Shown piece by piece: positions 1 through 63,933 of a stretch of 63,933 nucleotides of DNA; within the stretch, counting starts at the first letter, position 1; each line of letters starts with the position of its first letter. The notes below the pieces were generated by a model, which saw nothing but the letters and a program-made list of their open reading frames with translations, made no database searches and had not been told where the DNA came from. The translations under genes were made by a program, and so were the position numbers. Source of the stretch: a virus; IMG/VR virus record IMGVR_UViG_3300006059_000003, positions 1-63,933 of that record; one strand, given 5' to 3'.

Positions 1-180
1 CTAGGTAGTATAACATGCAATGTATAACATTTGTATAGTATATAAGGTTATATCGCTGTTATATTATATAACTACTATAATATATACATAATATACATAT
101 ATACTATTATGATATATAGATAATAATATAAACTAAGGTCCAAAAAATACCCCAAAATGTGCAAATTTCCGAAGGGTGTT

Positions 181-209
181 ATACCATTTCGTTTTTTACC
201 GTTTTTATT
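181..209 (-). repeat. 29-base origin-like repeat, left-end copy
   Basis: Read on the minus strand it begins AATAAAAACGGTAAAAAACG. Close relatives are at 39214-39242 (plus), 39446-39474 (minus) and 63635-63658 (plus). The flanking bases of this copy and of 39446-39474 are also similar (GTGCAAATTT... versus GTGCATTTTG...), so a longer unit is duplicated. Confidence 0.75.
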
Positions 210-258
210 ATTGTTGATACTTGTTGACAACATGCTGTTAATTATTCGCGGTAGTTGC

Positions 259-278
259 GTGAAACATTTTTGTTTCAC
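259..278. repeat. Perfect inverted repeat GTGAAACA-TTTT-TGTTTCAC
   Basis: Arms of 8 bases surround a TTTT spacer. An identical 20-base copy lies at 63397-63416. The arms equal the two half-sites of a bacterial parS palindrome in swapped order. Joined as a circle, the two copies flank the AT-rich junction. Confidence 0.7.
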
Positions 279-826
279 AGATTTACTTAGAAATAAGAGG
301 AATTCTTACAGTTATTTTGATTAACCCCTTCCTTTCTTTCTTTTTCCCTATAGATATATAATAATAGGAGAGGGTAGGTCTAGTTTCTGGATTGGAAAAA
401 GGGTACTCGATTCAATTCCTGAAATAACTTTTGGAGTAATTTCAATTACAGAATTTTGAGGAATGGTGGTAAGTCTAGTTTCTACATATACCCTTAGAGG
501 GTTTTTGTTTGGGTTTTTCCCTCTTATCTTGGTATTTAGAAACTACAGCAAGCTGGGGGTAGACTGCTCTGTGGGGATTTTTCTATAGAAAACCGCATTT
601 CATGGTATCACTGCGTCTAATTGCGTGTCAATGCCAATTTTTGGCACCTGTAGATACATATTAGGTAGTTATTGATAGTAAATACATGTAGTTATATGTA
701 GTTACTACCTTATAGGTTAAATACCCTGATATACCTATATGTATAAGAGACACTAAGTACAGAAATTACATTGTAATAATTGCAATTAGTACAAAAGTGA
801 AAAGCGGTATAGAGGATTGCGAATTA

Positions 827-976
827 ATGGAGATATTCCGGCATAATCTGGAATCCACCGAATTGCATACATATATGCAGATTCTTTTCCAGAGAATGAC
901 GCAGGAACACGGAAAACGGCAGGATACGGGAAAATGCAGGTATCCTGCTATGAAATCGCTACACGGTCAATTCTGA
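827..976 (+). CDS. Possible 49-residue protein
   Basis: ATG to TGA open frame of 49 codons with a GAGG about 12 bases upstream. The product has no recognisable domain. One copy of the dispersed hairpin (882-896) lies inside and would encode ILFQRM. It may be chance: the frame sits in otherwise non-coding sequence upstream of the first clear promoter. Confidence 0.25.
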   Translation: MEIFRHNLESTELHTYMQILFQRMTQEHGKRQDTGKCRYPAMKSLHGQF

Positions 977-1005
977 GGCAGGAAACAGCATATATGAGCA
1001 GGGTA

Positions 1006-1035
1006 TTGACAGCAGATATATAGTTGTGTTAGTAT
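1006..1035 (+). promoter_or_regulatory. Sigma-70-like promoter for the first small-gene cassette
   Basis: TTGACA at 1006-1011, then 17 or 18 bases, then TTAGTA/TAGTAT. It lies about 50 bases before the start codon at 1087. The -35 is perfect and the -10 is moderate. Confidence 0.5.
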
Positions 1036-1086
1036 CCTGTTGTTGGGTATTGTCCTAACAATGCACTTTCACAAAGGAATACAGAA

Positions 1087-1224
1087 ATGAAAAAATTAGT
1101 AGATGTACTGATGTTTTTGCTATGTTTTGTTATTGCTATATCTATAGCAGTAATAAATAACTACACTAGTAATAATATTGCTAGAATCATAGTGAGAGGG
1201 ATAGGTACAGAAAATGCGAATTGA
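1087..1224 (+). CDS. Small single-pass membrane protein (45 aa)
   Basis: The product starts MKKLVDVLMFLLCFVIAISI; residues 4-24 form one hydrophobic segment followed by a short polar tail. The reading frame overlaps the next gene by 11 bases (1214-1224), the pattern of a translated, coupled gene. Function is unknown. Small membrane proteins of this kind are common in phage early regions, where they may act on the host envelope, but nothing here proves that. Confidence 0.6.
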   Translation: MKKLVDVLMFLLCFVIAISIAVINNYTSNNIARIIVRGIGTENAN

Positions 1225-1537
1225 CAGCGAACTAAGAACAGAACGGGTGAAATTACAATCCCCTATCGGCGATATGTGTGAGTATTGCGGTAAACATCTG
1301 GAAACAGGGAAATATTGCACAATCGTAGTAAACAAAGATGAATCTCGGTTTATTGATACAGGTGTTGATTTAATGGAGAAAATCCATCGTGTAAAAGCCG
1401 AAAATGGAGAAATGACACGGGAAGAGGGAAAAGAAGGCAATATGTTGTGTTTTCTAAATGCAGAAATGCAACATCTTGCAATCCGTCTAAATATCTACTG
1501 TTCTGAGAAGTGCTGTAAAGAGGATAAACAATTATGA
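1214..1537 (+). CDS. Putative zinc-binding protein (107 aa)
   Basis: Residues 22-25 read CEYC and residues 95-100 read CSEKCC, a spaced cysteine layout typical of a small zinc ribbon or knuckle. The ending resembles that of the protein at 3991-4302: both have LNIYC before the second cysteine cluster, so the two are probably distant paralogues. It overlaps the upstream membrane-protein gene and shares an ATGA with the next gene. Function unknown. Confidence 0.7.
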   Translation: MRIDSELRTERVKLQSPIGDMCEYCGKHLETGKYCTIVVNKDESRFIDTGVDLMEKIHRVKAENGEMTREEGKEGNMLCFLNAEMQHLAIRLNIYCSEKCCKEDKQL

Positions 1538-1701
1538 AGTTTGCCGAACTAATGGAAATGTTAGGGTATTTAAAACAGATATACCCTGCCACCAATTACC
1601 CTATGTATTACATACGTGTAATTACTCAATTCGGGAAAGTAGACATACGTGACTTTCGGGATTATGAAGGCTATAAACGCAGGATAGCAAATAGAGGATA
1701 G
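1534..1701 (+). CDS. Hypothetical protein (55 aa)
   Basis: Its ATG overlaps the TGA of the preceding gene (ATGA), implying translational coupling. The product is small and aromatic-rich (MKFAELMEMLGYLKQIYPAT...) with a basic C-terminus (YKRRIANRG). No family is recognised. It is the last gene of the first cassette; a terminator follows 19 bases after the stop. Confidence 0.6.
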   Translation: MKFAELMEMLGYLKQIYPATNYPMYYIRVITQFGKVDIRDFRDYEGYKRRIANRG

Positions 1702-1705
1702 ATAA

Positions 1706-1720
1706 TCTCTTTCCAAAGAA
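1706..1720. repeat. Dispersed hairpin, copy with AAAGAA arm
   Basis: TCTCTTTCCAAAGAA just before the first cassette terminator. The preceding bases GATAATC are the same as those before the copy at 4513, so hairpin plus terminator look like one duplicated unit. Confidence 0.5.
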
Positions 1721-1761
1721 AACCGATACTCAAAAAACAAAAGAGTATCGGTTTTTTTTTT
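1721..1761 (+). terminator. Rho-independent terminator
   Basis: Arms AACCGATACTC (1721-1731) and GAGTATCGGTT (1743-1753) form an 11-base stem followed by an uninterrupted T-run. It ends the 1087-1701 cassette. Confidence 0.9.
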
Positions 1762-1876
1762 GGTTTCCGATTTTGAAATACTGCCAGAATCTCAGGTTTT
1801 TAGTCTGATCTATTCCAGTATCGGGTATTGGGTGGCAGGGTATCGGGAAGAAATCCGATTTATTTTCTAAAATCTC

Positions 1877-1905
1877 TTGACACGCAGGATAAACGACGAT
1901 AGAAC
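1877..1905 (+). promoter_or_regulatory. Sigma-70-like promoter of the second cassette
   Basis: TTGACA at 1877-1882, a 17-base spacer, and TAGAAC at 1900-1905. The nearest gene starts 390 bases downstream, which leaves an unusually long leader. Confidence 0.65.
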
Positions 1906-2295
1906 CTTGATGTGCTATTCGGTCTTGAAATAGACCACGGTTTACCGATACCTGCGTAGACTTGCTAGAAACGTTTGATATGATTTTCTGTTTTCCGTAA
2001 AGGCATAGCGGATTAAATGCAGAAAGTGTACCTGTAATTCTAGAGATAGTGTCGCTGTCTAAAGTCGGAAATATAACTGTATAGTTTGTGGATTATCTCC
2101 ACATAATAGCGTGTTCCCTCCTATCTAATCCCTCCAATGGGTGATTCCCGATAAAGCGGTATTTTCTACCGCATAATTTAACCTTCTATCGCAAAATCAC
2201 CCAACCTAAACGAATACGCTATTATGCCGGAATACCTGCTCATTATATAGACTATAGTTTCAAGGACAAAAAATACACGAAGGAAAATTCCTCAA
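1906..2295 (+). other. Long structured 5-prime leader
   Basis: About 390 bases without a credible gene separate the promoter from the start at 2296. Visible structure includes an inverted repeat TGTGGA...TCCACA (2087-2103) and a stem GGGTGATT (2139-2146) with AATCACCC (2195-2202) that encloses an inner hairpin GCGGTA-TTTTC-TACCGC (2156-2172). It could be a regulatory leader or a separate small RNA. Confidence 0.4.
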
Positions 2296-2676
2296 ATGGC
2301 AACAACAACGAAACCCGCAACAACCCCGGCAGGGTTAAAGAAAAACAATCCTCCTGCCCCTTCTCCTGTAAAAACAACGGCTAAAACCGCTGTATCTACT
2401 CCCCCGGCTAAGCGTCTAATACCTGCTGTAACGCAGGAAACAGAAGACAGCGACGAAGGCAGCGACGAAGAGACTAATATCATACTGTCTAAGGATGGTA
2501 AATCGCTTACCATAGTTATTCCTGTTAACCTGCTCACACCTTCAACCAATGAAAAAGGGAATTTTATTGTAGGTAAAACATCGTTTACGAACGATGTTGC
2601 TACAATCCCTACGGGAAAGCACAAAGGAAAGAAATTAATCCTCTCGCCTATAACCGCATTTTTCAAACCTAAATAA
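2296..2676 (+). CDS. Protein with disordered Ala/Thr/Pro N-terminus (126 aa)
   Basis: Residues 1-45 are low-complexity (A, T, P, K), residues 48-58 are acidic, and the C-terminal 65 residues look like a compact beta domain (ILSKDGKSLTIVIPVN...). No known family. The adjacent downstream protein has a similar layout of short beta domain plus A/K/P-rich linker, so the two may act together. GGAAAATTCC lies 10 bases upstream of the ATG. Confidence 0.75.
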   Translation: MATTTKPATTPAGLKKNNPPAPSPVKTTAKTAVSTPPAKRLIPAVTQETEDSDEGSDEETNIILSKDGKSLTIVIPVNLLTPSTNEKGNFIVGKTSFTNDVATIPTGKHKGKKLILSPITAFFKPK

Positions 2677-2769
2677 TTTAGACTGAATATGCGGAAAATA
2701 AACGACTGGAAAACAGGATTTAATATCCTCGCTGAATATTTCTATACCAGAGGAGATACACAAAACACC

Positions 2770-3912
2770 ATGCCACAAAGGAAAACAAAACCAATGCCTG
2801 TAAAAACCTTGATACTTGCCGATTTTACCAAAAACGGCAACAGTCATACGTTTACCGATACGACCGGAAAATATACACTTCTCCTTAGTGAGAAGTTTAA
2901 GACGTTTGAGGTAAAACACAATCGGGAAGTTATCGGCGACGGGATAAAGGGAGTTGTCAACGCTGTAAACGTTGTCAATGAGTATCGAAAGGAAAACGAA
3001 CCTGTGAAAACTGTAGTAACAACGAATAAAGGCAAAATTGCCACTACCGCAAAACCTGCGACTATCGGAAAGTCGGCACCTGTTGAAGTCATGGAGACAA
3101 GGAACGGGAAGATTGTAGAAAAGAAGGGTACACCTGTCGTTTCTGCAAAATCTGTACCTGCTGTTCCTGCGAAAGCAACAACAGCAAAACCTGCTACTAA
3201 AGCGAAGAAAATTCTTGCATTTCCTGAATATGAGGAGTGGGAGGGATACCCTGTACGGAAATCACACGAAACTGTTCGTCGCGGAAAAACTGTAGAGGTT
3301 TTCGACGAAACAGAAGAGGAATATAACAAGCGGGTTAAAGGCGGGAAACTCCAATGGGGAAAAGCACGAAAAGCGTATAACGCCGAACATGGTTTAGAGG
3401 ACGTCTCTGTACCTGTACCTGCAAAAACTACGCGAAAAGCGAAGGACGAAGATGACGACGAACCAACAGAACGCGCCCCCCGTGATTTTGGAGAAAGAGG
3501 GAATTCTTTCAATGGTGGAGTATCTCCTACTCCATTAGAATTTCTCCTCGCTCGTCGGGAATCTGCACTCGGAACACGGGAATATGCTATCTCATTCGGA
3601 GCACTTCACCCGTATGGAGAGAATTGGAAGAAACAATTCTTTCCGGCGGTTGAGCGTATCTATAATCTGGAATTGGATATTCATTCAATTGCAGAAAATA
3701 CAGGTGAGAAACCGCCAAAAGGGTACGAACCGATGTATTTCGGGAAAACGGTTTCTGATTTAGACGAAGCAGAAGCCGAAGCAATTACGGAACACTATAT
3801 GGTGTTTCGAGAGGCAAACCCGATTTACGACCGAAAAGGTGAACCTATTGACCCTTGCCTTGAGGGAATGCTAGAAACCAAAAAGAAGGTCACACCTAAT
3901 CGTCGGAAGTAG
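2770..3912 (+). CDS. Large protein of the second cassette with repeat linker (about 380 aa)
   Basis: Function unknown. The N-terminal 70 residues look like a small beta-rich DNA-binding-type fold. The middle is a linker of imperfect TAKPAT/PAKATTAKPATKAKK repeats. Residues 140-180 hold an acidic, aromatic stretch (FPEYEEWEGYPVRK), and the C-terminal 130 residues are a folded acidic domain ending in RRK. The frame is open from an ATG at 2689, but that ATG has no ribosome site; the ATG at 2770 has AGAGGAG 14 bases upstream and is preferred. A good hairpin terminator follows the stop. Confidence 0.75.
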   Translation: MPQRKTKPMPVKTLILADFTKNGNSHTFTDTTGKYTLLLSEKFKTFEVKHNREVIGDGIKGVVNAVNVVNEYRKENEPVKTVVTTNKGKIATTAKPATIGKSAPVEVMETRNGKIVEKKGTPVVSAKSVPAVPAKATTAKPATKAKKILAFPEYEEWEGYPVRKSHETVRRGKTVEVFDETEEEYNKRVKGGKLQWGKARKAYNAEHGLEDVSVPVPAKTTRKAKDEDDDEPTERAPRDFGERGNSFNGGVSPTPLEFLLARRESALGTREYAISFGALHPYGENWKKQFFPAVERIYNLELDIHSIAENTGEKPPKGYEPMYFGKTVSDLDEAEAEAITEHYMVFREANPIYDRKGEPIDPCLEGMLETKKKVTPNRRK

Positions 3913-3919
3913 TGACAAT

Positions 3920-3965
3920 AAGCCAGATATAGAACCTACATGGTTTTGTATCTGGCTTTTCTTTT
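3920..3965 (+). terminator. Terminator between second-cassette genes
   Basis: Arms AAGCCAGATA (3920-3929) and TATCTGGCTT (3949-3958) are perfectly paired, followed by TTTTCTTTT. It overlaps an in-frame ATG at 3940 of the next gene, which argues that the next gene starts further down at the GTG at 3991. Confidence 0.8.
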
Positions 3966-3990
3966 GCCTGAATTGAAAGGAATACAAACA

Positions 3991-4302
3991 GTGAGTTATC
4001 ATCCAATAGAAGAAAGTCCGGTACAGAAACCGGAAACGAAAACGCCGAAAATTACGGAAATGTATCCGACTGATGTAGTATTTTCGGTTATTCCGAAAAA
4101 TCCCGAACATGAGAAATTCTGTGACGTATGCAAGCAGGAAATAAACTCAGGTAGTTGTGTTGTGAGTGTACCTAAGATGTTTTGCGAACAGCGAAACAAA
4201 TTAGACTACCTGTTAAATATCTACTGTCTGGATTGTGGCAGTACTGCACAAACAGCAAGGGAACGACATGAGGAGTATATGGAGGCAAGTAGACGAGGAT
4301 GA
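3991..4302 (+). CDS. Putative zinc-binding protein (103 aa, GTG start)
   Basis: CDVC near residue 45 and CLDC near residue 80 suggest a four-cysteine zinc site; the second pair is preceded by LLNIYC, as in the protein at 1214-1537. The GTG at 3991 is chosen because GAAAGG lies about 10 bases upstream, while the in-frame ATG at 3940 lies inside a terminator stem. The stop overlaps the ATG of the next gene. Function unknown. Confidence 0.7.
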   Translation: MSYHPIEESPVQKPETKTPKITEMYPTDVVFSVIPKNPEHEKFCDVCKQEINSGSCVVSVPKMFCEQRNKLDYLLNIYCLDCGSTAQTARERHEEYMEASRRG

Positions 4303-4508
4303 ACAGAGGAAACCAACAAGGACAAAAACTACAGCGATATGTAGTTCGTATACATGTGGAAGATGGCAGTGAATCCGGCTTTTACTATTTGTGTACTGTA
4401 TCCGCTCCTTTACATAGCGCCGCTATAGAAATTGCACGAATACAGCAGAATTTATCCGATACCTGCGTGTTAGTGGCGAAACTTTGCTACCACCAAAATG
4501 AGCGATAG
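4299..4508 (+). CDS. Hypothetical protein (69 aa)
   Basis: ATGA overlap with the previous gene. The product (MNRGNQQGQKLQRYVVRIHV...) has alternating beta-type segments (YVVRIHVEDG, GFYYLCTVSA) followed by a helix (AAIEIARIQQNL), a pattern seen in many small phage proteins. No family is named. The dispersed hairpin and a terminator follow within 30 bases. Confidence 0.65.
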   Translation: MNRGNQQGQKLQRYVVRIHVEDGSESGFYYLCTVSAPLHSAAIEIARIQQNLSDTCVLVAKLCYHQNER

Positions 4509-4512
4509 ATAA

Positions 4513-4528
4513 TCTCTTTTCCAGAGAA
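4513..4528. repeat. Dispersed hairpin copy
   Basis: TCTCTTTTCCAGAGAA lies between a stop codon and the cassette terminator, in the same arrangement as at 1706-1761. Confidence 0.7.
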
Positions 4529-4533
4529 ACCGG

Positions 4534-4569
4534 AAACCGATACCTCAAAAGGGTATCGGTTTTTTTTTT
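4534..4569 (+). terminator. Rho-independent terminator
   Basis: AAACCGATACC (4534-4544) pairs with GGTATCGGTTT (4552-4562) and leads into a run of T. The stem is nearly the same as that at 1721-1753. Confidence 0.9.
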
Positions 4570-4610
4570 GCCTATTTTTATTGATTATGTGGATTTTCTA
4601 CAGACTCTTC

Positions 4611-4639
4611 TTGACAACGTTTTAAGACCGTGCTACAGT
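4611..4639 (+). promoter_or_regulatory. Sigma-70-like promoter of the third cassette
   Basis: TTGACA at 4611-4616, a 17-base spacer and TACAGT at 4634-4639, 44 bases before the first start codon. Confidence 0.65.
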
Positions 4640-4682
4640 CTCTTTAGGTGATACATACCCGGAAAGTCAGGAACTACAGACA

Positions 4683-4904
4683 ATGAACAAGTATACTTTT
4701 TACAACATGACACTCTCTATGGAAACAGAAGAGTTTACAGCAGAAAATGCTACGGAAGCATTCAAGCACTTCTGCAAAATTTCCCGATACAAATACATTG
4801 GTATCTCAATGGTAGAAATCAAAGGGGTCAAGCGAACAGTAAGAATTGCAGATACACAGGGTATAGATGGTATCTGTATCTATATGTCCTACTCAGTAGA
4901 CTAA
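4683..4904 (+). CDS. Hypothetical protein (73 aa)
   Basis: First gene of the third cassette. The sequence predicts beta-alpha-beta-beta order (YTFYNMTLSM, AENATEAFKHFCKISR, YIGISMVEIK). No family is recognised. AGGA lies about 12 bases upstream of the ATG. A small hairpin follows the stop. Confidence 0.65.
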   Translation: MNKYTFYNMTLSMETEEFTAENATEAFKHFCKISRYKYIGISMVEIKGVKRTVRIADTQGIDGICIYMSYSVD

Positions 4905-4906
4905 TC

Positions 4907-4929
4907 AAAGGGGATTAATTCCCTTTCTT
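4907..4929 (+). other. Intercistronic hairpin
   Basis: AAAGGGG and CCCTTT pair around ATTAATT directly after a stop codon. It has only a short T-run, so it is more likely an attenuator or RNA-processing site than a full terminator. A similar hairpin is at 5212-5232. Confidence 0.45.
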
Positions 4930-4965
4930 AATGCAGGTATTAACCGTCACAACCCGGTATGAGAA

Positions 4966-5208
4966 ATGCAGAGTGAGAAAAGAGTACAGATAATGTTTCA
5001 AACAGTTTTAAATGAAGTTATCGCCAATACGGAATCTAATTCCATTACGACGATTGACACATTAGAAGTTTTTACTTCATGGGTGAAGGAATATGCTGAT
5101 AGTATCGGGTATGAAATACCAGTAAAGGCCATAGATGTTCTTTACTATGTATACTGTGAAATTTTGAGAGTAACAGGGATACCCTTCTCTAATGATAATG
5201 AAAGGTAA
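4966..5208 (+). CDS. Hypothetical protein (80 aa)
   Basis: Mostly helical acidic product (TVLNEVIANTESNSITTIDT...). An alternative ATG at 4993 would give a 71-residue form; neither has a strong ribosome site. No family is recognised. It is flanked by two similar intercistronic hairpins. Confidence 0.55.
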   Translation: MQSEKRVQIMFQTVLNEVIANTESNSITTIDTLEVFTSWVKEYADSIGYEIPVKAIDVLYYVYCEILRVTGIPFSNDNER

Positions 5209-5211
5209 ATC

Positions 5212-5232
5212 AAAGGGAAGTTTCTTCCCTTT
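5212..5232 (+). other. Intercistronic hairpin
   Basis: AAAGGGAAG and CTTCCCTTT form a perfect 9-base stem with a TTT loop just after the stop of the preceding gene. The same position and design occur at 4907-4929. Confidence 0.5.
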
Positions 5233-5308
5233 CTAATGAGACTACAGATTATATTATCTGTACCTGTTGCAAGTCAGGATAAACTCAGAGCAGGAAGGAC
5301 CTTAAAAA

Positions 5309-5422
5309 ATGAATATCGCCACTAAAGCAGTATTTTATACTGCTGTTCTCCTGTTGTCCTATGTGATGTCAGGATTTCTTCTGATGTTTCTTTTCTCCGT
5401 TATGTTCGGAATGAAAGGATAG
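5309..5422 (+). CDS. Small membrane protein (37 aa)
   Basis: The product starts MNIATKAVFYTAVLLLSYVM and is hydrophobic almost throughout, ending in GMKG. AAGGA lies 9 bases before the ATG, a good ribosome site, and the next gene starts 5 bases after the stop. Function unknown. Confidence 0.6.
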   Translation: MNIATKAVFYTAVLLLSYVMSGFLLMFLFSVMFGMKG

Positions 5423-5427
5423 AATCA

Positions 5428-5664
5428 ATGAAACCTGAGTTATTCGTTTTACGCGAAAGAAAGAAGGAACTGTATGAATTGTACAGACAAACAGAGGAAT
5501 ACTGTTCTGAATTCATCTTCAATAGTGTAGAGGATGAAAATGTATACAATTCTGCTAAATCTAAACTAACAGATATAGAACAGGAGATAGGCACAATCAA
5601 CTCAGAGATTAAATCTCTAATCCATGAAACGTACACAAGGGAAGATGGTACAGTAAGATGGTAA
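5428..5664 (+). CDS. Coiled-coil protein (78 aa)
   Basis: Heptad-like, highly charged helix (LRERKKELYELYRQTEEYCS...) over most of its length. GAAAGGA lies 9 bases upstream. It overlaps the next gene, another coiled-coil protein, by 7 bases; a heterodimer is plausible but unproven. Confidence 0.65.
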   Translation: MKPELFVLRERKKELYELYRQTEEYCSEFIFNSVEDENVYNSAKSKLTDIEQEIGTINSEIKSLIHETYTREDGTVRW

Positions 5665-5891
5665 AACCGAAATGGTTACAGAAACCGCTTACTGATTTAA
5701 CGCTCCCGCAACTAAGGAAAGTTAAATACATGTATGAAGAATTGATACGAAGAAGTGCAGAAATTACCGTATCATCCGAACAAACGAAAGAGCAGAAGGA
5801 AAGAGCAGAAACAAGAAAAGCAGGGTATGAAGAGAAACTAGCGAAGGTCAAGGAGGAGATACAGCAACGAACCAAAAAAACAAAGTGGTAA
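5658..5891 (+). CDS. Coiled-coil protein (77 aa)
   Basis: Residues 15-72 are a charged helix (LPQLRKVKYMYEELIRRSAE...) with a very basic C-terminus (QQRTKKTKW). The overlap with the upstream gene indicates coupled translation. Last gene of the third cassette. No family is recognised. Confidence 0.65.
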   Translation: MVKPKWLQKPLTDLTLPQLRKVKYMYEELIRRSAEITVSSEQTKEQKERAETRKAGYEEKLAKVKEEIQQRTKKTKW

Positions 5892-5900
5892 CACTAAAGA

Positions 5901-5932
5901 AACAACCTAAGAAATTAGGTTGTTTTTTTTTG
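5901..5932 (+). terminator. Rho-independent terminator
   Basis: AACAACCTAA-GAAA-TTAGGTTGTT followed by T. The stem and GAAA loop are identical to the terminator at 6383-6412. Confidence 0.9.
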
Positions 5933-5963
5933 TCTTATTTATCTGTAGTTTTTACATTTCCTA

Positions 5964-5992
5964 TTGACACTCTAAGAAATCAGCGTTACTAT
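5964..5992 (+). promoter_or_regulatory. Sigma-70-like promoter of the fourth cassette
   Basis: TTGACA (5964-5969), a 17-base spacer and TACTAT (5987-5992), 54 bases before the start of the single gene at 6046. Confidence 0.65.
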
Positions 5993-6045
5993 CTTTTCGC
6001 GGGTACACACAAAATAAAGCATACTCGCTAACGAAGGGAATTAAA

Positions 6046-6360
6046 ATGAAAACTACAGACGTTACTTATTCTCTTACTCTCCATTCGTGGGAAAAGGAAG
6101 AAGTATGGAATAATGCATTTTCTATGCTTCTTGATTTTGGTCTTGACAATGAGGATATTTCTTTCTCTATAGGTGACCTTACCAGAAGCAACAACGGGTA
6201 TCATATTCCTTGTGTTGTTATCGTTCCTGAGGTAGACGGAACACAATACGAGATGGATTCCTGCTTTCAAGTTTTCCGTTGCCCATGCGGCGCAATAGGT
6301 ATACAGTATGGAGAGGGAAGTATGTTGTGCCATAAATGCGGATTAGATTCTGATGTATAG
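6046..6360 (+). CDS. Zinc-ribbon protein (104 aa)
   Basis: The C-terminal 25 residues contain CPCG and CHKCG, a four-cysteine zinc ribbon; residues 1-75 form an acidic alpha/beta domain. Function is unknown. It is the only gene of its transcription unit, with its own promoter and terminator. CGAAGGGA lies about 10 bases upstream of the ATG. Confidence 0.7.
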   Translation: MKTTDVTYSLTLHSWEKEEVWNNAFSMLLDFGLDNEDISFSIGDLTRSNNGYHIPCVVIVPEVDGTQYEMDSCFQVFRCPCGAIGIQYGEGSMLCHKCGLDSDV

Positions 6361-6382
6361 AATCTAAAAGCCGAACTAAAGA

Positions 6383-6412
6383 AACAACCTAAGAAATTAG
6401 GTTGTTTTTTTT
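6383..6412 (+). terminator. Rho-independent terminator
   Basis: AACAACCTAA-GAAA-TTAGGTTGTT plus a T-run, a duplicate of the terminator at 5901. Confidence 0.9.
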
Positions 6413-6582
6413 GTCTCTGGAATAGCCAGATATGCCAGATACGGGAAAATGTAGGGATTCATGGGTACAACCGTGTGTACGGTCAAAAGAATGGCAGGAA
6501 TCGGTATTCCCTAATCCCTGTCAGGGTATGGAATCGGGAATAATCGGAAGAATTGACATAGATCGGCTATCGTCTATCGGTA

Positions 6583-6600
6583 TTCTCTTTCCAGAGAGAA
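6583..6600. repeat. Dispersed hairpin copy
   Basis: TTCTCTTTCCAGAGAGAA lies in the non-coding region just after the weak promoter at 6553. Confidence 0.7.
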
Positions 6601-6897
6601 TATGATTTTGCTTCTGGCTTATGGTCCGCTTTTACATACTAGATATACATACTGCGACGGGCGATACCGCAGGGTATACCAGTGTGAAACATGATTATTT
6701 TTTATCTGCTACTCTGTGAAACATTAGAAGATACCCTAAAACCGCTATAATTGACCGTACAGGTGCCTCCAGCTATTGCCCCCTATGATTCTACCTTCTG
6801 TTTTTCCTACGGCTTATGTAGGGAATGTTCAATTCCCCCTATATAGTTATACAATCAAGATGTAGTTAATACAGATAAAGCAAAACAGGGTAAAAAC

Positions 6898-6911
6898 GTT
6901 CCACGTGGAAC
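6898..6911. promoter_or_regulatory. parS-like palindrome
   Basis: GTTCCACGTGGAAC is a perfect 14-base palindrome. It matches the core of the widely conserved bacterial parS site (TGTTNCACGTGNAACA); the outer base is C on the left and A on the right. No ParA or ParB gene is visible, so if it works it would use host ParB. Imperfect relatives are at 7643-7656 (GTTCCACATGAAAC) and 7664-7675 (TTCCACATGGAA). Confidence 0.55.
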
Positions 6912-7053
6912 ACCTTAAAACTGATAACTATTGATATATCTGATATAGAAACTAATAGTAATTGATAGATAACGTATGTTTCACGGAAATTGGTGTTTTG
7001 TTTTATGGGTGATTTCTGCTGATATATCTATTTAGACCCTACGCGGAATAGAA

Positions 7054-7069
7054 TTCTCTTTCCAGAGAG
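7054..7069. repeat. Dispersed hairpin copy
   Basis: TTCTCTTTCCAGAGAG lies in the non-coding region. Confidence 0.6.
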
Positions 7070-7156
7070 GAGAGGGAATGGTTTCCTGTATATCAGATAT
7101 GGTTATCTGCATACGCGGATTAGATAGATATATTAGATATATTAGATATATTAACT

Positions 7157-7270
7157 ATGACGATGATAATTGATTTATCTATATTAATGATTATATTAAG
7201 CTTAACTTATATGTTGTATGTAGTCTTGATTTTGCAATTATTAACCTTAGTTTACTGTTTCACTACGTAA
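7157..7270 (+). CDS. Possible hydrophobic 37-residue peptide
   Basis: The open frame starts MTMIIDLSILMIILSLTYML and is hydrophobic throughout. It has no ribosome site, and its stop lies within the inverted repeat at 7244-7279. AT-rich DNA often gives such frames by chance. Confidence 0.2.
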   Translation: MTMIIDLSILMIILSLTYMLYVVLILQLLTLVYCFTT

Positions 7271-7279
7271 ACTAAGGTT
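7244..7279. repeat. 13-base perfect inverted repeat with ACTAAGG motif
   Basis: AACCTTAGTTTAC (7244-7256) and GTAAACTAAGGTT (7267-7279) are exact complements around 10 bases. Further ACTAAGG(T) copies occur near 7492, 7905, 8125 and 8177, suggesting an iterated protein site. Confidence 0.65.
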
Positions 7280-7327
7280 TGGGATAATTGCTTTATTTAT
7301 TATATACAGAAGGGGATTAACGGGATA

Positions 7328-7345
7328 TTAGGGTTAGGGTTAGGG
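7328..7345 (+). repeat. Three tandem TTAGGG units
   Basis: Exactly three TTAGGG hexamers followed by TATGG. It could fold a weak G-quadruplex; telomere function is not implied. Confidence 0.5.
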
Positions 7346-8216
7346 TATGGAGATACAGCGTTATGTGTTGATGGCATGATTTGTAGAAAGTATTGATATG
7401 GAGATGATATGGAGAGGGGATGGTCTGATATGTTGGCATGTTGGCATGTTGTTTACTTCGTAACCTAATATAAGTTTCTACACTAAGGTTTGATAGAATG
7501 GTTGGAGGAAAAATATTTTTGGTTTGCTATAAATCATTGTTAGCATATGTTGATAATTGTTGATAGTTTAGGGAACGGTCTGGAATCCGATTTATATGCT
7601 TGCTTGCTTGACGATTTTGGGTTGTTCGGGTAAGGTATGACCGTTCCACATGAAACGTTTTCTTTCCACATGGAATTCGTTTTCCCTTCTTTCCTCTCCT
7701 CTGTAGTTTCTCCATAACGTTATCCACGGTCGTTTCCTGCCGTTCCTAGACTACCTATACAGGTGTTAGTGTAGCATGTTAGGTAGGTATAGACGATTCT
7801 AAATTTTCTACAGTAAGGGTATATCAGACGTTACAGGTAGTGTTAGGGTTTCTCCACATTTCCTACACTAATAATAACTGTATTTACTACTCCTGAGATT
7901 CTACACTAAGGTAATTTTAGGTCTAAAACCTTAACTTCCTGCTTCTGTAATTTCTACTCTGTATCTGTAGTTTCTATCCTTCTGTTTAGTGTAGGTTCTA
8001 ACCCTATAGTTATACCTGTAGGAACTTAACCTGACACCCTTGCTCCCTTTTTGGTGTATTTTCTAGGGATGGCCGTGGGCATCATAGTTTTGAAAATCCT
8101 AATTACTATACCTTATCTGTAGAAACTAAGGTTATCTACATATGAAAATCCAAACCATCCTACTCTTAGTGTAGAAACTAAGGGTGGCTATCCTTCTATA
8201 TAGAAAAAATCCTAAT

Positions 8217-8858
8217 ATGAAACTCTATACTGCAGATTCTACACTTCTCTCCTCTCCTATTCGCTCTATCCTCTCCTCTTACCCTCAACTTGCTAGATAC
8301 TCTATAGTTCCTATAGATCAAGACCGCTTTGCTGAATACAAATCTACTGCATATTCTAAACATATTCAATACGGTTTCGGTGCAAAAGACTCCCCTTCCT
8401 ATTTAGGTACTGGAATAATTACTTATGATGACATTGATTGTTCTGGTTTCTTCGAGACTCTACTATACTACTCTACACATAATGTACTCCATGATCTTTC
8501 CCCTCCTTATACTCCACTTCCTGATGGTTCCTATCTTCAAGCAGATTGGTTCCTCTCTCCTATTAATAATTTCTACCATCACAGAATACTCTCTAATCAA
8601 GATTATCTTGATGCAGTTTCTCCTTCTTCTACCACCGACCACGACCCCTTAGTTCGTGCTTGTTTTCATCTTCCTAATGGTCGTAACGGAGATTCTACAG
8701 GTCATGTGTGGATTGACTGCCATGGTCATTCTGTAGAATCTTATGGTGGTCATGGTCCCGGCGAACGTCCTATCCTTCATCAGTGGTTCCAAGATCATTG
8801 TGATCTGGTAGTTATTATTGGTCCTCTAGTTCCTACTTCTAATTGGTCTTACCCTTAA
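8217..8858 (+). CDS. NlpC/P60-type cysteine peptidase, probable endolysin
   Basis: Likely cell wall peptidase. DCSGF gives the candidate nucleophile Cys75, and GHVWID about 90 residues later supplies His163, followed by VESYGGHGPG as often seen after the catalytic His in phage NlpC/P60 hydrolases. There is no signal peptide or obvious binding domain. The ATG at 8217 is preferred; a GTG at 8184 would extend it by 11 residues but has AAGG directly abutting it. It is alone between a long non-coding region and the virion genes. A CHAP-like member of the same clan is the alternative. Confidence 0.6.
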   Translation: MKLYTADSTLLSSPIRSILSSYPQLARYSIVPIDQDRFAEYKSTAYSKHIQYGFGAKDSPSYLGTGIITYDDIDCSGFFETLLYYSTHNVLHDLSPPYTPLPDGSYLQADWFLSPINNFYHHRILSNQDYLDAVSPSSTTDHDPLVRACFHLPNGRNGDSTGHVWIDCHGHSVESYGGHGPGERPILHQWFQDHCDLVVIIGPLVPTSNWSYP

Positions 8859-8861
8859 ACG

Positions 8862-8970
8862 CTCCTCGTCGCTTCGCTCCTCAGAGTCCGAATGTAGAAC
8901 ATATACTAATAGAGTAGTATCTATTACCTTAACTTCTTACTCTATCCGACTCCCTGCGGTCGTCGGCCTT
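8862..8970. other. GC-rich intergenic patch
   Basis: Two short GC-rich pieces (about 8863-8885 and 8944-8967) stand out from the AT-rich surroundings; the second forms CCGAC...GTCGG (8946-8966). No T-run follows, so it is not a clear terminator. It may be a transferred host fragment or RNA structure. Confidence 0.35.
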
Positions 8971-8991
8971 CTATATAATCTCTATACACAA

Positions 8992-9007
8992 TTCTCTTTC
9001 CAGAGAA
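8992..9007. repeat. Dispersed hairpin in a leader
   Basis: TTCTCTTTCCAGAGAA ends 24 bases before the start codon at 9032. Confidence 0.75.
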
Positions 9008-9031
9008 AATACGCAAAGGAAACCTTCTGAT

Positions 9032-9328
9032 ATGTCATGGTCTTTATATACAAAAGGTAGAATTTCTGCTGTTATTGAAGCAGTGAAACTCTCAAAACTC
9101 CAAAATACTGATAATGAACAAGGTAATCATGCTAAGAATCTTATCCTCTCACAAGTGCAGAATATTAAGGAGTATGAAGAGTTATATCAAAATTCTACAC
9201 AACTTGAAGGATTCATTAAAGTTAAATGTGTAGAAATCCAGGCTTTTGGACATTCTGATACTACTAATGGTTCTAGCAATTTCTCTATTAAAGTAGATAT
9301 CTCAGAAATGTTAATTCCTGCTGTCTAA
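9032..9328 (+). CDS. Hypothetical protein (98 aa)
   Basis: No family is recognised. The first two-thirds are helical (KGRISAVIEAVKLSKLQNTD...) and the end is beta-like (SSNFSIKVDISEMLIPAV). AAAGGAAAC lies about 12 bases upstream, the typical ribosome site of this phage. It opens the virion block and may be a minor structural or lysis-associated protein. Confidence 0.6.
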   Translation: MSWSLYTKGRISAVIEAVKLSKLQNTDNEQGNHAKNLILSQVQNIKEYEELYQNSTQLEGFIKVKCVEIQAFGHSDTTNGSSNFSIKVDISEMLIPAV

Positions 9329-9352
9329 TCTCTCTCTCTCTCTCTCTCTCTC
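9329..9352 (+). repeat. (TC)12 microsatellite
   Basis: Twelve TC units directly after a TAA stop. Such a tract is prone to length change by slippage, though here it is untranslated. Confidence 0.9.
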
Positions 9353-9391
9353 TTCTCTTTTCTATCTCCAATAACTAAGGAAACCCTAAAA

Positions 9392-9592
9392 ATGAGTGAT
9401 CTTTCTACAGAAATTGAACAAGTGTCTGGAATTCCTGAGATTCACCTTATGGACACTCCAACCCAGGCAAAAGCCGTAGCTTCTAAGGTGAATGATATTG
9501 TCTCTGTTATCCCACAGGAACAACGAATGTCCTTTATTGGACATTTTATGGTGCAACTTATGGGATTCTTTAACCATAAGAAATCTAACTGA
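9392..9592 (+). CDS. Hypothetical protein (66 aa)
   Basis: Small acidic N-terminus then an amphipathic helix (QRMSFIGHFMVQLMGFFNHKK) rich in Met and Phe. CTAAGGAAACC sits upstream. No family is recognised. Confidence 0.6.
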   Translation: MSDLSTEIEQVSGIPEIHLMDTPTQAKAVASKVNDIVSVIPQEQRMSFIGHFMVQLMGFFNHKKSN

Positions 9593-9631
9593 TTCGACGA
9601 GTAAAACACTGAAAGGAACATTTCCTATACT

Positions 9632-10027
9632 ATGGCTACCTCTCTTACTGGAAGAAATATTTCAGCAACACACCTTCCCTGGGAGGATGGGAATGTCCCT
9701 GTAACTCCTAATGCCGCTGCCGCCCTTCAACAATCAATTACTGGAATTCGTCGTTCTCGTTTAGTGACTCCCGCAGATTCTACGAATCTAACACTAACAG
9801 ACCCTATTTCCGGTGTAACTACTGCGGCTATAGCACGTTGTCTTACAATTTATGGTGGTACTCAGATTTGTGTAGTTTGTGCAGACGATGACCCTGCCGG
9901 TACTCTTAATGCGGGAGGCCCAATTAATATTCCTCTATCTGGTGGATTTATTATTCTTCCATATCATGTCTCTCAGGTGTGGGCAACAGGAACTACAGGT
10001 TCTCCAACCATCATAGCTAATTATTAA
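9632..10027 (+). CDS. Probable virion surface or decoration protein (131 aa)
   Basis: Beta-rich sequence with many Thr, Gly and Ala and almost no charge after residue 40 (TLTDPISGVTTAAIARCLTI...), like phage decoration or head-fibre proteins. Function is inferred only from composition and its place beside other virion genes. Confidence 0.5.
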   Translation: MATSLTGRNISATHLPWEDGNVPVTPNAAAALQQSITGIRRSRLVTPADSTNLTLTDPISGVTTAAIARCLTIYGGTQICVVCADDDPAGTLNAGGPINIPLSGGFIILPYHVSQVWATGTTGSPTIIANY

Positions 10028-10056
10028 TTAACTTGTACCTATAGTTTATAAGGAAA

Positions 10057-10071
10057 TTCTTTTCCAGAGAA
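10057..10071. repeat. Dispersed hairpin in a leader
   Basis: TTCTTTTCCAGAGAA runs straight into AAGGAGG, the ribosome site of the gene at 10097. Confidence 0.75.
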
Positions 10072-10096
10072 AGGAGGCGCGGAACCGCAGAAATTA

Positions 10097-11908
10097 ATGG
10101 CTAAACTTTCACAAGAATTGTTTCCAGGTGGAGTCGCTAGTGCTACATTTGATTGGGCTGTAGACTATGCAGTAGTAGCTAATGGTCCTCCTGAAACTCC
10201 TAATGTTGCTGGTAGAATTTACACTACTAGAAACTCCACTGTCTCTGCCGCCGGTAAGTATGGAATGTCCCATGTGGTAGATTCTATTAGTGGGCAAATT
10301 GGAGTAAGAGCAGTGTTCTTCCTTACAGGTTCCCCTAGTGGAACTTCTGCTATGGAAATATGCCTACGATCTACTACTCAGGATGGTTCTGGTGACCAAT
10401 ACTTCTTCCACTTTGGTATTGATGCTGGTGGAGCAAATATTTTTAAGAGACTTGCAGGAGTTGCAGGTAGTGCTAAGGCTCAAGCGGCAGGAGCAAACTT
10501 AATTGTAGTTAATAATGGTTACGAAGTGTATTTTAGTGCAGAAGGAACTACAACTACTGTATTAAAAGCCTTTGTAAGAGATATGATTACAGGTAAGTAT
10601 CTACAGTCAGACTCTACATGGCAGTATAAAGTTGCTCCTTGTTGTACTTATTCTGATTCTACTTCTCCCTTAACTGCCGCAGGGTATTATGGTGTTTCTA
10701 CACGTATTCAAGCTGGTACTGGTACATGGTATGTAGCTTCTCTACAAGCTGGTTCTATCCAAGCAGTGACTACAGGTAACGTAATAAATGTATCTAATGC
10801 CGCAATTAAACGTACTCATTTAGGTTGGTTTGAAGATACAGTTTCTTCTCCTAACAGAATACAATCTGCTAATCCAGGTAATGCTTTTGATGTAACTATT
10901 ACAGACTCACAATATGCATATATTACCTTAGACGGAGCATCTCCAGCTACTACCTTTGATGTACAATGGAAAGCATCTTACGATACTGACTATAATGCCG
11001 CTTCATTTGTGACTTCTACTATTAATGGAACTTCTGTACTTGCTATTGTAGGGATGCCTTATGGTTCAAATGATTTAAAGGTTATTCTCAAAAATCCCGG
11101 TACTGCTACTGCTGATGTAAGATATACAGGTACAGTAATTGGTATCCAGGGAATAGAGTTGGAATCCGGGAGTTCTGTATCCGCACCTTCTTCAGTTCCT
11201 ACACTTCTAGCAATGTCATACTGTGACTCTATTGGAGAAGGTCAAACTGCAAATCCTACAACAGCAGTATCTTCATATGTATTTGCTCAAGATGCTACAC
11301 AGACATTCCTACATATAGCAATGAAGTTGTTAAATTACTACTATGCCCCTATAGCTTTCTCTGGGCAAGGAGTATATCCTACAATTAACTCTGTTCCTCC
11401 TCTAACTACTACTTATGATGCTTATTTTGCCATATCAGGTACAAAGAAATCTCGCATATCGGGTGGTGTATTTGTTACACAACCTGACTTAGTTATTATA
11501 GAAGAAGGTCATAACGATGGTACTTCTATATCAGGTGGCCCCCAATCTAGTGGTAACTTTCAAACAGCTTATTCTACAGTAGTTACAGGAATTAGAACAG
11601 CGGCTCCTAATGCAATTATTATCTGTATGGTCCCCTTCTCAGGAGTGTATCGTACAGAAATTACAGCTGTTGTTGCCGCCGCTGGCTCAAAGGTGTTTCT
11701 TCTTGATTTAGGAACTCTAGGATTAGCTTCTTTAGGTAATGAAAATCTTACTGCTGGCTCATATGTAGGATTACAAGGAAGTTATGATGAAATTCATCCT
11801 ACAAAAGATTATCATAAGATTCTAGGGGGATTAGTAGCACAAGCACTTAGACAAATACTTGCGCCTTTTGTAGGTAGATCGGGTATTATGTACGGAGGAA
11901 GACTGTAA
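10097..11908 (+). CDS. Virion protein with C-terminal SGNH/GDSL esterase domain (603 aa)
   Basis: Likely a tail-fibre-like or surface protein that removes acyl groups from host surface glycans. The C-terminal 240 residues show the SGNH blocks in order: DS (D377, S378 in YCDSIGEG), GHND (471-474) and DEIHP (D564, H567), so Ser378, Asp564 and His567 are the predicted catalytic residues. The usual Gly of GDS is Cys. The N-terminal 350 residues are beta-rich, neutral and carry Gly/Thr/Ser repeats, consistent with a lectin-like or trimeric fibre portion. A strong AAGGAGG lies upstream. Virion location is inferred from context. Confidence 0.75.
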   Translation: MAKLSQELFPGGVASATFDWAVDYAVVANGPPETPNVAGRIYTTRNSTVSAAGKYGMSHVVDSISGQIGVRAVFFLTGSPSGTSAMEICLRSTTQDGSGDQYFFHFGIDAGGANIFKRLAGVAGSAKAQAAGANLIVVNNGYEVYFSAEGTTTTVLKAFVRDMITGKYLQSDSTWQYKVAPCCTYSDSTSPLTAAGYYGVSTRIQAGTGTWYVASLQAGSIQAVTTGNVINVSNAAIKRTHLGWFEDTVSSPNRIQSANPGNAFDVTITDSQYAYITLDGASPATTFDVQWKASYDTDYNAASFVTSTINGTSVLAIVGMPYGSNDLKVILKNPGTATADVRYTGTVIGIQGIELESGSSVSAPSSVPTLLAMSYCDSIGEGQTANPTTAVSSYVFAQDATQTFLHIAMKLLNYYYAPIAFSGQGVYPTINSVPPLTTTYDAYFAISGTKKSRISGGVFVTQPDLVIIEEGHNDGTSISGGPQSSGNFQTAYSTVVTGIRTAAPNAIIICMVPFSGVYRTEITAVVAAAGSKVFLLDLGTLGLASLGNENLTAGSYVGLQGSYDEIHPTKDYHKILGGLVAQALRQILAPFVGRSGIMYGGRL

Positions 11909-11918
11909 TAAATAAACT

Positions 11919-12716
11919 ATGGCTACAAACAAAGGTATAGATATTCGTCAAAGAGGAGTAGCTTTAGATATTAAAGTCTCCTTAAAAGATACAGCAGGTG
12001 CAAAAGTAACTACAGGTACTACAGTTTGTAGAATCTTGGAGTTACAAACAGATGGTACATTTAAGACATATGACTTCAATGATAATACCTTTAAGTCTAC
12101 TGCTTGTACAACTCCTACACTTGCTTTAACCCATCGTACTGCTAACAATGCTACATTTAACACAGGAATATGGACTGTTATTCAGTCTACCCTTACTGGA
12201 TTTACTGTAGGTAACAAATATACTATATTAGTAAATAACTCTTTAGCGGCTCCTCCCGATCAAGAAAGAGAATGGCAGTATGGAGATGGAGAAGGAGACT
12301 TCTCACTGGACTCTTCTGGAAGAACTACTCTTACTCCTACTACTATTCAAGCCATATGGGATGCTTTAACTTCTGCACTTACTACGGCAGGTTCGGTGGG
12401 CAAAGCACTGGCTGACTATATTGCAGAAAATCAAGTAGTCTTGAATGTTCCTACTACAGGAACTACAGATGGTAATACCTTAGCCCTAACTCGTAAACAG
12501 TTAAATACGCTTATGGCATCTTTAGCGGCTGGTGGAGATACTGCATCTGGTCCTCCTGTAGCTTCTGCATCTTTAACAGTGACTTACTATATGGTAGGTA
12601 TGCCTAAGATCGCTGGTAACATTGTTGCAGTTGCTACAGTGTCCTATGATTCTAATAAGATACAAACTGGTAGAAGTACTACACTTATTCAGAATCCTTT
12701 CCCTGCAATACCATAA
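11919..12716 (+). CDS. Probable virion fibre-associated protein (265 aa)
   Basis: Residues 10-125 look like an immunoglobulin-like beta domain (GVALDIKVSLKDTAGAKVTT); the segment TAGSVGKALADYIAENQ resembles a helix pair common in phage tail or fibre proteins. It starts 10 bases after the SGNH protein gene, which suggests partnership. The exact role is unknown. Confidence 0.55.
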   Translation: MATNKGIDIRQRGVALDIKVSLKDTAGAKVTTGTTVCRILELQTDGTFKTYDFNDNTFKSTACTTPTLALTHRTANNATFNTGIWTVIQSTLTGFTVGNKYTILVNNSLAAPPDQEREWQYGDGEGDFSLDSSGRTTLTPTTIQAIWDALTSALTTAGSVGKALADYIAENQVVLNVPTTGTTDGNTLALTRKQLNTLMASLAAGGDTASGPPVASASLTVTYYMVGMPKIAGNIVAVATVSYDSNKIQTGRSTTLIQNPFPAIP

Positions 12717-12744
12717 TCAACCATAACCGTAGGAAATTATTATT

Positions 12745-12894
12745 ATGATAGCAGGACTAGATCAAGCATTAGACCCTTGTTTCGATCAAATGGCTCTAAT
12801 TACTCAAGGTTCTTCTCCTCCACCACCAACACCTACAGATTCTATAGGTGGATTAACTTCCGGGTGGCTTAGTGGACTAACAGTAGGAATTTAA
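12745..12894 (+). CDS. Small protein with poly-proline linker (49 aa)
   Basis: The product starts MIAGLDQALDPCFDQMALIT, followed by SSPPPPTPTD and a Gly-rich end. The ATG is preceded by TAGGAAAT and the frame fills the gap between neighbouring virion genes. Unknown function; a virion accessory peptide is possible. Confidence 0.55.
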   Translation: MIAGLDQALDPCFDQMALITQGSSPPPPTPTDSIGGLTSGWLSGLTVGI

Positions 12895-12933
12895 TTAAAT
12901 TGAACCGACATAGAAAAGGAAACAATATAAGCT

Positions 12934-14229
12934 ATGTCAGCAACATGCAAAGTAAAAGTAAAACGAAAAGAAGAATCTACTGTATCTGTAGAAACTGTTC
13001 CCTCTAAGAAAACAGCAGTTAAATCTACATCTATAGGAAATTCTCTTCCAGAGAAATTGGAACCCGTTTCGGAACCGAAACCTAGATTTGTTCATAAGAA
13101 ACCTAATGTAAATTCTCCAGAAATAACCAATCAATTCTTAGTACCTTATGGAACTTCTAAAGGTATTGCTGGACCTATAGCAATATTATCTAAAGAAGTA
13201 AGAATAGGTTCTCAGGGAGGAATTATAGGTAATCCAAAAGCAGGTAAGAGACGCGGCGGAAGAGAAAGAAAACTTCATATCTATGACGAAGAAAGACAGT
13301 TAAGAGATAAAGTTATTGCTCATACTCCTGAAGGTAAGAGAATATTTGCATATAACAATAATGGAGTTCCTATTTGTTTCGCTAAACGTTCTAAAGAAAG
13401 TGAAAATTATCCAGAAGGCCATATAGGTAGAGTTCGTTGTCAGTCACATATTACTATGATGAATGGTAGATGTGCTAGACATGGAGGAAATGCACGTTCT
13501 GGACTAATGCACCCCCATGCTAAACATTTACGAACAGCAGAATCTCTCCCTAGACACCTTCGTGTAGATATGTTAGCCGCAGAAAATGACCCTGATCTTC
13601 TTTCTTTGAGACATGAAATAAAACTAAGTGATGTAAGAATTGCTAGTTTAAAACGTGACTTGGAATTAGGATTAAATTCTACTGCCGCTAGACGTATTGA
13701 TAATCTCCTACAGACTATTAACGAGAAACTAAGTAAAAAGTCTTCTTCACAATCTATTAATGAATTATTGTACGAATTAATAGAAGTTTACCAAAAAGGT
13801 AAATCTGAAAAAGCAGGATGGAAAGAGTTAGAAGAAGCTAAAGAAGCTAGACGTAAGTTATCAGAGTCAGAAGCTAAAAGAGAAACTCAACTCAAACTTA
13901 CTTTAGGTGCTAATCAAGTACTTACTCTAGTTTCTGCTATGGCTACTATTGCTCGTGATCTAATTGCTAAACTTATGAAAGACCTAGAATCTAGGTATAT
14001 TTTTATAGATAAAGCAAATGCACCTTTAGCATTACAGCAAACTCTTAAAGAATTTGTAGATTCTAACCCTACTTCAACTGCTGTAGTGAAACGACTTGAT
14101 CTTTCCTGGCAAACTCTGTTCTTAACTGATATGACTAGGAAATTGGGTAAATTAACTACAGGAACAGTTCGTGAAGAAGAAAAAGACGCTATGTATTCTG
14201 ATAGCGAATCAGATATAATGGACGAATAG
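12934..14229 (+). CDS. HGG-motif protein, candidate small terminase subunit (431 aa)
   Basis: Residues 176-189 read NGRCARHGGNARSG, with a preceding CQSH, the signature of the phage HGG family found next to large terminases. The stretch after it (LPRHLRVDMLAAENDPDLLS, then LRHEIKLSDVRI) matches that family and leads into long helices. I infer a role in DNA recognition for packaging. The N-terminal 60 residues are an added basic, disordered extension starting MSATCKVKVKRK and containing NSLPEK, encoded by the dispersed hairpin at 13041-13055. The large terminase gene follows 1.3 kb later. Confidence 0.6.
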   Translation: MSATCKVKVKRKEESTVSVETVPSKKTAVKSTSIGNSLPEKLEPVSEPKPRFVHKKPNVNSPEITNQFLVPYGTSKGIAGPIAILSKEVRIGSQGGIIGNPKAGKRRGGRERKLHIYDEERQLRDKVIAHTPEGKRIFAYNNNGVPICFAKRSKESENYPEGHIGRVRCQSHITMMNGRCARHGGNARSGLMHPHAKHLRTAESLPRHLRVDMLAAENDPDLLSLRHEIKLSDVRIASLKRDLELGLNSTAARRIDNLLQTINEKLSKKSSSQSINELLYELIEVYQKGKSEKAGWKELEEAKEARRKLSESEAKRETQLKLTLGANQVLTLVSAMATIARDLIAKLMKDLESRYIFIDKANAPLALQQTLKEFVDSNPTSTAVVKRLDLSWQTLFLTDMTRKLGKLTTGTVREEEKDAMYSDSESDIMDE

Positions 14230-14268
14230 AAAATAAAGATAGAACATAAGGATGGAGACAGTAACTAT

Positions 14269-14988
14269 ATGAGTTTTACAGAAGCAAAAAGCGGTAGTAT
14301 TGAAGAAGTTAAAGATTGGCTCGATAATCTAAAAGATACAGGTATTACCTTCTACGGCGAAGCCCGTGATCTTGACCAACATCGTGCAGAACATGCAGAT
14401 ATTTTCGATTATGCAAAATATGATCTTCTATACTTAATCAAGCGTGAAGAAGAGAAGGAAGACAGTACTGGATTTGTTATAGTAAATTTAGCAGGACATG
14501 GAGGAATTGGACAAGCACAATACTCTATTTCCTGTATTAGGATTCCTAGTCCATCTTCTTCCCAGGAAAATGCAACTCCTTCACAAGGTCAAGGAAATCT
14601 CTCTGCTAATCAAATTCCTACATCATACCCTACTGTTGGGGGGCATGATGAAGTCGGTCCTAATGTAGGTTCTGAACTTCCTCCAAAACAAATCTTTGTA
14701 GACACTGTAAGTTCTAGTAGTCCTATTGCTGAATCTACAGAAGAAGAATCTACAGATAATGAAGAAGATGAAGATAGTAAAGATAACGAAGAAGGCGAAG
14801 TTGATTTAGATGAAAATGAAAATCCAATAACTTCTAACTCTACTCCTACTTCCACTCCTACATCAGAATCTACTCCTGCACCTGTAATTACTACTACAAA
14901 TACATCAACTACATCAGAATCTACTTCTACTACAGAACCTACACCTCCTGTAGAAGATAAGAAAGAAGACAAAAATAATGGCAGTTAG
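14269..14988 (+). CDS. Acidic protein with disordered C-terminus (239 aa)
   Basis: The N-terminal 75 residues are a folded acidic domain; residues 95-239 are low-complexity, with a Glu/Asp-rich block (STEEESTDNEEDEDSKDNEE) and a Ser/Thr/Pro-rich tail. Function unknown. Its end overlaps the next gene by 11 bases. Confidence 0.6.
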   Translation: MSFTEAKSGSIEEVKDWLDNLKDTGITFYGEARDLDQHRAEHADIFDYAKYDLLYLIKREEEKEDSTGFVIVNLAGHGGIGQAQYSISCIRIPSPSSSQENATPSQGQGNLSANQIPTSYPTVGGHDEVGPNVGSELPPKQIFVDTVSSSSPIAESTEEESTDNEEDEDSKDNEEGEVDLDENENPITSNSTPTSTPTSESTPAPVITTTNTSTTSESTSTTEPTPPVEDKKEDKNNGS

Positions 14989-15346
14989 TGGACAAAAAGT
15001 GGTATCTGCATATAAGGTTATTGCGGCAGGTAGTGTAAATAATACACTAATTGCACCTAACCTTTCCTATCTTCGTGGGTATCAATTAGTAAACAATGCC
15101 GCTTATGTAGTATATCTACATTTGTATGATAAGGCTACTGCTCCTGTTTGTGGTACTGATGTACCAATATTGACTATTGCAATTCCTGCATCTACAACTA
15201 CTCCTATACCATTTCCTCTAACAAGCACACAAGAAGCTGTTATATTCAAGAATGGTCTAGGATTTGCACTATCTAAGGGTTCGGCAGATACAGATGCTAC
15301 AGTAGTAGTTGCAGCAGATATTGTTGGAACTATTTTCTACGTTTAA
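14978..15346 (+). CDS. Small beta-rich virion protein (122 aa)
   Basis: The pattern YVVYLHLYDKATAPVCGTD, then a proline-rich strand, FKNGLGFALSKGSADTD and VVAADIVGTIFYV, is one I recognise from many phages beside head genes, where it is probably a decoration or head accessory protein. No catalytic motif. Confidence 0.6.
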   Translation: MAVSGQKVVSAYKVIAAGSVNNTLIAPNLSYLRGYQLVNNAAYVVYLHLYDKATAPVCGTDVPILTIAIPASTTTPIPFPLTSTQEAVIFKNGLGFALSKGSADTDATVVVAADIVGTIFYV

Positions 15347-15361
15347 GATAGTATCTACCAT

Positions 15362-15376
15362 TTCTCTTCCAGAGAA
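15362..15376. repeat. Dispersed hairpin after a virion gene
   Basis: TTCTCTTCCAGAGAA is the canonical form, 16 bases after the stop at 15346. Confidence 0.8.
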
Positions 15377-15424
15377 GATGTAGAAAAGGGTTCCTTTGGT
15401 TTGTTTCCTTACCTTTTCTACTAA

Positions 15425-15478
15425 GTGAGGGAGTAGTAATTTCTGTTTTGAGAGGGATAGGGTTCTCTACTCCCTTAT
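15425..15478 (+). other. Stem-loop upstream of the large terminase gene
   Basis: AGGGAGTAG (15428-15436) pairs perfectly with CTACTCCCT (15467-15475). It ends 16 bases before the terminase start codon and could control its translation. No T-run follows. Confidence 0.5.
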
Positions 15479-15493
15479 CTTAGAGTATAAACT

Positions 15494-17419
15494 ATGTTAG
15501 CAAATGTAGGTCGTAATGGTAAGACAGTAAACGAAACCACTAAGTCAATGTTTGAGTTAGCATTAGAAGAATTAACTGCACAACTAACTCCTGACACTGT
15601 TTTAGAAGATCGAGAATCTGCACCTAAAACTGTAGATGTATTACCTCTTTATGATTTCGTAGAAAAAACATCAAAGTTTATTCTTGAACCGTGGCAAGTA
15701 CATCTATGTAATAGATTAGAACGTTTGACTTATGAGAAGGGACAAAGAATTCTTATACATAAACCTCCTCAACATGGTGGGAGTGTTATTGTATCTCAGA
15801 GACTACCTGCATATCTTATTGGTGATAATCCTATCACAAGGGTAAAACTTGCATGTTATAATATCGAACATGCCACAACTTTTACATCTATTAATAAGCA
15901 GATTATGCAAACTTCTGAATACCAGGAGTTATTCCCTAGTAGAAACTGCAGATTACCTCTTCGTCCTTCTGATAAGAAATTTTCTACAGCAGCTCGTATT
16001 CGTTATCGTGATGGTCAATCCTCTTTAATGGCTTTAGGTTTGCTTACTGGATTTGTTGGACAAGGAGCAGATCACCTTTTAATTGACGACCCATACGCTT
16101 CCCCACAAGAAGCATTATCTCCTGCTGTAAATAAATCAGTACAGATGTTTTGGGAATCAGCGGCCCGTACTCGTATTGATGATAATACTAATGTAATTGT
16201 TATGTTCCATAGATATTGGGAAGATGACATTACTGGATTTCTTATTAAGAATGAAGGACTTCAAGCAGAAGGGGGTAAATGGGAGTTAATTTCCTACAGA
16301 GCAGAATGGGACGGTGATGAATCTATAGAAGTTGGAGGAAAAGACCCTTTAAATCGTAAGATTGGTGTATATCTTTCTCCCAGGAAAGCGGCGCAACCTA
16401 ATTACTACAGAGAACAAAAGAAAAGTGTTGCGATATGGCGTTCACAATTTCAAGGTAAACCTTCATCAGAAGACGGTAACATGTTTAAGACTGATAGGAT
16501 TAAGATAATTCCTACAGTTTTAGTTAAACTTGTCAAATTGACTCGTGCATGGGATACTGCATCTTCTGAGGATGGTGACTATACTGTTGGTGTTCTAATG
16601 GGATTAGGTGAAGATAAGATAATATATATTCTACACGTAGAGAGATTCAAAGCAGAAACTCACGAACGTAATAAGAGAATGAAACGAACTTGTCTTAATG
16701 ATCGTTTACGTTATCGTCGTATTGAGTATGTAGTTTGTGTACCTCAAAATCCTTCTGATGCTGGTAAAGATCAAGCAACTTCTTTTCAAATGTTATTTGC
16801 AGGATTTACAGTTTCTGTCATTCAAGCATTTAATAGAGGAGATAAGACAGTTCGTGCTGACCCGTGGGGTTCCTACTGTAATGCTGGACTTGTTAAAGTA
16901 GTTTTCTCTGGAAATATGTTTGAGAAAAATGAAAAAGGCGACTATATTTCCTGGGTTCCAGAATGGTATGCAGAACATAAGAAATTTCCTAACCAATTAA
17001 TTGACGACCAAGTTGATGCCTCTTCAGACGGATTTTCTGAATTAGTCTTAGATGGAGATATTCCTGCTGGAGAAGATTTTGATACTTTAGGAAGAGGTAA
17101 GGATTCTGACTTACTTGATAATCTACTTCCTACATCAAACATAGTATTTAATGAAGAGAATGATTTTGATACTATGATGAATGAGTATCTTGCTCAACAA
17201 GCAGAAGGAAATACTTATGAAGATTACTATAGTAGTAGAGCAGGTACAACAAATTCAGGTTCTCCTCCTACAATTATTGGAGATATAAATGGCTACGGTA
17301 AAAATAAAATCAGTATCAACCAGATCGTCTCCAACGCGACGGGGAATCCTAGCTTCTACAGGTATGGTAAAGGACTACCAAGAAAAGTCCCTCAAAAAAC
17401 TACGAGAGGGAGTCGCTGA
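15494..17419 (+). CDS. terL: Terminase large subunit (641 aa)
   Basis: DNA-packaging motor: ATPase plus nuclease. The Walker A region is KPPQHGGS (90-97), Walker B is LLIDDP (195-200, Asp198-Asp199), and MFHRYWEDDITG is the coupling segment after it. The nuclease half shows AWDTASSEDGDYTVG and a late DDQVDA acidic cluster. The usual Lys of the P-loop GK(S/T) is Gly here, although Lys90 lies seven residues before the Ser. Length fits the family. Its last 131 bases overlap the portal gene in another frame. Confidence 0.9.
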   Translation: MLANVGRNGKTVNETTKSMFELALEELTAQLTPDTVLEDRESAPKTVDVLPLYDFVEKTSKFILEPWQVHLCNRLERLTYEKGQRILIHKPPQHGGSVIVSQRLPAYLIGDNPITRVKLACYNIEHATTFTSINKQIMQTSEYQELFPSRNCRLPLRPSDKKFSTAARIRYRDGQSSLMALGLLTGFVGQGADHLLIDDPYASPQEALSPAVNKSVQMFWESAARTRIDDNTNVIVMFHRYWEDDITGFLIKNEGLQAEGGKWELISYRAEWDGDESIEVGGKDPLNRKIGVYLSPRKAAQPNYYREQKKSVAIWRSQFQGKPSSEDGNMFKTDRIKIIPTVLVKLVKLTRAWDTASSEDGDYTVGVLMGLGEDKIIYILHVERFKAETHERNKRMKRTCLNDRLRYRRIEYVVCVPQNPSDAGKDQATSFQMLFAGFTVSVIQAFNRGDKTVRADPWGSYCNAGLVKVVFSGNMFEKNEKGDYISWVPEWYAEHKKFPNQLIDDQVDASSDGFSELVLDGDIPAGEDFDTLGRGKDSDLLDNLLPTSNIVFNEENDFDTMMNEYLAQQAEGNTYEDYYSSRAGTTNSGSPPTIIGDINGYGKNKISINQIVSNATGNPSFYRYGKGLPRKVPQKTTRGSR

Positions 17420-18956
17420 TATACACCTTCAAATACAAATAGATCGTAGAGATGCTTTCTCTTCCTTTGAACATATCACTAAGTTTAGAAACTATGCTAA
17501 AGGGAAGCAAGACTCTACTCTTACTATAGAACAACAGAAAATGTTGGAAGGTGTATTAGGTAACGATTACTGCGATAATATTTGTGGAGAAATTCTATCA
17601 GAACATACTTCGAGATTAGAAGTAGATCGTGTTACCTGCGAAGATGATACAGTACAAGAATGGTTAGATGATTTCCTACAGAGGCATCGTTTTGAGGATT
17701 TACAGGAACGAACCCATCGTCATACTTTACGGGACGGTAATTTCTGCTTAATGCCTTATTATGACCCTGATTTAAATAGGATTCTTCCTTCCAGAGAAAA
17801 ATGGTGGGACGGATTTTCTGGTGTATTTATTGGATATGATACCTCTGGTGGTATACTTTATGCAGTAAAGGAGTGGAATACTCTTATAGGTAGACGACGT
17901 ACTATTTACTACGAAGGATTTATGGAACGGTATATTGCTATAGGTTCTACAAATACCTGGCAACCATATATTTCCCTAAGTGATATGTCTATCTTAGGAT
18001 TAACTTCTACTACTGCTCTCCCTGGAATACAGCAAAACTCTAGCCCTATAGGAATTCCATATGTTGACCAACCGGACATACCATTACATATTCCTTTTGT
18101 TCATTTCTCTAATCCTGGCGATGATGATAATTATGGTACCTCAATTTTCGATGGAGGAATTGTAGGTGGTCAAGATCAAGTAAATGATGTACAGTATGAT
18201 ATGAGTGCCGCAGGTAGAATGAACGGTTATCAGCGTACATGGTCTAAAGGCTACAAACTAAAGCAAATTAATGGAGTTACTGTACAACCTAGAACAGGTC
18301 CGGGAGTACATTATCATTCTCCAGAAAAAGATGCGGCATGGGGAACCTTACAAGCAGGTTCTATAGATGAACTAATAAAACTCTATAATGCTAAAGTAGG
18401 TTCTCTATGTAGAGTTACTGGAACCCCTAACCATGTTATTACTGGTAATTGGCCTAGTGGAGAAGCTGCATATAAACTAGAAAGTCCAATTCGTGGGCGT
18501 ACAAAATCTAGACAGAAACGAATGGCTCCTTCCTGGGTAGAGTATGTACATAGGTGTATAGAATTAGCTAATATTTATCAAGATGCAGAACTTGATGAAG
18601 AAGCTATGCTTACTTGTGTATATACTGATGCTGGCGACCGTGACCCACTTACAGAGGCTATGTCTGATTTCTCCTTCTGGCAAGCCGCACAAATTGCACT
18701 TCAATGTGGATTACCTTTAGTTGATTTTCTACGAATCAATGGATGGGGAGAAGATCAAATTAAGGGTATATCTAATAACATTGTAATAGTTCCTCCTGAT
18801 GCTTTAATCCCTACAGGTCCAGGTTCTACAGTTCCTAACCCTGAAGGAAATAATGGTGGTCCCTCTAAATCCCCTGGAGGAATAAGACCTAATGCCCCTA
18901 ATACCGGACAAAAGCCAACTAAAGCAACTCAAAAAACAGCACGAAAACAAGGATAA
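17289..18956 (+). CDS. Portal protein, SPP1 gp6-like (555 aa)
   Basis: Forms the dodecameric DNA gate at the capsid vertex. Family features visible are YAKGKQDSTLT and the LGNDYCDNICGEILSEHTSR segment near the N-terminus, the long beta/alpha core with FVHFSNPGDDDNYGTS, and a helical C-terminus followed by a Pro/Gly/Thr-rich basic tail. The start at 17289 is chosen because GGAG lies 7 bases upstream, although it overlaps terL by 131 bases; an ATG at 17364 is the alternative. Confidence 0.85.
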   Translation: MATVKIKSVSTRSSPTRRGILASTGMVKDYQEKSLKKLREGVADIHLQIQIDRRDAFSSFEHITKFRNYAKGKQDSTLTIEQQKMLEGVLGNDYCDNICGEILSEHTSRLEVDRVTCEDDTVQEWLDDFLQRHRFEDLQERTHRHTLRDGNFCLMPYYDPDLNRILPSREKWWDGFSGVFIGYDTSGGILYAVKEWNTLIGRRRTIYYEGFMERYIAIGSTNTWQPYISLSDMSILGLTSTTALPGIQQNSSPIGIPYVDQPDIPLHIPFVHFSNPGDDDNYGTSIFDGGIVGGQDQVNDVQYDMSAAGRMNGYQRTWSKGYKLKQINGVTVQPRTGPGVHYHSPEKDAAWGTLQAGSIDELIKLYNAKVGSLCRVTGTPNHVITGNWPSGEAAYKLESPIRGRTKSRQKRMAPSWVEYVHRCIELANIYQDAELDEEAMLTCVYTDAGDRDPLTEAMSDFSFWQAAQIALQCGLPLVDFLRINGWGEDQIKGISNNIVIVPPDALIPTGPGSTVPNPEGNNGGPSKSPGGIRPNAPNTGQKPTKATQKTARKQG

Positions 18957-18991
18957 CACACAACTTTAACTTCTAAGGAAACCAACAAACA

Positions 18992-19678
18992 ATGAAAACA
19001 TTCCCTTTGCAATTTGCTAATAGTTTCTCTCCTTTCCAGAGATTTGAGGCTCCTGTATTTTTTGCAGTTGATGATGGTAAAGGTGGAATAGTAGAAAAAA
19101 CAGCAGAAGAGATAGCTAAAGAAAAAGAAGAAGCAGATAAGAAAGCGGCAGAAACTAAGCCTTTTGATATAGCTACACTTCCTACAGAACAACAAGAAGC
19201 TATTAAGAAGATGATAGCTGATTCTGTTACAGAAGCTACTACTAAATCTTCTGCACAAGCTATTAAGGATAAGGAAGATGCAGATAAGAAAGCAGAACGA
19301 GATAGGAAACTTGCAGAAGCTAAGACTAAAGGCGATAAAGACGCAGAAACTGCACTTCGTCTTGAACAACTTGAAGAAGATAATAAGAAATTACGAATAG
19401 CAAACGAAGCGGCTTTAAAGAGTAACGAAGAAGCACAGAAAATTAGAATTGCTTCTCGCTTAGGTCTTCCTGATGGTTTCCATTCCAGACTATTAGGTTC
19501 TACACCAGAAGAATGGGAAAAAGATGCTAAGGATTTAGCAAAGACTTTACCTACTGTAAAACCTAAACCTGGAGATACAGACCCAGGTAATAAAGATGTA
19601 AAATCTTCTGCTAAGTTACAACAAGATACTGCTAACAAAATTGCAGGAGGTATTCTAAAGAGTGTTGGATTTAACTAA
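18992..19678 (+). CDS. Scaffolding protein (228 aa)
   Basis: Residues 30-155 are an uninterrupted charged coiled coil rich in Glu, Lys and Ala; the C-terminus contains a short conserved-looking helix (NKIAGGILKSVGFN), the usual capsid-binding end. Position between portal and capsid genes is classic for a phage scaffold. The N-terminal MKTFPLQFANSFSPFQRFEA could be a removable propeptide; codons 11-17 come from a dispersed hairpin at 19025-19043. Confidence 0.75.
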   Translation: MKTFPLQFANSFSPFQRFEAPVFFAVDDGKGGIVEKTAEEIAKEKEEADKKAAETKPFDIATLPTEQQEAIKKMIADSVTEATTKSSAQAIKDKEDADKKAERDRKLAEAKTKGDKDAETALRLEQLEEDNKKLRIANEAALKSNEEAQKIRIASRLGLPDGFHSRLLGSTPEEWEKDAKDLAKTLPTVKPKPGDTDPGNKDVKSSAKLQQDTANKIAGGILKSVGFN

Positions 19679-19711
19679 CTTTGTGTTATTTCTACGAGAG
19701 GATAATGTTTA

Positions 19712-20515
19712 ATGTCTACAGTTGTTAAAAGTGCAACAGGCGTATCGCTAGCTACAGTACTTCCAGATTCAGGAAGTATGATTGGTCCTATTGGTGATGT
19801 TGCTACACCTGCATATCGTACAGGAGGAGCAGGACAGAAACTCGATTCAGGAGATTTATGTTATGTAAATTCTTCTGGAGAAGTTATGCCAGCATTGGAG
19901 GATCAGACCGGCACAACTGCCGCTGTCAATGATGTACAAACTATGGGTGCATCACAGAATACTTCTAATGTATCTGCCGGAGGATATGTACTTGGCTATA
20001 AGGGAGTATACACTGCACTTCTTGCATACAATGCTTCTGCTGGTACAGTACAGACGGCTATTCAAGCCCTTTCTACAGTTGGTGCAGGAAATATCTTAGT
20101 TACTTCGACATTCCCTAACTTTGTGTTTACTGCCGCTAGTGGACTTGCAGGAACTCCACTTGATCTCATTGAAGTACAACCTTCACTTGTTGATTTAACT
20201 TCACAATACCCTGTTACCTTATCTATGGTACATACTACTATGGGGCTACCTATAGGGGCATCAGGTGCGGAACAAGCGCAATCCCGTGTGTTCGGTATGA
20301 CTATGAAGAAATACAATAGAGGAGAACCTGTAACTCTCTATCATGGTGTAATTATGATGTACTCTGATGGAAATCTTACACCTGGGGCAGACTACTATCT
20401 CTCTGGAACAGTACCAGGAGCATTAGATACTGCACGTACTTTAGCTGTTGGTGTTCAATTTCCTGTTGCTAGAGCAATAGATTCTCAACGTCTTTGGGTA
20501 TTTCACGTAAGGTAA
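19712..20515 (+). CDS. Capsid decoration-type protein (267 aa)
   Basis: The N-terminal and C-terminal thirds resemble DUF2190-like phage decoration proteins (GDLCYVNSSGEVMPAL; LTPGADYYLSGTVPGAL). Residues 100-160 (LLAYNASAGTVQTAIQALST...FTAASGLAGTPLDLIEV) form a separate beta domain that is common in phage virion proteins and recurs in the tail-tip protein at 35230. It is expressed directly before the major capsid gene. Confidence 0.65.
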   Translation: MSTVVKSATGVSLATVLPDSGSMIGPIGDVATPAYRTGGAGQKLDSGDLCYVNSSGEVMPALEDQTGTTAAVNDVQTMGASQNTSNVSAGGYVLGYKGVYTALLAYNASAGTVQTAIQALSTVGAGNILVTSTFPNFVFTAASGLAGTPLDLIEVQPSLVDLTSQYPVTLSMVHTTMGLPIGASGAEQAQSRVFGMTMKKYNRGEPVTLYHGVIMMYSDGNLTPGADYYLSGTVPGALDTARTLAVGVQFPVARAIDSQRLWVFHVR

Positions 20516-20600
20516 TAATTAACTGCTATCTATATTGTAGTTTCTATTATCTCCTCTCTACTTTAATGTTTAATTTCTTAAGAAAGGTCAATCAAAAAGG

Positions 20601-21722
20601 ATGCCTTTACCTCTTTTTGGTACAAATACTTCCTTCGAATCGTTAGTTGCAAATAATCAAACTATTGCACAACTTGGTCCTGATGGGCAGAAGCATGTAT
20701 GGGATGGTATAGCTTCTCTACTTAATGCTTTTAATGCACAACAGAAGGAACTTGTTTCTCAATTTTGTGAAAGAACTACAGGTCGTCTTCGTAAGTACGG
20801 AGGTGGCAAGCGGTTCCGTATGCAACGTACCGATGAATTCGGTCGTGGTAATGCGCAGAAAATGCTGGTAGGTTCTTATGTTGGATTTCCTATGGAAAAA
20901 TATGAAATCGCAACACAGTGGACTGCTACTGCTCGTAAGAACATGAAGGTTTCTGAGATTGCCGCACAAGTTACAGCAGTTGTAACTGCTTCTGCCACAG
21001 GAGTTATTGGTAACATCAAGACAGCACTTATGGGAGGAGTTAATTATATTTTCTCCGACTATCTTGTCGATCACGTTGATAACCAGTTTTCTCTTCCAGT
21101 GAAAGCGTTGCTTAATGCTGATGGGCAGGTAATTCCTCCAGGTCCGAATGGAGAAACTTTCAACGGTTCCACGCACACTCACTACCTTGCTAGTGTAGTT
21201 CTTACAAACTCCTGGTTAGTTGCACTTGTTGATACTGTAGTACAACATGTCAATAACGGAGTTCCTGTGATGTGGATTAACTACGCTGATGCTGATGCAG
21301 TTTCTGCACTCCCTTCATTCAAGGAACTTGTATATTCTACAACACAGAAATCAGCTAATCAGGAGTATGGCGAAGGAGTACTTGACCCTGTAAATATTAA
21401 CAATCGACAAATCGGTTGGTTTAGGGGTGCGGCGGTATGGGTAAAACCATTTTGGCCTGCGAATTATTTCCTATGCTTTATCGCCGCTACTGCACAAGGT
21501 AAACCACTTGCATTTCGAGTAAGGGGTACAGACCCCAATGGCGGTGAGGAAGTTCCTGATGCTGGCGATCTTGTTCTAATTTATGAGGATGAAGAACATC
21601 CTCTAAGGGCTACAGGTTGGGAACAAGAATACGGTATTGGAGTTTGGGGTAGAAACTTAGCCGCTATTGGTTATGTCGGGGCATCTACCTATGTAATTCC
21701 TGATACTACTACTTTCTTCTGA
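20601..21722 (+). CDS. Major capsid protein (373 aa)
   Basis: Identified by position (after scaffold and decoration genes), size, and a composition typical of HK97-fold capsid proteins: helical N-terminal arm, Gly-rich E-loop-like segment (RKYGGGKRFRMQRTDEFGRG), then mixed alpha/beta. Codon choice is slightly more GC-rich than its neighbours, as expected of a highly expressed gene. No direct family motif is claimed. Confidence 0.75.
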   Translation: MPLPLFGTNTSFESLVANNQTIAQLGPDGQKHVWDGIASLLNAFNAQQKELVSQFCERTTGRLRKYGGGKRFRMQRTDEFGRGNAQKMLVGSYVGFPMEKYEIATQWTATARKNMKVSEIAAQVTAVVTASATGVIGNIKTALMGGVNYIFSDYLVDHVDNQFSLPVKALLNADGQVIPPGPNGETFNGSTHTHYLASVVLTNSWLVALVDTVVQHVNNGVPVMWINYADADAVSALPSFKELVYSTTQKSANQEYGEGVLDPVNINNRQIGWFRGAAVWVKPFWPANYFLCFIAATAQGKPLAFRVRGTDPNGGEEVPDAGDLVLIYEDEEHPLRATGWEQEYGIGVWGRNLAAIGYVGASTYVIPDTTTFF

Positions 21723-21758
21723 TAGTAATTACAGCAATCCTCTCATTCTGTATACCAT

Positions 21759-21773
21759 TTCCTTTCCAGGGAA
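21759..21773. repeat. Dispersed hairpin, GGG variant
   Basis: TTCCTTTCCAGGGAA, with changed arms that still pair (one G-T), 38 bases after the capsid gene. Confidence 0.7.
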
Positions 21774-21855
21774 AATAAGGCAAGCAGGGAAGAGAGAGAA
21801 GGATTCCACACACAAAACTAAATTAAGTTAAGAAGCTAAGGAAATATCAAAAACA

Positions 21856-22218
21856 ATGTCAGAATCAATTCAAAGTACACAAACAAAGTCTAATGCAGAA
21901 CTTCTAGGTAGAGGTAAGAAGGTTAAAGTTTCTACAGCTAATAAGCCAGTAAAACAAGCTATAGTAGTTAGGGATTTATACGACCGGGAAGAGGATTACG
22001 ACGTACCTCATAGCGGTTCTGTAGATGAAGAAACTGGACGACCTTTATATGATGAAGCACCTGTTCCTGGTGGGAGATTTGCAGTAATTCAAAAGCAAGG
22101 TGCAAATATTAAGATTGATCTACTAAACGCAAAAGGCGATGTTATTGATGCAGATGGTAATATCCTAAAAGAAGCACCTAAACTTGATGCAACAAATCTT
22201 CCTCTACTGTTAGTGTAA
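21856..22218 (+). CDS. Hypothetical protein after the capsid gene (120 aa)
   Basis: Basic Ser/Lys-rich N-terminus, then an acidic region (YDREEDYDVPHSGSVDEETG) and a small beta domain. The sequence gives no family. Its place suggests a head accessory protein. Confidence 0.55.
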   Translation: MSESIQSTQTKSNAELLGRGKKVKVSTANKPVKQAIVVRDLYDREEDYDVPHSGSVDEETGRPLYDEAPVPGGRFAVIQKQGANIKIDLLNAKGDVIDADGNILKEAPKLDATNLPLLLV

Positions 22219-22245
22219 ATTCTTTCTCAGGAGATACAACCCGTT

Positions 22246-23070
22246 ATGCAAGCCGGAACTATCCAACTAATAAAAGAATCTGTTGATTTAGGTGTAAATT
22301 ATATACTAACTAATCCTAATACAATAGTCTTTGCACCTGATGGTAGTCAGAAAACTGTAGTACCTGTTGTATCTCCTGATGTAGCAGTGTCTTCTAATCC
22401 TCATAATTTTACTGCAAGATATACTCCTACTATGGGGGGATTACATCAGGCTATATTCCAGTTTCTTGTAGGGTCTGAAACTCTATACAGTACTGTTAAT
22501 TTCTGGATTACATGGCAGGATATTTACCCTCTATTAAGAACTAAATTAGGGGTAAATAAAGTACAGTTACCTGATATCTTAATTGACTTAGAATTTACTA
22601 CTATCTATCAGTGGCTATTTACTCTTACAGGAGATACACTTCCTACATACTATCAGTTTAATGCAGATTATCAACTTAGATTTGATACTGGTATGCTATA
22701 CTTACTTGCTTCTCGTCTTCGTCCTACTATTGGAGGAACTGCATCAGCAGGTAACATTACTCTGTTCAAAAAAGGAACTACTACAGTAGAGTACTCAGAT
22801 CGTGATCCTAAACGTAGAACATCTATAGAAGATATATGGTGGGACCAGGGTATTGATTATCTTCAAACAATTTCTACTGAAATACAGCTTGCCATTAATA
22901 ATGACCGTCCGGGTGATATGATTATGACTAGAACTGTAGAAGGTTTACCTTTAGGAAATAATCATCCTCTGTCTAATGGTAATATTGGTTGGCAAATTGG
23001 AGTAGGTGGAGGAACTGTGTATTCTATAGATCAATACTTAACTAGGAGAAGATCGCGATGTACTCCCTAG
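22246..23070 (+). CDS. Probable head-tail connector protein (274 aa)
   Basis: The N-terminal 90 residues look like an Ig-like beta domain; the remainder is helical and begins WQDIYPLLRTKLGVNKVQLP, reminiscent of connector proteins that bind the portal. The end overlaps the next gene by 13 bases. Function is assigned mainly by synteny. Confidence 0.5.
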   Translation: MQAGTIQLIKESVDLGVNYILTNPNTIVFAPDGSQKTVVPVVSPDVAVSSNPHNFTARYTPTMGGLHQAIFQFLVGSETLYSTVNFWITWQDIYPLLRTKLGVNKVQLPDILIDLEFTTIYQWLFTLTGDTLPTYYQFNADYQLRFDTGMLYLLASRLRPTIGGTASAGNITLFKKGTTTVEYSDRDPKRRTSIEDIWWDQGIDYLQTISTEIQLAINNDRPGDMIMTRTVEGLPLGNNHPLSNGNIGWQIGVGGGTVYSIDQYLTRRRSRCTP

Positions 23071-23474
23071 GTGTACTTAATAATGTACGCGCCCTATCTA
23101 ATTCTACTTTAACCGATACCTGTAATTACTACCGTTTTCAAACAGCACAAACTCTATCTAATCCTCTAATGCACACTACAGGAGATGTGCAGGAAGTTTA
23201 TGATTCTGCAATAGTAATGTCATGTAGGGTAGATGAAATCACAAATGATATACTTACCGAAAGAACTAAAGCAAGTATTGATGTAGCAAAACTACAGAGA
23301 TTTATCTATCTCTCACTTGATGATTTAGTTACTAACGGAATTACTCCTAAACTTAGAGATAAGATAGAAACTAATGCAGGTTCACCTAATGGAGAGTTAA
23401 TGAGGTTTAGAGTAGTTTCTGTAGACACTGAAACAGATGAAATTGATGTTATTCTTCTTATAGAAGTAATGTAA
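23058..23474 (+). CDS. Probable head-tail joining (stopper) protein (138 aa)
   Basis: Beta-rich small protein with a conserved-looking VSCRVDE... core and an end strand (DTETDEIDVILLIEVM). Size and position after the connector fit a head-tail stopper. GGAG lies 9 bases upstream of the ATG. Confidence 0.5.
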   Translation: MYSLGVLNNVRALSNSTLTDTCNYYRFQTAQTLSNPLMHTTGDVQEVYDSAIVMSCRVDEITNDILTERTKASIDVAKLQRFIYLSLDDLVTNGITPKLRDKIETNAGSPNGELMRFRVVSVDTETDEIDVILLIEVM

Positions 23475-23486
23475 GGAGATAATCTA

Positions 23487-24008
23487 GTGGCAGATACAAG
23501 AAATAGACTTAACCTAAAAGCTATTCAGAAGATACGTACTAATGTCAGAGCGGCTATTAGAAGTGCTACTTTCAATACTGCTTTACAAGTAGCCGCTGAT
23601 GCCGCAGAACTTGCACCTAAAGACACAACCTATCTTCGGGAAAGCATTTACGTTTCTACTGCTAATTTCTCTGGATATGAAGCATCATTAGCATCTTCTA
23701 CAGATCAATTTAATAGTGCTGTTGCTGTAGGAAAAACTCCTAAAGGAAGATACATTAGTAACTACTCTAAGAGTCGTTATCAGTCTTTTGAAAAAGTAAC
23801 CACAGAAAATCCAGATGAAGCTATTGTAGTAGTTGGGGCGCGACATGGAATATTTGCGGAATTCTCTTCCAGAGAAGGTAAGCGGTTTCTGGAAAAAGCA
23901 ATCTACATGAATCGTGGAAGACTTACAGAAGAGATACGAGATTCTCTAAATGGCTTATGTGTATCTGCACAAAGAAATCTATTTAGCACTAAAGAATTAG
24001 AGGATTGA
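23487..24008 (+). CDS. HK97 gp10-like tail completion protein (173 aa, GTG start)
   Basis: N-terminal helices followed by AAELAPKDTTYLRESIYV, matching the gp10 pattern (APkdTG.Lr.SI), then VVGARHGIFAEFSS and KRFLEKAIYMNR, which resemble the family ending. AAGGAG lies 8 bases before the GTG. A dispersed hairpin inside (23862-23876) encodes FSSRE in this frame. Confidence 0.7.
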   Translation: MADTRNRLNLKAIQKIRTNVRAAIRSATFNTALQVAADAAELAPKDTTYLRESIYVSTANFSGYEASLASSTDQFNSAVAVGKTPKGRYISNYSKSRYQSFEKVTTENPDEAIVVVGARHGIFAEFSSREGKRFLEKAIYMNRGRLTEEIRDSLNGLCVSAQRNLFSTKELED

Positions 24009-24015
24009 TTATATT

Positions 24016-24510
24016 ATGATTCATGGTAATGAAGTAACTACACTTGCTAGGTACATATATAGTCAATTACTTTCTACTCCTTATTGGAGTACAGTTCTTG
24101 CACCTAATGGGTCTAACTTCTTTAGAGAATCAATTCCTGTAGGAGTTAGATTAGAAAATGTAAGTGCAATATTTGAGCAAATACACTCTGAGGATACCAG
24201 AGGGGCTTTTGGATATAAACTATTTTCAGAAGGTGTATATGAAATAAGAGCAGTTTGTGAAGGTAGTGATTATTCAAAACTTGAATTAGCCGCTAATGCA
24301 ATAGATTCTGTATTTGATTGGCAGAACATATTTGATACCAATGCCGGACGATGTAAGTCTCAGGATATTTATGTTGACCCAGTAACTACAGATACTATGA
24401 CTGTAATGTGTATGTTACGAAATGGCCCTGCAATATACCCTAGTAATATTGATGGAGTTAATTACTGTCACTTAGGTGGTACTTACTATATACAGTATAG
24501 GGTAGAATAA
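24016..24510 (+). CDS. Probable tail terminator or minor tail protein (164 aa)
   Basis: Starts 8 bases after the gp10-like gene. A mixed alpha/beta sequence with LELAANAIDSVFDWQ, the helix typical of tail-terminator proteins, and a beta-rich end. Assigned by order and size. Confidence 0.5.
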   Translation: MIHGNEVTTLARYIYSQLLSTPYWSTVLAPNGSNFFRESIPVGVRLENVSAIFEQIHSEDTRGAFGYKLFSEGVYEIRAVCEGSDYSKLELAANAIDSVFDWQNIFDTNAGRCKSQDIYVDPVTTDTMTVMCMLRNGPAIYPSNIDGVNYCHLGGTYYIQYRVE

Positions 24511-24528
24511 GAAAGTAGAGTAATCTAC

Positions 24529-25560
24529 ATGTCAGCAACTCTCCTTTTAGATACTAATGTACACTCCGGTTATGTAGTATCTTCTACTACTACTTTTAAT
24601 GTAAATCTTACTACTAATGGTCCTAACAGAATTGCTGTCCTATATATAGAAACTAATAGTGGTACTACAAGTACCATAGCTTCTATTACAGGAGGTGGAA
24701 CATGGGTAAAAAGAAATACAGATCAATCAGGTAATTACGAATTATGGACTTGTAACCTATCTGCTCAACAAACAAGTACTACAGTTACAGTAACTACTAC
24801 ATTAGCTACTACAAATTTAGGTCTAATATTAGATACTTTCTATACATCTGGAAGTCTAATGATTCCTATATTTGATAATATACACTCTAGTACATGGTCT
24901 TCTGCAATTAATAATCCTACAGGTACTATAACTACAATAGTTGATAATACTTCTGTAGTTGGGTATTGCTATGGAAGTCTAGGTTCTGCTGGTAGTTTAA
25001 GTGCAGGAACAGGATTTACACTTAATGGTACAGTGTCATGGAACTTTGGTCAATCATTTATAGGTAGTGAGATAAAGAATGTAGATACTTCTACTGGAGG
25101 AACTGCTGTATCTGTACCTTTTAGTACTTCTGTAAGTGCTACAGCAGGTTCTTTAATCTGCGTGTCATTTACTTTCATGCCTCCTGTACTTGCTCCTCCT
25201 AATAGTGTAACTGCTACATATATTTCAGGCATTAATGGTAATCCTGGGTATATATCTATCTCCTGGCCTAACCCTGGTAATGGTTTCGTAGGTTCTGGAT
25301 TTAAACTATATCGGTCTTCTAATGAAACTCTTTTAAAGAAGAATGGCGTACCTTCTCTTATAGGCGTACAACCTCCATCTACGTTCTCCTACATCCCATG
25401 GGGAACAAACACTGTAATAGATAGATCATGCGCATATCCTGCAACTGATAATGGTGATAATATTTACACTTACTATATATCTACAGTAGATGCTACTACT
25501 AATCCAATTTCAGAAAGTACTTTATCAACAGGAAGTTCTCCTACAACTTTCCTGGGATAG
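24529..25560 (+). CDS. Beta-sandwich virion protein, paralogue A (343 aa)
   Basis: Two domains. Residues 1-225 are Thr/Ser-rich beta structure; residues 226-343 look like a fibronectin type III-like domain (PPNSVTATYISGINGNPGYI, then YTYYISTVDATT). The next gene encodes a clear paralogue with the same architecture and the same end, ATFLG versus TTFLG. Likely exposed tail-tube or capsid decoration that binds surfaces. No enzymatic motif. Confidence 0.65.
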   Translation: MSATLLLDTNVHSGYVVSSTTTFNVNLTTNGPNRIAVLYIETNSGTTSTIASITGGGTWVKRNTDQSGNYELWTCNLSAQQTSTTVTVTTTLATTNLGLILDTFYTSGSLMIPIFDNIHSSTWSSAINNPTGTITTIVDNTSVVGYCYGSLGSAGSLSAGTGFTLNGTVSWNFGQSFIGSEIKNVDTSTGGTAVSVPFSTSVSATAGSLICVSFTFMPPVLAPPNSVTATYISGINGNPGYISISWPNPGNGFVGSGFKLYRSSNETLLKKNGVPSLIGVQPPSTFSYIPWGTNTVIDRSCAYPATDNGDNIYTYYISTVDATTNPISESTLSTGSSPTTFLG

Positions 25561-25564
25561 GAAT

Positions 25565-25579
25565 TTCCCTTCCAGGGAA
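25565..25579. repeat. Dispersed hairpin with compensatory change
   Basis: TTCCCTTCCAGGGAA: the inner CTC/GAG of the standard copy is CCC/GGG here, so both arms changed together. It lies between the two paralogues, 18 bases before the start at 25598. Confidence 0.85.
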
Positions 25580-25597
25580 AGAAAGGTTTCCGATTAA

Positions 25598-26632
25598 ATG
25601 GCAGGAACCGTCCTAAAAGATGGAACAAATAAAACTGCATATTCAGGTAGTACTGTAACTACTATAGCAGTAACTCTTACAACAGCGGCAATTAACAGGT
25701 TAGCAGTACTTTATATCTACTGTGGTAACACTACAGTAGTAAGTGTAATATCTGCTGGACTAACATGGACTCTACGTGATAGGACAAATACAGGTTATGA
25801 GATATGGACTGCACCTGTAGCGGCAGTAAAAACTGCACTAACTACTACTGTAACTGTTGCTGTTGCACAAGCTATCCTTAATGTGATAATGGATTCGTTC
25901 TATATTACAGGTAATACGTATATTCCTACAGTAGATGCAGTAGTTGCTACTACATTCAATAATACACTAACTCCTGTAGGTAATGTAGTAACTCAGTCTC
26001 CAACTACTACTATTGTCTCATACATTGTAGCTGTAGGGAATGCCACAATAACTCCTACTGCTGGAGGTGGATTTACTCTATCAAACTCACAGACATGGAG
26101 TGCAGGTGGTTCAATGCAAGCATCTGAATTTGCTACATTTGATACACCTAATACTGGTAGCCCTGTAAGTGCAGGATTTACTCTTAACAATGTATGTTCT
26201 GGATTTATGACTACTCTGTCGTTATCTGGAACTCCTGGACCACTTGTTACTAATGTTCCACAACCTACATCTATAACTGCTACATATAATGCAGGAGTTA
26301 ATGGAAACCCTGGAAGTATAACAGTAGGATGGACTCCTCCTTCTGGGCAAACTACTAATCCTACAGGCTATTTAGTGTACCGTGTCTCTAATGCGTCTCT
26401 AGCTGGAGGAAATGGAGTACCTAAAAGAGTCTCTGCCCTTGCTCCTTATGCAGAAGTTGCTTTTGGAACTAACGCTTTTGTAGATAAGAATATGGGATAC
26501 CCTGCTATTGAAAGCGGAGGAAATATCTATACTTACTATGTAACTGCTGTATACGATAATATCACTGTTGCACCACCTTATTTAGAAGGTCTACTTTCTT
26601 CACCTTCTGCAACTGCAACCTTCCTGGGATAA
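25598..26632 (+). CDS. Beta-sandwich virion protein, paralogue B (344 aa)
   Basis: Same two-domain plan as the preceding gene: an N-terminal beta domain (AVLYIYCGNTT, WTLRDRTNTGYEIWTAPVAA) and a fibronectin-like C-terminal domain (GVNGNPGSITVGWTPPSG; GGNIYTYYVTAV). Residue identity is modest, so the duplication is old or diversifying. AAAGG lies upstream of the ATG. Confidence 0.65.
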   Translation: MAGTVLKDGTNKTAYSGSTVTTIAVTLTTAAINRLAVLYIYCGNTTVVSVISAGLTWTLRDRTNTGYEIWTAPVAAVKTALTTTVTVAVAQAILNVIMDSFYITGNTYIPTVDAVVATTFNNTLTPVGNVVTQSPTTTIVSYIVAVGNATITPTAGGGFTLSNSQTWSAGGSMQASEFATFDTPNTGSPVSAGFTLNNVCSGFMTTLSLSGTPGPLVTNVPQPTSITATYNAGVNGNPGSITVGWTPPSGQTTNPTGYLVYRVSNASLAGGNGVPKRVSALAPYAEVAFGTNAFVDKNMGYPAIESGGNIYTYYVTAVYDNITVAPPYLEGLLSSPSATATFLG

Positions 26633-26639
26633 GGATAGA

Positions 26640-26654
26640 TTCTCTTCCAGAGAA
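26640..26654. repeat. Dispersed hairpin in the major tail gene leader
   Basis: TTCTCTTCCAGAGAA, 26 bases before the start codon at 26681 and followed by AGGAAGAGGGAAAGG. Confidence 0.8.
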
Positions 26655-26680
26655 AGGAAGAGGGAAAGGTTTTCCTCTAA

Positions 26681-27667
26681 ATGCTAAGAGGCGCAAAGTT
26701 AAGGGGTTTTCAATTTGCCCCAGAATCTACAGCAGGAACATTAATACCTGCAAATAAACTTATGAAGAATGGTACGTTTAAGAACAAGCGTACACCTAAT
26801 AAGAAACGAGTAGAGGCAGAAGGGCATCGTCACGCTATAGGACAGCAAAAGGGTAAACGTTGGTCGGAATGGAGTATCTCCGGTCAATTAGGTTATTCTT
26901 TTCTTTCCTACATAGGTGCAGGATTATTTGGTCCAGTTTCTCCAACAAACCCTGCAACAGGAGCATATACTTACTCTTATGTAGAAGCTAATGCTACTCT
27001 TAATACTCCACAGACATTTTCTTTTGAATGGGGTAATTCTTTAGGGTCAAATTCCAAAATGGCTTTTGGAGTAATGACTGACTTTGATCTTAAAGTATCT
27101 CCTACAGATGCTTCTTATACCCTTAATGGTTTTGGTGCATACCCTATTAAGAATATCACCATGACTGCTAACCCTACTATCATATCTCCTGTAATTTGTG
27201 CAATCAGTGACTTTAAGATTAACTTCGCTATAAGTTATGCTAATCTAGCTACTGGTAAACTTCTTACAGCAAAAGCTATTGATATGGGAGTTAAAGGGAA
27301 GTACATGTATGAATTATTCATAGATGATGCTACCAATTCTATTGGAGGGGTTGTAGAGAAGGTTCCAGATTGTTCTGGAAAAATTACAGTTGCATTAGGT
27401 TCTGAATCAGATTACTTCCTTGCTAATCTAGAAAGTGATTCTCTTATTTATATGCAACTTGTAGGAACTGGACCTATTCTATATAATGCTGGTGGTGTAG
27501 GAAATGTGTATAGTCAAGTGATCTACACATGGGCCGCATATGTAGAAAATGAAGATGAAGGCGACACTGAGGAACTTGCTACAGGAACTTATGATTTCTA
27601 CTGTGGTGAAGATGTTGCCAATAATGATATGAGTCTAGTAGTAACTAATTACCTCTCTGGTTATTAA
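26681..27667 (+). CDS. Major tail (tube) protein (328 aa)
   Basis: Beta-rich protein located just before the tail assembly chaperones. The N-terminus has a basic segment (KNKRTPNKKRVEAEGHRHA) and EWSISGQLGYSFLSYIGAG, followed by FEWGNSLGSNSKMAFGVMTD, a pattern shared by tube proteins of large siphophages. Not verified by a direct family motif. Confidence 0.7.
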   Translation: MLRGAKLRGFQFAPESTAGTLIPANKLMKNGTFKNKRTPNKKRVEAEGHRHAIGQQKGKRWSEWSISGQLGYSFLSYIGAGLFGPVSPTNPATGAYTYSYVEANATLNTPQTFSFEWGNSLGSNSKMAFGVMTDFDLKVSPTDASYTLNGFGAYPIKNITMTANPTIISPVICAISDFKINFAISYANLATGKLLTAKAIDMGVKGKYMYELFIDDATNSIGGVVEKVPDCSGKITVALGSESDYFLANLESDSLIYMQLVGTGPILYNAGGVGNVYSQVIYTWAAYVENEDEGDTEELATGTYDFYCGEDVANNDMSLVVTNYLSGY

Positions 27668-27751
27668 TTTAATTAGTTTCTCTATCTCTATCTCTATCTA
27701 CTATAGGTAATCTGTATGAAATCAAAAACAAGGAAACAAAGGTCAATTATT

Positions 27752-28186
27752 ATGGGTGATATGAGTCAACGTAGGGAGACCGTTATTGGTCCCTTTTCTG
27801 TATTTCTTAATACTACTGAGATAGACTCTGCAACAGGTACACTTGTTACAGAAGACCATGAAGATGAAACTACGGGTAAGATTACTCGTAGGATTAAGAA
27901 AGAAACTACTCCTTTTCTTACTAAAGTCTACTATAAGAAGAATGTAATGAATGCTAATCTTCAACGAGAATTACGTGATCTAAATTCTCAAACCGAAATG
28001 GCAGGACTTACCTTAACAGTAGGAATTAAAGAACTCTCTAAGATTCTTCATTCATGGGATTTAACTGATGGAGGTAAAGCTGTACCTCCTACAGAACAAG
28101 GTATGCTTGATGCTAACTTAGACCCTGAGTTACTTTTTGCAGTAACTAATAGATTCTATGAAGCAATACAACCCCCAAAGCAATAG
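27752..28186 (+). CDS. Tail assembly chaperone, short form (G-like)
   Basis: Lies between tail tube and tape measure genes, as in lambda gpG. The frame is open from 27716, but the ATG at 27752 has AAAGG about 9 bases upstream and is preferred. The gene ends in TAG directly after a slippery heptamer C CCA AAG (28174-28180), which allows a longer fused product. Helical and charged, no enzymatic motif. Confidence 0.75.
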   Translation: MGDMSQRRETVIGPFSVFLNTTEIDSATGTLVTEDHEDETTGKITRRIKKETTPFLTKVYYKKNVMNANLQRELRDLNSQTEMAGLTLTVGIKELSKILHSWDLTDGGKAVPPTEQGMLDANLDPELLFAVTNRFYEAIQPPKQ

Positions 28187-28413
28187 CGGAGGAGATTGCT
28201 GTATATCTTATATCTGAGGGTATTAATGGTACTATGCCTAGAGAGTATGAGTTAATTCGTGCGGCAAAGTTACTTAATACACAACCTTGGATATTAGACG
28301 GAGCTTCTCCACTAGAACCTGTTCCGTTACACTGGATTAGTTGGGCTTTTGTATGTGAGAAAGCAGATAATTTAGTACAGAAGCATTTCACGGATGGAGG
28401 AGAAGACGATTAG
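28174..28413 (+). CDS. Tail assembly chaperone, frameshift extension (T-like)
   Basis: The minus-one frame opens at the slippery site and runs without a stop for 77 codons after it (KAIAEEIAVYLISEGING...WISWAFVCEKADNLVQKH) to TAG 28411-28413. It has no good start of its own. The heptamer C CCA AAG has the X XXY YYZ form, like the G GGA AAG of lambda G/GT. The full fused product would be about 220 residues. Confidence 0.8.
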   Translation, partial: PKAIAEEIAVYLISEGINGTMPREYELIRAAKLLNTQPWILDGASPLEPVPLHWISWAFVCEKADNLVQKHFTDGGEDD

Positions 28414-28440
28414 CAAAGAAGTTAATCGTCTTTTTTTTTT
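28405..28440 (+). terminator. Terminator overlapping the chaperone stop
   Basis: GACGATTA (28405-28412) pairs with TAATCGTC (28423-28430), followed by ten T. The stem includes the stop region of the frameshifted product. Confidence 0.85.
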
Positions 28441-28455
28441 ATCTATATTTCTCTT

Positions 28456-28470
28456 TTCTCTGGAAAGGAA
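28456..28470. repeat. Dispersed hairpin, reverse orientation
   Basis: TTCTCTGGAAAGGAA, the reverse-complement form, in the leader of the tape measure gene; its GGAAAGGAA also forms the ribosome site. Confidence 0.75.
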
Positions 28471-28476
28471 ATTCCC

Positions 28477-31400
28477 ATGGCAGTAGCCGGAGCATTTACA
28501 GTTGCTCAAATGGTAGCTGTACTATCTGCTGATAGCACTCAATTAGAAAAACGACTTGATAAAGTAGAGTCATTACTTTTACAAACTGCACAAAATGCAG
28601 AAGATATGCGTGACGCTATTGAGAAAGCGGCTACGGGTTCTGCAACAAGTCTTAATAAGTTATTATCTAGTGCAGAAGATACAGAAAGAGGGTTAGCTAA
28701 TCTAGCAGAATTTGAATATCGCACTGGTAAAAAATCTGCGGAAGATTACTCTACATTTCTTTCCCAGAGGATGAACGCCTTCAATACTTTTGAAAGTGAA
28801 TGGCGATCTTCTGCACTTCGTATGGCAGCAGTTGATGCAGATATTGAACGAAAGAAAACCGCACAATATAAAGCTGAATTAGAAATACGTAATAACTTAA
28901 CCAGAGGTTTAGCTATTCGTGGTGGTGCTTCTGCAACAGAATTGAGAAGTGTAGAATCTGCCAACACTTTTGGAGTAATAACTAATACTTCTAATTTATA
29001 CTCTAATGAAGAGAAAATAAGAGCAAGTCAAAGATTTTATCAACTAGAACAGCAACAACGCACAGAAGATGAAGCAGAAGAGAAACGTTATCTAAATACC
29101 CGTTTAGCAGAACTTAAAGCAGAAAGAGACGCAGAAGTTATTGCATCAAGAGAAGCTGATGCTTTAATTATGGCGGCACATAGAGAAGCAGGAGCAGAAT
29201 TTAAGGCTCAACTTCTTTCCCAGGAAGAAGCACAAGCGGCATCGCAAACTAAACGTAAAGCTATTGCAGGAAATATCTCTTCTACTATTCAAAACACAAC
29301 AGCAGGAATTGCAGTAGTTGAAGTAGCTTCTGGAATAATGGCATCTAAGTTTAATTACGACTTACAGACTATTGCTAATAATACCTATATGTCTTCACAA
29401 GAGTTTGAGAATATGAAGAAAGTAACCTTAGATTTATCAAAGTCTACAGGTTCTTCTTTTGACTCTCTAGCACAAGGGTATAGGTTTATTACAGACTTTA
29501 ATTATCGTAATGCTGATGCTACACATATTCTTACTGTAGCTAATAAAGAAGCAGTTGCTACAAATACACAAGTAGAAGCTACAACAAAAACGTTAGCTTC
29601 AACTATGCACATATTTGGTGCAGAAGCTAAAGACGCTGATAGGTATATGGGAATGCTTGATCTTACTGCATCAAGAGGTTCTATTACTATACAGCAACTT
29701 ATTGATAACGTTGGTCCTGCTCTAGCTATTGCGGCAAACTATCATCTAAAGATTGAAGATACTCTTTCTGCACTATCTACTCTTTCTCTTCATGGATTTA
29801 ATGCCTCAGAAGTAACTACACAGATTAAAGGTATTATTAATCATATAGGTGATGCTAGTAAAGGTGCAAGAGAATTTGCTAGAGAACTAGAAAAGATAAC
29901 AGGAGTTCCTTTATCTAAAGATTTTACTGCACAAGGTCTTACTCAAAAAGGATTGCAAGGAGTACTAGCGGATATTCAGCGTGCTACTGGAGGAAATCCA
30001 GAACTTATAGGAAAACTTATTCCTGCTTTACGTGGAGGAGTCGGAGCAAATACTCTAGCAAATTCACTTAAAGAAATGACAGAATTACATACTCAACTAC
30101 AGAGTGTAACAAATGCAAACACAAAAGTAGACGAGAAGTTTAATGCTGTTATGGAAACTTCTGCACAAAAGGTTAAGTCTCTAGTACAGACTATTGAAGC
30201 AGATTTTATTCCTGTAGGTGAAAAAGCTATTGCTTTGTTTGAAAAATGGGAACCATATACCTTACGTTTCTCTAACTTTGTTCTAGGTTTAATGGAGAAT
30301 TTCCAGAAACTTCCAGAACCTATCCAACAAGCAATTACTGTGATTGGTGGACTTTCTCTTCTAAACAAATTTACTGGAATAGGAACTGCTTTAGCAATCC
30401 CAGAAGCAACTATAGCTTCTTTAAAAATGCTTACTTCTATCTTCCCTAGACTTACCCTTGTAGCAGGAGAATCTAGTCTTGCTTTAGGTGTGGCAGGTGC
30501 TACAGAAGCTAGTGTTGGAACTGCTATGACTGCATTTGCTGCAAGTTCTGGACCTGTGTTTCTTGTAATTGCGGCACTAACTGCACTAAGTTGGGAAGGC
30601 TATAATGTTATAGATATGTATAACAAAATGGCTAAAGCACAAGATGATGCCGCAAAGAAAGATAGAGAATTTGCAGAACAAAAAGAGAAGTTTAAGAATC
30701 ACAGTGTTGGTGGATTAATAACTGTAGAAACTCTAGAAGCATCACAGAAACTATCAGACAAGCAGATAGAACTAAAAAGTTTACGTTTCTCTGACGATGC
30801 AGTAAATGTAGCTAAAAAACGTATTCTCCAAAAAGAGATAGCAGATTTAGAGTTACAAATAAAAACAAACAGAGATAAACTTAACTCAGGAACTTTACAT
30901 GAAACTAAATTTGCTACTGCTGATTCTTATGGGATACCTAATAATGGTAGAGAAAATAGTGCTAATCCTCTAGGAGATGTAGTTGCTAGTACTAACTCTT
31001 ATATCAGTGATTCTGTAAATGCTTTAATGTCAGGTAAAGGTCTTACACTTGACATGGTTAATGCTTATATAGAAGCAGATAAAGCGGCAGAAAAAGCACG
31101 TAAACAAGCAGAAGCGGCACGTAAAGAAGCAGAAAAAAGGTATGCACATGAGGTTAATGCGCTACATCTAATTATTAACCTTAAAGAGAAATCGGAAGAA
31201 CTTGATGCACACCATGAAAGAACTAAGGTAGAATCCCTTTTCCAGAAAGGCGGAAGCCTTGCGCTTCTCTCTGGAAAGAAAGGAAATCTACTAAGTATAG
31301 CTGATCTTGCTGATGCTATGGAACATCAGAACTACTTAGATAAGATTATACAACAAGGTAAGGATAGACTTACTATTGGTGGTATGTCTTCTAATGAACA

Positions 31401-33165
31401 AAAAGCTATAGAGATGTTAGGTGGAGGTTCTAAAGGTCTTACTGGATTTAACTCATTAGGTCAAGATCAACGTTCTGATTTCTTGAAACAGGTAAGAGAT
31501 TTAACTGTATCTGGAGAAACTAAGAAAGCAAAAGAAGAGTTAGCAGATTTAAACCTTCAATTAGCATCATTAGGAAATCCTGCTAAACTAGCCGCAATTC
31601 AATCCGTAGCACAAGGTTCCGCTAAAGTATGGAAAGATTTGTCGGATACTTTAAAAGCTGATGCTATTGATGCAGAGAAAGAGAAGTTATCTGCAAAAGG
31701 TATACTTTCTCTTCAAGAAAAATATAATGTACCTATTGCTAATGATACTACTGAGAAAGAAACAGAAGTACAGAAAGCAATAAAAGACATTAATGAGTTA
31801 AAGCAGAATTTAGGTGGATTAGCTTACTCTTATGAAATACTAAAGAGAGGAGGAGAAGGAGCAATTATTGCAGAAGCTGAATTAAGAGATCAAGAAATTG
31901 CGGCTAAAGATGCTTTAGTTCAACGTAAGATTCTCAATGAGACAGTAACAGAAAGTAATAATCATATTAAGGAATTACAGACTAATATGGTTATGATGTA
32001 TTCTCCTTCTCAGAAAGCAGTAATTCAATGGGAAGACACAAACCGTAAAGCAATTAAGGAACTACATAAAGATATTGGTGATCTTGCTGACGAGTATGTA
32101 TTTCTTGCAGAAGCACAAATTGCAAGTAATGTAAACAGAGAAGCAGTAATCAATACCTATAACAACGCTTCTACTTCCCTTGTAGACTCCTTGAAACAAG
32201 CTAATGCAATTAAGTCTAGTGACCCTTTCCAGATATGGCTACAATCATATATGCAGTTACAGCAAACTGTTTCTGCTGATGGTGGTATTTCCTACACTAT
32301 AGGTCTTCCTACTGGAACTGATGTAGGAATTATGAGACAGATTTACGATCAAATCTATCAGATACAACAACAAATAAAACTGTACGATATGATTAAATCT
32401 GGAGAATCTGGACTAGCATCTTCTGTAATGGGTGGACTTAATGCTGCATTTAATCCAGATCAAAGTGTAAGAAGTTCTCTACAGCAAACACTGTTATCAC
32501 AGAAACAACAGTATATGGAGTATCAAGTAGCAGAAGCACAGTACAAACAGAAGTATCCTAATTCTGGTAATGACCCATATATTCAACGTCTGAAAGATTT
32601 ACAGAACATGATAGACGGTACACAGAATAAGATAGACAAGATGGGTAACTCCTTAGTTAATACTTTTAACAGAGCATTTGATTCTATAGTGAAATCTTTT
32701 GAAAACACTTTACAGAAAATGGCTATGGAGTATTTACAGTCTCAATTACTACAGTACATTCAACGTCAAGCAGGGAATCCTTTTGGTGGAAGTACAGGAG
32801 CAAGTAAGGGAAGTGTAGGTTTAATTTCTACAGGAATTAATCTAGGACTACAAGCATGGGGAATGTTTGGTGGAGGAGGTAGTACTGGAGGAACTGGAGT
32901 AGATTATAGTGTTGCCCCATTACCTGATTATGGTGGAAGTGTAGGAACTGGCGGAGTGTGGGACACAGTAAATACTACTGCACTTTCTAGGTCTGTGATG
33001 ATTCCGGGTGCAGGATTCTCTTCCAGAAGAAGCGCGGGTTCCGCGCAAATGATTCAGCATAATCAAATAACTATAAATACTCCAGATACACAAACAATGC
33101 GAAGATCGAGAGCAACAATTCAACAAGAGTTCGCTAAGATAGCCGCAGTACCCTTTAGAAAGTAG
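28477..33165 (+). CDS. Tail tape measure protein (1562 aa)
   Basis: Sets tail length and is probably ejected with DNA. The N-terminal 260 residues are coiled coil; residues 300-560 match the TP901-type core (ASKFNYDLQTIANNTYMSSQ, TTKTLASTMHIFGAEAKDAD, GVGANTLANSLKEM). Hydrophobic segments near 640-705 are likely membrane-penetrating. A KAAEKARKQAEAARKEAEKR helix and Gly-rich C-terminus follow. By the usual rule of about 0.15 nm per residue the tail would be near 230 nm. Three or more hairpin copies occur inside (28763, 31235, 31265). Confidence 0.9.
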   Translation: MAVAGAFTVAQMVAVLSADSTQLEKRLDKVESLLLQTAQNAEDMRDAIEKAATGSATSLNKLLSSAEDTERGLANLAEFEYRTGKKSAEDYSTFLSQRMNAFNTFESEWRSSALRMAAVDADIERKKTAQYKAELEIRNNLTRGLAIRGGASATELRSVESANTFGVITNTSNLYSNEEKIRASQRFYQLEQQQRTEDEAEEKRYLNTRLAELKAERDAEVIASREADALIMAAHREAGAEFKAQLLSQEEAQAASQTKRKAIAGNISSTIQNTTAGIAVVEVASGIMASKFNYDLQTIANNTYMSSQEFENMKKVTLDLSKSTGSSFDSLAQGYRFITDFNYRNADATHILTVANKEAVATNTQVEATTKTLASTMHIFGAEAKDADRYMGMLDLTASRGSITIQQLIDNVGPALAIAANYHLKIEDTLSALSTLSLHGFNASEVTTQIKGIINHIGDASKGAREFARELEKITGVPLSKDFTAQGLTQKGLQGVLADIQRATGGNPELIGKLIPALRGGVGANTLANSLKEMTELHTQLQSVTNANTKVDEKFNAVMETSAQKVKSLVQTIEADFIPVGEKAIALFEKWEPYTLRFSNFVLGLMENFQKLPEPIQQAITVIGGLSLLNKFTGIGTALAIPEATIASLKMLTSIFPRLTLVAGESSLALGVAGATEASVGTAMTAFAASSGPVFLVIAALTALSWEGYNVIDMYNKMAKAQDDAAKKDREFAEQKEKFKNHSVGGLITVETLEASQKLSDKQIELKSLRFSDDAVNVAKKRILQKEIADLELQIKTNRDKLNSGTLHETKFATADSYGIPNNGRENSANPLGDVVASTNSYISDSVNALMSGKGLTLDMVNAYIEADKAAEKARKQAEAARKEAEKRYAHEVNALHLIINLKEKSEELDAHHERTKVESLFQKGGSLALLSGKKGNLLSIADLADAMEHQNYLDKIIQQGKDRLTIGGMSSNEQKAIEMLGGGSKGLTGFNSLGQDQRSDFLKQVRDLTVSGETKKAKEELADLNLQLASLGNPAKLAAIQSVAQGSAKVWKDLSDTLKADAIDAEKEKLSAKGILSLQEKYNVPIANDTTEKETEVQKAIKDINELKQNLGGLAYSYEILKRGGEGAIIAEAELRDQEIAAKDALVQRKILNETVTESNNHIKELQTNMVMMYSPSQKAVIQWEDTNRKAIKELHKDIGDLADEYVFLAEAQIASNVNREAVINTYNNASTSLVDSLKQANAIKSSDPFQIWLQSYMQLQQTVSADGGISYTIGLPTGTDVGIMRQIYDQIYQIQQQIKLYDMIKSGESGLASSVMGGLNAAFNPDQSVRSSLQQTLLSQKQQYMEYQVAEAQYKQKYPNSGNDPYIQRLKDLQNMIDGTQNKIDKMGNSLVNTFNRAFDSIVKSFENTLQKMAMEYLQSQLLQYIQRQAGNPFGGSTGASKGSVGLISTGINLGLQAWGMFGGGGSTGGTGVDYSVAPLPDYGGSVGTGGVWDTVNTTALSRSVMIPGAGFSSRRSAGSAQMIQHNQITINTPDTQTMRRSRATIQQEFAKIAAVPFRK

Positions 33166-33174
33166 AGGTAATAT

Positions 33175-33834
33175 ATGAGTACTCCTGGCTTTCTGGAAAT
33201 ACAACTTAATCCAGATATTGCGTATGGTACTAAAGGAGGATTGTCATATACCTCTGTAGTAGTTACTAACCAGACTAGAGTAGAAACTAGGTTCCAGCAA
33301 CAGAGTAGAGGATTTTGGAAATTCAATTTAGGATACAATACTAAAAGTAAGAAAGTAATGGCAGGAATTCAAGCCTTCTTCCAACAGGTACAAGGAAAGA
33401 CTTATGGTTGGAGGTTTAGAAACTATAGAGAATACTATACTTCTATTACTGACTATATTGATGCAACTTCTCCACCTACTCCTGTCAAGGAACCTATAAC
33501 TACTTATGCTAGTGGAACTACTATGCAGTTAATCCATACCAGACGGCCTGGGACTTCTACAGCAGAGATAGTTCCTATACGTAAACCAGATATGACTGTC
33601 CCTATAAAACTTTATAGGGATGGTTCTGGTACTGAATGGCCTAATACAAACTACACACTAGACACCACTACTGGAATAGTTACATTTAATACCTCTCAAA
33701 CGGGGCATACTTTCTCGTGGTTAGGGTATTGGGATACTCCTTGTAGATTTGATGTAGATTCTCCTGACATATCTTGGGATGATTTTGATATATTCAGTTG
33801 GTCTGGTATTAACATAATGGAAATAGTGACGTAG
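33175..33834 (+). CDS. DUF2460 tail protein (distal tail-like, 219 aa)
   Basis: The N-terminus (FLEIQLNPDIAYGTKGGLSY) and the TRVETRFQQQSRGFWKFNL segment match DUF2460, the gene-transfer-agent and siphophage distal tail family. It is the first of four genes in the standard order DUF2460, DUF2163, NlpC/P60, tail-tip protein. Starts 9 bases after the tape measure stop. Confidence 0.8.
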   Translation: MSTPGFLEIQLNPDIAYGTKGGLSYTSVVVTNQTRVETRFQQQSRGFWKFNLGYNTKSKKVMAGIQAFFQQVQGKTYGWRFRNYREYYTSITDYIDATSPPTPVKEPITTYASGTTMQLIHTRRPGTSTAEIVPIRKPDMTVPIKLYRDGSGTEWPNTNYTLDTTTGIVTFNTSQTGHTFSWLGYWDTPCRFDVDSPDISWDDFDIFSWSGINIMEIVT

Positions 33835-33842
33835 GAATTACA

Positions 33843-34724
33843 ATGCCTAAAACAATAAACAGTTCTCTTCTAGCATATATAGCCGGACCTGTAGTTACTA
33901 TTGCTGTTCTAGTTCTAATAACTAGAGTAGATGGTACTATCATGGGATTTACCAGTTGGGACACTACTATTAACTACTCAGGAGTAGATTATGTACCTGC
34001 AATTAGTATGTCTCCTAGTACTATAAAATCTACATCTACTGGCACTACAGATCAAATGGATATCATAGGTGCAATAGATAGTGTTCTTATTACTGATACA
34101 GATATTTATGCCGGAAGGTATGATAATGCTTCTGTAAGGGTAATGAGAATTAACCCTTACCAGACAGGATGGGGAGTTATAGTTGATCTTGTAGGAACTT
34201 TAGGAACTGTAGACTATGGTGATGGTAGATTTCAAGTAGCAATTAATGCTATGTCTAATCAGTTGTCTATGATGATTGGAGATATAATTTCTCCAACTTG
34301 CAGGGTAAAACAACTAGGAGATTCTCAATGTAAAGTAACTATAGCTTCTTATAGATTTGCTAAAACAGTAGTTTCTGTTAGTGGTGGTAATCGTGTGCTT
34401 ACATTTTCTGATGCACATGCTACAGGTTATTTTGATTACGGTATGGTTAGATTTAATTCCTATGGTACTGGTGGAGGATTAAACTACCTTATCAATATGG
34501 AGATAAAGACTTCTACACAAGCGGCAGGAGTTACTACAATTACTTTACAGGAACCTATGCCCTATACTGTATCACCTGGAGATTCTGTAGTATTAGAAGC
34601 AGGTTGTGATCGTAATGCAACTACTTGCCGTGCTAAATTTTCTAATCTTGTGAACTTCCATGCAGAACCATATGTACCAGGTAACGATTATCTAATTCGT
34701 ACAGCTAGACAACCTGGAACCTAA
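33843..34724 (+). CDS. DUF2163 baseplate hub-like protein (293 aa)
   Basis: The ending CRAKFSNLVNFHAEPYVPGN followed by DYLIRTA is the hallmark of DUF2163 (gene-transfer-agent gp13 type). Cysteines near residues 158, 167, 258 and 262 may bind an iron-sulfur cluster or metal, as in related tail hub proteins. Second of the four tail-tip genes. Confidence 0.85.
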   Translation: MPKTINSSLLAYIAGPVVTIAVLVLITRVDGTIMGFTSWDTTINYSGVDYVPAISMSPSTIKSTSTGTTDQMDIIGAIDSVLITDTDIYAGRYDNASVRVMRINPYQTGWGVIVDLVGTLGTVDYGDGRFQVAINAMSNQLSMMIGDIISPTCRVKQLGDSQCKVTIASYRFAKTVVSVSGGNRVLTFSDAHATGYFDYGMVRFNSYGTGGGLNYLINMEIKTSTQAAGVTTITLQEPMPYTVSPGDSVVLEAGCDRNATTCRAKFSNLVNFHAEPYVPGNDYLIRTARQPGT

Positions 34725-34729
34725 TCGAA

Positions 34730-34744
34730 TTCTCTGGAAAGGAA
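34730..34744. repeat. Dispersed hairpin, reverse orientation, in a leader
   Basis: TTCTCTGGAAAGGAA lies 8 bases before the NlpC/P60 start at 34753 and supplies its ribosome site, as at 28456. Confidence 0.8.
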
Positions 34745-34752
34745 AACAATTT

Positions 34753-35223
34753 ATGTTAGTATCTACACTGACAGCAGAAATGAGAACTCATATAGGAACT
34801 CCTTTTCATAATGGAGGGAGAGTTTCTGGACCTAATGGAGGAATTGATTGCGGAGGATTATTAGCAGTATCGTTAAGAAACTTAGGTTATGAAGTAGTAG
34901 ATATACCTAACTTTAATCCTAAATCAGACAGTATAGAACTTATGACAGAAGTGTTAATAGATAACAACTTCATAAATCAAGGTTTACCTTTATTATCTGA
35001 GGATAGAATTTTCCTTCCAGGAAATGTTGCAATCGTTCGCGGATTGCGAATGAATCACCATATGGTTTACTTTAGTACAGGAACTCAACTTTATGCTACT
35101 CCTAATATTATCCATGCTTATAATTCTTCTGGAATAAATAAAGTAGTAGAAATGCCTATGCCTCAATCATGGATAGAAAATATTCATTCTATATGGAGAT
35201 TAGAAGGATTAGAAGAAGGTTAA
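34753..35223 (+). CDS. NlpC/P60 tail-tip peptidase (156 aa)
   Basis: Cell wall cysteine peptidase carried on the tail tip to open peptidoglycan at infection. IDCGGL places the nucleophile at Cys33; MNHHMVYF contributes the candidate catalytic His near 103 and IIHAYN the third position near 121. Length matches gene-transfer-agent gp14 homologues. Third gene of the tail-tip set. Confidence 0.8.
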   Translation: MLVSTLTAEMRTHIGTPFHNGGRVSGPNGGIDCGGLLAVSLRNLGYEVVDIPNFNPKSDSIELMTEVLIDNNFINQGLPLLSEDRIFLPGNVAIVRGLRMNHHMVYFSTGTQLYATPNIIHAYNSSGINKVVEMPMPQSWIENIHSIWRLEGLEEG

Positions 35224-35229
35224 TACGAT

Positions 35230-38190
35230 ATGGCTACTTTAGTCTTAGGTGTGGCAGGTGCAGTAGTTGGAGGTATTGCTACAGGAGGTTCTCCACAAGG
35301 GATAATGTTAGGTTGGTCTGTAGGAGCTACATTAGGTGGTTTTATAGATCAATCAAAGCAACACTTCTATACTTCCGATATGGGTAAACTATCAGACCTA
35401 AGAGTTACTGTAGCCTCTTATGGTTCTTTTATTACTCAGGCTTTTGGGCATGTTAGAGTTCCTACATCGCTAATATGGGGAACTGATTTTGTAGAACACG
35501 AATCAGATGTAAATAGTGGAGGAGGTTCGGGTGGTCCTAAAGTAACTACACGAACTTATGCTTATACTGTATCTTTTGCAATAGCTATTTGTAAAGGTCA
35601 AGCATCTACATCTACTATGACTATCACCAAAATCTTTGGTGATGATTTACTTATATATGATTCCTCTCTTGCTAATACAGAAACTAATATTATAGATTCT
35701 TCTTCTGTACATTCTGGAAAAGAAATTAATCCTGTTGTTGGATTTGATGGATTAAGTATTAGATGGTATTGTGGTAATGAGACACAAGATGCAGATTCGT
35801 TAATGGTAGTTTCTGCTGGTACTACAGCTTTACCTGCTGGTTCTGATAATCCTGCATTTAGAGGATTGTGTTATGCAGTATTTCAAGATTTACCACTAGC
35901 TAAATTCGGAAACAGAATTCCTAATATTAGTGTAGAACTTTCTACTCCTGATAACCTTTCGACAATAGTAAATCAGATAACAGATCAAGTTGGGATTAAT
36001 CTTTCAGGTGGTCCTTATGGTACTCTAGTAACTACTACTATAGCAGGAATAACTATAGGTGGTATGCTAATTTCCAGTAGAATAGATTGTAAAAGTGCAT
36101 TACAAGCGTTAATGGATTTTTATGATTTCGATATAGTAGAAATCGATGGAAGTGTAACTTGTATACTTCGTGGAGCAAGTACTATTGCAACACTATCTTA
36201 TGTTGATATGGGATATACTTCTGTAGGTTCTGGACCTGCACCTGAAATACAAAGACTAATAAAAACTAGACAAGATACTTCTACTCTTCCTTCCAGAGTA
36301 GACGTAGGCTACCTAAGTTCTAATATAGATTATCAGAACGCAACACAAGCGGCATTAAGGTTAAGTGCTAGACATAATAACTTTGCTTCTTTTCAGTATC
36401 CCTTAGTTCTTACAGACGATCAAGGTAGACAATTCGCAGAGCGAAAGCTGTATATTCTCTGGGTGGAAAAAGAGACATATCAGATTTCAGTATCCCCTTC
36501 TTTTGCTAATCTAGTTCCTACAGATTGCCTTATGATTCAGATTGATTCTTATGGTAATACTCAACGTGCAAGAATTACAGAACTAGAAGGAGGTTCTCTA
36601 GGAGAAATAAAACTCACTTTAGTAAAAGATGAAGATGCAGTTTATACACAAAGTATTACGGGTACTACTCCTACCGGAGGAACTACAGGAGTTCCGGTAG
36701 TAACGACTGACTTCTTTGTATGGTCTGGTACGGAACTCTCTGATACTGACAGTACCTCTCCTGGCTTCTACGTTGCCGTTTCAGGTGCCTCCGGGTGGCA
36801 AGGCGGGATAATTTACGTTTCCGTAGGTGGAGGAGCGTATACGGCGGTAGGGACGATTTCTCAAAGATCGGTTTTTGGAACTGTAAGTAATGTATTAGGG
36901 AACACTTATGTCCCTGATGGGAATGGATTTGATGTAACAAATACTTTAAATGTCATAACTAATGGAGTACTTAATTCTACAGATGAAAACTCTGTATTAA
37001 ATGGATTAGGTAATTATGGTTTACTAATGGATTACATTGGTAATAATTCTCCATTAACTTCTTATGAGATTTTTGGATTCGATACTGCTACACTAACTTC
37101 TACAAACCACTATACCTTATCAGGATTTCTTCGTTCCCAGAGAAATACTGTAGTAACTGGACACCTCTCCACAGATAGATTCGTGCAGTTAAGTTCTGCT
37201 ATCCAGAGAATTATTGTTGCAGAAAATCTAATAGGCCAGGATATTAATGTTAAGGTAGCTTCTCCATCAGTCGATCTAACTACGGTAACTGCACAGACTA
37301 TTAAAATTGCTACACCTTCTCATATTTATGCTTCTCCTGCTGATGCAACTTCTGCGGCTAATGCAACACGTACTCCCTATTGGAGAATTAGAGGATACTT
37401 AGGTGGACATAAGGGAGTCCTAGATTCTACATACTTCCTGGCAAGTAACGGTACTCCCCAAGCTAATCATCAATATACTACATTTACTGTAGTAATAAGT
37501 ACTACTGGATTAATAACAGGTTCTTATACTATTACAGTAAATGATATAACTAAAGCTAGTTCCCAAACTGCTACTATTCTAGTAACAGATACTACAGCAA
37601 ACATAAAGACAAAAATAGAAGCATTGTCTAATGTAGGAGCAGGAAATACTTCTATTACTGGAACTCCTACAAACTACACTCTAACTTTTACTGGTACTTC
37701 TATCTTTATTGACCTAATAAAGATAACTTCAAATAGTTCTGGTATTGGAGGGTTGCTGACTTCTTTTGTACAAACTTATGTAGAAGGTACACACGATAAA
37801 TTCTGGCAAGAATCATCCTTATCTCCTATAGATGTTTCATGGCGATATGAAACACCTGGAATGGGATACAACATGTATGCCAGAATTAATATAAAAAATA
37901 CGACAGGCTCTACTAAGTCGTTTAATTGGTGGATTCCAGCGTTTGATAATCACATGGTAGTAATAATTAATGGAACCACAGTATTTTCGGATGGTGTAAT
38001 AACTTCGGGAGAAACTACAGATGCTACACAAACCGGGGGTCCGATTGCAGTAACAGCAGGAACAACCTATTTGATAGAGATTTTCTACAGTAATAATCCT
38101 GCTACTTATGACCCTACAGATCAAGGAGTAGTAACATTTATTACAGATGCTTTAGCAAATGGTTTAACGTGGGTAGATGCAGGAGTTTAA
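35230..38190 (+). CDS. Tail-tip / receptor-binding protein (986 aa)
   Basis: Central tail fibre-like protein of the gp15/TipJ class: the N-terminus has Gly/Ala helices (VLGVAGAVVGGIATGG) then GKLSDLRVTVASYGSFITQAF, as in that family, and residues 285-430 resemble its phage-tail domain. Residues about 745-845 contain the same beta domain as the protein at 19712 (TANIKTKIEALSNVGAGNTS...). Bases 36690-36870 are clearly richer in GC than the rest and encode a short beta-rich insert, a sign of domain exchange. Confidence 0.8.
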   Translation: MATLVLGVAGAVVGGIATGGSPQGIMLGWSVGATLGGFIDQSKQHFYTSDMGKLSDLRVTVASYGSFITQAFGHVRVPTSLIWGTDFVEHESDVNSGGGSGGPKVTTRTYAYTVSFAIAICKGQASTSTMTITKIFGDDLLIYDSSLANTETNIIDSSSVHSGKEINPVVGFDGLSIRWYCGNETQDADSLMVVSAGTTALPAGSDNPAFRGLCYAVFQDLPLAKFGNRIPNISVELSTPDNLSTIVNQITDQVGINLSGGPYGTLVTTTIAGITIGGMLISSRIDCKSALQALMDFYDFDIVEIDGSVTCILRGASTIATLSYVDMGYTSVGSGPAPEIQRLIKTRQDTSTLPSRVDVGYLSSNIDYQNATQAALRLSARHNNFASFQYPLVLTDDQGRQFAERKLYILWVEKETYQISVSPSFANLVPTDCLMIQIDSYGNTQRARITELEGGSLGEIKLTLVKDEDAVYTQSITGTTPTGGTTGVPVVTTDFFVWSGTELSDTDSTSPGFYVAVSGASGWQGGIIYVSVGGGAYTAVGTISQRSVFGTVSNVLGNTYVPDGNGFDVTNTLNVITNGVLNSTDENSVLNGLGNYGLLMDYIGNNSPLTSYEIFGFDTATLTSTNHYTLSGFLRSQRNTVVTGHLSTDRFVQLSSAIQRIIVAENLIGQDINVKVASPSVDLTTVTAQTIKIATPSHIYASPADATSAANATRTPYWRIRGYLGGHKGVLDSTYFLASNGTPQANHQYTTFTVVISTTGLITGSYTITVNDITKASSQTATILVTDTTANIKTKIEALSNVGAGNTSITGTPTNYTLTFTGTSIFIDLIKITSNSSGIGGLLTSFVQTYVEGTHDKFWQESSLSPIDVSWRYETPGMGYNMYARINIKNTTGSTKSFNWWIPAFDNHMVVIINGTTVFSDGVITSGETTDATQTGGPIAVTAGTTYLIEIFYSNNPATYDPTDQGVVTFITDALANGLTWVDAGV

Positions 38191-38240
38191 CACAAACAAC
38201 AAATAAACTAATAAAGAAACAACAAGTAAGGTGTTAGACT

Positions 38241-38627
38241 ATGCCAGATAGTAGAGAAGAGAAAAAGTACACAGAAGCAGAAATAGGAAATGCCATAAAT
38301 CATATGGTAACAGGAGATAATACAGAAGAAAATATGTTTAATAAAACAGTAAGTGTATCAAATCTTGTTATAGCGACTTGCATGTTGATACTGGCTTTGA
38401 TGGTAGCCGCTAGTAGTATCTACAATGGGTTAGGTACAAAGCTAGATGCAGTTACTCAGAAAGCAGATATGGCAGTCACTAGAGAAGAAGCTATAACAGA
38501 TAGAGTACTTTCTCTGGAAAGGAAAGGTGAATATTACGAAACTCTTATTCAACAAAGAACTCTACAACTAAGTGACTTAAAAGAACGTTTAGTTAGAATA
38601 GAAACTAAACTAGATAAAGAAAGATGA
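38241..38627 (+). CDS. Membrane-anchored coiled-coil protein, candidate lysis accessory (128 aa)
   Basis: Charged 35-residue N-terminus, one transmembrane helix at about 39-61, then a coiled coil to the end. This is the plan of an inner-membrane spanin or of a holin-associated protein. Codons from the hairpin at 38509-38525 give LSLERKG. There is no outer-membrane partner gene nearby, so the role is uncertain. Confidence 0.5.
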   Translation: MPDSREEKKYTEAEIGNAINHMVTGDNTEENMFNKTVSVSNLVIATCMLILALMVAASSIYNGLGTKLDAVTQKADMAVTREEAITDRVLSLERKGEYYETLIQQRTLQLSDLKERLVRIETKLDKER

Positions 38628-38660
38628 AGTAGAGAGTAAGTAAGAAGGAAACAAACACTA

Positions 38661-38981
38661 ATGAAGTTCTTATCATGGACTCCCGATCAAATATCAAATC
38701 TCATTGTACAACTTACAGCATTAGTTGGTGGAGTAGCAGTAGTAATTAATGCAGTAAGAGGATTAAAGAATTCAGTACCTAACGAGACAGTACATAAAAT
38801 CATTGACAGTAACACTACTGCTAATGCCTCTAAACCTACAGTAACTACACAAACTACTCAATCGCCGGACGGTTCTCTTAATGTGAGTACTACAGAAGGA
38901 AATTCTCTTCCAGAGAAAACAACGGAACCCAGTGTTTTGGAAAGTACTGGTACTCCTATAATTGTTGCACCTAATCCGTAA
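38661..38981 (+). CDS. Small membrane protein, candidate holin (106 aa)
   Basis: One hydrophobic segment at about 12-34 (ISNLIVQLTALVGGVAVVIN), then a Ser/Thr/Pro-rich tail. Position after the tail genes and before a terminator fits a holin, but most holins have more membrane segments or a basic end. The tail contains NSLPEK, from the dispersed hairpin at 38903-38917. Confidence 0.45.
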   Translation: MKFLSWTPDQISNLIVQLTALVGGVAVVINAVRGLKNSVPNETVHKIIDSNTTANASKPTVTTQTTQSPDGSLNVSTTEGNSLPEKTTEPSVLESTGTPIIVAPNP

Positions 38982-39095
38982 AAAATTGCAACAACCTAAA
39001 TCTCTGAAAATTTTTCAAAATCAGAACAAAACAGGTTTTTGAAAATGCGCGAAAGTGCAAAAAAGCGTCATTTTGAAATTCGATTTTGCATGTTT

Positions 39096-39114
39096 TTCTC
39101 TGGAAAAGAGAGAA
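39096..39114. repeat. Dispersed hairpin with long perfect arms
   Basis: TTCTCTGGAAAAGAGAGAA lies 9 bases before the terminator that closes the virion region. Confidence 0.7.
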
Positions 39115-39122
39115 AAAATAAT

Positions 39123-39154
39123 AGTCCAACCACGTCCGGTTGGGCTTTTTTTTG
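39123..39154 (+). terminator. Terminator closing the virion gene block
   Basis: AGTCCAACC pairs with GGTTGGGCT (one G-U) and a run of T follows. Confidence 0.85.
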
Positions 39155-39213
39155 TCTAATTTCTCTGTATATCTATTAATCTGTTATACTGTATTAAGGA
39201 AATTTAGGTGACG

Positions 39214-39242
39214 AATAAAAACGGTGAAAACCGAAAGCATAT
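39214..39242 (+). repeat. 29-base origin-like repeat, left arm
   Basis: Begins AATAAAAACGGTGAAAACCG and is followed by CATATAGTAC, which also follows the related element at 63817-63850. Confidence 0.75.
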
Positions 39243-39445
39243 AGTACTCCGAACATGCAAAAAGTCGATTTCTAAGAAGTTAATCTAATTCTTACACCTT
39301 TCTCTTTATATAATATCTGATCTAATATATTAGTATAATTAGTATATTGTTGTTATACGATAACTACATATAACTATATACTATATACTATATGATATAT
39401 ATGTTAATGTTATAGCAAAAATTGTGCATTTTGCATTTTGGCATT

Positions 39446-39474
39446 ATACCGTTTCGTTTTTCACCGTTTTTATT
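39446..39474 (-). repeat. 29-base origin-like repeat, right arm
   Basis: The minus strand begins AATAAAAACGGTGAAAAACG, nearly identical to the left arm and to 181-209. Confidence 0.75.
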
Positions 39475-39523
39475 CCCGCTTAATAACAGATATGTTACTA
39501 GATATACAGCGAAATTACCCGAC

Positions 39524-39552
39524 TTGACAAGTATGTTTCAATGTGGTAGAAT
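39524..39552 (+). promoter_or_regulatory. Strong sigma-70-like promoter of the replication module
   Basis: TTGACA at 39524-39529, exactly 17 bases, TAGAAT at 39547-39552, 30 bases before the first start codon. It likely drives the genes from 39583 onward. Confidence 0.8.
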
Positions 39553-39582
39553 AGGGACAGTTCGACGAAAAAGGAATACAAC

Positions 39583-40893
39583 ATGTTAGTCAAAATGTCA
39601 AAGTCTTCTGTAGCTTCTGCAATCAATTCAAGACGATCTAAGAAGGTAACTGTAAAGACTACAGCTACAGTTAAACTAGTAGAAGATACTGTAAAAATTG
39701 TGAAGAATCCTTCGCCACGTAAGCCTGATAGTAGAATCTGCGGATATAACTTTGTAGATAAAGATATTTGCGGATTACCAGAATATCATCATGGTCCTCA
39801 CCAAACTGTAGAAAAATCAGAAGTTCCTATTAAAGTAGTTAGACGTACAGAAACTAACTGCCCTATGGTTGCAAAGTTTGATACTAAGATTGCAGGAAGT
39901 CTTACAGATATTATCTTTGCATGGTGGTTATTAGGAAATCCAGTATCTACTCCATTAGAAATATCTTTAGATATTTACTCTAAAGGATTAAAATTTGAAA
40001 ATGAGATAAACAGTTTTCCTGCTGTACATTCTCTAGTATTTCTAGGGTATATGGAGACTATAGAATGGACTGCCGCTAATCGTATTTCTCGCTGTAATAA
40101 ATACAAATTAACGAAGGAAGGTATAAAAATTGCAGAAACAATCTCGCAAAAAACGGGTACTAATCAAATTGTGGTACAAAACGAAAAAACAAATACAAAA
40201 GAATCCACAGAATCAGATTGCGATTTGTGTGAAGGAACTGGATTTAACGAAGATAATGGAGAATCCTGTAAAAAATGTAAAGGAACAGGAGTGATTAAAA
40301 CGAAGGTTAGTAATTCTCTTCCAGAGAAGGTTCGGCAACCGGAAATTGTAATGAGTACTACAATGGTTGAGTGTATTAATTGCGATGGAACAGGAGTAGC
40401 TGGAGAAACTATTTGTCCTATTTGTAAAGGGACGGGAGAGCGAGAAGGTAAGGTAGAGCCTAAGAAAATACAAGTAAAGGTTAAACCTATACTAGCTACT
40501 CCTATAGTTTATAATAAGCTAATAGATAAGGGTATCCCAAAAGATGTAGTTTATATAGGTCGTCCTTCTAAGTACGGTAATCCTTACAAATTAACTACAA
40601 ATACTTATGCAGAACGACAAACAGTAATTGAAAAGTTTCGGAAGTATGCAGAAAATAGATTACAGAAGGAACCTAATTGGTTAGACGAATTGAAAGGAAA
40701 GAGTGTGGTTTGTTTTTGCGCTCCTAAATTGTGTCATGGTGATGTACTTATAGAACTTGCAAATAAAGAACAGAAGGTAATACAGTTATCTAAAGAACCT
40801 ATAGATTGTAAGTATTGTAAGGGAACTGGAATGTCTACAATAACTACAGATGGAATGTGCCGACGATGTAAAGGAACAGGTGAAAGTAAATGA
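39583..40893 (+). CDS. Multidomain zinc-finger and DUF4326 protein (436 aa)
   Basis: Domains in order: a basic N-terminus; a small Cys/His zinc site (CGYNFVDKDICGLPEYHHGP); a winged-helix-like region near 95-190; two DnaJ-type CxxCxGxG pairs (CDLCEGTG, CKKCKGTG, CINCDGTG, CPICKGTG); DUF4326 at about 318-395 (VYIGRPSKYGNPY, CFCAPKLCHGD); and one more CxxCxGxG pair at the end. NSLPEK sits between domains, from the hairpin at 40314-40328. DUF4326 is linked to nucleotide or DNA-processing loci, but its reaction is not established. First gene of the replication module. Confidence 0.75.
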   Translation: MLVKMSKSSVASAINSRRSKKVTVKTTATVKLVEDTVKIVKNPSPRKPDSRICGYNFVDKDICGLPEYHHGPHQTVEKSEVPIKVVRRTETNCPMVAKFDTKIAGSLTDIIFAWWLLGNPVSTPLEISLDIYSKGLKFENEINSFPAVHSLVFLGYMETIEWTAANRISRCNKYKLTKEGIKIAETISQKTGTNQIVVQNEKTNTKESTESDCDLCEGTGFNEDNGESCKKCKGTGVIKTKVSNSLPEKVRQPEIVMSTTMVECINCDGTGVAGETICPICKGTGEREGKVEPKKIQVKVKPILATPIVYNKLIDKGIPKDVVYIGRPSKYGNPYKLTTNTYAERQTVIEKFRKYAENRLQKEPNWLDELKGKSVVCFCAPKLCHGDVLIELANKEQKVIQLSKEPIDCKYCKGTGMSTITTDGMCRRCKGTGESK

Positions 40894-41048
40894 AATTTAA
40901 ATATAAAGTAGTAACTATAGTTTTAGAGGATTTTAAATCACAAGAAGGAGTAAACATTCTTAATAAGTATGGAGAATTGGGTTGGCGTGTAGTATCTACT
41001 GTACTACATAATGATTTAGTAGAAGTATTATTTTCTAAAGAAAAGTAG
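40890..41048 (+). CDS. DUF4177-like protein (52 aa)
   Basis: The ATG overlaps the preceding stop. NILNKYGELGWRVVSTVLHN matches the LNxxGxxGWxxV core of DUF4177, a small alpha/beta family of unknown function often found in phages. Confidence 0.7.
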   Translation: MKFKYKVVTIVLEDFKSQEGVNILNKYGELGWRVVSTVLHNDLVEVLFSKEK

Positions 41049-41067
41049 AAACTAAATAAAATCCATT

Positions 41068-41103
41068 AAGACTGATGCTTTTTAAGTGTCGGTCTTTTTC
41101 TTG
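41068..41103 (+). terminator. Probable terminator
   Basis: AAGACTGAT... pairs with GTGTCGGTCTT (with G-U pairs), followed by TTTCTT. It contains a GTG in frame with the next gene, which therefore more likely starts at 41131. Confidence 0.6.
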
Positions 41104-41130
41104 CGTCAAAGAATACAAAATCAGGTTATA

Positions 41131-42564
41131 ATGAAGTTAGTAAAAGTTAAATATAAAAAATACAGAACACTAATGAAACATCAACAAGATTTCATTAGTT
41201 GGGGATTAGAAAAAACCCATGTACCTAATCTAATGGATTTAAGGTTAGGAAAAACATTAAGTACTATTCGATTGATAAAGGAATGGACAGATGCAGAAAC
41301 TAATAATAATCCTGAGAACAGCACTTTTCCTGTACTTATTGTTGCGCCTTCTGCTGTACTAGAGACTTGGGAAAAAGAACTACGGTTAGAGTATGAGCAA
41401 TATGTAATCCTTCAAGGTAAAACATTTGATAGACGATCTACTCTAGCAGTTAAAGAGGGGTTCGGAATCTCTGGAAGAAGATGGATACTGATAAACTACG
41501 AATCACTTTTGTACACTCCCGGTATAGCTTTCCTTCCATGGTTTAGTGTAGTAAGTGATGAAAGCGTAATTATTAAAAATCCTAAATCCAAAATCTCTCA
41601 ACTATTTACTAAAGGATTTCATGAAGTTAAACATAGAGTAATACTTACTGGACTTATATCACCCGAAGGAGAGTTAGATATTTTCCAGCAAATGTATTTT
41701 CTATATAGAGAATTCATGGGTTGCACTAATTACTACGAATACAGAGCAAAATACTTTCGTTTACAATGGGATGGTTGGGCATGTAAACCGTCGGCAAAAC
41801 TACAGATTGAAAATGCCGTCCATGCCACTTCTTTTGCCCTCACACGAACGCAAGCAGGTATAGGCAATAAAAAGGTCCGGCAGGTACGAAAAGTCTCTCT
41901 CACGACCGAACAACAGAAAATCTATGACCGTATAGAAAAGGACTTTGTTTCAGAAGTAAAAGGACTAGAAGTAGAAACTGACCATGCTACTACTAAGTCT
42001 ATATGGTTAGCAAGAATTACAGGAGGTTGTGATACAGAAGGTACTTTCAAATGGAATCCTAAACTACAAGAATTACTGTATCTTCTTAAATACGAACTAA
42101 GTAAAGAACCTGTAGTAGTATGGTGTAGGTTTGATACAGAAATAAAAATGATAGCAGATACTTTACTAAAGAAGAAGATACCCTGCACTACTTTAACAGG
42201 TGAAGATACTAGAGAAACTAAAAAGAAGAAACAGGAATGGTTTAGAACTTGTTCTGTTCCAGGGAGAGTAATTATCTGCCAGGAAATGAAAGTCGCCGAA
42301 TTCGGAGTCAACATGTCTGCATCTTCTACAGCAGTTTACTATTCCTTTGTGTATTCTGGAAATACTATAGCACAAACAGAAGATCGTATAGAAGACCCTA
42401 TGAAGAAACAACCTTTATTATACATCTACCTTGTAGCAGAAGGAACTGTAGATGAAGATGTTGTAGAAACTATACGAGATAAAGTAAGATCGGCGAAACA
42501 GTTTATGGCAGGATTTAATTCAAGATTTAGAAAAAGGATTATGGAAAAATATGCAACAAAATAA
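41131..42564 (+). CDS. SNF2/DEAD-like helicase (477 aa)
   Basis: Superfamily 2 ATPase for DNA remodelling. Motif I is MDLRLGKT (35-42), motif Ia PVLIVAPSAVLETWEKEL, motif II SDES near the centre, a TGL motif III, and the second lobe shows VVWCRFDTEIKMI, MKVAEFGVNMS and QTEDRIED as the motif VI equivalent, where the arginine finger pattern differs slightly (RIED). The ATG at 41131 is preferred over the upstream GTG inside a terminator. Overlaps the next gene by 14 bases. Confidence 0.85.
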   Translation: MKLVKVKYKKYRTLMKHQQDFISWGLEKTHVPNLMDLRLGKTLSTIRLIKEWTDAETNNNPENSTFPVLIVAPSAVLETWEKELRLEYEQYVILQGKTFDRRSTLAVKEGFGISGRRWILINYESLLYTPGIAFLPWFSVVSDESVIIKNPKSKISQLFTKGFHEVKHRVILTGLISPEGELDIFQQMYFLYREFMGCTNYYEYRAKYFRLQWDGWACKPSAKLQIENAVHATSFALTRTQAGIGNKKVRQVRKVSLTTEQQKIYDRIEKDFVSEVKGLEVETDHATTKSIWLARITGGCDTEGTFKWNPKLQELLYLLKYELSKEPVVVWCRFDTEIKMIADTLLKKKIPCTTLTGEDTRETKKKKQEWFRTCSVPGRVIICQEMKVAEFGVNMSASSTAVYYSFVYSGNTIAQTEDRIEDPMKKQPLLYIYLVAEGTVDEDVVETIRDKVRSAKQFMAGFNSRFRKRIMEKYATK

Positions 42565-43207
42565 ACCTAAAATGTTCATCTGTTTAGACCCAGGACTTAG
42601 TAGATTTCCTGGTGGTACTGGTTGGGCATTGTTTAATTCAATTTCTACTCATATAGTTCCAGTAGAAACTGGACTAATAACAACCAGAGTCGTCAAACTT
42701 TCCTGGGAAGAAAGAGTATCAGAGATTTGTAAAAGAGTACACCATGATTTAGTTCCTAAACTAAGATGGTGTGGAGTAGTGCATGGTAAAGTGTATATAG
42801 AACTTCCTACACTATTCCTATCAGCTAAAGGAATGACTTGTGCTTCTGGTAAGAATGGTGGAGATTCTGACCTTGTTAAACTAGCTTTTCTTGTAGGTAG
42901 TTTATCTGAAATATTTAGAGAATTCGATATACCTGTACAACTTATTCGTGTGAACGATTGGAAAGTTCAACTAAATGATAAACAAGTAGAAGATCGTGTA
43001 GAAAATAGATTAGGTGTTCTAAAAGGGCAGTTACCTTATTCTATTCACGAAACTTGTGCAGTTGCTATGGGTCTGTGGGTCAAAGGAAGTTTCAAAGCTA
43101 ATGAAGGAAGAATACAAAATACAGGAACAAGAGCAACCAAAGGTAAAGAAATCACAGAAATCTTCAATACCATTACAAATGTTAGAACTAGAAAAAGAGT
43201 GGAGTAA
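42551..43207 (+). CDS. RuvC-like nuclease (218 aa)
   Basis: RNase H-fold resolvase-type protein. LDPGLS (Asp13), YIELP (Glu84) and the HETCAVAMGLW helix near the C-terminus correspond to the usual acidic residues; the last DA pair is replaced by HETCA, so the metal site is unusual. It probably cuts branched DNA before packaging. AAAAGGA lies upstream. Confidence 0.7.
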   Translation: MQQNKPKMFICLDPGLSRFPGGTGWALFNSISTHIVPVETGLITTRVVKLSWEERVSEICKRVHHDLVPKLRWCGVVHGKVYIELPTLFLSAKGMTCASGKNGGDSDLVKLAFLVGSLSEIFREFDIPVQLIRVNDWKVQLNDKQVEDRVENRLGVLKGQLPYSIHETCAVAMGLWVKGSFKANEGRIQNTGTRATKGKEITEIFNTITNVRTRKRVE

Positions 43208-43928
43208 ATGTACTAAGTGTAGAGGTATAGGAGCTAATGCAAGAAATCATGTTTTCTACGATAGATTATCATTTTCTTTTGATGAATCATTTGAAATAGA
43301 TACTTTCAAAAAGAGAACAAGAAAAATTAGTGCTGAAACTAGAAAATTATTCTACACTAATTTAATGTATAAACCTGTAGATATTCTATTTATAGGAGAA
43401 GGTCCAGGTTTAATTGAAGATGTTAAAGGACTACCATTCGTAGGAAGTTCAGGACAATTACTCCGTCAATCACTATTAGATGCTAATGTTAAGTGTCCTG
43501 AGTGTGATGACGATGGATTGACAAACGACTGTAGTACCTGTCAAGGGGAAGGGATTATTAAGATAGGATTTATTAATCTTCTAATGTGTCGTCCTTATGA
43601 GAAGAACCCTAAAGGTACAGGAAATAGACCACCAACACAAAGAGAAGTAATTAATTGTTTTCCTAGATTAATTACGCAAATAAAACTTCTCAATCCTGCT
43701 ATGATTATTGCTTTAGGTCAAGAAGCATCAAAAATTATACCACTACTATCTGACTTACTAAATGCAGACGGATACCAGATTATGACAAGCACTTGTGTTC
43801 ATCCTTCTGCAATTCTTAGAAGAGACTCACAAAAAGAAGATATAGATTACTACACTGCACACTTTAAGAAACTATACAATATTTTCTGGACTATGAGAAA
43901 GAAAGGTTACTACAATGGCGATTCCTGA
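43101..43928 (+). CDS. Uracil-DNA glycosylase, family 4-like, with extra zinc ribbon (275 aa)
   Basis: Removes uracil from DNA. GEGPGLIEDVKGLPFVGSSG is the family signature, followed by FINLLMCRP, NRPPTQRE and HPSAILR. Four cysteines expected for the 4Fe-4S cluster are present (CTKC, CRP, NCF). An insert CPECDDDGLTNDCSTCQGEG adds a DnaJ-like zinc ribbon that typical members lack. The start at 43101 has AAAGGAAG 11 bases upstream; 43179 is possible. It overlaps the RuvC-like gene by about 107 bases. Confidence 0.8.
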   Translation: MKEEYKIQEQEQPKVKKSQKSSIPLQMLELEKEWSKCTKCRGIGANARNHVFYDRLSFSFDESFEIDTFKKRTRKISAETRKLFYTNLMYKPVDILFIGEGPGLIEDVKGLPFVGSSGQLLRQSLLDANVKCPECDDDGLTNDCSTCQGEGIIKIGFINLLMCRPYEKNPKGTGNRPPTQREVINCFPRLITQIKLLNPAMIIALGQEASKIIPLLSDLLNADGYQIMTSTCVHPSAILRRDSQKEDIDYYTAHFKKLYNIFWTMRKKGYYNGDS

Positions 43929-44172
43929 AGAAATTAGACCTAGAATGGTAGTTACTGAGATAAAAGTTTCCTTTCTGAAAGATACAGAGGAAATTGGTAT
44001 AGAAGTTTCCTATGAAGACCAAAAAATATACATCTCTTTTGAATTATGGGAACTTATTAGAGAATTCTACTTTAATAGTGTACCAAAACAACAACTAATT
44101 ACAAATATAGAGAATGTATACGGTACAGATAAACAAATAGAAGACTTTGAAAGAAGTCAGAAATTAAGGTGA
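43915..44172 (+). CDS. Hypothetical protein (85 aa)
   Basis: Alpha/beta product (VVTEIKVSFLKDTEEIGIEV...ELWELIREFY) that overlaps the glycosylase gene by 14 bases. No family is recognised. Confidence 0.65.
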   Translation: MAIPEEIRPRMVVTEIKVSFLKDTEEIGIEVSYEDQKIYISFELWELIREFYFNSVPKQQLITNIENVYGTDKQIEDFERSQKLR

Positions 44173-44177
44173 TAATT

Positions 44178-45356
44178 ATGGCAACAGTTAAAGTAAAGAA
44201 AAGAATAATACAGAATATAGTAAATTCTGTTTCAGTTAAGGACAGTATTCCTTCTCTTCCAGAAAGAGTGAAGCGAGTATTGGCGAAACCGCTTCCTGTA
44301 ATTTCTGGAGAAGAATCCTACTATTGGTTGCTTTCCCGCGACGGCATAACGCAAAGTGCAATTTCTGTATATGAAGAATGTCCTAGGAAGTTACAGTATA
44401 AATTACGAGAAGGATTAACTAAAGGAACTTCAGATCACAGTCTTGATTTTGGAAATATGTTCCATCATATTCTGGATAAATGCTACAGTAGTATAAAAAC
44501 TTTTCCAGTAAGAAAAGGTATAAATCCTAAGACAGCATGGACTACTATAATAAATCAAGCATGTAAAGAATACTACTATAAACAATCTAAAGACTTAGAT
44601 GTAAAAGATACTCAAAAATTTGAATTAATGTTCGGAACATGTAAACTGATGTTAGAACATTATTTCGATTGGTGGGGAAAAGAAGATTTAAGTCTAAATT
44701 TTGTAGGAGTAGAACAGCTTTTCGATGTACCCTATACCCTTCGTAATGGGGTAAAAATTAGACTTAGAGGGAAGATAGACGGTATCCTAAAAATAGACGG
44801 AGGATATTGGATTCTTGAAAACAAAACAAAAGGAAGTATAGATGATATAGGTGCATATTCTGTTAATGGAGTAGTAGAGTCTATGGGGTACAATCTACAG
44901 GTTCTTTTCTACTGTCTTGCAATCAAGGGAGTGTATGGAGTATATCCAAAAGGTGTAATCTATAATCTTATTAAAAGACCCGGACAGGAATTTAAAGGTA
45001 CATTCAATAGAAAGCCAGAAACTCTCCCTGAATACTATGAAAGAATTAAGAAAGATATTGCAGAAAAGATAGTAGAAGTAGGAGGAAAGAAATTCAATCC
45101 ATACCTTCTTCGTTATCATGTAAGAATTACAGAAGAAGAGATTCAAACATGGTCATTACAAGATTTTGATTCTGTAATAGAGGAAATATACCAATGGGAT
45201 ATGCAGAATCTCATTTCCAGAAGAGTACAGGCAAGCTGTTTTATGTTTCGGAAACCATGCGAATTCCTAGACATATGTTCCTCTGGAAGTAAAGTCGGAT
45301 ATTCTAAAAGAGAACACGTATTTCCTGAATTAGTTTCTGAGGAGGAAGATGAATAA
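44178..45356 (+). CDS. PD-(D/E)XK nuclease, RecB/Cas4-like (392 aa)
   Basis: Nuclease for recombination or end processing. SAISVYEECPRKLQYKLREG and FGNMFHHILD mark the N-terminal part (the His is typical), then GKIDG with Asp201 and ILENKTKG with Glu214 and Lys216 give the catalytic triad, followed by a helix with QVLFYCLA. A C-terminal Cys pair (CEFLDIC) and Cys near the N-terminus could hold an iron-sulfur cluster. The start at 44178 is preferred because AAGGTGA is 5 bases upstream. Its N-terminus begins MATVKVKKR and includes SLPER from a partial dispersed hairpin. Confidence 0.85.
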   Translation: MATVKVKKRIIQNIVNSVSVKDSIPSLPERVKRVLAKPLPVISGEESYYWLLSRDGITQSAISVYEECPRKLQYKLREGLTKGTSDHSLDFGNMFHHILDKCYSSIKTFPVRKGINPKTAWTTIINQACKEYYYKQSKDLDVKDTQKFELMFGTCKLMLEHYFDWWGKEDLSLNFVGVEQLFDVPYTLRNGVKIRLRGKIDGILKIDGGYWILENKTKGSIDDIGAYSVNGVVESMGYNLQVLFYCLAIKGVYGVYPKGVIYNLIKRPGQEFKGTFNRKPETLPEYYERIKKDIAEKIVEVGGKKFNPYLLRYHVRITEEEIQTWSLQDFDSVIEEIYQWDMQNLISRRVQASCFMFRKPCEFLDICSSGSKVGYSKREHVFPELVSEEEDE

Positions 45357-45711
45357 AAACACAAACTATGCTAGAGTAGGAAATATAGCAGGACATAGTT
45401 GTTATGGTTTTGTAAAGAAAGAAGTTATAGTAAAGAAAGAAGAGTATAGGAAACCTATGTTCAAAGAAGATGATAAGCTAGAAAGTATACTATCTCCACC
45501 TAAAACTACATTTGTAAATATTGACTATACTTGGCATTTAGTTAGTATAGGAGATAGAGTACACGGTCTAGTAGAACCTAATACTAAATGTGGAGTAAAT
45601 CTTGCTTTAAAAGAAAGAATACTTACATCTACTAGGGTAGCATCTAGCGAAAATATCTGTGAAGTTTGTTTATTAAATATATCTATAGAAAATACAGACA
45701 CTAAAACATAA
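45349..45711 (+). CDS. Hypothetical protein (120 aa)
   Basis: ATG overlaps the end of the nuclease gene by 8 bases. Tyr/Trp and Cys positions (HSCYGF, KCGVNL, CEVC) may bind metal. No family is recognised. Confidence 0.6.
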   Translation: MNKNTNYARVGNIAGHSCYGFVKKEVIVKKEEYRKPMFKEDDKLESILSPPKTTFVNIDYTWHLVSIGDRVHGLVEPNTKCGVNLALKERILTSTRVASSENICEVCLLNISIENTDTKT

Positions 45712-45748
45712 TACTATATTACTATGTAATACACTATAATACAGGGAC

Positions 45749-45777
45749 TTGACAAGCGGAAAACCGTGTGGTATAAT
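45749..45777 (+). promoter_or_regulatory. Near-consensus promoter
   Basis: TTGACA at 45749-45754, 17-base spacer, TATAAT at 45772-45777. It points into 280 bases of non-coding, structured sequence. This is the best promoter seen in the window. Confidence 0.85.
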
Positions 45778-45783
45778 GAATCA

Positions 45784-46060
45784 TGGCTAAATGCCTACCC
45801 AAAATCACAAACGGTAACAGTCGTATGGAAAAGCCGAATTGACGGTGCGGAAGTTTAAACCGTGTAGCGTAGAACCTACAGGAACTCCGGCGGAATCTAG
45901 AAGTAGCTAAGTTGGCGTAGAATCTGATGTTATTAGTTGATATGACCTATACTTTCTCTTAGTAGTAAAGATAGAAGTCTTAGACTAGATTTTATACAAT
46001 GGCTTAGAGCAACGTGTCCTTCCATGAAATGTAACAAATAGATAATCAAAAAGGATTAAT
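45784..46060 (+). ncRNA. Candidate structured non-coding RNA
   Basis: Starts about 7 bases after the -10 of a near-perfect promoter and has no credible gene. Predicted stems: ACGGT/ACCGT (45842-45846 with 45859-45863), TGTAG/CTACA (45863-45867 with 45876-45880), and CTATACTTT/AAAGATAG (45947-45955 with 45967-45974). The central part (GGAACTCCGGCGGAATCTAG, then TTGGCGTAGAATCTGATG) reminds me of HEARO/omega RNA sequence blocks, but that is from memory. The RNA may instead be a long leader for the ATPase gene at 46067. Confidence 0.4.
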
Positions 46061-46066
46061 AGAGTT

Positions 46067-46993
46067 ATGGCAACGGTAATAAATCGTTCCGGCGGTAGAG
46101 TATCCACAGTCAATAAACCAAAACCAGTTAGTAGAAAATCTACAAAAACACCAATCCCCACAATAGATACAGATGTTGACTTGACAATACCAGATGAACC
46201 ATGTGAACCGGAATACGACCTAAGTACTTGTACTTTCGTATTACATGGAGAGGAAGGTATAGGAAAAACATCAGTAGCACGTGAATTTCCTTCTCCTCTA
46301 TTTCTTATGTTTGAACCTGGTGGTAAGTTTCTTAGTATGTCCCGTATACCACGCAACGGACAGTTTTCTAAATGGTCGCAATTTGTAAAGGTAATAGACA
46401 ATCTATTAAAGTCTGATACTTATAGGACTGTAGTTATAGATACTGTTGATTTGTGTTATATACTTTGTGAACAGCATATTTGTGAAGAAAATGTAGAACA
46501 ACATATTAATGACGGTTCACTAGGGTTCAATCGTGGAAATGACAAAGCAGAGTTTGAATTCAAGGAACAAATTCTACGCATAACAGGAAGTGGTAGAGGA
46601 GTAATCTTTATATCTCATAGTAAATCTGTAGAATTTGAAAAATCAACAGGTGTAAAACATACAAAAATAATTCCTACTATGAAAGATCGTGTTCGTCGGT
46701 TCCTCAAAGGTTTTGTTGATATGACAATGTATTTTGGTTATTCTGGTAATAAACGAATACTAACTATAGAAGGTTCCGACGATGTTGATGCTAAAAATAG
46801 AATGGGAAGTGCAGGTAGATTCTTCACACCTAAAGGAGAAGCAATTCGTTCTGTAGATATGGGAGATTCTGCACAAGAAGGTTATGATAATTTCTTAAAG
46901 GCTTTCAACAATCAACAAGTTGACCCAGGCGATGATGTAAGAACTGCACGTCTCTCTGAGGTAAAAGCAAAATTTGCAGTTAAAAAGAAATAA
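46067..46993 (+). CDS. Sak4-like RecA-fold ATPase (308 aa)
   Basis: Recombinase of the AAA_24/Sak4 type, which supports single-strand annealing and replication. Walker A is GEEGIGKT (61-68), Walker B is VVIDTVD, and GVIFISHSKS is the sensor strand. The C-terminus is basic. The neighbouring SSB-like gene is the usual partner. The first 45 residues are a basic Ser/Thr/Pro extension. Confidence 0.8.
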   Translation: MATVINRSGGRVSTVNKPKPVSRKSTKTPIPTIDTDVDLTIPDEPCEPEYDLSTCTFVLHGEEGIGKTSVAREFPSPLFLMFEPGGKFLSMSRIPRNGQFSKWSQFVKVIDNLLKSDTYRTVVIDTVDLCYILCEQHICEENVEQHINDGSLGFNRGNDKAEFEFKEQILRITGSGRGVIFISHSKSVEFEKSTGVKHTKIIPTMKDRVRRFLKGFVDMTMYFGYSGNKRILTIEGSDDVDAKNRMGSAGRFFTPKGEAIRSVDMGDSAQEGYDNFLKAFNNQQVDPGDDVRTARLSEVKAKFAVKKK

Positions 46994-47002
46994 AGGAATA
47001 CA

Positions 47003-47101
47003 GTGATTAAACACAGAAATACCATTGGAGTTGTTTTTGTAAACATAGCCGGAGCAATTTTTGTAATTGGTGTAATTGTTTATGCACTAATTAACATGTA
47101 G
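47003..47101 (+). CDS. Small membrane protein (32 aa, GTG start)
   Basis: The product starts MIKHRNTIGVVFVNIAGAIF, basic at first, then one transmembrane helix. AAAGGA lies 5-6 bases before the GTG and the gene begins 10 bases after the ATPase stop. Unknown function. Confidence 0.6.
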   Translation: MIKHRNTIGVVFVNIAGAIFVIGVIVYALINM

Positions 47102-47181
47102 AATTTAACGAATTATCTTTCAGTTAAGTTGAGTAATTCCTGACGTGGTGAACAGATAATGGCTCCTTCTGAATAGATAAT
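47102..47181 (+). other. Structured intergenic segment
   Basis: GAATTA (47110-47115) pairs with TAATTC (47134-47139). The segment AGTTAAGTTGAGTAATTCCT followed by GACG resembles the core of the RNA candidate at 45.9 kb. A nested terminator follows directly. Confidence 0.35.
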
Positions 47182-47245
47182 AGAGGTAAGATTGAATACA
47201 GGTTTTTGTATTCTCCTGAGTAGTATAATCTTACCTCTTTTTTTC
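47182..47245 (+). terminator. Two-level terminator hairpin
   Basis: Outer arms AGAGGTAAGATT (47182-47193) and AATCTTACCTCT (47227-47238) are a perfect 12-base stem; an inner hairpin GAATACA/TGTATTC (47194-47200 with 47207-47213) sits in its loop. A T-run follows. Confidence 0.85.
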
Positions 47246-47322
47246 TTTTTCTCACTAGAATACAAATACAAAATAAAGGAAACTGATAGACAAACAAAAA
47301 TACATTCTATCTAAATGATTCA

Positions 47323-47339
47323 TTCTCTTTTCCAGAGAA
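47323..47339. repeat. Dispersed hairpin in the SSB-like gene leader
   Basis: TTCTCTTTTCCAGAGAA lies 49 bases before the start at 47389. Confidence 0.8.
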
Positions 47340-47388
47340 ATTATCGTCAACCGTTCGTAATCTGTTTGAAAGGTTTTTAGTTACCAAT

Positions 47389-48825
47389 ATGGCAACACAA
47401 TCGTTATCGTCCTTACTTGCTAAGGCAAAGAAGAACTGGTCTGAAACTGTAGAAACTGCGAAGAAGAATAACTCCGTAGTTTTTGATGATGGTTCCTATA
47501 CGGGACAGTTTGTAGCATTCGATATTAAACAGTCGAATCCACAGGAGAAGGGTAAAGTACCTACATGGGGCTGTCTAATTTCTCTTCTTATTCTCGAAGG
47601 AGATAAAGAAGGTAAGACATACTATCAATGGGTTAATCTTTTCGATAAGATTGATGGAGAGGAACAACTCGGTGTAATTTCTCCATACTTTATTCCTTAT
47701 CTGGAAAAGTTTACAAATACTGATGCAGAGGAATTAGATATATCCAAACTGGAAGAAATCCTAAAAGACTGTGTAGACGAAAATCAGGTATGGGATTTTA
47801 CGTTGAAGACAGGTTCGGCAGGGTTCCAGAATCTACGGCTTATTAAGAGAGATGAAAACTATAAGCCAGCTAAGAAGGGTGCAAAATCTACACCTGTTCC
47901 TACTCCACAAGACCACAAGAAACCTACTCCTACTAAAGCAGAAGCCGCAAAATCTACTCCTAAGAAGAAGACAAAGCGAGAATGTCCTTTTGAAGAAGGA
48001 CAGGAGGTTACCTTTACTGATAATGATATAGAGTATACTGGAACTGTTGCAGAAATTGATCTGGATAACGAAACAGTAGACATTTCTTACACCTTTACTA
48101 AGAAGGTAGGAAAGAAGACTGTAGAGGAGGAAGCAGTAGCAACTGTAGGTTATGATAATGTTACTGCTATAGAATCTGACCTTCTTCCTTTTGAAGAAGG
48201 CGACGAAGTTATCTGGATAAAGGTAACGGGTTCTGGTAAGAGGGCAACTACAGAAACTATTGAATGTACTGTTGAATCTGTGGATACTGAGAATGAAACC
48301 TGTAATGTAGTTTTTGGTAAAGGTAAGAACAAAATCGTCGGAGTAGTTAAGTGGGAAGATTTGTCTAAACCTGAATCTGAGGAGGATGAAGAGGAAGACG
48401 AAGAAACTACAGAAGAAGAGGAAGAAGAAACCGAAGCAATCAATCTTGAATTGGAAGAAGGCGACGAAGTTACCTTTACCAATGATGAAGATTTAGAAGT
48501 TACTGGTACTGTAGTTTCTCTTGATGAAGACGAACAAACCTTGGAGGTTAAGATCAAGGTTGGTAAGAAATTCCAGACAGTTACCGTACCTTACTCTTCT
48601 GTAGTTATTCCTGATGCAGAGGAAGAAGACGAAGAAGGGAATGAAGAAGACGAAGAGGAAGTAGTTCCTACAGTTGGAGATGATGTAGAATTCATAGACG
48701 AAAAGACAGGTAAGGAAGTACAGGGTAAGATTGTTAAGCTAGACCCTACAAACTCTATTGCTTCTGTAAAAGTAGGAACAGTAGTAAAGAAACTTTCCTA
48801 CGATGATATTCAAATCTTACGATAG
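47389..48825 (+). CDS. SSB-like protein fused to four barrel repeats (478 aa)
   Basis: Residues 1-160 resemble DUF669-type phage single-strand DNA-binding proteins (DGSYTGQFVAFDIKQSNPQE, GKTYYQWVNLF). Then a Lys/Pro linker and four repeats of an SH3/Tudor-like barrel, each opening with EEG(D/Q)EVTFT or EGDEVIW and containing (T)GTV...D.ETV. Acidic linkers (EEDEEEDEETTEEEEEE) separate repeats three and four. The acidic parts may serve as the protein-contact tail of an SSB. The Sak4-like gene lies just upstream. Confidence 0.7.
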   Translation: MATQSLSSLLAKAKKNWSETVETAKKNNSVVFDDGSYTGQFVAFDIKQSNPQEKGKVPTWGCLISLLILEGDKEGKTYYQWVNLFDKIDGEEQLGVISPYFIPYLEKFTNTDAEELDISKLEEILKDCVDENQVWDFTLKTGSAGFQNLRLIKRDENYKPAKKGAKSTPVPTPQDHKKPTPTKAEAAKSTPKKKTKRECPFEEGQEVTFTDNDIEYTGTVAEIDLDNETVDISYTFTKKVGKKTVEEEAVATVGYDNVTAIESDLLPFEEGDEVIWIKVTGSGKRATTETIECTVESVDTENETCNVVFGKGKNKIVGVVKWEDLSKPESEEDEEEDEETTEEEEEETEAINLELEEGDEVTFTNDEDLEVTGTVVSLDEDEQTLEVKIKVGKKFQTVTVPYSSVVIPDAEEEDEEGNEEDEEEVVPTVGDDVEFIDEKTGKEVQGKIVKLDPTNSIASVKVGTVVKKLSYDDIQILR

Positions 48826-48953
48826 GAAGTGAGGATATACAGTCCTATATCTCTATAGCTGTAAGGTATAGTAATTCCAGTTACTATCTAGCTAAGTATC
48901 CTTGTGGGGTCCGTATCTGATGCTAGTATAGAAATATAGAAACTGTAGAGGAG
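48826..48953 (+). ncRNA. Candidate hairpin-rich small RNA or attenuator
   Basis: Consecutive stems: GATATA/TATATC (48834-48839 with 48846-48851), ATAGTAA/TTACTAT (48868-48874 with 48881-48887) and CTAGC/GCTAG (48888-48892 with 48922-48926), then a strong terminator. The segment GCTAAGT...GTATCTGATG resembles the cores near 45.91 and 47.12 kb. No promoter is obvious, so it may be the processed end of the upstream mRNA. Confidence 0.4.
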
Positions 48954-48986
48954 AAAGCAGGGTATTCATTTACCCTGCTTTTTCTT
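48954..48986 (+). terminator. Rho-independent terminator
   Basis: AAAGCAGGGTA (48954-48964) and TACCCTGCTTT (48971-48981) form a perfect 11-base stem before TTTC. Confidence 0.9.
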
Positions 48987-48998
48987 GTACCAAAAATT

Positions 48999-49232
48999 AT
49001 GACACCTAAAATAAAAGCAAAAATTAAGGTAAAACCAAAACCAATCGTACTTTCTGGAAGAGAACCTTCTACTGCATATTGTTTAGAAACTAGAGATTTT
49101 AACTTACAAGGCAACGACACAAACATGATCTCTACTTTCTCAACTAAAGAAGAACTTCTAGGTAGGATTGAATCTGAAATTGACGCAGGAAACAAACGAA
49201 TGATAGTTTCTGTAGTTGAAAGGTTGATATGA
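48999..49232 (+). CDS. Hypothetical protein with KVK N-terminus (77 aa)
   Basis: Begins MTPKIKAKIKVKPKP, the same basic Lys/Val style of N-terminus seen at 12934, 44178 and 61771, then a small alpha/beta domain (TFSTKEELLGRIESEIDAGN). Unknown family. The stop overlaps the next start. Confidence 0.6.
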   Translation: MTPKIKAKIKVKPKPIVLSGREPSTAYCLETRDFNLQGNDTNMISTFSTKEELLGRIESEIDAGNKRMIVSVVERLI

Positions 49233-49660
49233 AAATAAATGTACCTCTCTCACAATGTTCTATTATTGGAACTGTAACTCCTGCTATTGCCCCTTCTTTT
49301 GTAGTTTCTGGAAAACTATACGATAGTTTGTATATTGATGATACTAAACTAATTATTGAAACAGATGATGGTAGACATAATCATGCAGATTTAGATACTG
49401 TTTTTGTTTCAGTAGAAATTCCTGATGAAGAAATACAAAAAGCTAGTAATTTACAAATCACAACAGAAGAACAAGAACTAATACAACTTCTGCTTTCTCA
49501 GGCATTTCCTGTATGGACTAAACACAACGATGTTATAGAGTTCCTACAGTTTCAGTTAGGAGAAACTTCTACAGAAATTACAAAAACAAAAGAATTTATA
49601 GAGAAATTCATACCTTCTCTAAACTTCTTAGTACAGCAAGATTCCGACACTATCCCATAA
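49229..49660 (+). CDS. Hypothetical protein (143 aa)
   Basis: The N-terminal 75 residues are beta-rich (VPLSQCSIIGTVTPAIAPSF) and the rest helical and acidic. ATGA overlap with the previous gene. No family is recognised. Confidence 0.6.
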   Translation: MKINVPLSQCSIIGTVTPAIAPSFVVSGKLYDSLYIDDTKLIIETDDGRHNHADLDTVFVSVEIPDEEIQKASNLQITTEEQELIQLLLSQAFPVWTKHNDVIEFLQFQLGETSTEITKTKEFIEKFIPSLNFLVQQDSDTIP

Positions 49661-49678
49661 GGAAACTACCCTGTTTTT

Positions 49679-49720
49679 GCCTGTTTCCTGCCCGTTCTAG
49701 CAGGGTATAGCGGAACAGGC
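49679..49720 (+). other. Nested intergenic hairpin
   Basis: GCCTGTT pairs with AACAGGC and encloses CCTG/CAGG. It is GC-richer than its surroundings. No T-run, so a protein site or regulatory RNA is more likely than a terminator. Confidence 0.45.
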
Positions 49721-49765
49721 GACAAGTATTCACCCAACCAAAAAACAAACAAGGAAAACAAACAA

Positions 49766-51154
49766 ATGAGTAACGTTCAAAATGAGTATATGAAGTATAA
49801 AGCTATTGCAGAAGCTACAGGAGAGAAGGTAATGACCTTCTCTCAATGGATAAACAAAGTAGAGTTAGAAGAGAAACTACTTACTAAGAAATCTACTACA
49901 GAAGAGGAAGAAGTAGAAGATGGTGGTTTAGATATAGATTCTGTAGATACTTCTGATTCTCAAATTGGAAATGAATTTGCATCTAAATCTTCACGAGCAT
50001 TATCTGCAATAACTGCGAATGCTAAAGGTACAAATTCTCTTCCAGAGAAACCTGCGGTTCGCATAATTCCTCATGTAAAAGAAACAGCAGTAGTACAAAA
50101 TTTCATTAAACCTGAAAAGCCTACTCAAATTGCTACACAAACTTCTCCTGCAATAAAAGTAGGAACTCCAGGCTACAAGGCTTATATTCAAGATGTTTCT
50201 GTAACTCTTTCAGACTTGGTTGCGCCACGGATTGCTAAATCTCTGGAAGAGAAACTACTGCAACTGATTGAAGAGAAGTCCCGCGATTGGACAGAGTATG
50301 GTAATTTCTATGACGCTATGCGAGAAGTTACTCCTGACTTTATGGTTATGTCCTGTAAGTTAGGGTATGTTGTACAGATTCTACACACTGATATGGGATT
50401 ATCTTTCTGGAAAGTAGTTTCTGCAATTAAGCCTACTCCACATGAAGCCTTACAATCTGCACTAGAATCTAAAGAATTATCATATCTTGTTGCAGAAAAA
50501 TTTCCTCTTCCTGCTATGCCTTATGACAATCAGTTTGAAGAAGAAAATGCAGTTAAAGCAAAGTATCAAAGTCAGAAGGAAGATCATATTAAGGAATTAG
50601 AGAGGACACTTCGTAACTGTCAGATACGACTTGATGAAGCGGCACAGTCTAAGAATTACAAGAAAGCCGCTGAAATAGAAACTCAGATGGAACAATTAGA
50701 GGAGTCTATTAAGTTAGCTTATCAGACAGCAGGGATTGATAGAGAGAAACGAAACATTCTACAAGAATACGTAGAATCTACTCCAACTCCGTTTATTGAT
50801 AATACTCCACAAGATACTCTAATAACTAGAAGTATTCCTGAATCAATGCAAGTACCAGAAGAGATTCTGTCTGACATTGATACAGTAATTACTAAAGGTA
50901 CAGAAGATGCTGACTTTCTTATTGAAATGGCAATAGGTAAAGAAGTTATTGGTAATCGAATGTATCATTCAAAAGGAAATGGAACAACAGTTAAAGGAGT
51001 ATTTGCTGGTAGGGTGATGCCTATTAATGATGGTAAAGCATTGGTATATGGTGTAAAATACCGAACACCTGATGGTAAGTTAAGGATGATAGCAATTAAA
51101 GAAGATACTATCATTGTAATGAAGGACACACAAGAAGAAACTATAGAAAAGTGA
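49766..51154 (+). CDS. Protein with UVR-like coiled coil (462 aa)
   Basis: Function unknown. The N-terminal 150 residues are disordered and include NSLPEK from the hairpin at 50035-50049. Residues 150-250 are a folded helical domain. Residues 272-318 (HIKELERTLRNCQIRLDEAA, KNYKKAAEIETQMEQLEESI) look like a UVR-type helical hairpin, as in UvrB/UvrC, and the C-terminal 100 residues have beta-rich segments. Located just before the DNA polymerase gene, so a replication accessory role is plausible. Confidence 0.55.
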   Translation: MSNVQNEYMKYKAIAEATGEKVMTFSQWINKVELEEKLLTKKSTTEEEEVEDGGLDIDSVDTSDSQIGNEFASKSSRALSAITANAKGTNSLPEKPAVRIIPHVKETAVVQNFIKPEKPTQIATQTSPAIKVGTPGYKAYIQDVSVTLSDLVAPRIAKSLEEKLLQLIEEKSRDWTEYGNFYDAMREVTPDFMVMSCKLGYVVQILHTDMGLSFWKVVSAIKPTPHEALQSALESKELSYLVAEKFPLPAMPYDNQFEEENAVKAKYQSQKEDHIKELERTLRNCQIRLDEAAQSKNYKKAAEIETQMEQLEESIKLAYQTAGIDREKRNILQEYVESTPTPFIDNTPQDTLITRSIPESMQVPEEILSDIDTVITKGTEDADFLIEMAIGKEVIGNRMYHSKGNGTTVKGVFAGRVMPINDGKALVYGVKYRTPDGKLRMIAIKEDTIIVMKDTQEETIEK

Positions 51155-51161
51155 ATAAGCA

Positions 51162-51210
51162 ACTAAGCCTGACAGTCATTCGATTGTTGGGCCTTAGTCA
51201 TTGGTATAAT
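51162..51210 (+). promoter_or_regulatory. Hairpin and possible promoter before the polymerase gene
   Basis: ACTAAGCC pairs with GGCCTTAGT (one bulge) at 51162-51198, followed by TATAAT at 51205-51210, just 8 bases before the polymerase start. No good -35 is present. Confidence 0.35.
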
Positions 51211-51217
51211 TACTAAT

Positions 51218-53623
51218 ATGCCTACAATAATACAATCAAATAAAGAGTTTAGACCTAAAAAGAATACAATAATTGCACTTGACACTGAAACAACAGGTGT
51301 AGATTCTTGGGGAAAGCGAGTACTATACTCTTCTGGAAAGAGACTCTATACTGCCGATTCTGTATTCATGGTTTCAATGTCTGATAGTGAAGGGAATACG
51401 TGGTGTTGTAATTGGCCCGTTGACCCATTCACCCGACAACCTGAGATTAATCAGAAAGATGTAGTATTTATACTTGATACTTTATCTAAGAAAGGAGTAC
51501 AATTAACTTGCCATAATACGAAGTTTGATACTCGTATGATGAAAAATGTAGATACTAGATTCAATCAAATATTCAAGCATTTACATTCTTTGGAGAAATT
51601 ACACGATACGTTATTTATGGCGCGTATCTGTTTTACTCTTGAATTAGCATATGGTCTAAAGTATCTATCTAAGAAAACTCTAGGTATAAGCGATGAAGAC
51701 GAAAAGGAATTGCAGAAAGCAGTAGCAACTGCACGTCGTAAAGCAACAATGTACAATAGACGTGTAGAGAAAGCTGGTGGAGAAAACCCTAAAGGTTTAG
51801 GTAATTTCTACCGTATGATGTTAATAGACAGTGAGGAGTTAAAAACTGACTATTGGCTTCCTTATTACTTCGACGAAAATCAAACAGGTGACGCTTTCCT
51901 TTGTGAGAAATACTGTAGATTTGATACATATAGAACTGTTGGACTGTATCAATTCTACAATGAGATAATGCAGAATGATAAACACCTGAGAGACACTTAC
52001 TATCTCGAAATGCAGAAAGTATGGCCTATTGTCGATTTCATGGAAACAAGAGGTATTACTGTATTTCCTGACAGAGCAAAAGAAGAATCAAAACGGTGTG
52101 AAGAAGAAGTTACTCTAAGATATAGTAACTTACAAAAGATAATTCGGGAACAGAATCTTAAACCTTTTCCAATAAAAGAAGTCCCTAATATAGATGCAGA
52201 TTCTCTTTCCAGAAAAAGACGGAATGCAAAACCAAAACCAGAACCTGAATTTAATCCAGGTTCTCCACAACAACTTCTTAGAGTACTCTATCTTCCAGAG
52301 AGTGAAGGAGGATTAGGATTAGAAACTGATAGACGAAACAGAAAGACAGGTAAATTAACTACAGATAAAGACACATTACGAGAGTTGATGTATTCTCCAT
52401 TTGTTAGAGAATTAACTGCATTTCGTGATGCCTCTCACACTAAGTCTCTATTCTTTGATAAGATAGAAGATATGGTAAAACCTTATGGATATAGTAACAG
52501 TAATAATGACGGTAGTAGGAGTAGTATTAATAGTACTGACAATACTATATGTATTATACGTCCTTCATTTAATCAATGCGGTACAAAATCAGGTAGACTA
52601 TCAGCAGGAGGAGAAGGGGGATTAAATGTACAGCAATTATCGGCAGGAGGAAAGAAATCATTAGGAGGAAGTACATATAGTTCACAGAAAGTATTCGGTT
52701 GTAGAAAAGATCATGTATGGTTAGGATTAGATTATTCACAACAAGAAGCGAGACTATTTGCAGGATTTGCACAAGTACCAGTAATGTTAGAAGCTATACG
52801 TAATAAAACAGATTTGTTTAAGGCTATGGCTAATAAAGCATGGGGAGGTGTAAATAATCCACAAAGTATTAAAGCAGTAATTCAGGCTCTTGATCTATTC
52901 CGTGAACCTGCTAATGGCGAAGTTTCTACGGCATGGCAACATCTAGGATGGTCAAAATCTAAAGCTAAGAAATGTAATCCTACTGATAAGTATGTACAGG
53001 AAGTATGTGAACAGTTTCTTTCTGAATTTGAGTATGACATTGTTAAAGCAGAATCTGCATTAGGTAAAGAAGCTAGTCGTCAGCGGTGTAAGCACATAAC
53101 TTATGCCAAAATCTTCGGCGGTGGTCCTGGTAGTTACACTCACTTGTTATACTGTACACTTGATGAAGCAAAGTTATTTGACTCTGAATACAATAACTCT
53201 ATGCCAGAGTTAAAGAGATACATCAAACAAGTAGAGAGAGAAGCTAGAGAAAATGGATTCATCATAAATGCTTATGGTAGAAAATTACGTGTAGACCCTA
53301 ACTTTGCTTACCGTGGAGTATCTTATATGATTCAAGGTACTGCCGCTGATATGATGAAAGCATCATTAGTTAAAGTGCATGAATTTAACCAATCTATCAA
53401 AGCAAGAGCATATCTAATTCTTACAATCCATGATGAATTGAAAGTAGAGATTCACAAAAGTGATCTTAACAGAGGATATGTGAAATCTGTAATTGCTAGA
53501 ATGGAGAATACAGAAGGAAGCACTGTCAATGTACCAATGACTGTAGAGTGTACAGTATCTCCACAATTCTGGAGCGTTGATGAATACAAATTACACGTAT
53601 GGGGTAAAGAAACAAACCTATGA
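51218..53623 (+). CDS. polA: Family A DNA polymerase (801 aa)
   Basis: Replicative polymerase with a proofreading domain. Exonuclease: Asp22 and Glu24 (LDTETTG) and CHNTKFDTRM. Polymerase motif A: LDYSQQEAR (Asp505); motif B: RQRCKHITYAKIFGG (Arg621, Lys625, Tyr629); motif C: IHDEL (His738, Asp739, Glu740). Tyr629 takes the place of E. coli Phe762, as in T7 polymerase, a change known to lower discrimination against dideoxynucleotides. There is an extra Gly/Ser-rich loop (SNNDGSRSSINSTDN) before motif A. No 5-prime nuclease domain is present. Confidence 0.95.
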   Translation: MPTIIQSNKEFRPKKNTIIALDTETTGVDSWGKRVLYSSGKRLYTADSVFMVSMSDSEGNTWCCNWPVDPFTRQPEINQKDVVFILDTLSKKGVQLTCHNTKFDTRMMKNVDTRFNQIFKHLHSLEKLHDTLFMARICFTLELAYGLKYLSKKTLGISDEDEKELQKAVATARRKATMYNRRVEKAGGENPKGLGNFYRMMLIDSEELKTDYWLPYYFDENQTGDAFLCEKYCRFDTYRTVGLYQFYNEIMQNDKHLRDTYYLEMQKVWPIVDFMETRGITVFPDRAKEESKRCEEEVTLRYSNLQKIIREQNLKPFPIKEVPNIDADSLSRKRRNAKPKPEPEFNPGSPQQLLRVLYLPESEGGLGLETDRRNRKTGKLTTDKDTLRELMYSPFVRELTAFRDASHTKSLFFDKIEDMVKPYGYSNSNNDGSRSSINSTDNTICIIRPSFNQCGTKSGRLSAGGEGGLNVQQLSAGGKKSLGGSTYSSQKVFGCRKDHVWLGLDYSQQEARLFAGFAQVPVMLEAIRNKTDLFKAMANKAWGGVNNPQSIKAVIQALDLFREPANGEVSTAWQHLGWSKSKAKKCNPTDKYVQEVCEQFLSEFEYDIVKAESALGKEASRQRCKHITYAKIFGGGPGSYTHLLYCTLDEAKLFDSEYNNSMPELKRYIKQVEREARENGFIINAYGRKLRVDPNFAYRGVSYMIQGTAADMMKASLVKVHEFNQSIKARAYLILTIHDELKVEIHKSDLNRGYVKSVIARMENTEGSTVNVPMTVECTVSPQFWSVDEYKLHVWGKETNL

Positions 53624-53880
53624 CAAACAGACAGTTTAATCGTTACAAGAGATTTAAGACGAAAAAGAATAAGTCTGAATTTACTAGACTAAACACAACA
53701 AGACCTATCTGTGATGTACTATTTACTTGTAGTATTTCTTTAACTAACTGCGAAGAAAGAACTCAAACACATGCAGAGTATATGAGATACCATAGAATAC
53801 AGAGACTTAAACGAGAACAGTTCTGGTATACTGCAACTACTAATAGAGGACAGAGATTATACCCTTATACTTCTGCATAA
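53620..53880 (+). CDS. Basic hypothetical protein (86 aa)
   Basis: Overlaps the polymerase stop by 4 bases. Strongly basic (RYKRFKTKKNKSEFTR) with many Arg and Tyr, which suggests nucleic acid binding. Two cysteines (CDVLFTC) could bind metal. No family is recognised. Confidence 0.6.
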   Translation: MTNRQFNRYKRFKTKKNKSEFTRLNTTRPICDVLFTCSISLTNCEERTQTHAEYMRYHRIQRLKREQFWYTATTNRGQRLYPYTSA

Positions 53881-53954
53881 AATACAAAATACAAATAAAG
53901 TGAGGATAGGTAAAATTTCTACCTAACTATGTATGTTAGGAACTAAAGAATACC

Positions 53955-54560
53955 ATGGAAACAAAAATAAAAGTAGTTAATACTGCACAAAGAATACAAC
54001 AACAAATATGTGATGGTAAATGTAGAAAACCACGTATACTTAAACGTGTAATTTCTGGAGGTCAAAGAGGAGTAGATATTGCAGGAGTTAGAGCCGCTAA
54101 ACTTCTAGGTATAAAAACTGGTGGACATATGCCAGAAGGATTTATTACACAAGATGGTCCTAAGATAGGTTACAAGTGGCAGTACGGAATGGTTGATGAT
54201 ACTCCTCCTCTGGAAAAGAATGGAGAATTTAAACCTGACTATAAGACTAGAACCTGGAAGAATGTACAAGAAGCTGATGCAACTATTAGAATTGCAACTG
54301 ACTTTGACAGTTATGGTGAAGTTTGTACACTTAATGCAATACAACACTACCAGAAACTACATCTTGATATATACCTAATACCCTTATGGACTATTGACGG
54401 AGAAACACAGTACCGAATCCCACAAAGAGAACTTGCATACTGGATTGTCTCTCACGGGATTGAGACTCTAAATATTGCAGGTAATAGCTACAACAGTATA
54501 TACGATAAAGCCTATGCGTATATACTAAATACACTTTCTATTGTAGCGTGGGAGTTATGA
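53955..54560 (+). CDS. Putative molybdenum-carrier-like Rossmann protein (201 aa)
   Basis: The N-terminal ISGGQRGVDIAGVRAAKLLG, TGGHMPEGF and the WKNVQEADATIRI segment match the MoCo_carrier-like (PF12694) family, a Rossmann fold. In phages its ligand is unknown; a nucleotide-related ligand is as likely as molybdenum cofactor. It precedes the primase gene by one base. Confidence 0.7.
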   Translation: METKIKVVNTAQRIQQQICDGKCRKPRILKRVISGGQRGVDIAGVRAAKLLGIKTGGHMPEGFITQDGPKIGYKWQYGMVDDTPPLEKNGEFKPDYKTRTWKNVQEADATIRIATDFDSYGEVCTLNAIQHYQKLHLDIYLIPLWTIDGETQYRIPQRELAYWIVSHGIETLNIAGNSYNSIYDKAYAYILNTLSIVAWEL

Positions 54561-54561
54561 T

Positions 54562-57500
54562 ATGGTTTATATAAAGAAAGACAATATGAAAGTTCCTGCT
54601 GTACTTCGTCCGTTTATAAGGTTAGGTTTTGTGTATGATGAAGAGAAAGTATCAGGTGTAAATGTAAGAGGAGATTGTATCTTCTGTGGTAAAGTAGATA
54701 AATTTTACATACGTATAGAAGACGGTATAGGAAGTGATGGTAAGGAAAAGAAAGCGGGAATGTGGGATTGTAAATCCTGTCAGAAACTAGGGAATGTATA
54801 TTCCTTTATGAAGTTCTGGTATGATTTTTGGTTAGAAGAAAGGAAAAATTACAGTAAACAGTTTATAGAATTATCCTTAGATAGAGGAGTACCTGCAAAA
54901 ACTCTAAAAGATGCAGGAATTGTATATGACAATGACCAATTTGCTATTCCTGTAAGAAATGCAACAGGAACTATAAACAACTTCCGTTTCTACAATTTCT
55001 TTGGTAAAATTCCTAGAGGCAAAAAGAAACATCAACTCTATGGAATGCCGGAATTAGACAGTCAACTGTATGGTATGGATTCTCTTTTCCAGGGAGTAGC
55101 ACGCGGAATTCAGAAAGTGTATATCTGCTATAGTGCTGATACTGAAATTCTTACAGAAGAAGGTTGGATAAAATTTCCTACCCTTAAAAATCAAAAAGTA
55201 GCGCAATATGCAGAGAACACTCAGAATATAACTTTTGTAAAACCTCTAGCAAAACAGATTTTACCATATAGTAAGAAGATGGTAAATATAAAGGGTAATT
55301 CTTGTGACTTACTTGTAACTCCTGAACATAGAGTTCTTATAAAAGAAACAGATGGTATAAGAACTATACGTGCAGATCAAGTAAAGTCAGGAATGGTACT
55401 TCCTGTTTCTGGAGAATATAGAGGTAAAGGTTATTCTCCTAGTAATAACGAAGTAAAGCTACTTGTAGCTTATGCAGCTGATGGTCATAAAGAAAGAGGT
55501 AATAGACGTGCCTGGGCTTTTAAGAAAGAACGTAAAGTAAGTAGATTAATTGAGATACTAGAGTCATTAGAAATTCCGTACAAATTTGGTGGACTTTCTG
55601 CTAAAGGGTATACTCAAATAGTTGTTATGGCTTACGATGCTCCTATTCTTGACAGGATTATGCCTACTAAGCAGATAACTTCTGACTTTATTCACTGGTC
55701 TGTAGAAGCTAGAGAAACTCTAATTAATGAGTTAAGATTTTGGGACGGTGATACTGTCAGTAAGTACACACATAGAGTGTTTAGTGCAGATAAAGTACAA
55801 GTAGATGCTATCTCTTCCATATGCGTAACTACTGGATATAGTTGTAATATAAGAGAGGATACTAGAAAAAGCAGTATAAACTATATACTAAACATATCAC
55901 CTAGGAAGTATAGAAATGTAACTTCAGTTACTACACAAAGAAATATAACTAATAAAGTTTACTGTGTTACTGTACCTACAGGTACGGTAGTAGTAAGACG
56001 TAATGGGAAAATAGTTATCTGTAGAAACTGCGAGGGCGAATGGGATACTATAGCCTTAGAGTATCTATTAAGTAAAGAAAGTGTAGAAGCTATAGTTGTA
56101 GGAACTCCAGGTGCTAATACATGGAAAGCGTCTTGGAACAAATGTTTCTCTGGAAAGGAAGTTACTATATGTTATGATGTAGGAAGTGAAGGTGAGAAAG
56201 GTACAGAGAAAGTTTATCATAACCTAAAAGATATAGTAAGTAAGAGTAGTCCAATTAAGTATATTAATTGGAGTAAGAAAGGTGACTTACCTGATGGTTA
56301 CGATGTAAGAGACCATATAAAGCAAGGAGGAACTTATGAACAGTTTATACAGCTTGAAGAGAAATATACGTCTATCCCTGTAAAGGAAGAACAGAAACAA
56401 ACTGAGATAGAAAATACTCCTACTCTTCAAGAAGTCCAACAATCTAAATCACTATCTGCTAAACGCCCTACTTTTGAGAAGGTCTTAAAAGCCTATAGAA
56501 AGTATTTGTTTATGGATAAGGATATGGAGAATGGACTCAGGATAATGTTTGCTACTTGTCTTACTGTAGGAATAAAAGGTGACCCTCTATGGGTACATAC
56601 TATTGGCCCTCCTGGTAGTGGAAAAACTGCATTACTTATGTCTCTATCTAAGGTGAAGATAGTAGTATCTAAATCTTCTATTACAAGAAATGTACTTGTA
56701 TCTGGTATGAATGTCCATCCAGACCCTTCGTTAATTCCTAGACTTAATGGTAAACTATTTGTCTTTAAAGATTTTACAGAGTTGTTAGGTATGAGAAGTG
56801 ATGACAAGGAGTTTATATTTTCTACACTTAGAGGAGTGTATGATGGTACACTTGAAAAAGATCACGGCAACGGAACACAAAGAGATTTCAAATCTCACTT
56901 CAATATGCTTACAGGAGTAACTCAAAAGATATTCACAGAAAATAGATCAATCATGGGTGAAAGATTTCTTCTGTACCATATGGTAAAAGGTACAGATTAT
57001 GACAGTCGTAATCCTGTAATGGCGGCAATAGATTCTGTGGGTAGTGAAGTACCAATACATGAAGAACTTGTAGGAATTGCGGCAGAGTATCTTGATGTTA
57101 GAGTAAGTAAGGAAGATATACCAGTAATTCCTCAACATTATAAAGAGAAGATATACTCTCTAGCATGTCTTACTTCGTTATTACGTGCTACTGTGGAAAG
57201 ACTGTCAAAGGTAGATAGGAAGTTAATGCTACGTCCACAACAAGAAATGCCTACACGAATTGCTAAACAGCTAACTAAACTCCTTATGGGATTATCTCTA
57301 CTAAATACTCCAATACAGTATACTCAGGAAGACATAGCATTAGTTACTAGAGTAGCATTAGATTCATGCGTAGCATTTAACCTTGAAACAGTATCTTCGT
57401 TAATACAGAAACCAGGACAAACATTAGTCGATCTAGCAATAGATTCTAATATTCCACACTCTACATTAAGAGATCACATTGAAGATTTAGTAGAGTTAGG

Positions 57501-57717
57501 AGTTATCCGTTATGTAGCTGGAGAAACTACAAGTGACTTTCAAGGAAGAGGTAGAAAACCACACACTTACTATGTAACACCTAAGATGGAGAAAATATGG
57601 AAAGACGCTTCTCTGGAAAGAAAAGACGGTGAAGTATATATGAAGTTAAAATCTCTTTTCCAGAGAAATGTAACGCAATCGACGCAATCGCAGAAAGTAA
57701 AGGTAAAGCGAAAATGA
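54562..57717 (+). CDS. Primase-helicase with intein (1051 aa precursor)
   Basis: Replication protein: zinc finger (C39, C42 and CKSC near 70), Toprim core, ATPase, and a C-terminal winged helix (SNIPHSTLRDHIEDLVELGV). An intein (55126-56028, 301 residues) interrupts the Toprim strand VYI|CEGEWDTIAL; removal restores CEGEWD with the catalytic Glu. The helicase has GPPGSGKT (682-689) and KLFVFKDFTEL as Walker B. The spliced product would be about 750 residues. The last bases contain a hairpin copy (57652) and the protein ends KVKVKRK. Confidence 0.85.
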   Translation: MVYIKKDNMKVPAVLRPFIRLGFVYDEEKVSGVNVRGDCIFCGKVDKFYIRIEDGIGSDGKEKKAGMWDCKSCQKLGNVYSFMKFWYDFWLEERKNYSKQFIELSLDRGVPAKTLKDAGIVYDNDQFAIPVRNATGTINNFRFYNFFGKIPRGKKKHQLYGMPELDSQLYGMDSLFQGVARGIQKVYICYSADTEILTEEGWIKFPTLKNQKVAQYAENTQNITFVKPLAKQILPYSKKMVNIKGNSCDLLVTPEHRVLIKETDGIRTIRADQVKSGMVLPVSGEYRGKGYSPSNNEVKLLVAYAADGHKERGNRRAWAFKKERKVSRLIEILESLEIPYKFGGLSAKGYTQIVVMAYDAPILDRIMPTKQITSDFIHWSVEARETLINELRFWDGDTVSKYTHRVFSADKVQVDAISSICVTTGYSCNIREDTRKSSINYILNISPRKYRNVTSVTTQRNITNKVYCVTVPTGTVVVRRNGKIVICRNCEGEWDTIALEYLLSKESVEAIVVGTPGANTWKASWNKCFSGKEVTICYDVGSEGEKGTEKVYHNLKDIVSKSSPIKYINWSKKGDLPDGYDVRDHIKQGGTYEQFIQLEEKYTSIPVKEEQKQTEIENTPTLQEVQQSKSLSAKRPTFEKVLKAYRKYLFMDKDMENGLRIMFATCLTVGIKGDPLWVHTIGPPGSGKTALLMSLSKVKIVVSKSSITRNVLVSGMNVHPDPSLIPRLNGKLFVFKDFTELLGMRSDDKEFIFSTLRGVYDGTLEKDHGNGTQRDFKSHFNMLTGVTQKIFTENRSIMGERFLLYHMVKGTDYDSRNPVMAAIDSVGSEVPIHEELVGIAAEYLDVRVSKEDIPVIPQHYKEKIYSLACLTSLLRATVERLSKVDRKLMLRPQQEMPTRIAKQLTKLLMGLSLLNTPIQYTQEDIALVTRVALDSCVAFNLETVSSLIQKPGQTLVDLAIDSNIPHSTLRDHIEDLVELGVIRYVAGETTSDFQGRGRKPHTYYVTPKMEKIWKDASLERKDGEVYMKLKSLFQRNVTQSTQSQKVKVKRK
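55126..56028 (+). other. Intein with LAGLIDADG-type endonuclease in the primase
   Basis: Begins CYSADTEILTEEGW (block A) and ends NGKIVICRN followed by the extein Cys. LLVTPEHRVL is block B. LLVAYAADGH and LINELRFWDGD are the two LAGLIDADG motifs of a homing endonuclease. The penultimate residue is Arg rather than the usual His. Length 301 residues. Confidence 0.85.
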
Positions 57718-58019
57718 AACTTAAAGCAACAAAAACTATTAAACTGACAGAATCAGGACAACAAGAATTTTATCGTCCTAATTACTACGGTGCTTTTGGT
57801 GCAAATGTTACAGAAGTATGGACTTTTGTAAGACAACATGGCCTTTCTTTTCAAATAGGAAATATAATTAAGTATCTTGTAAGGGCAGGAAAGAAAGAAA
57901 ATACAACAAGACTTGTCGATCTAAAGAAAGCTATGACTTATCTACAGCAGGAGATAAAGTGGGAAGAAGAGGAGCAAAGAGTACATAACGATATAGTAAG
58001 AGAGGAGACACAATCTTGA
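57714..58019 (+). CDS. DUF3310 protein (101 aa)
   Basis: FYRPNYYGAF, then GNIIKYLVRAGKKENTTRLV, then DLKKAMTYLQQEI match DUF3310, a small phage family linked to nucleotide metabolism. It overlaps the primase stop by 4 bases. The enzymatic activity, if any, is unknown. Confidence 0.8.
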   Translation: MKLKATKTIKLTESGQQEFYRPNYYGAFGANVTEVWTFVRQHGLSFQIGNIIKYLVRAGKKENTTRLVDLKKAMTYLQQEIKWEEEEQRVHNDIVREETQS

Positions 58020-58324
58020 AAGCAGGAGATATAGTAAATATCTTTAACAAGGACAGCACTTTATACAAAAAAGGAACTATTGAATCTATATCCAAAATAG
58101 GTATAGTAGTTAGACCTTTAGAATCAAGAAGTGTTATTACTTTTACATTGAGTAATAGAGAACTATCTACGGGTAGATTCTTTACTCTTTATGAGAGAGT
58201 AGGTAAAGAAGAAGCTAAACCTACTTACTATAAATCAACACAAGATGGTAAACCTTTTGGTGCAGAAGCTAAAGACTATAAGACTCCACTTAGTAGAACA
58301 AGAAGGATAAGAAGTTATTTCTAA
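58016..58324 (+). CDS. Hypothetical SH3-like protein (102 aa, TTG start)
   Basis: TTG start overlapping the previous stop, with GAGGAG about 9 bases before it. The first 50 residues (KAGDIVNIFNKDSTLYKKGT) resemble an SH3-type barrel. The C-terminus is basic (RTRRIRSYF). No family is recognised. Confidence 0.6.
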   Translation: MKAGDIVNIFNKDSTLYKKGTIESISKIGIVVRPLESRSVITFTLSNRELSTGRFFTLYERVGKEEAKPTYYKSTQDGKPFGAEAKDYKTPLSRTRRIRSYF

Positions 58325-58680
58325 TGGAAATAGAAGAAGTAAAAAGAGAAGAAACCTTTAGTACTGTAAAGAATCATATAGATGATTTCTTAGATAACAT
58401 GCGTTTTGGTAGTTCACAAGCAGAACGATATGCTTATCTATTTCTTACTATAGCTAGATTTCCTGCATGGAAAAAGAATCTATGTGAGGATTTTGTAAGT
58501 CTACCTATACTATGTCATTATAGAAAGAAACAGTATAGACTTACTGGAGCTTCTAGATTAGGTGATGTATGGCTTAGAGAAGATATAACTAGAACTAATG
58601 GTTATGATCTTAGGGTAGATGTTACAGAACTATCTAACTTTACAGTAATGGGTATGCCCTCATGGGGGAACAAAGGATAA
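58324..58680 (+). CDS. Hypothetical protein (118 aa)
   Basis: Starts at the last base of the previous stop codon. Helical N-terminus then a mixed region with many aromatic residues. No family is recognised. Confidence 0.6.
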   Translation: MEIEEVKREETFSTVKNHIDDFLDNMRFGSSQAERYAYLFLTIARFPAWKKNLCEDFVSLPILCHYRKKQYRLTGASRLGDVWLREDITRTNGYDLRVDVTELSNFTVMGMPSWGNKG

Positions 58681-58699
58681 GGATTGAAGAAGTAATAAA

Positions 58700-60511
58700 A
58701 TGGAAACAAATAACACAACTCCTCTAGCAGAAAAGAAACTATTAAATGCAGGTGTATGTGCATTAATTAGTGTAAGCGGTAGTGATCTTCTACCAGTACA
58801 AGCGGCACGAACATCATTCCGTAAATCTATTCAAGACTATACAGAAGAACAGAACGATAACTTAATGGACTATCTTATTCGTATGAAGCATGATGGTCCT
58901 GTAGAATTTCCAGATGCTATCTTCTATGTAAAGGCACCTATATTTGTTGCACGTCAATGGTTTCGACATCGTATTGGTTGTTGTCTATCAGGTAATAGTC
59001 AGATAAGTTTTGAATTACCTTGTAGATTAAAAGAGGGATATAATGAGCAAAGACTTTTCTCTTTAGAGTACTTGTACAATAACTGGATTAAATCAGAATA
59101 TAATAGAAGAAGAATACAAAGTATGATTCTTCGTTGTGTGGATGAAAGTGACAATACTTTAATAACTTCACATATATCCAATATATATAGTAATGGCAAG
59201 AAGCATGTATATAGGACATACTTTAAGAATGGTTCTATGTTAGAATGCACTAAACAGCATAAATGTCTAACTAAATATGGATGGATGACATTAGAAGAAG
59301 CATTAGAAATTAATGCAGAATTTATGACTTCATCTAAAGTTGAAAGAGATAAAGAAGTTGTACCTCTTTCTTTTATAGATAGTATAGTAGGAGAAGAATG
59401 GAGGAAAATACAAGGTTATGGAGGTAGATACGAAGTTTCTAATTTAGGAAGAATTAGATCATACTCTACTACATCATATAATGGAGATGTATCTAATATT
59501 CCTACTATTAAGAGACAATCAATAGTATCTTCTGGATATTATGTAGTAAATTTATCAGAAAATGGAAAATCTCATGTTAGAACAGTACACCAACTTGTAC
59601 TTGAATCTTTCTCTAAACAAAAAAGAAAGAATGAACAAGAAACTAGACATATTAATAGCTGTAGAACAGATAATAGAATAGATAACTTATGTTGGGCATC
59701 TTCTAAAGAGAACGCTAGTGATAGAAAACTAAAAGGGTCAAATAAGTTATCTATAAACTACACCTCTATTATAAAGTCAGAGTATTTAGGATATATAAAT
59801 ACTTATGATATAGAAGTAGAAGGTAAATATCATAACTTTTTTGCTAACAATATTGTGGTACATAATTCTTACAATGAAGAGTCTCTCCGATACATAGAAC
59901 CTTGTAAGGAGTTCTATATTCCTTCTCCAGAAGAATGTAAGGGTAAACCTAAGAATGCAAAACAAGGTGCAGGAGACTTACTTGATGAAGAAGATGCACA
60001 AACAGCACAAGATATAATTTCTGCAATAGGAGGAGAAGCACACTCTTGTTATGCACAATTAGCAAGATTAGGATTAGCTAATGAACTAAGTAGAACTGTA
60101 CTTCCTTTAGGTCAATATACTGCATTCTATTTTAAGATTAACCTACGTGCTTTGTTCCACTTTCTAGGGTTACGTCTTAATCCACATGCACAATATCAAA
60201 TACGTGTATATGCTATGACTATGACAGAAATGCTTAAACCATACTTTCCTGTAGCTTTTGAGGCTTTTGAAAATCACATTTTAAATGCAGTAACTTTCTC
60301 TGCTGATGAATGGAAGATATTAAAAGACTTAATAATAAGTGAATGTGGTAATACTCCTTTTTATTCGGGAGGTAGAGAAGAAATATGGGAAAGATTTACT
60401 AATGATTCTGTAGAAAATGATTCAATAGTACATGGGTTACGAAAAACAAGAATTACAGAGCTAATACAGAAACTAAACAAACAACCAATAGAAATAAAAG
60501 GATACAAATAG
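58700..60511 (+). CDS. thyX: Flavin-dependent thymidylate synthase with intein (603 aa precursor)
   Basis: Converts dUMP to dTMP using FAD and methylene-tetrahydrofolate. The ThyX signature RHRxxSxNExSxRY is split: FRHRIG before the intein and SYNEESLRYIEP after it. Splicing restores the motif exactly. The C-terminal half shows RTVLPLGQYTAFYFKINLRA and HAQYQIRVYA, typical for ThyX. The spliced length is about 307 residues. It sits with dCTP deaminase and DUF3310 in a nucleotide supply cluster. Confidence 0.9.
   Translation: METNNTTPLAEKKLLNAGVCALISVSGSDLLPVQAARTSFRKSIQDYTEEQNDNLMDYLIRMKHDGPVEFPDAIFYVKAPIFVARQWFRHRIGCCLSGNSQISFELPCRLKEGYNEQRLFSLEYLYNNWIKSEYNRRRIQSMILRCVDESDNTLITSHISNIYSNGKKHVYRTYFKNGSMLECTKQHKCLTKYGWMTLEEALEINAEFMTSSKVERDKEVVPLSFIDSIVGEEWRKIQGYGGRYEVSNLGRIRSYSTTSYNGDVSNIPTIKRQSIVSSGYYVVNLSENGKSHVRTVHQLVLESFSKQKRKNEQETRHINSCRTDNRIDNLCWASSKENASDRKLKGSNKLSINYTSIIKSEYLGYINTYDIEVEGKYHNFFANNIVVHNSYNEESLRYIEPCKEFYIPSPEECKGKPKNAKQGAGDLLDEEDAQTAQDIISAIGGEAHSCYAQLARLGLANELSRTVLPLGQYTAFYFKINLRALFHFLGLRLNPHAQYQIRVYAMTMTEMLKPYFPVAFEAFENHILNAVTFSADEWKILKDLIISECGNTPFYSGGREEIWERFTNDSVENDSIVHGLRKTRITELIQKLNKQPIEIKGYK
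58979..59866 (+). other. Intein with HNH-type endonuclease in thyX
   Basis: Begins at CCLSGNSQISF and ends FANNIVVHN before the extein Ser. The central domain has WRKIQGYGGRYEVSNLGRIR (NUMOD4) and SCRTDNRIDNLCWASSKEN (HNH_3), so it is a homing endonuclease of a different type from the primase intein. Which of the two adjacent Cys is residue 1 is unclear; the first restores the exact ThyX motif, the second fits block A spacing better. Confidence 0.85.
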
Positions 60512-60544
60512 AAAATCTAGGAGATCACACAGAAAGAAAATACA

Positions 60545-60679
60545 ATGGTTACTTATTGGTTTACTGAATATATTAGATTTAATGTACCTTATTTACATGT
60601 TGGGTCTAGGTCACTATTTATGATACGTTTTGGTATAACCATACAGAGTGAGAAATTAGACCTATTAGGAGATAAGTAA
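60545..60679 (+). CDS. Small hypothetical protein (44 aa)
   Basis: The product starts MVTYWFTEYIRFNVPYLHVG. Its TAA shares a base with the next ATG (TAATG), which supports coupled translation. No family is recognised. Confidence 0.5.
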   Translation: MVTYWFTEYIRFNVPYLHVGSRSLFMIRFGITIQSEKLDLLGDK

Positions 60680-61110
60680 TGGATTTAAGTAATTTATCTA
60701 GAGAAGAAAGAAATAAGTATTTAGGTCAATGGAAAGACTTACAAGCAGAAAGAGAGCAGTTTAAAAAAGAATACGGAGATAATGAAAAGATAGAACCTTT
60801 CTTTAATTTAGTGTCTAAAATACTAAAAGAATATTCTGATACAGGACAGTTACAAGCTAAAGGACAAGTAATAGTTTGTAACCCTATATGGGGATATACT
60901 GCTAATTGGATAGCTAGACATTTTGGACTTGATTATGAAACTGATGTAGTTTTTAAAGAAAACGAAATAGTAGTATGTGGTAAGGATGATGTAGATAAAG
61001 TTATCGAATCTAGAAAATGGATTAAAAAACAAATAAACGAACCTGTATTACTAAAGAAAGCACAAATAAATCTAGCACCTACAAGAAATATAAGAAAGAG
61101 AATAATATGA
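60679..61110 (+). CDS. Hypothetical protein (143 aa)
   Basis: Charged helical N-terminus and a possible alpha/beta core (GQVIVCNPIWGYTANWIARH). AGGAG lies 9 bases upstream of the ATG. It overlaps the dCTP deaminase gene by 4 bases. Unknown family. Confidence 0.6.
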   Translation: MDLSNLSREERNKYLGQWKDLQAEREQFKKEYGDNEKIEPFFNLVSKILKEYSDTGQLQAKGQVIVCNPIWGYTANWIARHFGLDYETDVVFKENEIVVCGKDDVDKVIESRKWIKKQINEPVLLKKAQINLAPTRNIRKRII

Positions 61111-61898
61111 TTGATACTACACTTAGTAAGATGTTCCCACAAGGTTGTCTTCCTGATTGGCTTATAGAAGATTCTGTAAAAGAATGCAAAGACTTCAAAC
61201 GTCGAGAAGAACTAGGCAAAACAGTTTCTACAGACTACTATCTTAATATAGGTCTGATAGATATAGAACCTTTTAACAAAGATCAAGTCCAACCAGCTTC
61301 TTATGATGTTAGGTTAGGAAATTCTTTTAAGATTCTCGATAAGAATAGAGGAATGACTATAGACCCTATAAAATGGGCAGACCCTTTAGGTAGACCTACA
61401 GTAGTTTATAGAGATATAGGAGTTAGTGAGTCCGGCATTTTAATTCTTCATCCAGGGGATTTACTACTAGCAACTACAGAAGAAGTTATTTCTCTTCCCA
61501 GGAATATACAAGGTTCTGTAGAAGGTAAATCTTCTCTTGCTAGATTAGGATTATCTGTACATTCTACTGGAAGATTTATAGACCCTGGATTTTCAGGACA
61601 GATAACCTTAGAGATTTCTACAATTTCTAATCCTATAATCCTCCGTCCTGGTATGTTTATTGCTCAGATAAACTTCCTACACTTAACTGCTCCCTGTCAT
61701 AGACCTTATGGTGATAAGAGTAGAGATAGTAAGTATCAAAATCAGCAAGGGGCTACAGAATCTAAATACTATGAAAACAAAAGTAAAGGTGAAGAAGAAA
61801 GTACAGGAGACTTTAGAGAAACAATTAAGAACCCAAGAGAATATACCAGAAAATACGAGCAAAGATACGGAGGTAGAGCAGAAACAGACGGAGGATAG
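61107..61898 (+). CDS. dcd: dCTP deaminase (263 aa)
   Basis: Converts dCTP to dUTP. QPASYDVRLGNSF, VEGKSSLARLGLSVHSTGRF, IDPGFSGQITLEIS (the catalytic Glu) and PGMFIAQINF are all present. Typical proteins end near residue 200; here the last 40 residues are a charged tail that overlaps the next gene in another frame by about 128 bases. No separate dUTPase was found; some homologues do both steps, which the sequence alone cannot decide. Confidence 0.9.
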   Translation: MIDTTLSKMFPQGCLPDWLIEDSVKECKDFKRREELGKTVSTDYYLNIGLIDIEPFNKDQVQPASYDVRLGNSFKILDKNRGMTIDPIKWADPLGRPTVVYRDIGVSESGILILHPGDLLLATTEEVISLPRNIQGSVEGKSSLARLGLSVHSTGRFIDPGFSGQITLEISTISNPIILRPGMFIAQINFLHLTAPCHRPYGDKSRDSKYQNQQGATESKYYENKSKGEEESTGDFRETIKNPREYTRKYEQRYGGRAETDGG

Positions 61899-62319
61899 TT
61901 TAATTCCTACAGAAGTTTCATGTGATAGATTTACTCTCCATCCTGCTAAGAATTCAATGGGTGTAAGACCTAAACCTCTTATGTATATTGATTTTCAAAT
62001 AGTAAGACCCGGAATGTCCGGGTCTGAATTTCCTGGAGGAAAATTAATAATAACATATAGGGATGATGAAGAGATAAAATCTAGGGTTGTTACCTTCGTT
62101 GGTTTCTTAGAGTGTATTAAACATTTCTTAAATATACAGTTAGGTAATATATCTGTAGAATTTATAGATAAACAAGATTCTAATGAGGGAAAAACTGCCG
62201 CGCAAATAATGCAGGATAGGATGGAAAAAATACAGTATACAGAAGAAAATGAGATTGTACGAAATAAGAGTATAACTCCTATGTTTACTCCAAAAACTAC
62301 AGGATATAGGAAGAAATAG
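61771..62319 (+). CDS. Hypothetical protein with KVK N-terminus (182 aa)
   Basis: Starts MKTKVKVKKKVQETLEKQ, another basic tag; the folded part (residues 60-150) is alpha/beta (MYIDFQIVRPGMSGSEFPGG). The frame is open from 61708, but the ATG at 61771 is preferred because it gives the tag seen in other genes. Unknown family. Confidence 0.55.
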   Translation: MKTKVKVKKKVQETLEKQLRTQENIPENTSKDTEVEQKQTEDSLIPTEVSCDRFTLHPAKNSMGVRPKPLMYIDFQIVRPGMSGSEFPGGKLIITYRDDEEIKSRVVTFVGFLECIKHFLNIQLGNISVEFIDKQDSNEGKTAAQIMQDRMEKIQYTEENEIVRNKSITPMFTPKTTGYRKK

Positions 62320-62333
62320 AGAAAGTAATAACA

Positions 62334-62714
62334 ATGCCACGAAAGAAAACTGGTGATAGAACTGGTGGATTTTTTAATACACCATCGCGATCAAATCCTG
62401 ACCCTAGTGATATTGAGTTTAGGATAATTTCTACTAGAGAAGCACAAAAGAACATACTAGAAAGAGAAGAAAGGGAGAAGCAACTTATAGCTAAAAATAA
62501 GTGTACTATTTGCTGTAAACCTAACATAATTCAGGAACAGTTAGATTTTGTTTCTGAGAGTGTAAAAACTGCTACAAGAAATGGCTACCTTACCACTATG
62601 GAGAAAGAAGCTGTTACATTAGTAGTTAAGAAAATGTACAAAGATCAAAACTGTGGTTGGGATTTTACTTTGTGTACTTCCTGCAACAGTCACTCTGCAA
62701 ACTACGAGAAATAA
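62334..62714 (+). CDS. Putative zinc-binding protein (126 aa)
   Basis: CTICCKPN and CGWDFTLCTSC suggest a zinc site; the middle is helical and basic, with a basic N-terminus (MPRKKTGDRTGG). Possible DNA-binding protein. No family is recognised. Confidence 0.6.
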   Translation: MPRKKTGDRTGGFFNTPSRSNPDPSDIEFRIISTREAQKNILEREEREKQLIAKNKCTICCKPNIIQEQLDFVSESVKTATRNGYLTTMEKEAVTLVVKKMYKDQNCGWDFTLCTSCNSHSANYEK

Positions 62715-62730
62715 GAAAGAAGGTTAAAAA

Positions 62731-63345
62731 ATGTATGTAGTCTGTAATAAATGTAAGTTAAGATATGACGATACATACTGTACTACAGTATGTCCTCATA
62801 GGGGTTTAGATTATTGCGTTGCTTGTGATTGTGTCGTCTGTACATGCCCGCAAGACACCTTAAACGAGCGTTCTAATGTTTACATCAGATGGCATCAAGA
62901 CGGTAGTGAGATATTTGAAGTAGGAATTCTAGGTAATACTGTAGAAGAAGACGAAAAGAAACAGACTCTTATAGAGTTTTTACAGTCATTAGGAGTAAAA
63001 CTAGAACCTAGTCATATCTCAATAATACAGGTTTTAGAATCTGGAAAAGTAATTTCTATACGAAAGGTAAACGATTCTGTTATTACTTTTGAAAGATATG
63101 GGATAGTTCTTACAGAACTTCCTAATAATCCTTTACTTGTAAATACTGGAAGAAATATAATAGAAGATACTCAAATATTTATACAAGAAGTAGTTCCTAT
63201 ACTTACTTCTAATAGTCTTATGCAAAATCTTGCAGATCAACTTACTATGTACTTAAAGAGTAGATTCTATAATGATGATGAAATAAGACAGATAGTTTCG
63301 GTAGTTTTACAAATGCAACAGCAACACAATTCCAGAGTACTATAA
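62731..63345 (+). CDS. Cysteine-rich protein (204 aa)
   Basis: The N-terminal 50 residues hold a dense cysteine cluster (CNKCKLRYDDTYCTTVCPHR, then CVACDCVVCTC) that may bind two zinc ions. The remainder is acidic, mixed alpha/beta. Last gene of the replication module; a terminator follows within 10 bases. Confidence 0.65.
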   Translation: MYVVCNKCKLRYDDTYCTTVCPHRGLDYCVACDCVVCTCPQDTLNERSNVYIRWHQDGSEIFEVGILGNTVEEDEKKQTLIEFLQSLGVKLEPSHISIIQVLESGKVISIRKVNDSVITFERYGIVLTELPNNPLLVNTGRNIIEDTQIFIQEVVPILTSNSLMQNLADQLTMYLKSRFYNDDEIRQIVSVVLQMQQQHNSRVL

Positions 63346-63350
63346 TAAAA

Positions 63351-63386
63351 AAGCCTAGCTCTACTGTAGGAACTAGGCTTTCTTTT
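63351..63386 (+). terminator. Terminator closing the replication module
   Basis: AAGCCTAG (63351-63358) pairs with CTAGGCTT (63373-63380), followed by TCTTTTT. Confidence 0.85.
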
Positions 63387-63396
63387 TGACTACTCT

Positions 63397-63416
63397 GTGA
63401 AACATTTTTGTTTCAC
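63397..63416. repeat. Perfect inverted repeat, right copy
   Basis: GTGAAACATTTTTGTTTCAC, identical to 259-278. Confidence 0.75.
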
Positions 63417-63634
63417 GGAATTAAATTGCATTTTTCGGAAAATTGCATTTTGGCTTGCTTGCTTCAAACGGTATTGCAACATATTTGCATTAAAATTTTC
63501 AATGCTTTTTTCTGGAAAAGAATTTCCTACAGATAACTAAAAATCCCGTCTCATTATGTGAAATTTTATCTAACCTTTACCAGGTGTAATAAATAGGCTA
63601 ACCTTTGGAATTGGATGATTTTGTACCCGAAATT

Positions 63635-63658
63635 AATAAAAACGGTAAAACACGAAAG
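63635..63658 (+). repeat. Origin-like repeat, right-end copy
   Basis: Begins AATAAAAACGGTAAAACACG. Same orientation as 39214 and opposite to 181-209, so the joined ends form an inverted pair. Confidence 0.7.
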
Positions 63659-63816
63659 CGGAAAAATTGGAATTAATTTTTGTTAAAATGCAGAAAAAGA
63701 ATGAAAAATGTAAAATTCTACTTTACACTTTTAGGTGTAGAAATTGTGATCTAAATAAAATTCACCTATCAAATAATGTCAATAATTATCAATATAGATT
63801 TACTATTGGCTATAGG

Positions 63817-63850
63817 AATTAAAGTGGTGAAACACGAAACCATATAGTAC
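63817..63850 (+). repeat. Second origin-like element, right end
   Basis: GGTGAAACACGAAACCATAT and the following AGTAC match 39224-39247 (GGTGAAAACCGAAAGCATAT), so the similarity to the 39.2 kb block extends beyond the 29-base repeat. Confidence 0.6.
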
Positions 63851-63933
63851 ACAAAAGCAGAGTTTCTAACTCAAGCAAGTAAGCTATGACTCTGTAGATA
63901 TAATATACATAAAATATGCGCGTTATAATATAT

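Follow-up and report, generated by a model that had tools for sequence, protein, structure and literature searches.

A candidate dyad-type replication origin and a diverged second copy at the ends of a tailed phage genome from IMG/VR

We know of no identified replication origin for most uncultivated phages and, to our knowledge, the switch to packageable concatemers is understood in detail for few phages, SPP1 being an example. The satellite phage P4 has the sites ori1 and crr and the alpha protein, with multiple decamer copies of a repeat that begins GGTGAAC. SPP1 has two sites, oriL and oriR, each with repeats and an A/T-rich DNA unwinding element, that are bound by one initiator, and the second site has been proposed to stall a replication fork and in this way to lead to recombination-dependent concatemer synthesis (PMC6316719, PMC3485210). 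At herpes OriS, the A/T-rich spacer has inverted boxes on either side, and the binding of two dimers is believed to destabilise the spacer (PMC12543377).

The window analysed here is the whole of IMG/VR record IMGVR_UViG_3300006059_000003 (63,933 bases; placed by IMG/VR in its linear class, without end repeats), which from its gene content is a tailed phage. The genes apparently lie on the plus strand. Small unassigned genes form the leftmost module (about 1.1-6.4 kb), virion genes follow at about 9-39 kb, and a replication and nucleotide module spans 39583-63345 and encodes an SNF2-type helicase, a UDG-superfamily protein, a PD-(D/E)XK nuclease, a Sak4-like annealer, PolA, an interrupted primase-like protein, an intein-bearing ThyX and a dCTP deaminase. 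Related repeats are found in two places, which we call Block I (39157-39517) and Block II (the two record ends, taken as joined), and their features are collected in Table 1. The reading that we favor, with a probability of about one in two, is that Block I is a replication origin and Block II an accessory site for the same initiator.

Table 1. Coordinates of the two blocks, their surroundings and selected genes in the 63,933-base window
Feature	Coordinates	Strand	Basis or remark
Right part of Block II core	1-175	.	includes 34-133
Block II inner right 34-bp arm, inverted	176-209	-	motif and matrix scans
Palindrome GTGAAACATTTTTGTTTCAC, right flank of Block II	259-278	.	second of two copies
Terminase	15494-17419		virion half
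Portal	17289-18956		virion half
Major head protein	20601-21722		virion half
Putative tape measure, 1562-aa ORF	28477-33165		length and position only
Tail protein, GTA TIM-barrel kind	35230-38190		
Intrinsic terminator, 9-pair stem and T run	39123-39146	+	left boundary of Block I; terminator scan
Block I outer left dyad arm TAATTTCTCTGTATATCTATTAA	39157-39179	+	91% complementary to 39495-39517
Block I inner left 34-bp arm	39214-39247	+	motif and matrix scans
Block I A/T-rich core, proposed DNA unwinding element	39248-39440	.	nearest-neighbour stability
Block I inner right 34-bp arm, inverted	39441-39474	-	motif and matrix scans
Block I outer right dyad arm	39495-39517	-	repeat search, dyad scan
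Sigma-70-like promoter TTGACA-17-TAGAAT	39524-39552	+	11/12; right boundary of Block I
SNF2-type SF2 ATPase (helicase)	41086-42564		
PD-(D/E)XK exonuclease	44169-45356	+	PF12705 E 1.6e-18; phrog_1218
Sak4-like single-strand annealing protein	46067-46993	+	phrog_124 E 6e-33
Candidate initiator, 1051-aa primase-helicase-like protein	54562-57717	+	weak matches and motifs
Palindrome GTGAAACATTTTTGTTTCAC, left flank of Block II	63397-63416	.	exactly two copies in window
Block II extra left arm, without TATA half	63635-63668	+	motif and matrix scans
Block II inner left 34-bp arm	63817-63850	+	motif and matrix scans
Left part of Block II core, to record end	63851-63933	.	sequence

The arrangement resembles that of the Bacillus phage SPP1 (initiator G38P, gp38) in that two distant related sites carry repeats beside an A/T-rich unwinding element, with the proviso that the second site here needs the end join, and in the presence of a recombination set for concatemers, represented here by a phrog_1218/PF12705 exonuclease and a phrog_124 annealer. 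It differs from SPP1 in several respects: (i) the SPP1 repeats are direct, whereas those of Block I are inverted; (ii) one SPP1 origin lies inside the initiator gene, whereas both blocks here are intergenic; (iii) the SPP1 sites are about 12-13 kb apart and the blocks about 24.6 kb, taking the shorter way round; and (iv) no G38P-type initiator, helicase loader or DnaB-type helicase, the last of which SPP1 has, was detected among the replication-module ORFs. The likeness to herpes simplex OriS and OriL, where inverted boxes recognised by OBP (UL9) also stand on both sides of an A/T spacer and occur more than once per genome, is one of anatomy only; the virus is unrelated, its spacer is far shorter than the core here (at least 193 bp), and no OBP relative was found; the phage does encode an SNF2-type SF2 ATPase. 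The start of the P4 repeat is reminiscent of GGTGAAAAC in this phage, but GGTGAACA occurs once in the genome, outside the blocks, where P4 uses multiple decamers.

The repeat shared by the blocks is a 34-bp motif, AATAAAAACGGTRAAAMMCGAAANSRTATARYRC, with five copies, all in the two blocks and none elsewhere in the 63.9 kb: an inverted pair around the A/T-rich core at 39214-39474, copies at 63635 and 63817 near the right end, and an inverted copy at 176-209 at the left end. A sequence-only reading of this DNA had proposed both the inverted repeats around the core and the presence of the same repeats, in the same relative order, at the window ends, and both proposals are borne out with some correction of detail. 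The left-end repeat, placed at 181-209, is present and extends as a full 34-mer over 176-209; the copy at 63635, listed as an end repeat, is an arm as well, although an extra and outlying one without the TATA half, and it is 63817 that pairs with 176-209. Exact copies of the 12-mer AATAAAAACGGT number four, at 39214(+), 39463(-), 63635(+) and 198(-), and with at most one mismatch there are five matches against 0.64 expected, a count reached in none of 100 shuffles. The sequence CATATAGTAC is exact at 39238 and 63841 only, and the blocks are locally rich in TGTTATA (7 vs 0.9 expected).

To avoid circularity, the 34-bp matrix scanned over the whole window was derived from the inner arm pair of Block I only. 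It recovered 176-209(-) at 37.5 bits, 63817-63850(+) at 34.1 and 63635-63668(+) at 22.4, with the next match at 5.2, and since these three end copies were its only other strong matches the arms are exclusive to the two blocks. With a matrix from all five, the arms score 41-50 against 3.3 for the next match and a maximum of 5.9 bits in shuffled sequence. Alignment of Block I as a whole with the joined Block II scored 76, the maximum of 300 shuffles being 46. Given this score and the exclusivity of the arms, the similarity is not one of A/T content alone, the possibility that would have undone the earlier proposal. Core against core, the score (62; shuffle maximum 60 in 300) was marginally above composition, and the flanks beyond the arms are unlike in the shuffle comparison of the blocks (left flank p 0.17; outer flanks 0.07 and 0.85). 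A GTGCA match in the flanks, which had been counted with the repeats, is not significant by itself (p ~0.19). We rejected an assembly fold-back because the dyad arms are 87-91% complementary and not identical, and a transposon-like element because the copies have differing arms and inspection by eye showed no target duplication.

Block I is larger than first noted. The inner dyad, previously noted at 39214-39474, is real, and what had been missed is a second inverted pair outside the inner arms (39157-39179 / 39495-39517; 23 nt, 91%), which makes the block a nested dyad of 361 bp. The 18-mer core of the outer pair, AATTTCNCTGTATATCTA, has exact copies at these two sites and nowhere else, a gapped alignment of one half with the other tracks the symmetry from 39157 to 39517, and the dyad score of 112 is that of the genome's strongest 400-bp window, with 62 for the next non-overlapping one. 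No IHF site or IHF enrichment was found in either block, and no DnaA box (TTWTCCACA, even with one mismatch) in Block I (39157-39517) or in 63520-884 across the joined ends. A search of Block I for a direct-repeat family, or direct iterons of the kind that characterises iteron plasmid origins, found none.

Block I stands between a terminator and a promoter and is thus probably outside transcription units. The promoter lies upstream of the first replication-module gene (39583), and its adjacency makes transcription control the main rival explanation for this block: the arms could serve a phage regulator of the operons to the right of each block, as operators or as promoters of an unusual kind, and the A/T-rich core would then be a by-product of regulatory DNA. 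Both blocks do precede rightward gene sets, the near-consensus promoter is directly downstream of Block I at the start of the replication operon, and TATA-like hexamers (TATAGT, TATAAT) stand at the ends of the arms. The arms, however, contain no TTGACA-like element at 16-18 bp spacing, their motif is missing from other promoter-like sites, and an operator would not need a dyad of 361 bp enclosing the least stable DNA. Block II is poorly explained in this way, the first strong rightward promoter being at 1006, some 800 bp from the arm. Overall we regard control of transcription as an unlikely explanation.

Block II repeats the inner layout of Block I, with a left arm, a right arm and between them A/T-rich DNA that the ends of the record interrupt, and the 20-bp palindrome GTGAAACATTTTTGTTTCAC occurs at 63397 and 259 only, once on each side of it. 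The joined ends had been described as a second copy of the block. This holds for the inner arms and their order but not for equivalence: the dyad scan found no outer pair in Block II, and there is one extra arm. We infer from this non-equivalence that one main origin (Block I) with an accessory site (Block II) is to be favored over two equal origins. The idea that the copies separate the virion and replication modules is likewise correct for Block I; Block II parts the replication module from the small genes at about 1.1-6.4 kb.

Block II exists only if the record ends join, which is likely. An overlap between the ends was looked for and none was seen. The simplest reading is nevertheless that the molecule is circular, or circularly permuted, and that the assembly broke within the core, because (i) two distinct repeats stand in matching order at both ends and (ii) both ends are intergenic and lie within or next to the record's least stable DNA. 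Were the genome linear, there would be no second block and the arms would be terminal inverted signals, telomere-like or for packaging, with an internal copy. The absence of an overlap and the mutually inverted arms near the two ends are in keeping with this, but pairing of the ends as a hairpin or as inverted terminal repeats does not extend past the arms (p 0.74 for the outer arms, 0.05 for the whole), and both stop where an assembly gap would be expected; we think this reading very improbable. With the ends joined, the blocks have the same orientation and the phage encodes a Sak4-like annealer, so that two direct copies might instead serve site-specific or homologous recombination, resolving the genome into two circles or aiding circularisation. 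This option, raised by the sequence-only reading, finds no recombinase to go with it: none of the ORFs compared with PHROGs and Pfam, a set that covers all but some small ones and some of the virion half, is an integrase or recombinase, and the block copies share no identical run of 14 bases. Recombination sites are thus scarcely credible.

Nearest-neighbour energies identify the two cores as the least stable DNA of the record, ranking first and second at lengths of 60, 100 and 150 bp. The least stable 100 bp are 34-133 (0.949), followed by 39306-39405 (0.963), against a genome mean of 1.240 (sd 0.061), and the least stable 150 bp (39273-39422) are in the Block I core. Third place at 100 bp goes to 7119-7218, inside a 1.8-kb intergenic region at 6361-8183, which is the chief alternative place for an origin. 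If the true origin were there, Blocks I and II would be fork barriers, terminators or attachment sites. This region carries half-sites of the sequence TGTTTCAC, a TTATCCACG box and sequences like parS, it lies almost opposite Block I on the circle, and the skew changes sign at 8 kb. The GC skew at four-fold sites (-0.03 at 39-64 kb, +0.09 at 0-8 kb and -0.14 at 8-39 kb) has, however, a sign at 8 kb that fits a terminus better than an origin; it weakly suggests that replication starts near 39 kb and ends near 8 kb, at almost opposite points of the circle. The DnaA-box match in the region is a single mismatched copy, and no dyad like that of Block I is among the genome's strongest there, so we judge an origin at 6361-8183 improbable. 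Skew is weak evidence because the AT skew is opposite in sense to the GC skew and because both skews follow the gene modules; the sharpest switch, moreover, is at 8 kb and not at 39 kb. There is no clear break at the ends, where the last 4-kb bin is negative with only 46 G or C sites.

Long exclusive inverted sites around easily melted DNA, adjoining replication genes and clear of predicted transcription units, have the anatomy of an initiator-dependent origin. We propose that this tailed phage replicates as a circle and that theta replication begins at Block I. A phage initiator would bind the two facing 34-bp arms, might bind the outer pair too, and once bound would distort and melt the A/T-rich core and load replication forks. 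The two-fold symmetry of the block would suit a bidirectional start. Block II would be a second, diverged target of this protein. It would either give a late or secondary origin or, with the protein bound, block a fork and so set off recombination-dependent concatemer synthesis through the Sak4-like annealer and the exonuclease, in the way put forward for SPP1 oriL/oriR. The earlier description of a duplicated origin-like element is well supported as anatomy, with the qualification that the end copy has diverged and the two are not equivalent, and origin activity is the most likely function.

The initiator is probably the primase-helicase-like product of 54562-57717, or a partner of that protein. 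Its translation has a zinc-finger-like N-terminus and a Toprim domain, interrupted by an intein-like insert, an AAA-type Walker A motif (GPPGSGKT) and a C-terminal winged helix. The matches are weak (Toprim_2 E 0.012; HTH_24 E 0.0007; phrog_47 DNA primase), no recognised initiator homologue was found, and an AlphaFold model made without an alignment had a pLDDT of 33. A second candidate for a block-binding protein is the product of 39583-40893. This first gene after Block I encodes DnaJ-type zinc-finger repeats and DUF4326, and its N-terminal part has no database match.

Relatives carrying two copies of the block had been suggested as a check, and none with a block was found in the collections searched, from which near records may have been withheld; nor does the phage have a close relative there. 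Single-protein scans of IMG/VR gave no close relatives for the 39583 product, the tail protein, the DNA polymerase, the terminase or the SNF2-type helicase; the terminase alignment contained only kin at 33% identity or less, and the arms are absent from all the loci of those kin. The full arm pattern has no exact match in IMG/VR. A shorter pattern gave 61 single matches there, none with a partner, and arm-pattern scans of bacterial genomes gave five unpaired matches in scattered phyla, all of which we attribute to chance. Comparison of both blocks with phages by blastn returned weak short matches only (E 0.1 or worse). Because no block-carrying relative was found, we infer function from the blocks themselves.

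A more far-reaching and, in our estimation, doubtful possibility is that this phage belongs to an isolated lineage with paired non-equivalent control sites, in which a nested-dyad origin of 361 bp and its reduced counterpart would share one new initiator with 34-bp asymmetric recognition arms and the reduced one would be a programmed switch from circle to concatemer replication. A two-site dyad-type origin with a named candidate initiator would in any event offer a testable case for the start of replication and the concatemer switch.

Several further features of the record were noted. The ThyX region (58700-60511) contains an intein with a splicing domain, NUMOD4 and HNH. A RuvC-like reading of 42551-43207, made by eye, was dropped when database searches gave no support, and neither a tRNA nor an Rfam family was found. 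In the 6361-8183 region, four TGTTTCAC/GTGAAACA octamers face inward, two parS-like sequences lie at 6897-6912 (CGTTCCACGTGGAACA) and 7642-7657, the TTATCCACG box is accompanied by repeated ACTAAGGT, and the four-fold-site GC skew changes sign at the right edge. The C-rich gene 8184-8858, which has no PHROG match, comes directly after this gap, and the GC skew is about -0.27 over 8001-9000. The octamer TGTTTCAC has nine copies in the window against about two expected (maximum 6 in 60 shuffles), all intergenic and either at the ends or at 6.4-8.2 kb (259-278, 6684, 6716, 6977, 7256, 63397-63416 and 63827); it resembles the parS half-sites of ParB and may be another control motif with an exclusive distribution. 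Finally, the imperfect palindrome TTCTCTtTCCAGAGAA recurs, often near gene starts (for example at 6585, 7056, 8994, 13041, 38892 and 40303), and CTCTTTCCAGAGA with up to two mismatches has 19 matches against 2.4 expected.

Follow-up and report, generated by a model that had tools for sequence, protein, structure and literature searches.

In a tailed phage, the gene for the flavin-dependent thymidylate synthase ThyX is interrupted by an insert that is best explained, with high confidence, as a cis-splicing intein of class 1 type in which a NUMOD4-HNH_3 homing endonuclease of the I-HmuI kind is nested. The window, the whole 63,933-base virus record analysed here, carries genes for terminase, tape measure, helicase and DNA polymerase, and is therefore judged to derive from a tailed phage, whose nearest annotated relatives are distant.

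The interrupted ThyX gene

Positions 58700 to 60511 translate as a single stop-free frame of 603 residues in which ThyX profiles flank an insert on both sides (Pfam Thy1, E 1.9e-41; NCBIfam thyX, E 1.2e-42), and the joined exteins match a solved ThyX at 2.4e-45. Scanned alone, the insert matches the Pfam models Intein_splicing, NUMOD4 and HNH_3, all above curated cut-offs; these E-values, like those of ThyX, are far beyond chance (Table 1). The junction reads VKAPIFVARQWFRHRIGC/intein/SYNEESLRY (slashes mark splice points), and the intein ends in His-Asn followed by Ser (VVHN/S), the terminal Asn codon being 59864-59866. An earlier note on this DNA had placed an HNH-type intein with NUMOD4 and HNH_3 segments between RHRIG and SYNEESLRY, within the RHR...S catalytic signature of ThyX, and the frame and profiles bear this out.

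Table 1. Features of the interrupted thyX gene, in positions of the window
Feature	Position	Strand	Evidence
ThyX N-extein, 94 aa, ending ...VARQWFRHRIGC; Cys94 at intein position -1 (most likely register)	58700..58981	+	Thy1/thyX profiles; intein-free homologue L419
Intein (predicted), 295 aa, Cys1 (Cys95) to terminal Asn (Asn389)	58982..59866	+	Intein_splicing, 4e-11; gap-free block A alignment with same-site inteins; model fold
Block A, CLSGNSQISF	58982..59011	+	Profile from 66 same-site inteins
Block B, TxxH (TKQH)	59249..59260	+	His invariant in 13-sequence alignment A1
NUMOD4 domain	59393..59557	+	Pfam NUMOD4, 3.6e-11
HNH_3 core	59645..59716	+	Pfam HNH_3, 1.2e-5, positions 22-45 of 46; aligns with I-HmuI (1u3e), E 3.4e-7
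Blocks F/G, HNFFANNIVVHN, with penultimate His and terminal Asn	59831..59866	+	NCBIfam intein_Cterm over cut-off; invariant columns in A1
ThyX C-extein, +1 Ser (SYNEESLRY...), 214 aa and stop	59867..60511	+	Thy1/thyX profiles

By its features the insert is a complete intein of class 1 type, within which NUMOD4 and HNH_3 domains are nested, and it is predicted from its sequence to splice. A cysteine stands at the intein N-terminus within block A (CLSGNSQI), and the insertion is in frame, with intein-free homologues that lack exactly the insert (the viral ThyX L419, described below, and the phage pair TinyTim and Gizmo). An AlphaFold model of the intein and short flanks, built on a 13-sequence alignment (mean pLDDT 76), has the intein HINT fold and superposes on DnaB, RecA and DnaE inteins with Z scores of 18-21 (maximum 21.4).

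The class 1 mechanism is established, and the blocks of the window intein allow it to be applied here. Cys95 would attack the Cys94-Cys95 bond in an N-S shift, aided by the TxxH of block B, to give a thioester; the N-extein would then pass to Ser390 (+1), and Asn389 would cyclise with the aid of His388. The exteins would be ligated as RHRIGC-SYNEESLRY, yielding a ThyX of 308 residues with 8 residues between RHR and Ser. The precursor, in which the catalytic signature is still split, should have no activity before splicing. Co-infecting phages with an intein-free thyX would have the conserved site cut by the HNH domain, and repair would copy the intein in.

That the insert is not an intein but a group I intron, or a free-standing HNH gene lying within thyX, has next to no probability. 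The one point in favor is the NUMOD4-HNH_3 pair, domains characteristic of endonucleases from group I introns (I-HmuI is an example), but the frame is open throughout and holds intein splicing blocks. A search of the window against Rfam gave no match to a group I intron or to any other RNA at the gathering threshold.

The first residue of the intein and the length of the signature

Two adjacent cysteines, Cys94 and Cys95, open the insert, and the earlier note regarded the splice point as open for this reason. Comparison largely settles the matter in favor of the second cysteine. In a profile of the first ten positions of 66 other same-site inteins, all of which begin C-[LVIM] with no extra residue, block A scores +18.0 bits from Cys95 and -12.7 bits from Cys94. 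In the AlphaFold model, residue 11 (Cys95) falls on residue 1 of the RecA and DnaE intein chains; since the alignment behind the model had Cys95 in the Cys1 column from the outset, this agreement supports the register and is not independent proof of it. Cys95 is thus most likely Cys1 and Cys94 the last residue of the N-extein. Accepting the second cysteine shifts the start by one codon: of the span 58979-59866 proposed earlier, the end stands, while the start becomes 58982 and the codon at 58979-58981 most likely belongs to the extein.

Comparison with an intein-free ThyX, proposed earlier as a check, supports a start at Cys95. A scan for intein-free RHRxGC-S[YF]NExS recovered one viral ThyX, L419 (IMGVR_UViG_3300042923_000319, positions 36332-36922 of the contig), which reads VKAPIFVARQWMRHRVGC-SYNEKSLRY (RHRVGC-SYNEKSLRY) and keeps before Ser the same cysteine as Cys94 of the window. 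Identity to the window ThyX is only 41-44% over two matched pieces, so L419 represents a homologous empty site and not the same allele. A direct search of IMG/VR for close relatives of the whole ThyX precursor found none, and so provided no true empty allele of the window phage.

A scan for Cys-Cys starts returned mostly non-ThyX proteins and one further ThyX intein, L402, which reads THRVGC/CLSGDT...VVHN/SFDVQS and has the same NUMOD4-HNH_3 type of endonuclease. In its cyanophage-type ThyX class, two intein-free members, L417 and L418, keep the junction cysteine and read THRIGC-SFDVQS, with Gly-Cys before Ser. The dCTP deaminase and primase that neighbor the window thyX were not found in the records of L419, L402 or L143 (a third intein with this endonuclease type), which are therefore not close relatives of the window phage as far as the records reach.

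Splicing at Cys95 would leave 8 residues between RHR and Ser, compared with the 7 of the textbook ThyX signature, RHRX7S. In support of Cys95, the longer spacing, as RHRxG[WFHMV]-SYNEES, is an abundant natural variant: pattern-limited scans recovered at least 119 intein-free viral ThyX that have it, a number that is not a frequency. Against it, none of these 119 has a cysteine at -1. The form RHRIG-S[FY]NExS, with 7 residues, is common among the viral ThyX scanned. In extein trees, the 7- and 8-residue forms are interleaved, the 8-residue form appearing on separate branches. When the motif is masked, the window ThyX falls among the 7-residue forms, which points weakly to that branch and counts against the Cys95 register. 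Given this grouping and how common RHRIG-S[FY]NExS is, the extra cysteine is unusual for the branch of the window ThyX. A glycine before the junction was considered as a mark of the 8-residue class and dropped, as a wider scan showed many 7-residue RHRIG-S forms.

These observations bear on a different register, in which the intein starts at Cys94, for instance after duplication of a TGT codon, and splices to the 7-residue RHRIG-SYNEES typical of its ThyX branch. The position of the window ThyX in the trees, the abundance of RHRIG-S[FY]NExS in phages and the simple tandem repeat TGT TGT that encodes Cys94-Cys95 all fit such a start, which is nevertheless improbable: it breaks the block A pattern common to all 66 profile inteins, a genuine junction cysteine is present in an intein-free ThyX, and the class of the second Cys-Cys intein includes two intein-free members that keep theirs. 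An older 7-residue extein with a codon duplicated next to the intein is possible, and even then block A would place the cut bond between Cys94 and Cys95. It is a long shot that the Cys(-1)-Cys1 pair, seen in two ThyX inteins with the same endonuclease type, is itself functional, either by making ThyX splicing redox-sensitive or by permitting two splice registers that would give a 7- or an 8-residue signature.

The ThyX signature can hold 7 or 8 residues exactly where inteins insert. This matters wherever a ThyX is called active or broken from RHRX7S.

The nested endonuclease domain and the probable primase intein

The nested domain resembles I-HmuI, an intron-encoded HNH homing endonuclease, in sequence and in modelled fold. 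Both have the NUMOD4 plus HNH arrangement, and the folds superpose with an rmsd of 2.3 over 115 columns. In the insert alone, NUMOD4 scores 43.5 bits (cut-off 23.4) and HNH_3 25.2 bits (cut-off 24.8), the latter falling just below its cut-off when the whole frame is scanned. The His-Asn-Asn core is kept in alignments to 1u3e and to L143 and L402. Based on this core and the likeness to I-HmuI in sequence and fold, homing of the intein into intein-free thyX by the putative nuclease is likely.

Whether the nuclease is active is uncertain because Arg stands before the HNH histidine where I-HmuI has Asp. In I-HmuI this Asp is a metal ligand, although it may not define the whole family. An intein that splices with a dead HNH endonuclease, so that homing has stopped, would differ from the best explanation in the nuclease only; it is unlikely, though the most plausible of the alternatives. 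In its favor are the incomplete HNH_3 match (22-45 of 46) and the Arg, and inteins with no recognisable endonuclease do occur at the same ThyX site. Against it, the frame is intact and the core is kept, and the same Arg-His pair is found in both other NUMOD4-type ThyX inteins, L143 and L402, so the Arg looks normal for this subgroup.

The earlier note also proposed that the phage has two inteins with unrelated endonucleases. The primase frame (54562-57717) contains an insert of 301 residues at 55126-56028, before the TOPRIM CEGEWD motif. The region that includes it matches TOPRIM primases of mycobacteriophages that themselves bear inteins, and the insert weakly matches an intein N-terminal profile. 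On these two matches the insert is very likely a second intein, which ends in RN/C instead of HN/C. The other half of the proposal fared less well. No LAGLIDADG_3 match is present in the window, no profile assigns an endonuclease class to the primase insert, and its single-sequence fold (pLDDT 32) is not usable; the endonuclease looks LAGLIDADG-like by eye, from motif reading only. The only NUMOD4 in the window is that of the ThyX intein.

The recurrent insertion site and comparison with known inteins

The insertion site, before the Ser of SYNEES-type motifs, is occupied by 73 other inteins at the equivalent ThyX position in phages, bacteria and archaea. Mycobacteriophages have it filled, as do the 13 stretches parsed out of 14 from IMG/VR. 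Of 80 loci from bacteria and archaea (L432-L511), at least 57 have an intein there, with and without a recognisable endonuclease; these carriers span many phyla and include Gemmatimonadota, Elusimicrobiota, Chloroflexota, Planctomycetota, Streptomyces and Thermoplasmata. Empty and filled forms occur within one phage genus, TinyTim reading RHRSGW-SYNEES and Gizmo RHRSGF/C...HN/SYNEES. Most same-site inteins have a zinc-type HNH endonuclease and several have no recognisable one; the NUMOD4-HNH_3 type is found in three only, those of the window, L143 and L402. Their splicing domains, on long branches, form no single supported group, and so this nuclease may have had more than one origin or may have passed from one intein to another, a reading that is itself unsure. 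The window intein is a clean added case at a strikingly recurrent site in the ThyX catalytic loop, one that hosts at least two HNH endonuclease types together with forms that have no recognisable endonuclease.

Separate observations concern other proteins or other positions. A virus of Methanomassiliicoccales, L004 (BK063680.1), has a ThyX intein at another point of the signature, RHRLASY/C...HN/SQQSQRY. Viral proteins of up to about 930 residues on IMG/VR contigs (L391-L394, L397, L398, L401, L405, L406, L408, L410 and L411) carry MCCFAGDTxIKLANG at or near their start, an intein-like block A at the N-terminus.

Inteins in ThyX (TdS) of cluster C1 mycobacteriophages such as Gizmo were reported in 2016 (Kelley et al., PMC5050341). 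For the NUMOD4 type in ThyX, no paper was found in the open literature, which is weak evidence of absence. The window intein adds to a known type and is not a new system; with the site widely occupied and ThyX inteins already published, the interest assigned in the earlier note was too high.

The closest systems each share part of the design of the window intein. The Gizmo intein has the same gene, insertion point before SYNEES, splicing blocks and +1 Ser, but differs in its zinc-type HNH domain (PF01844), its extein RHRSGF and its single junction cysteine. The Ssp and Npu DnaB and Mtu RecA mini-inteins (1mi8, 4o1r, 2in9) share the splicing-domain fold (Z about 20-21), and differ in their host proteins and in lacking the nested NUMOD4-HNH_3 domains. 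L143 (IMGVR_UViG_3300020596_000032) combines the same site with NUMOD4-HNH_3 and, of all same-site inteins compared, matches the window intein best by BLAST (35.5% over 259 aa), whereas its extein is of the 7-residue form, RHRTG/C.../SFNEYS, with no Cys-Cys. L402 (IMGVR_UViG_3300014926_000105, 1977-2984) shares the site, the Cys-Cys start and the endonuclease type, with 36% identity over the whole intein, and differs in its host ThyX, which is of the cyanophage-type THRxGx-SFDVQS class.
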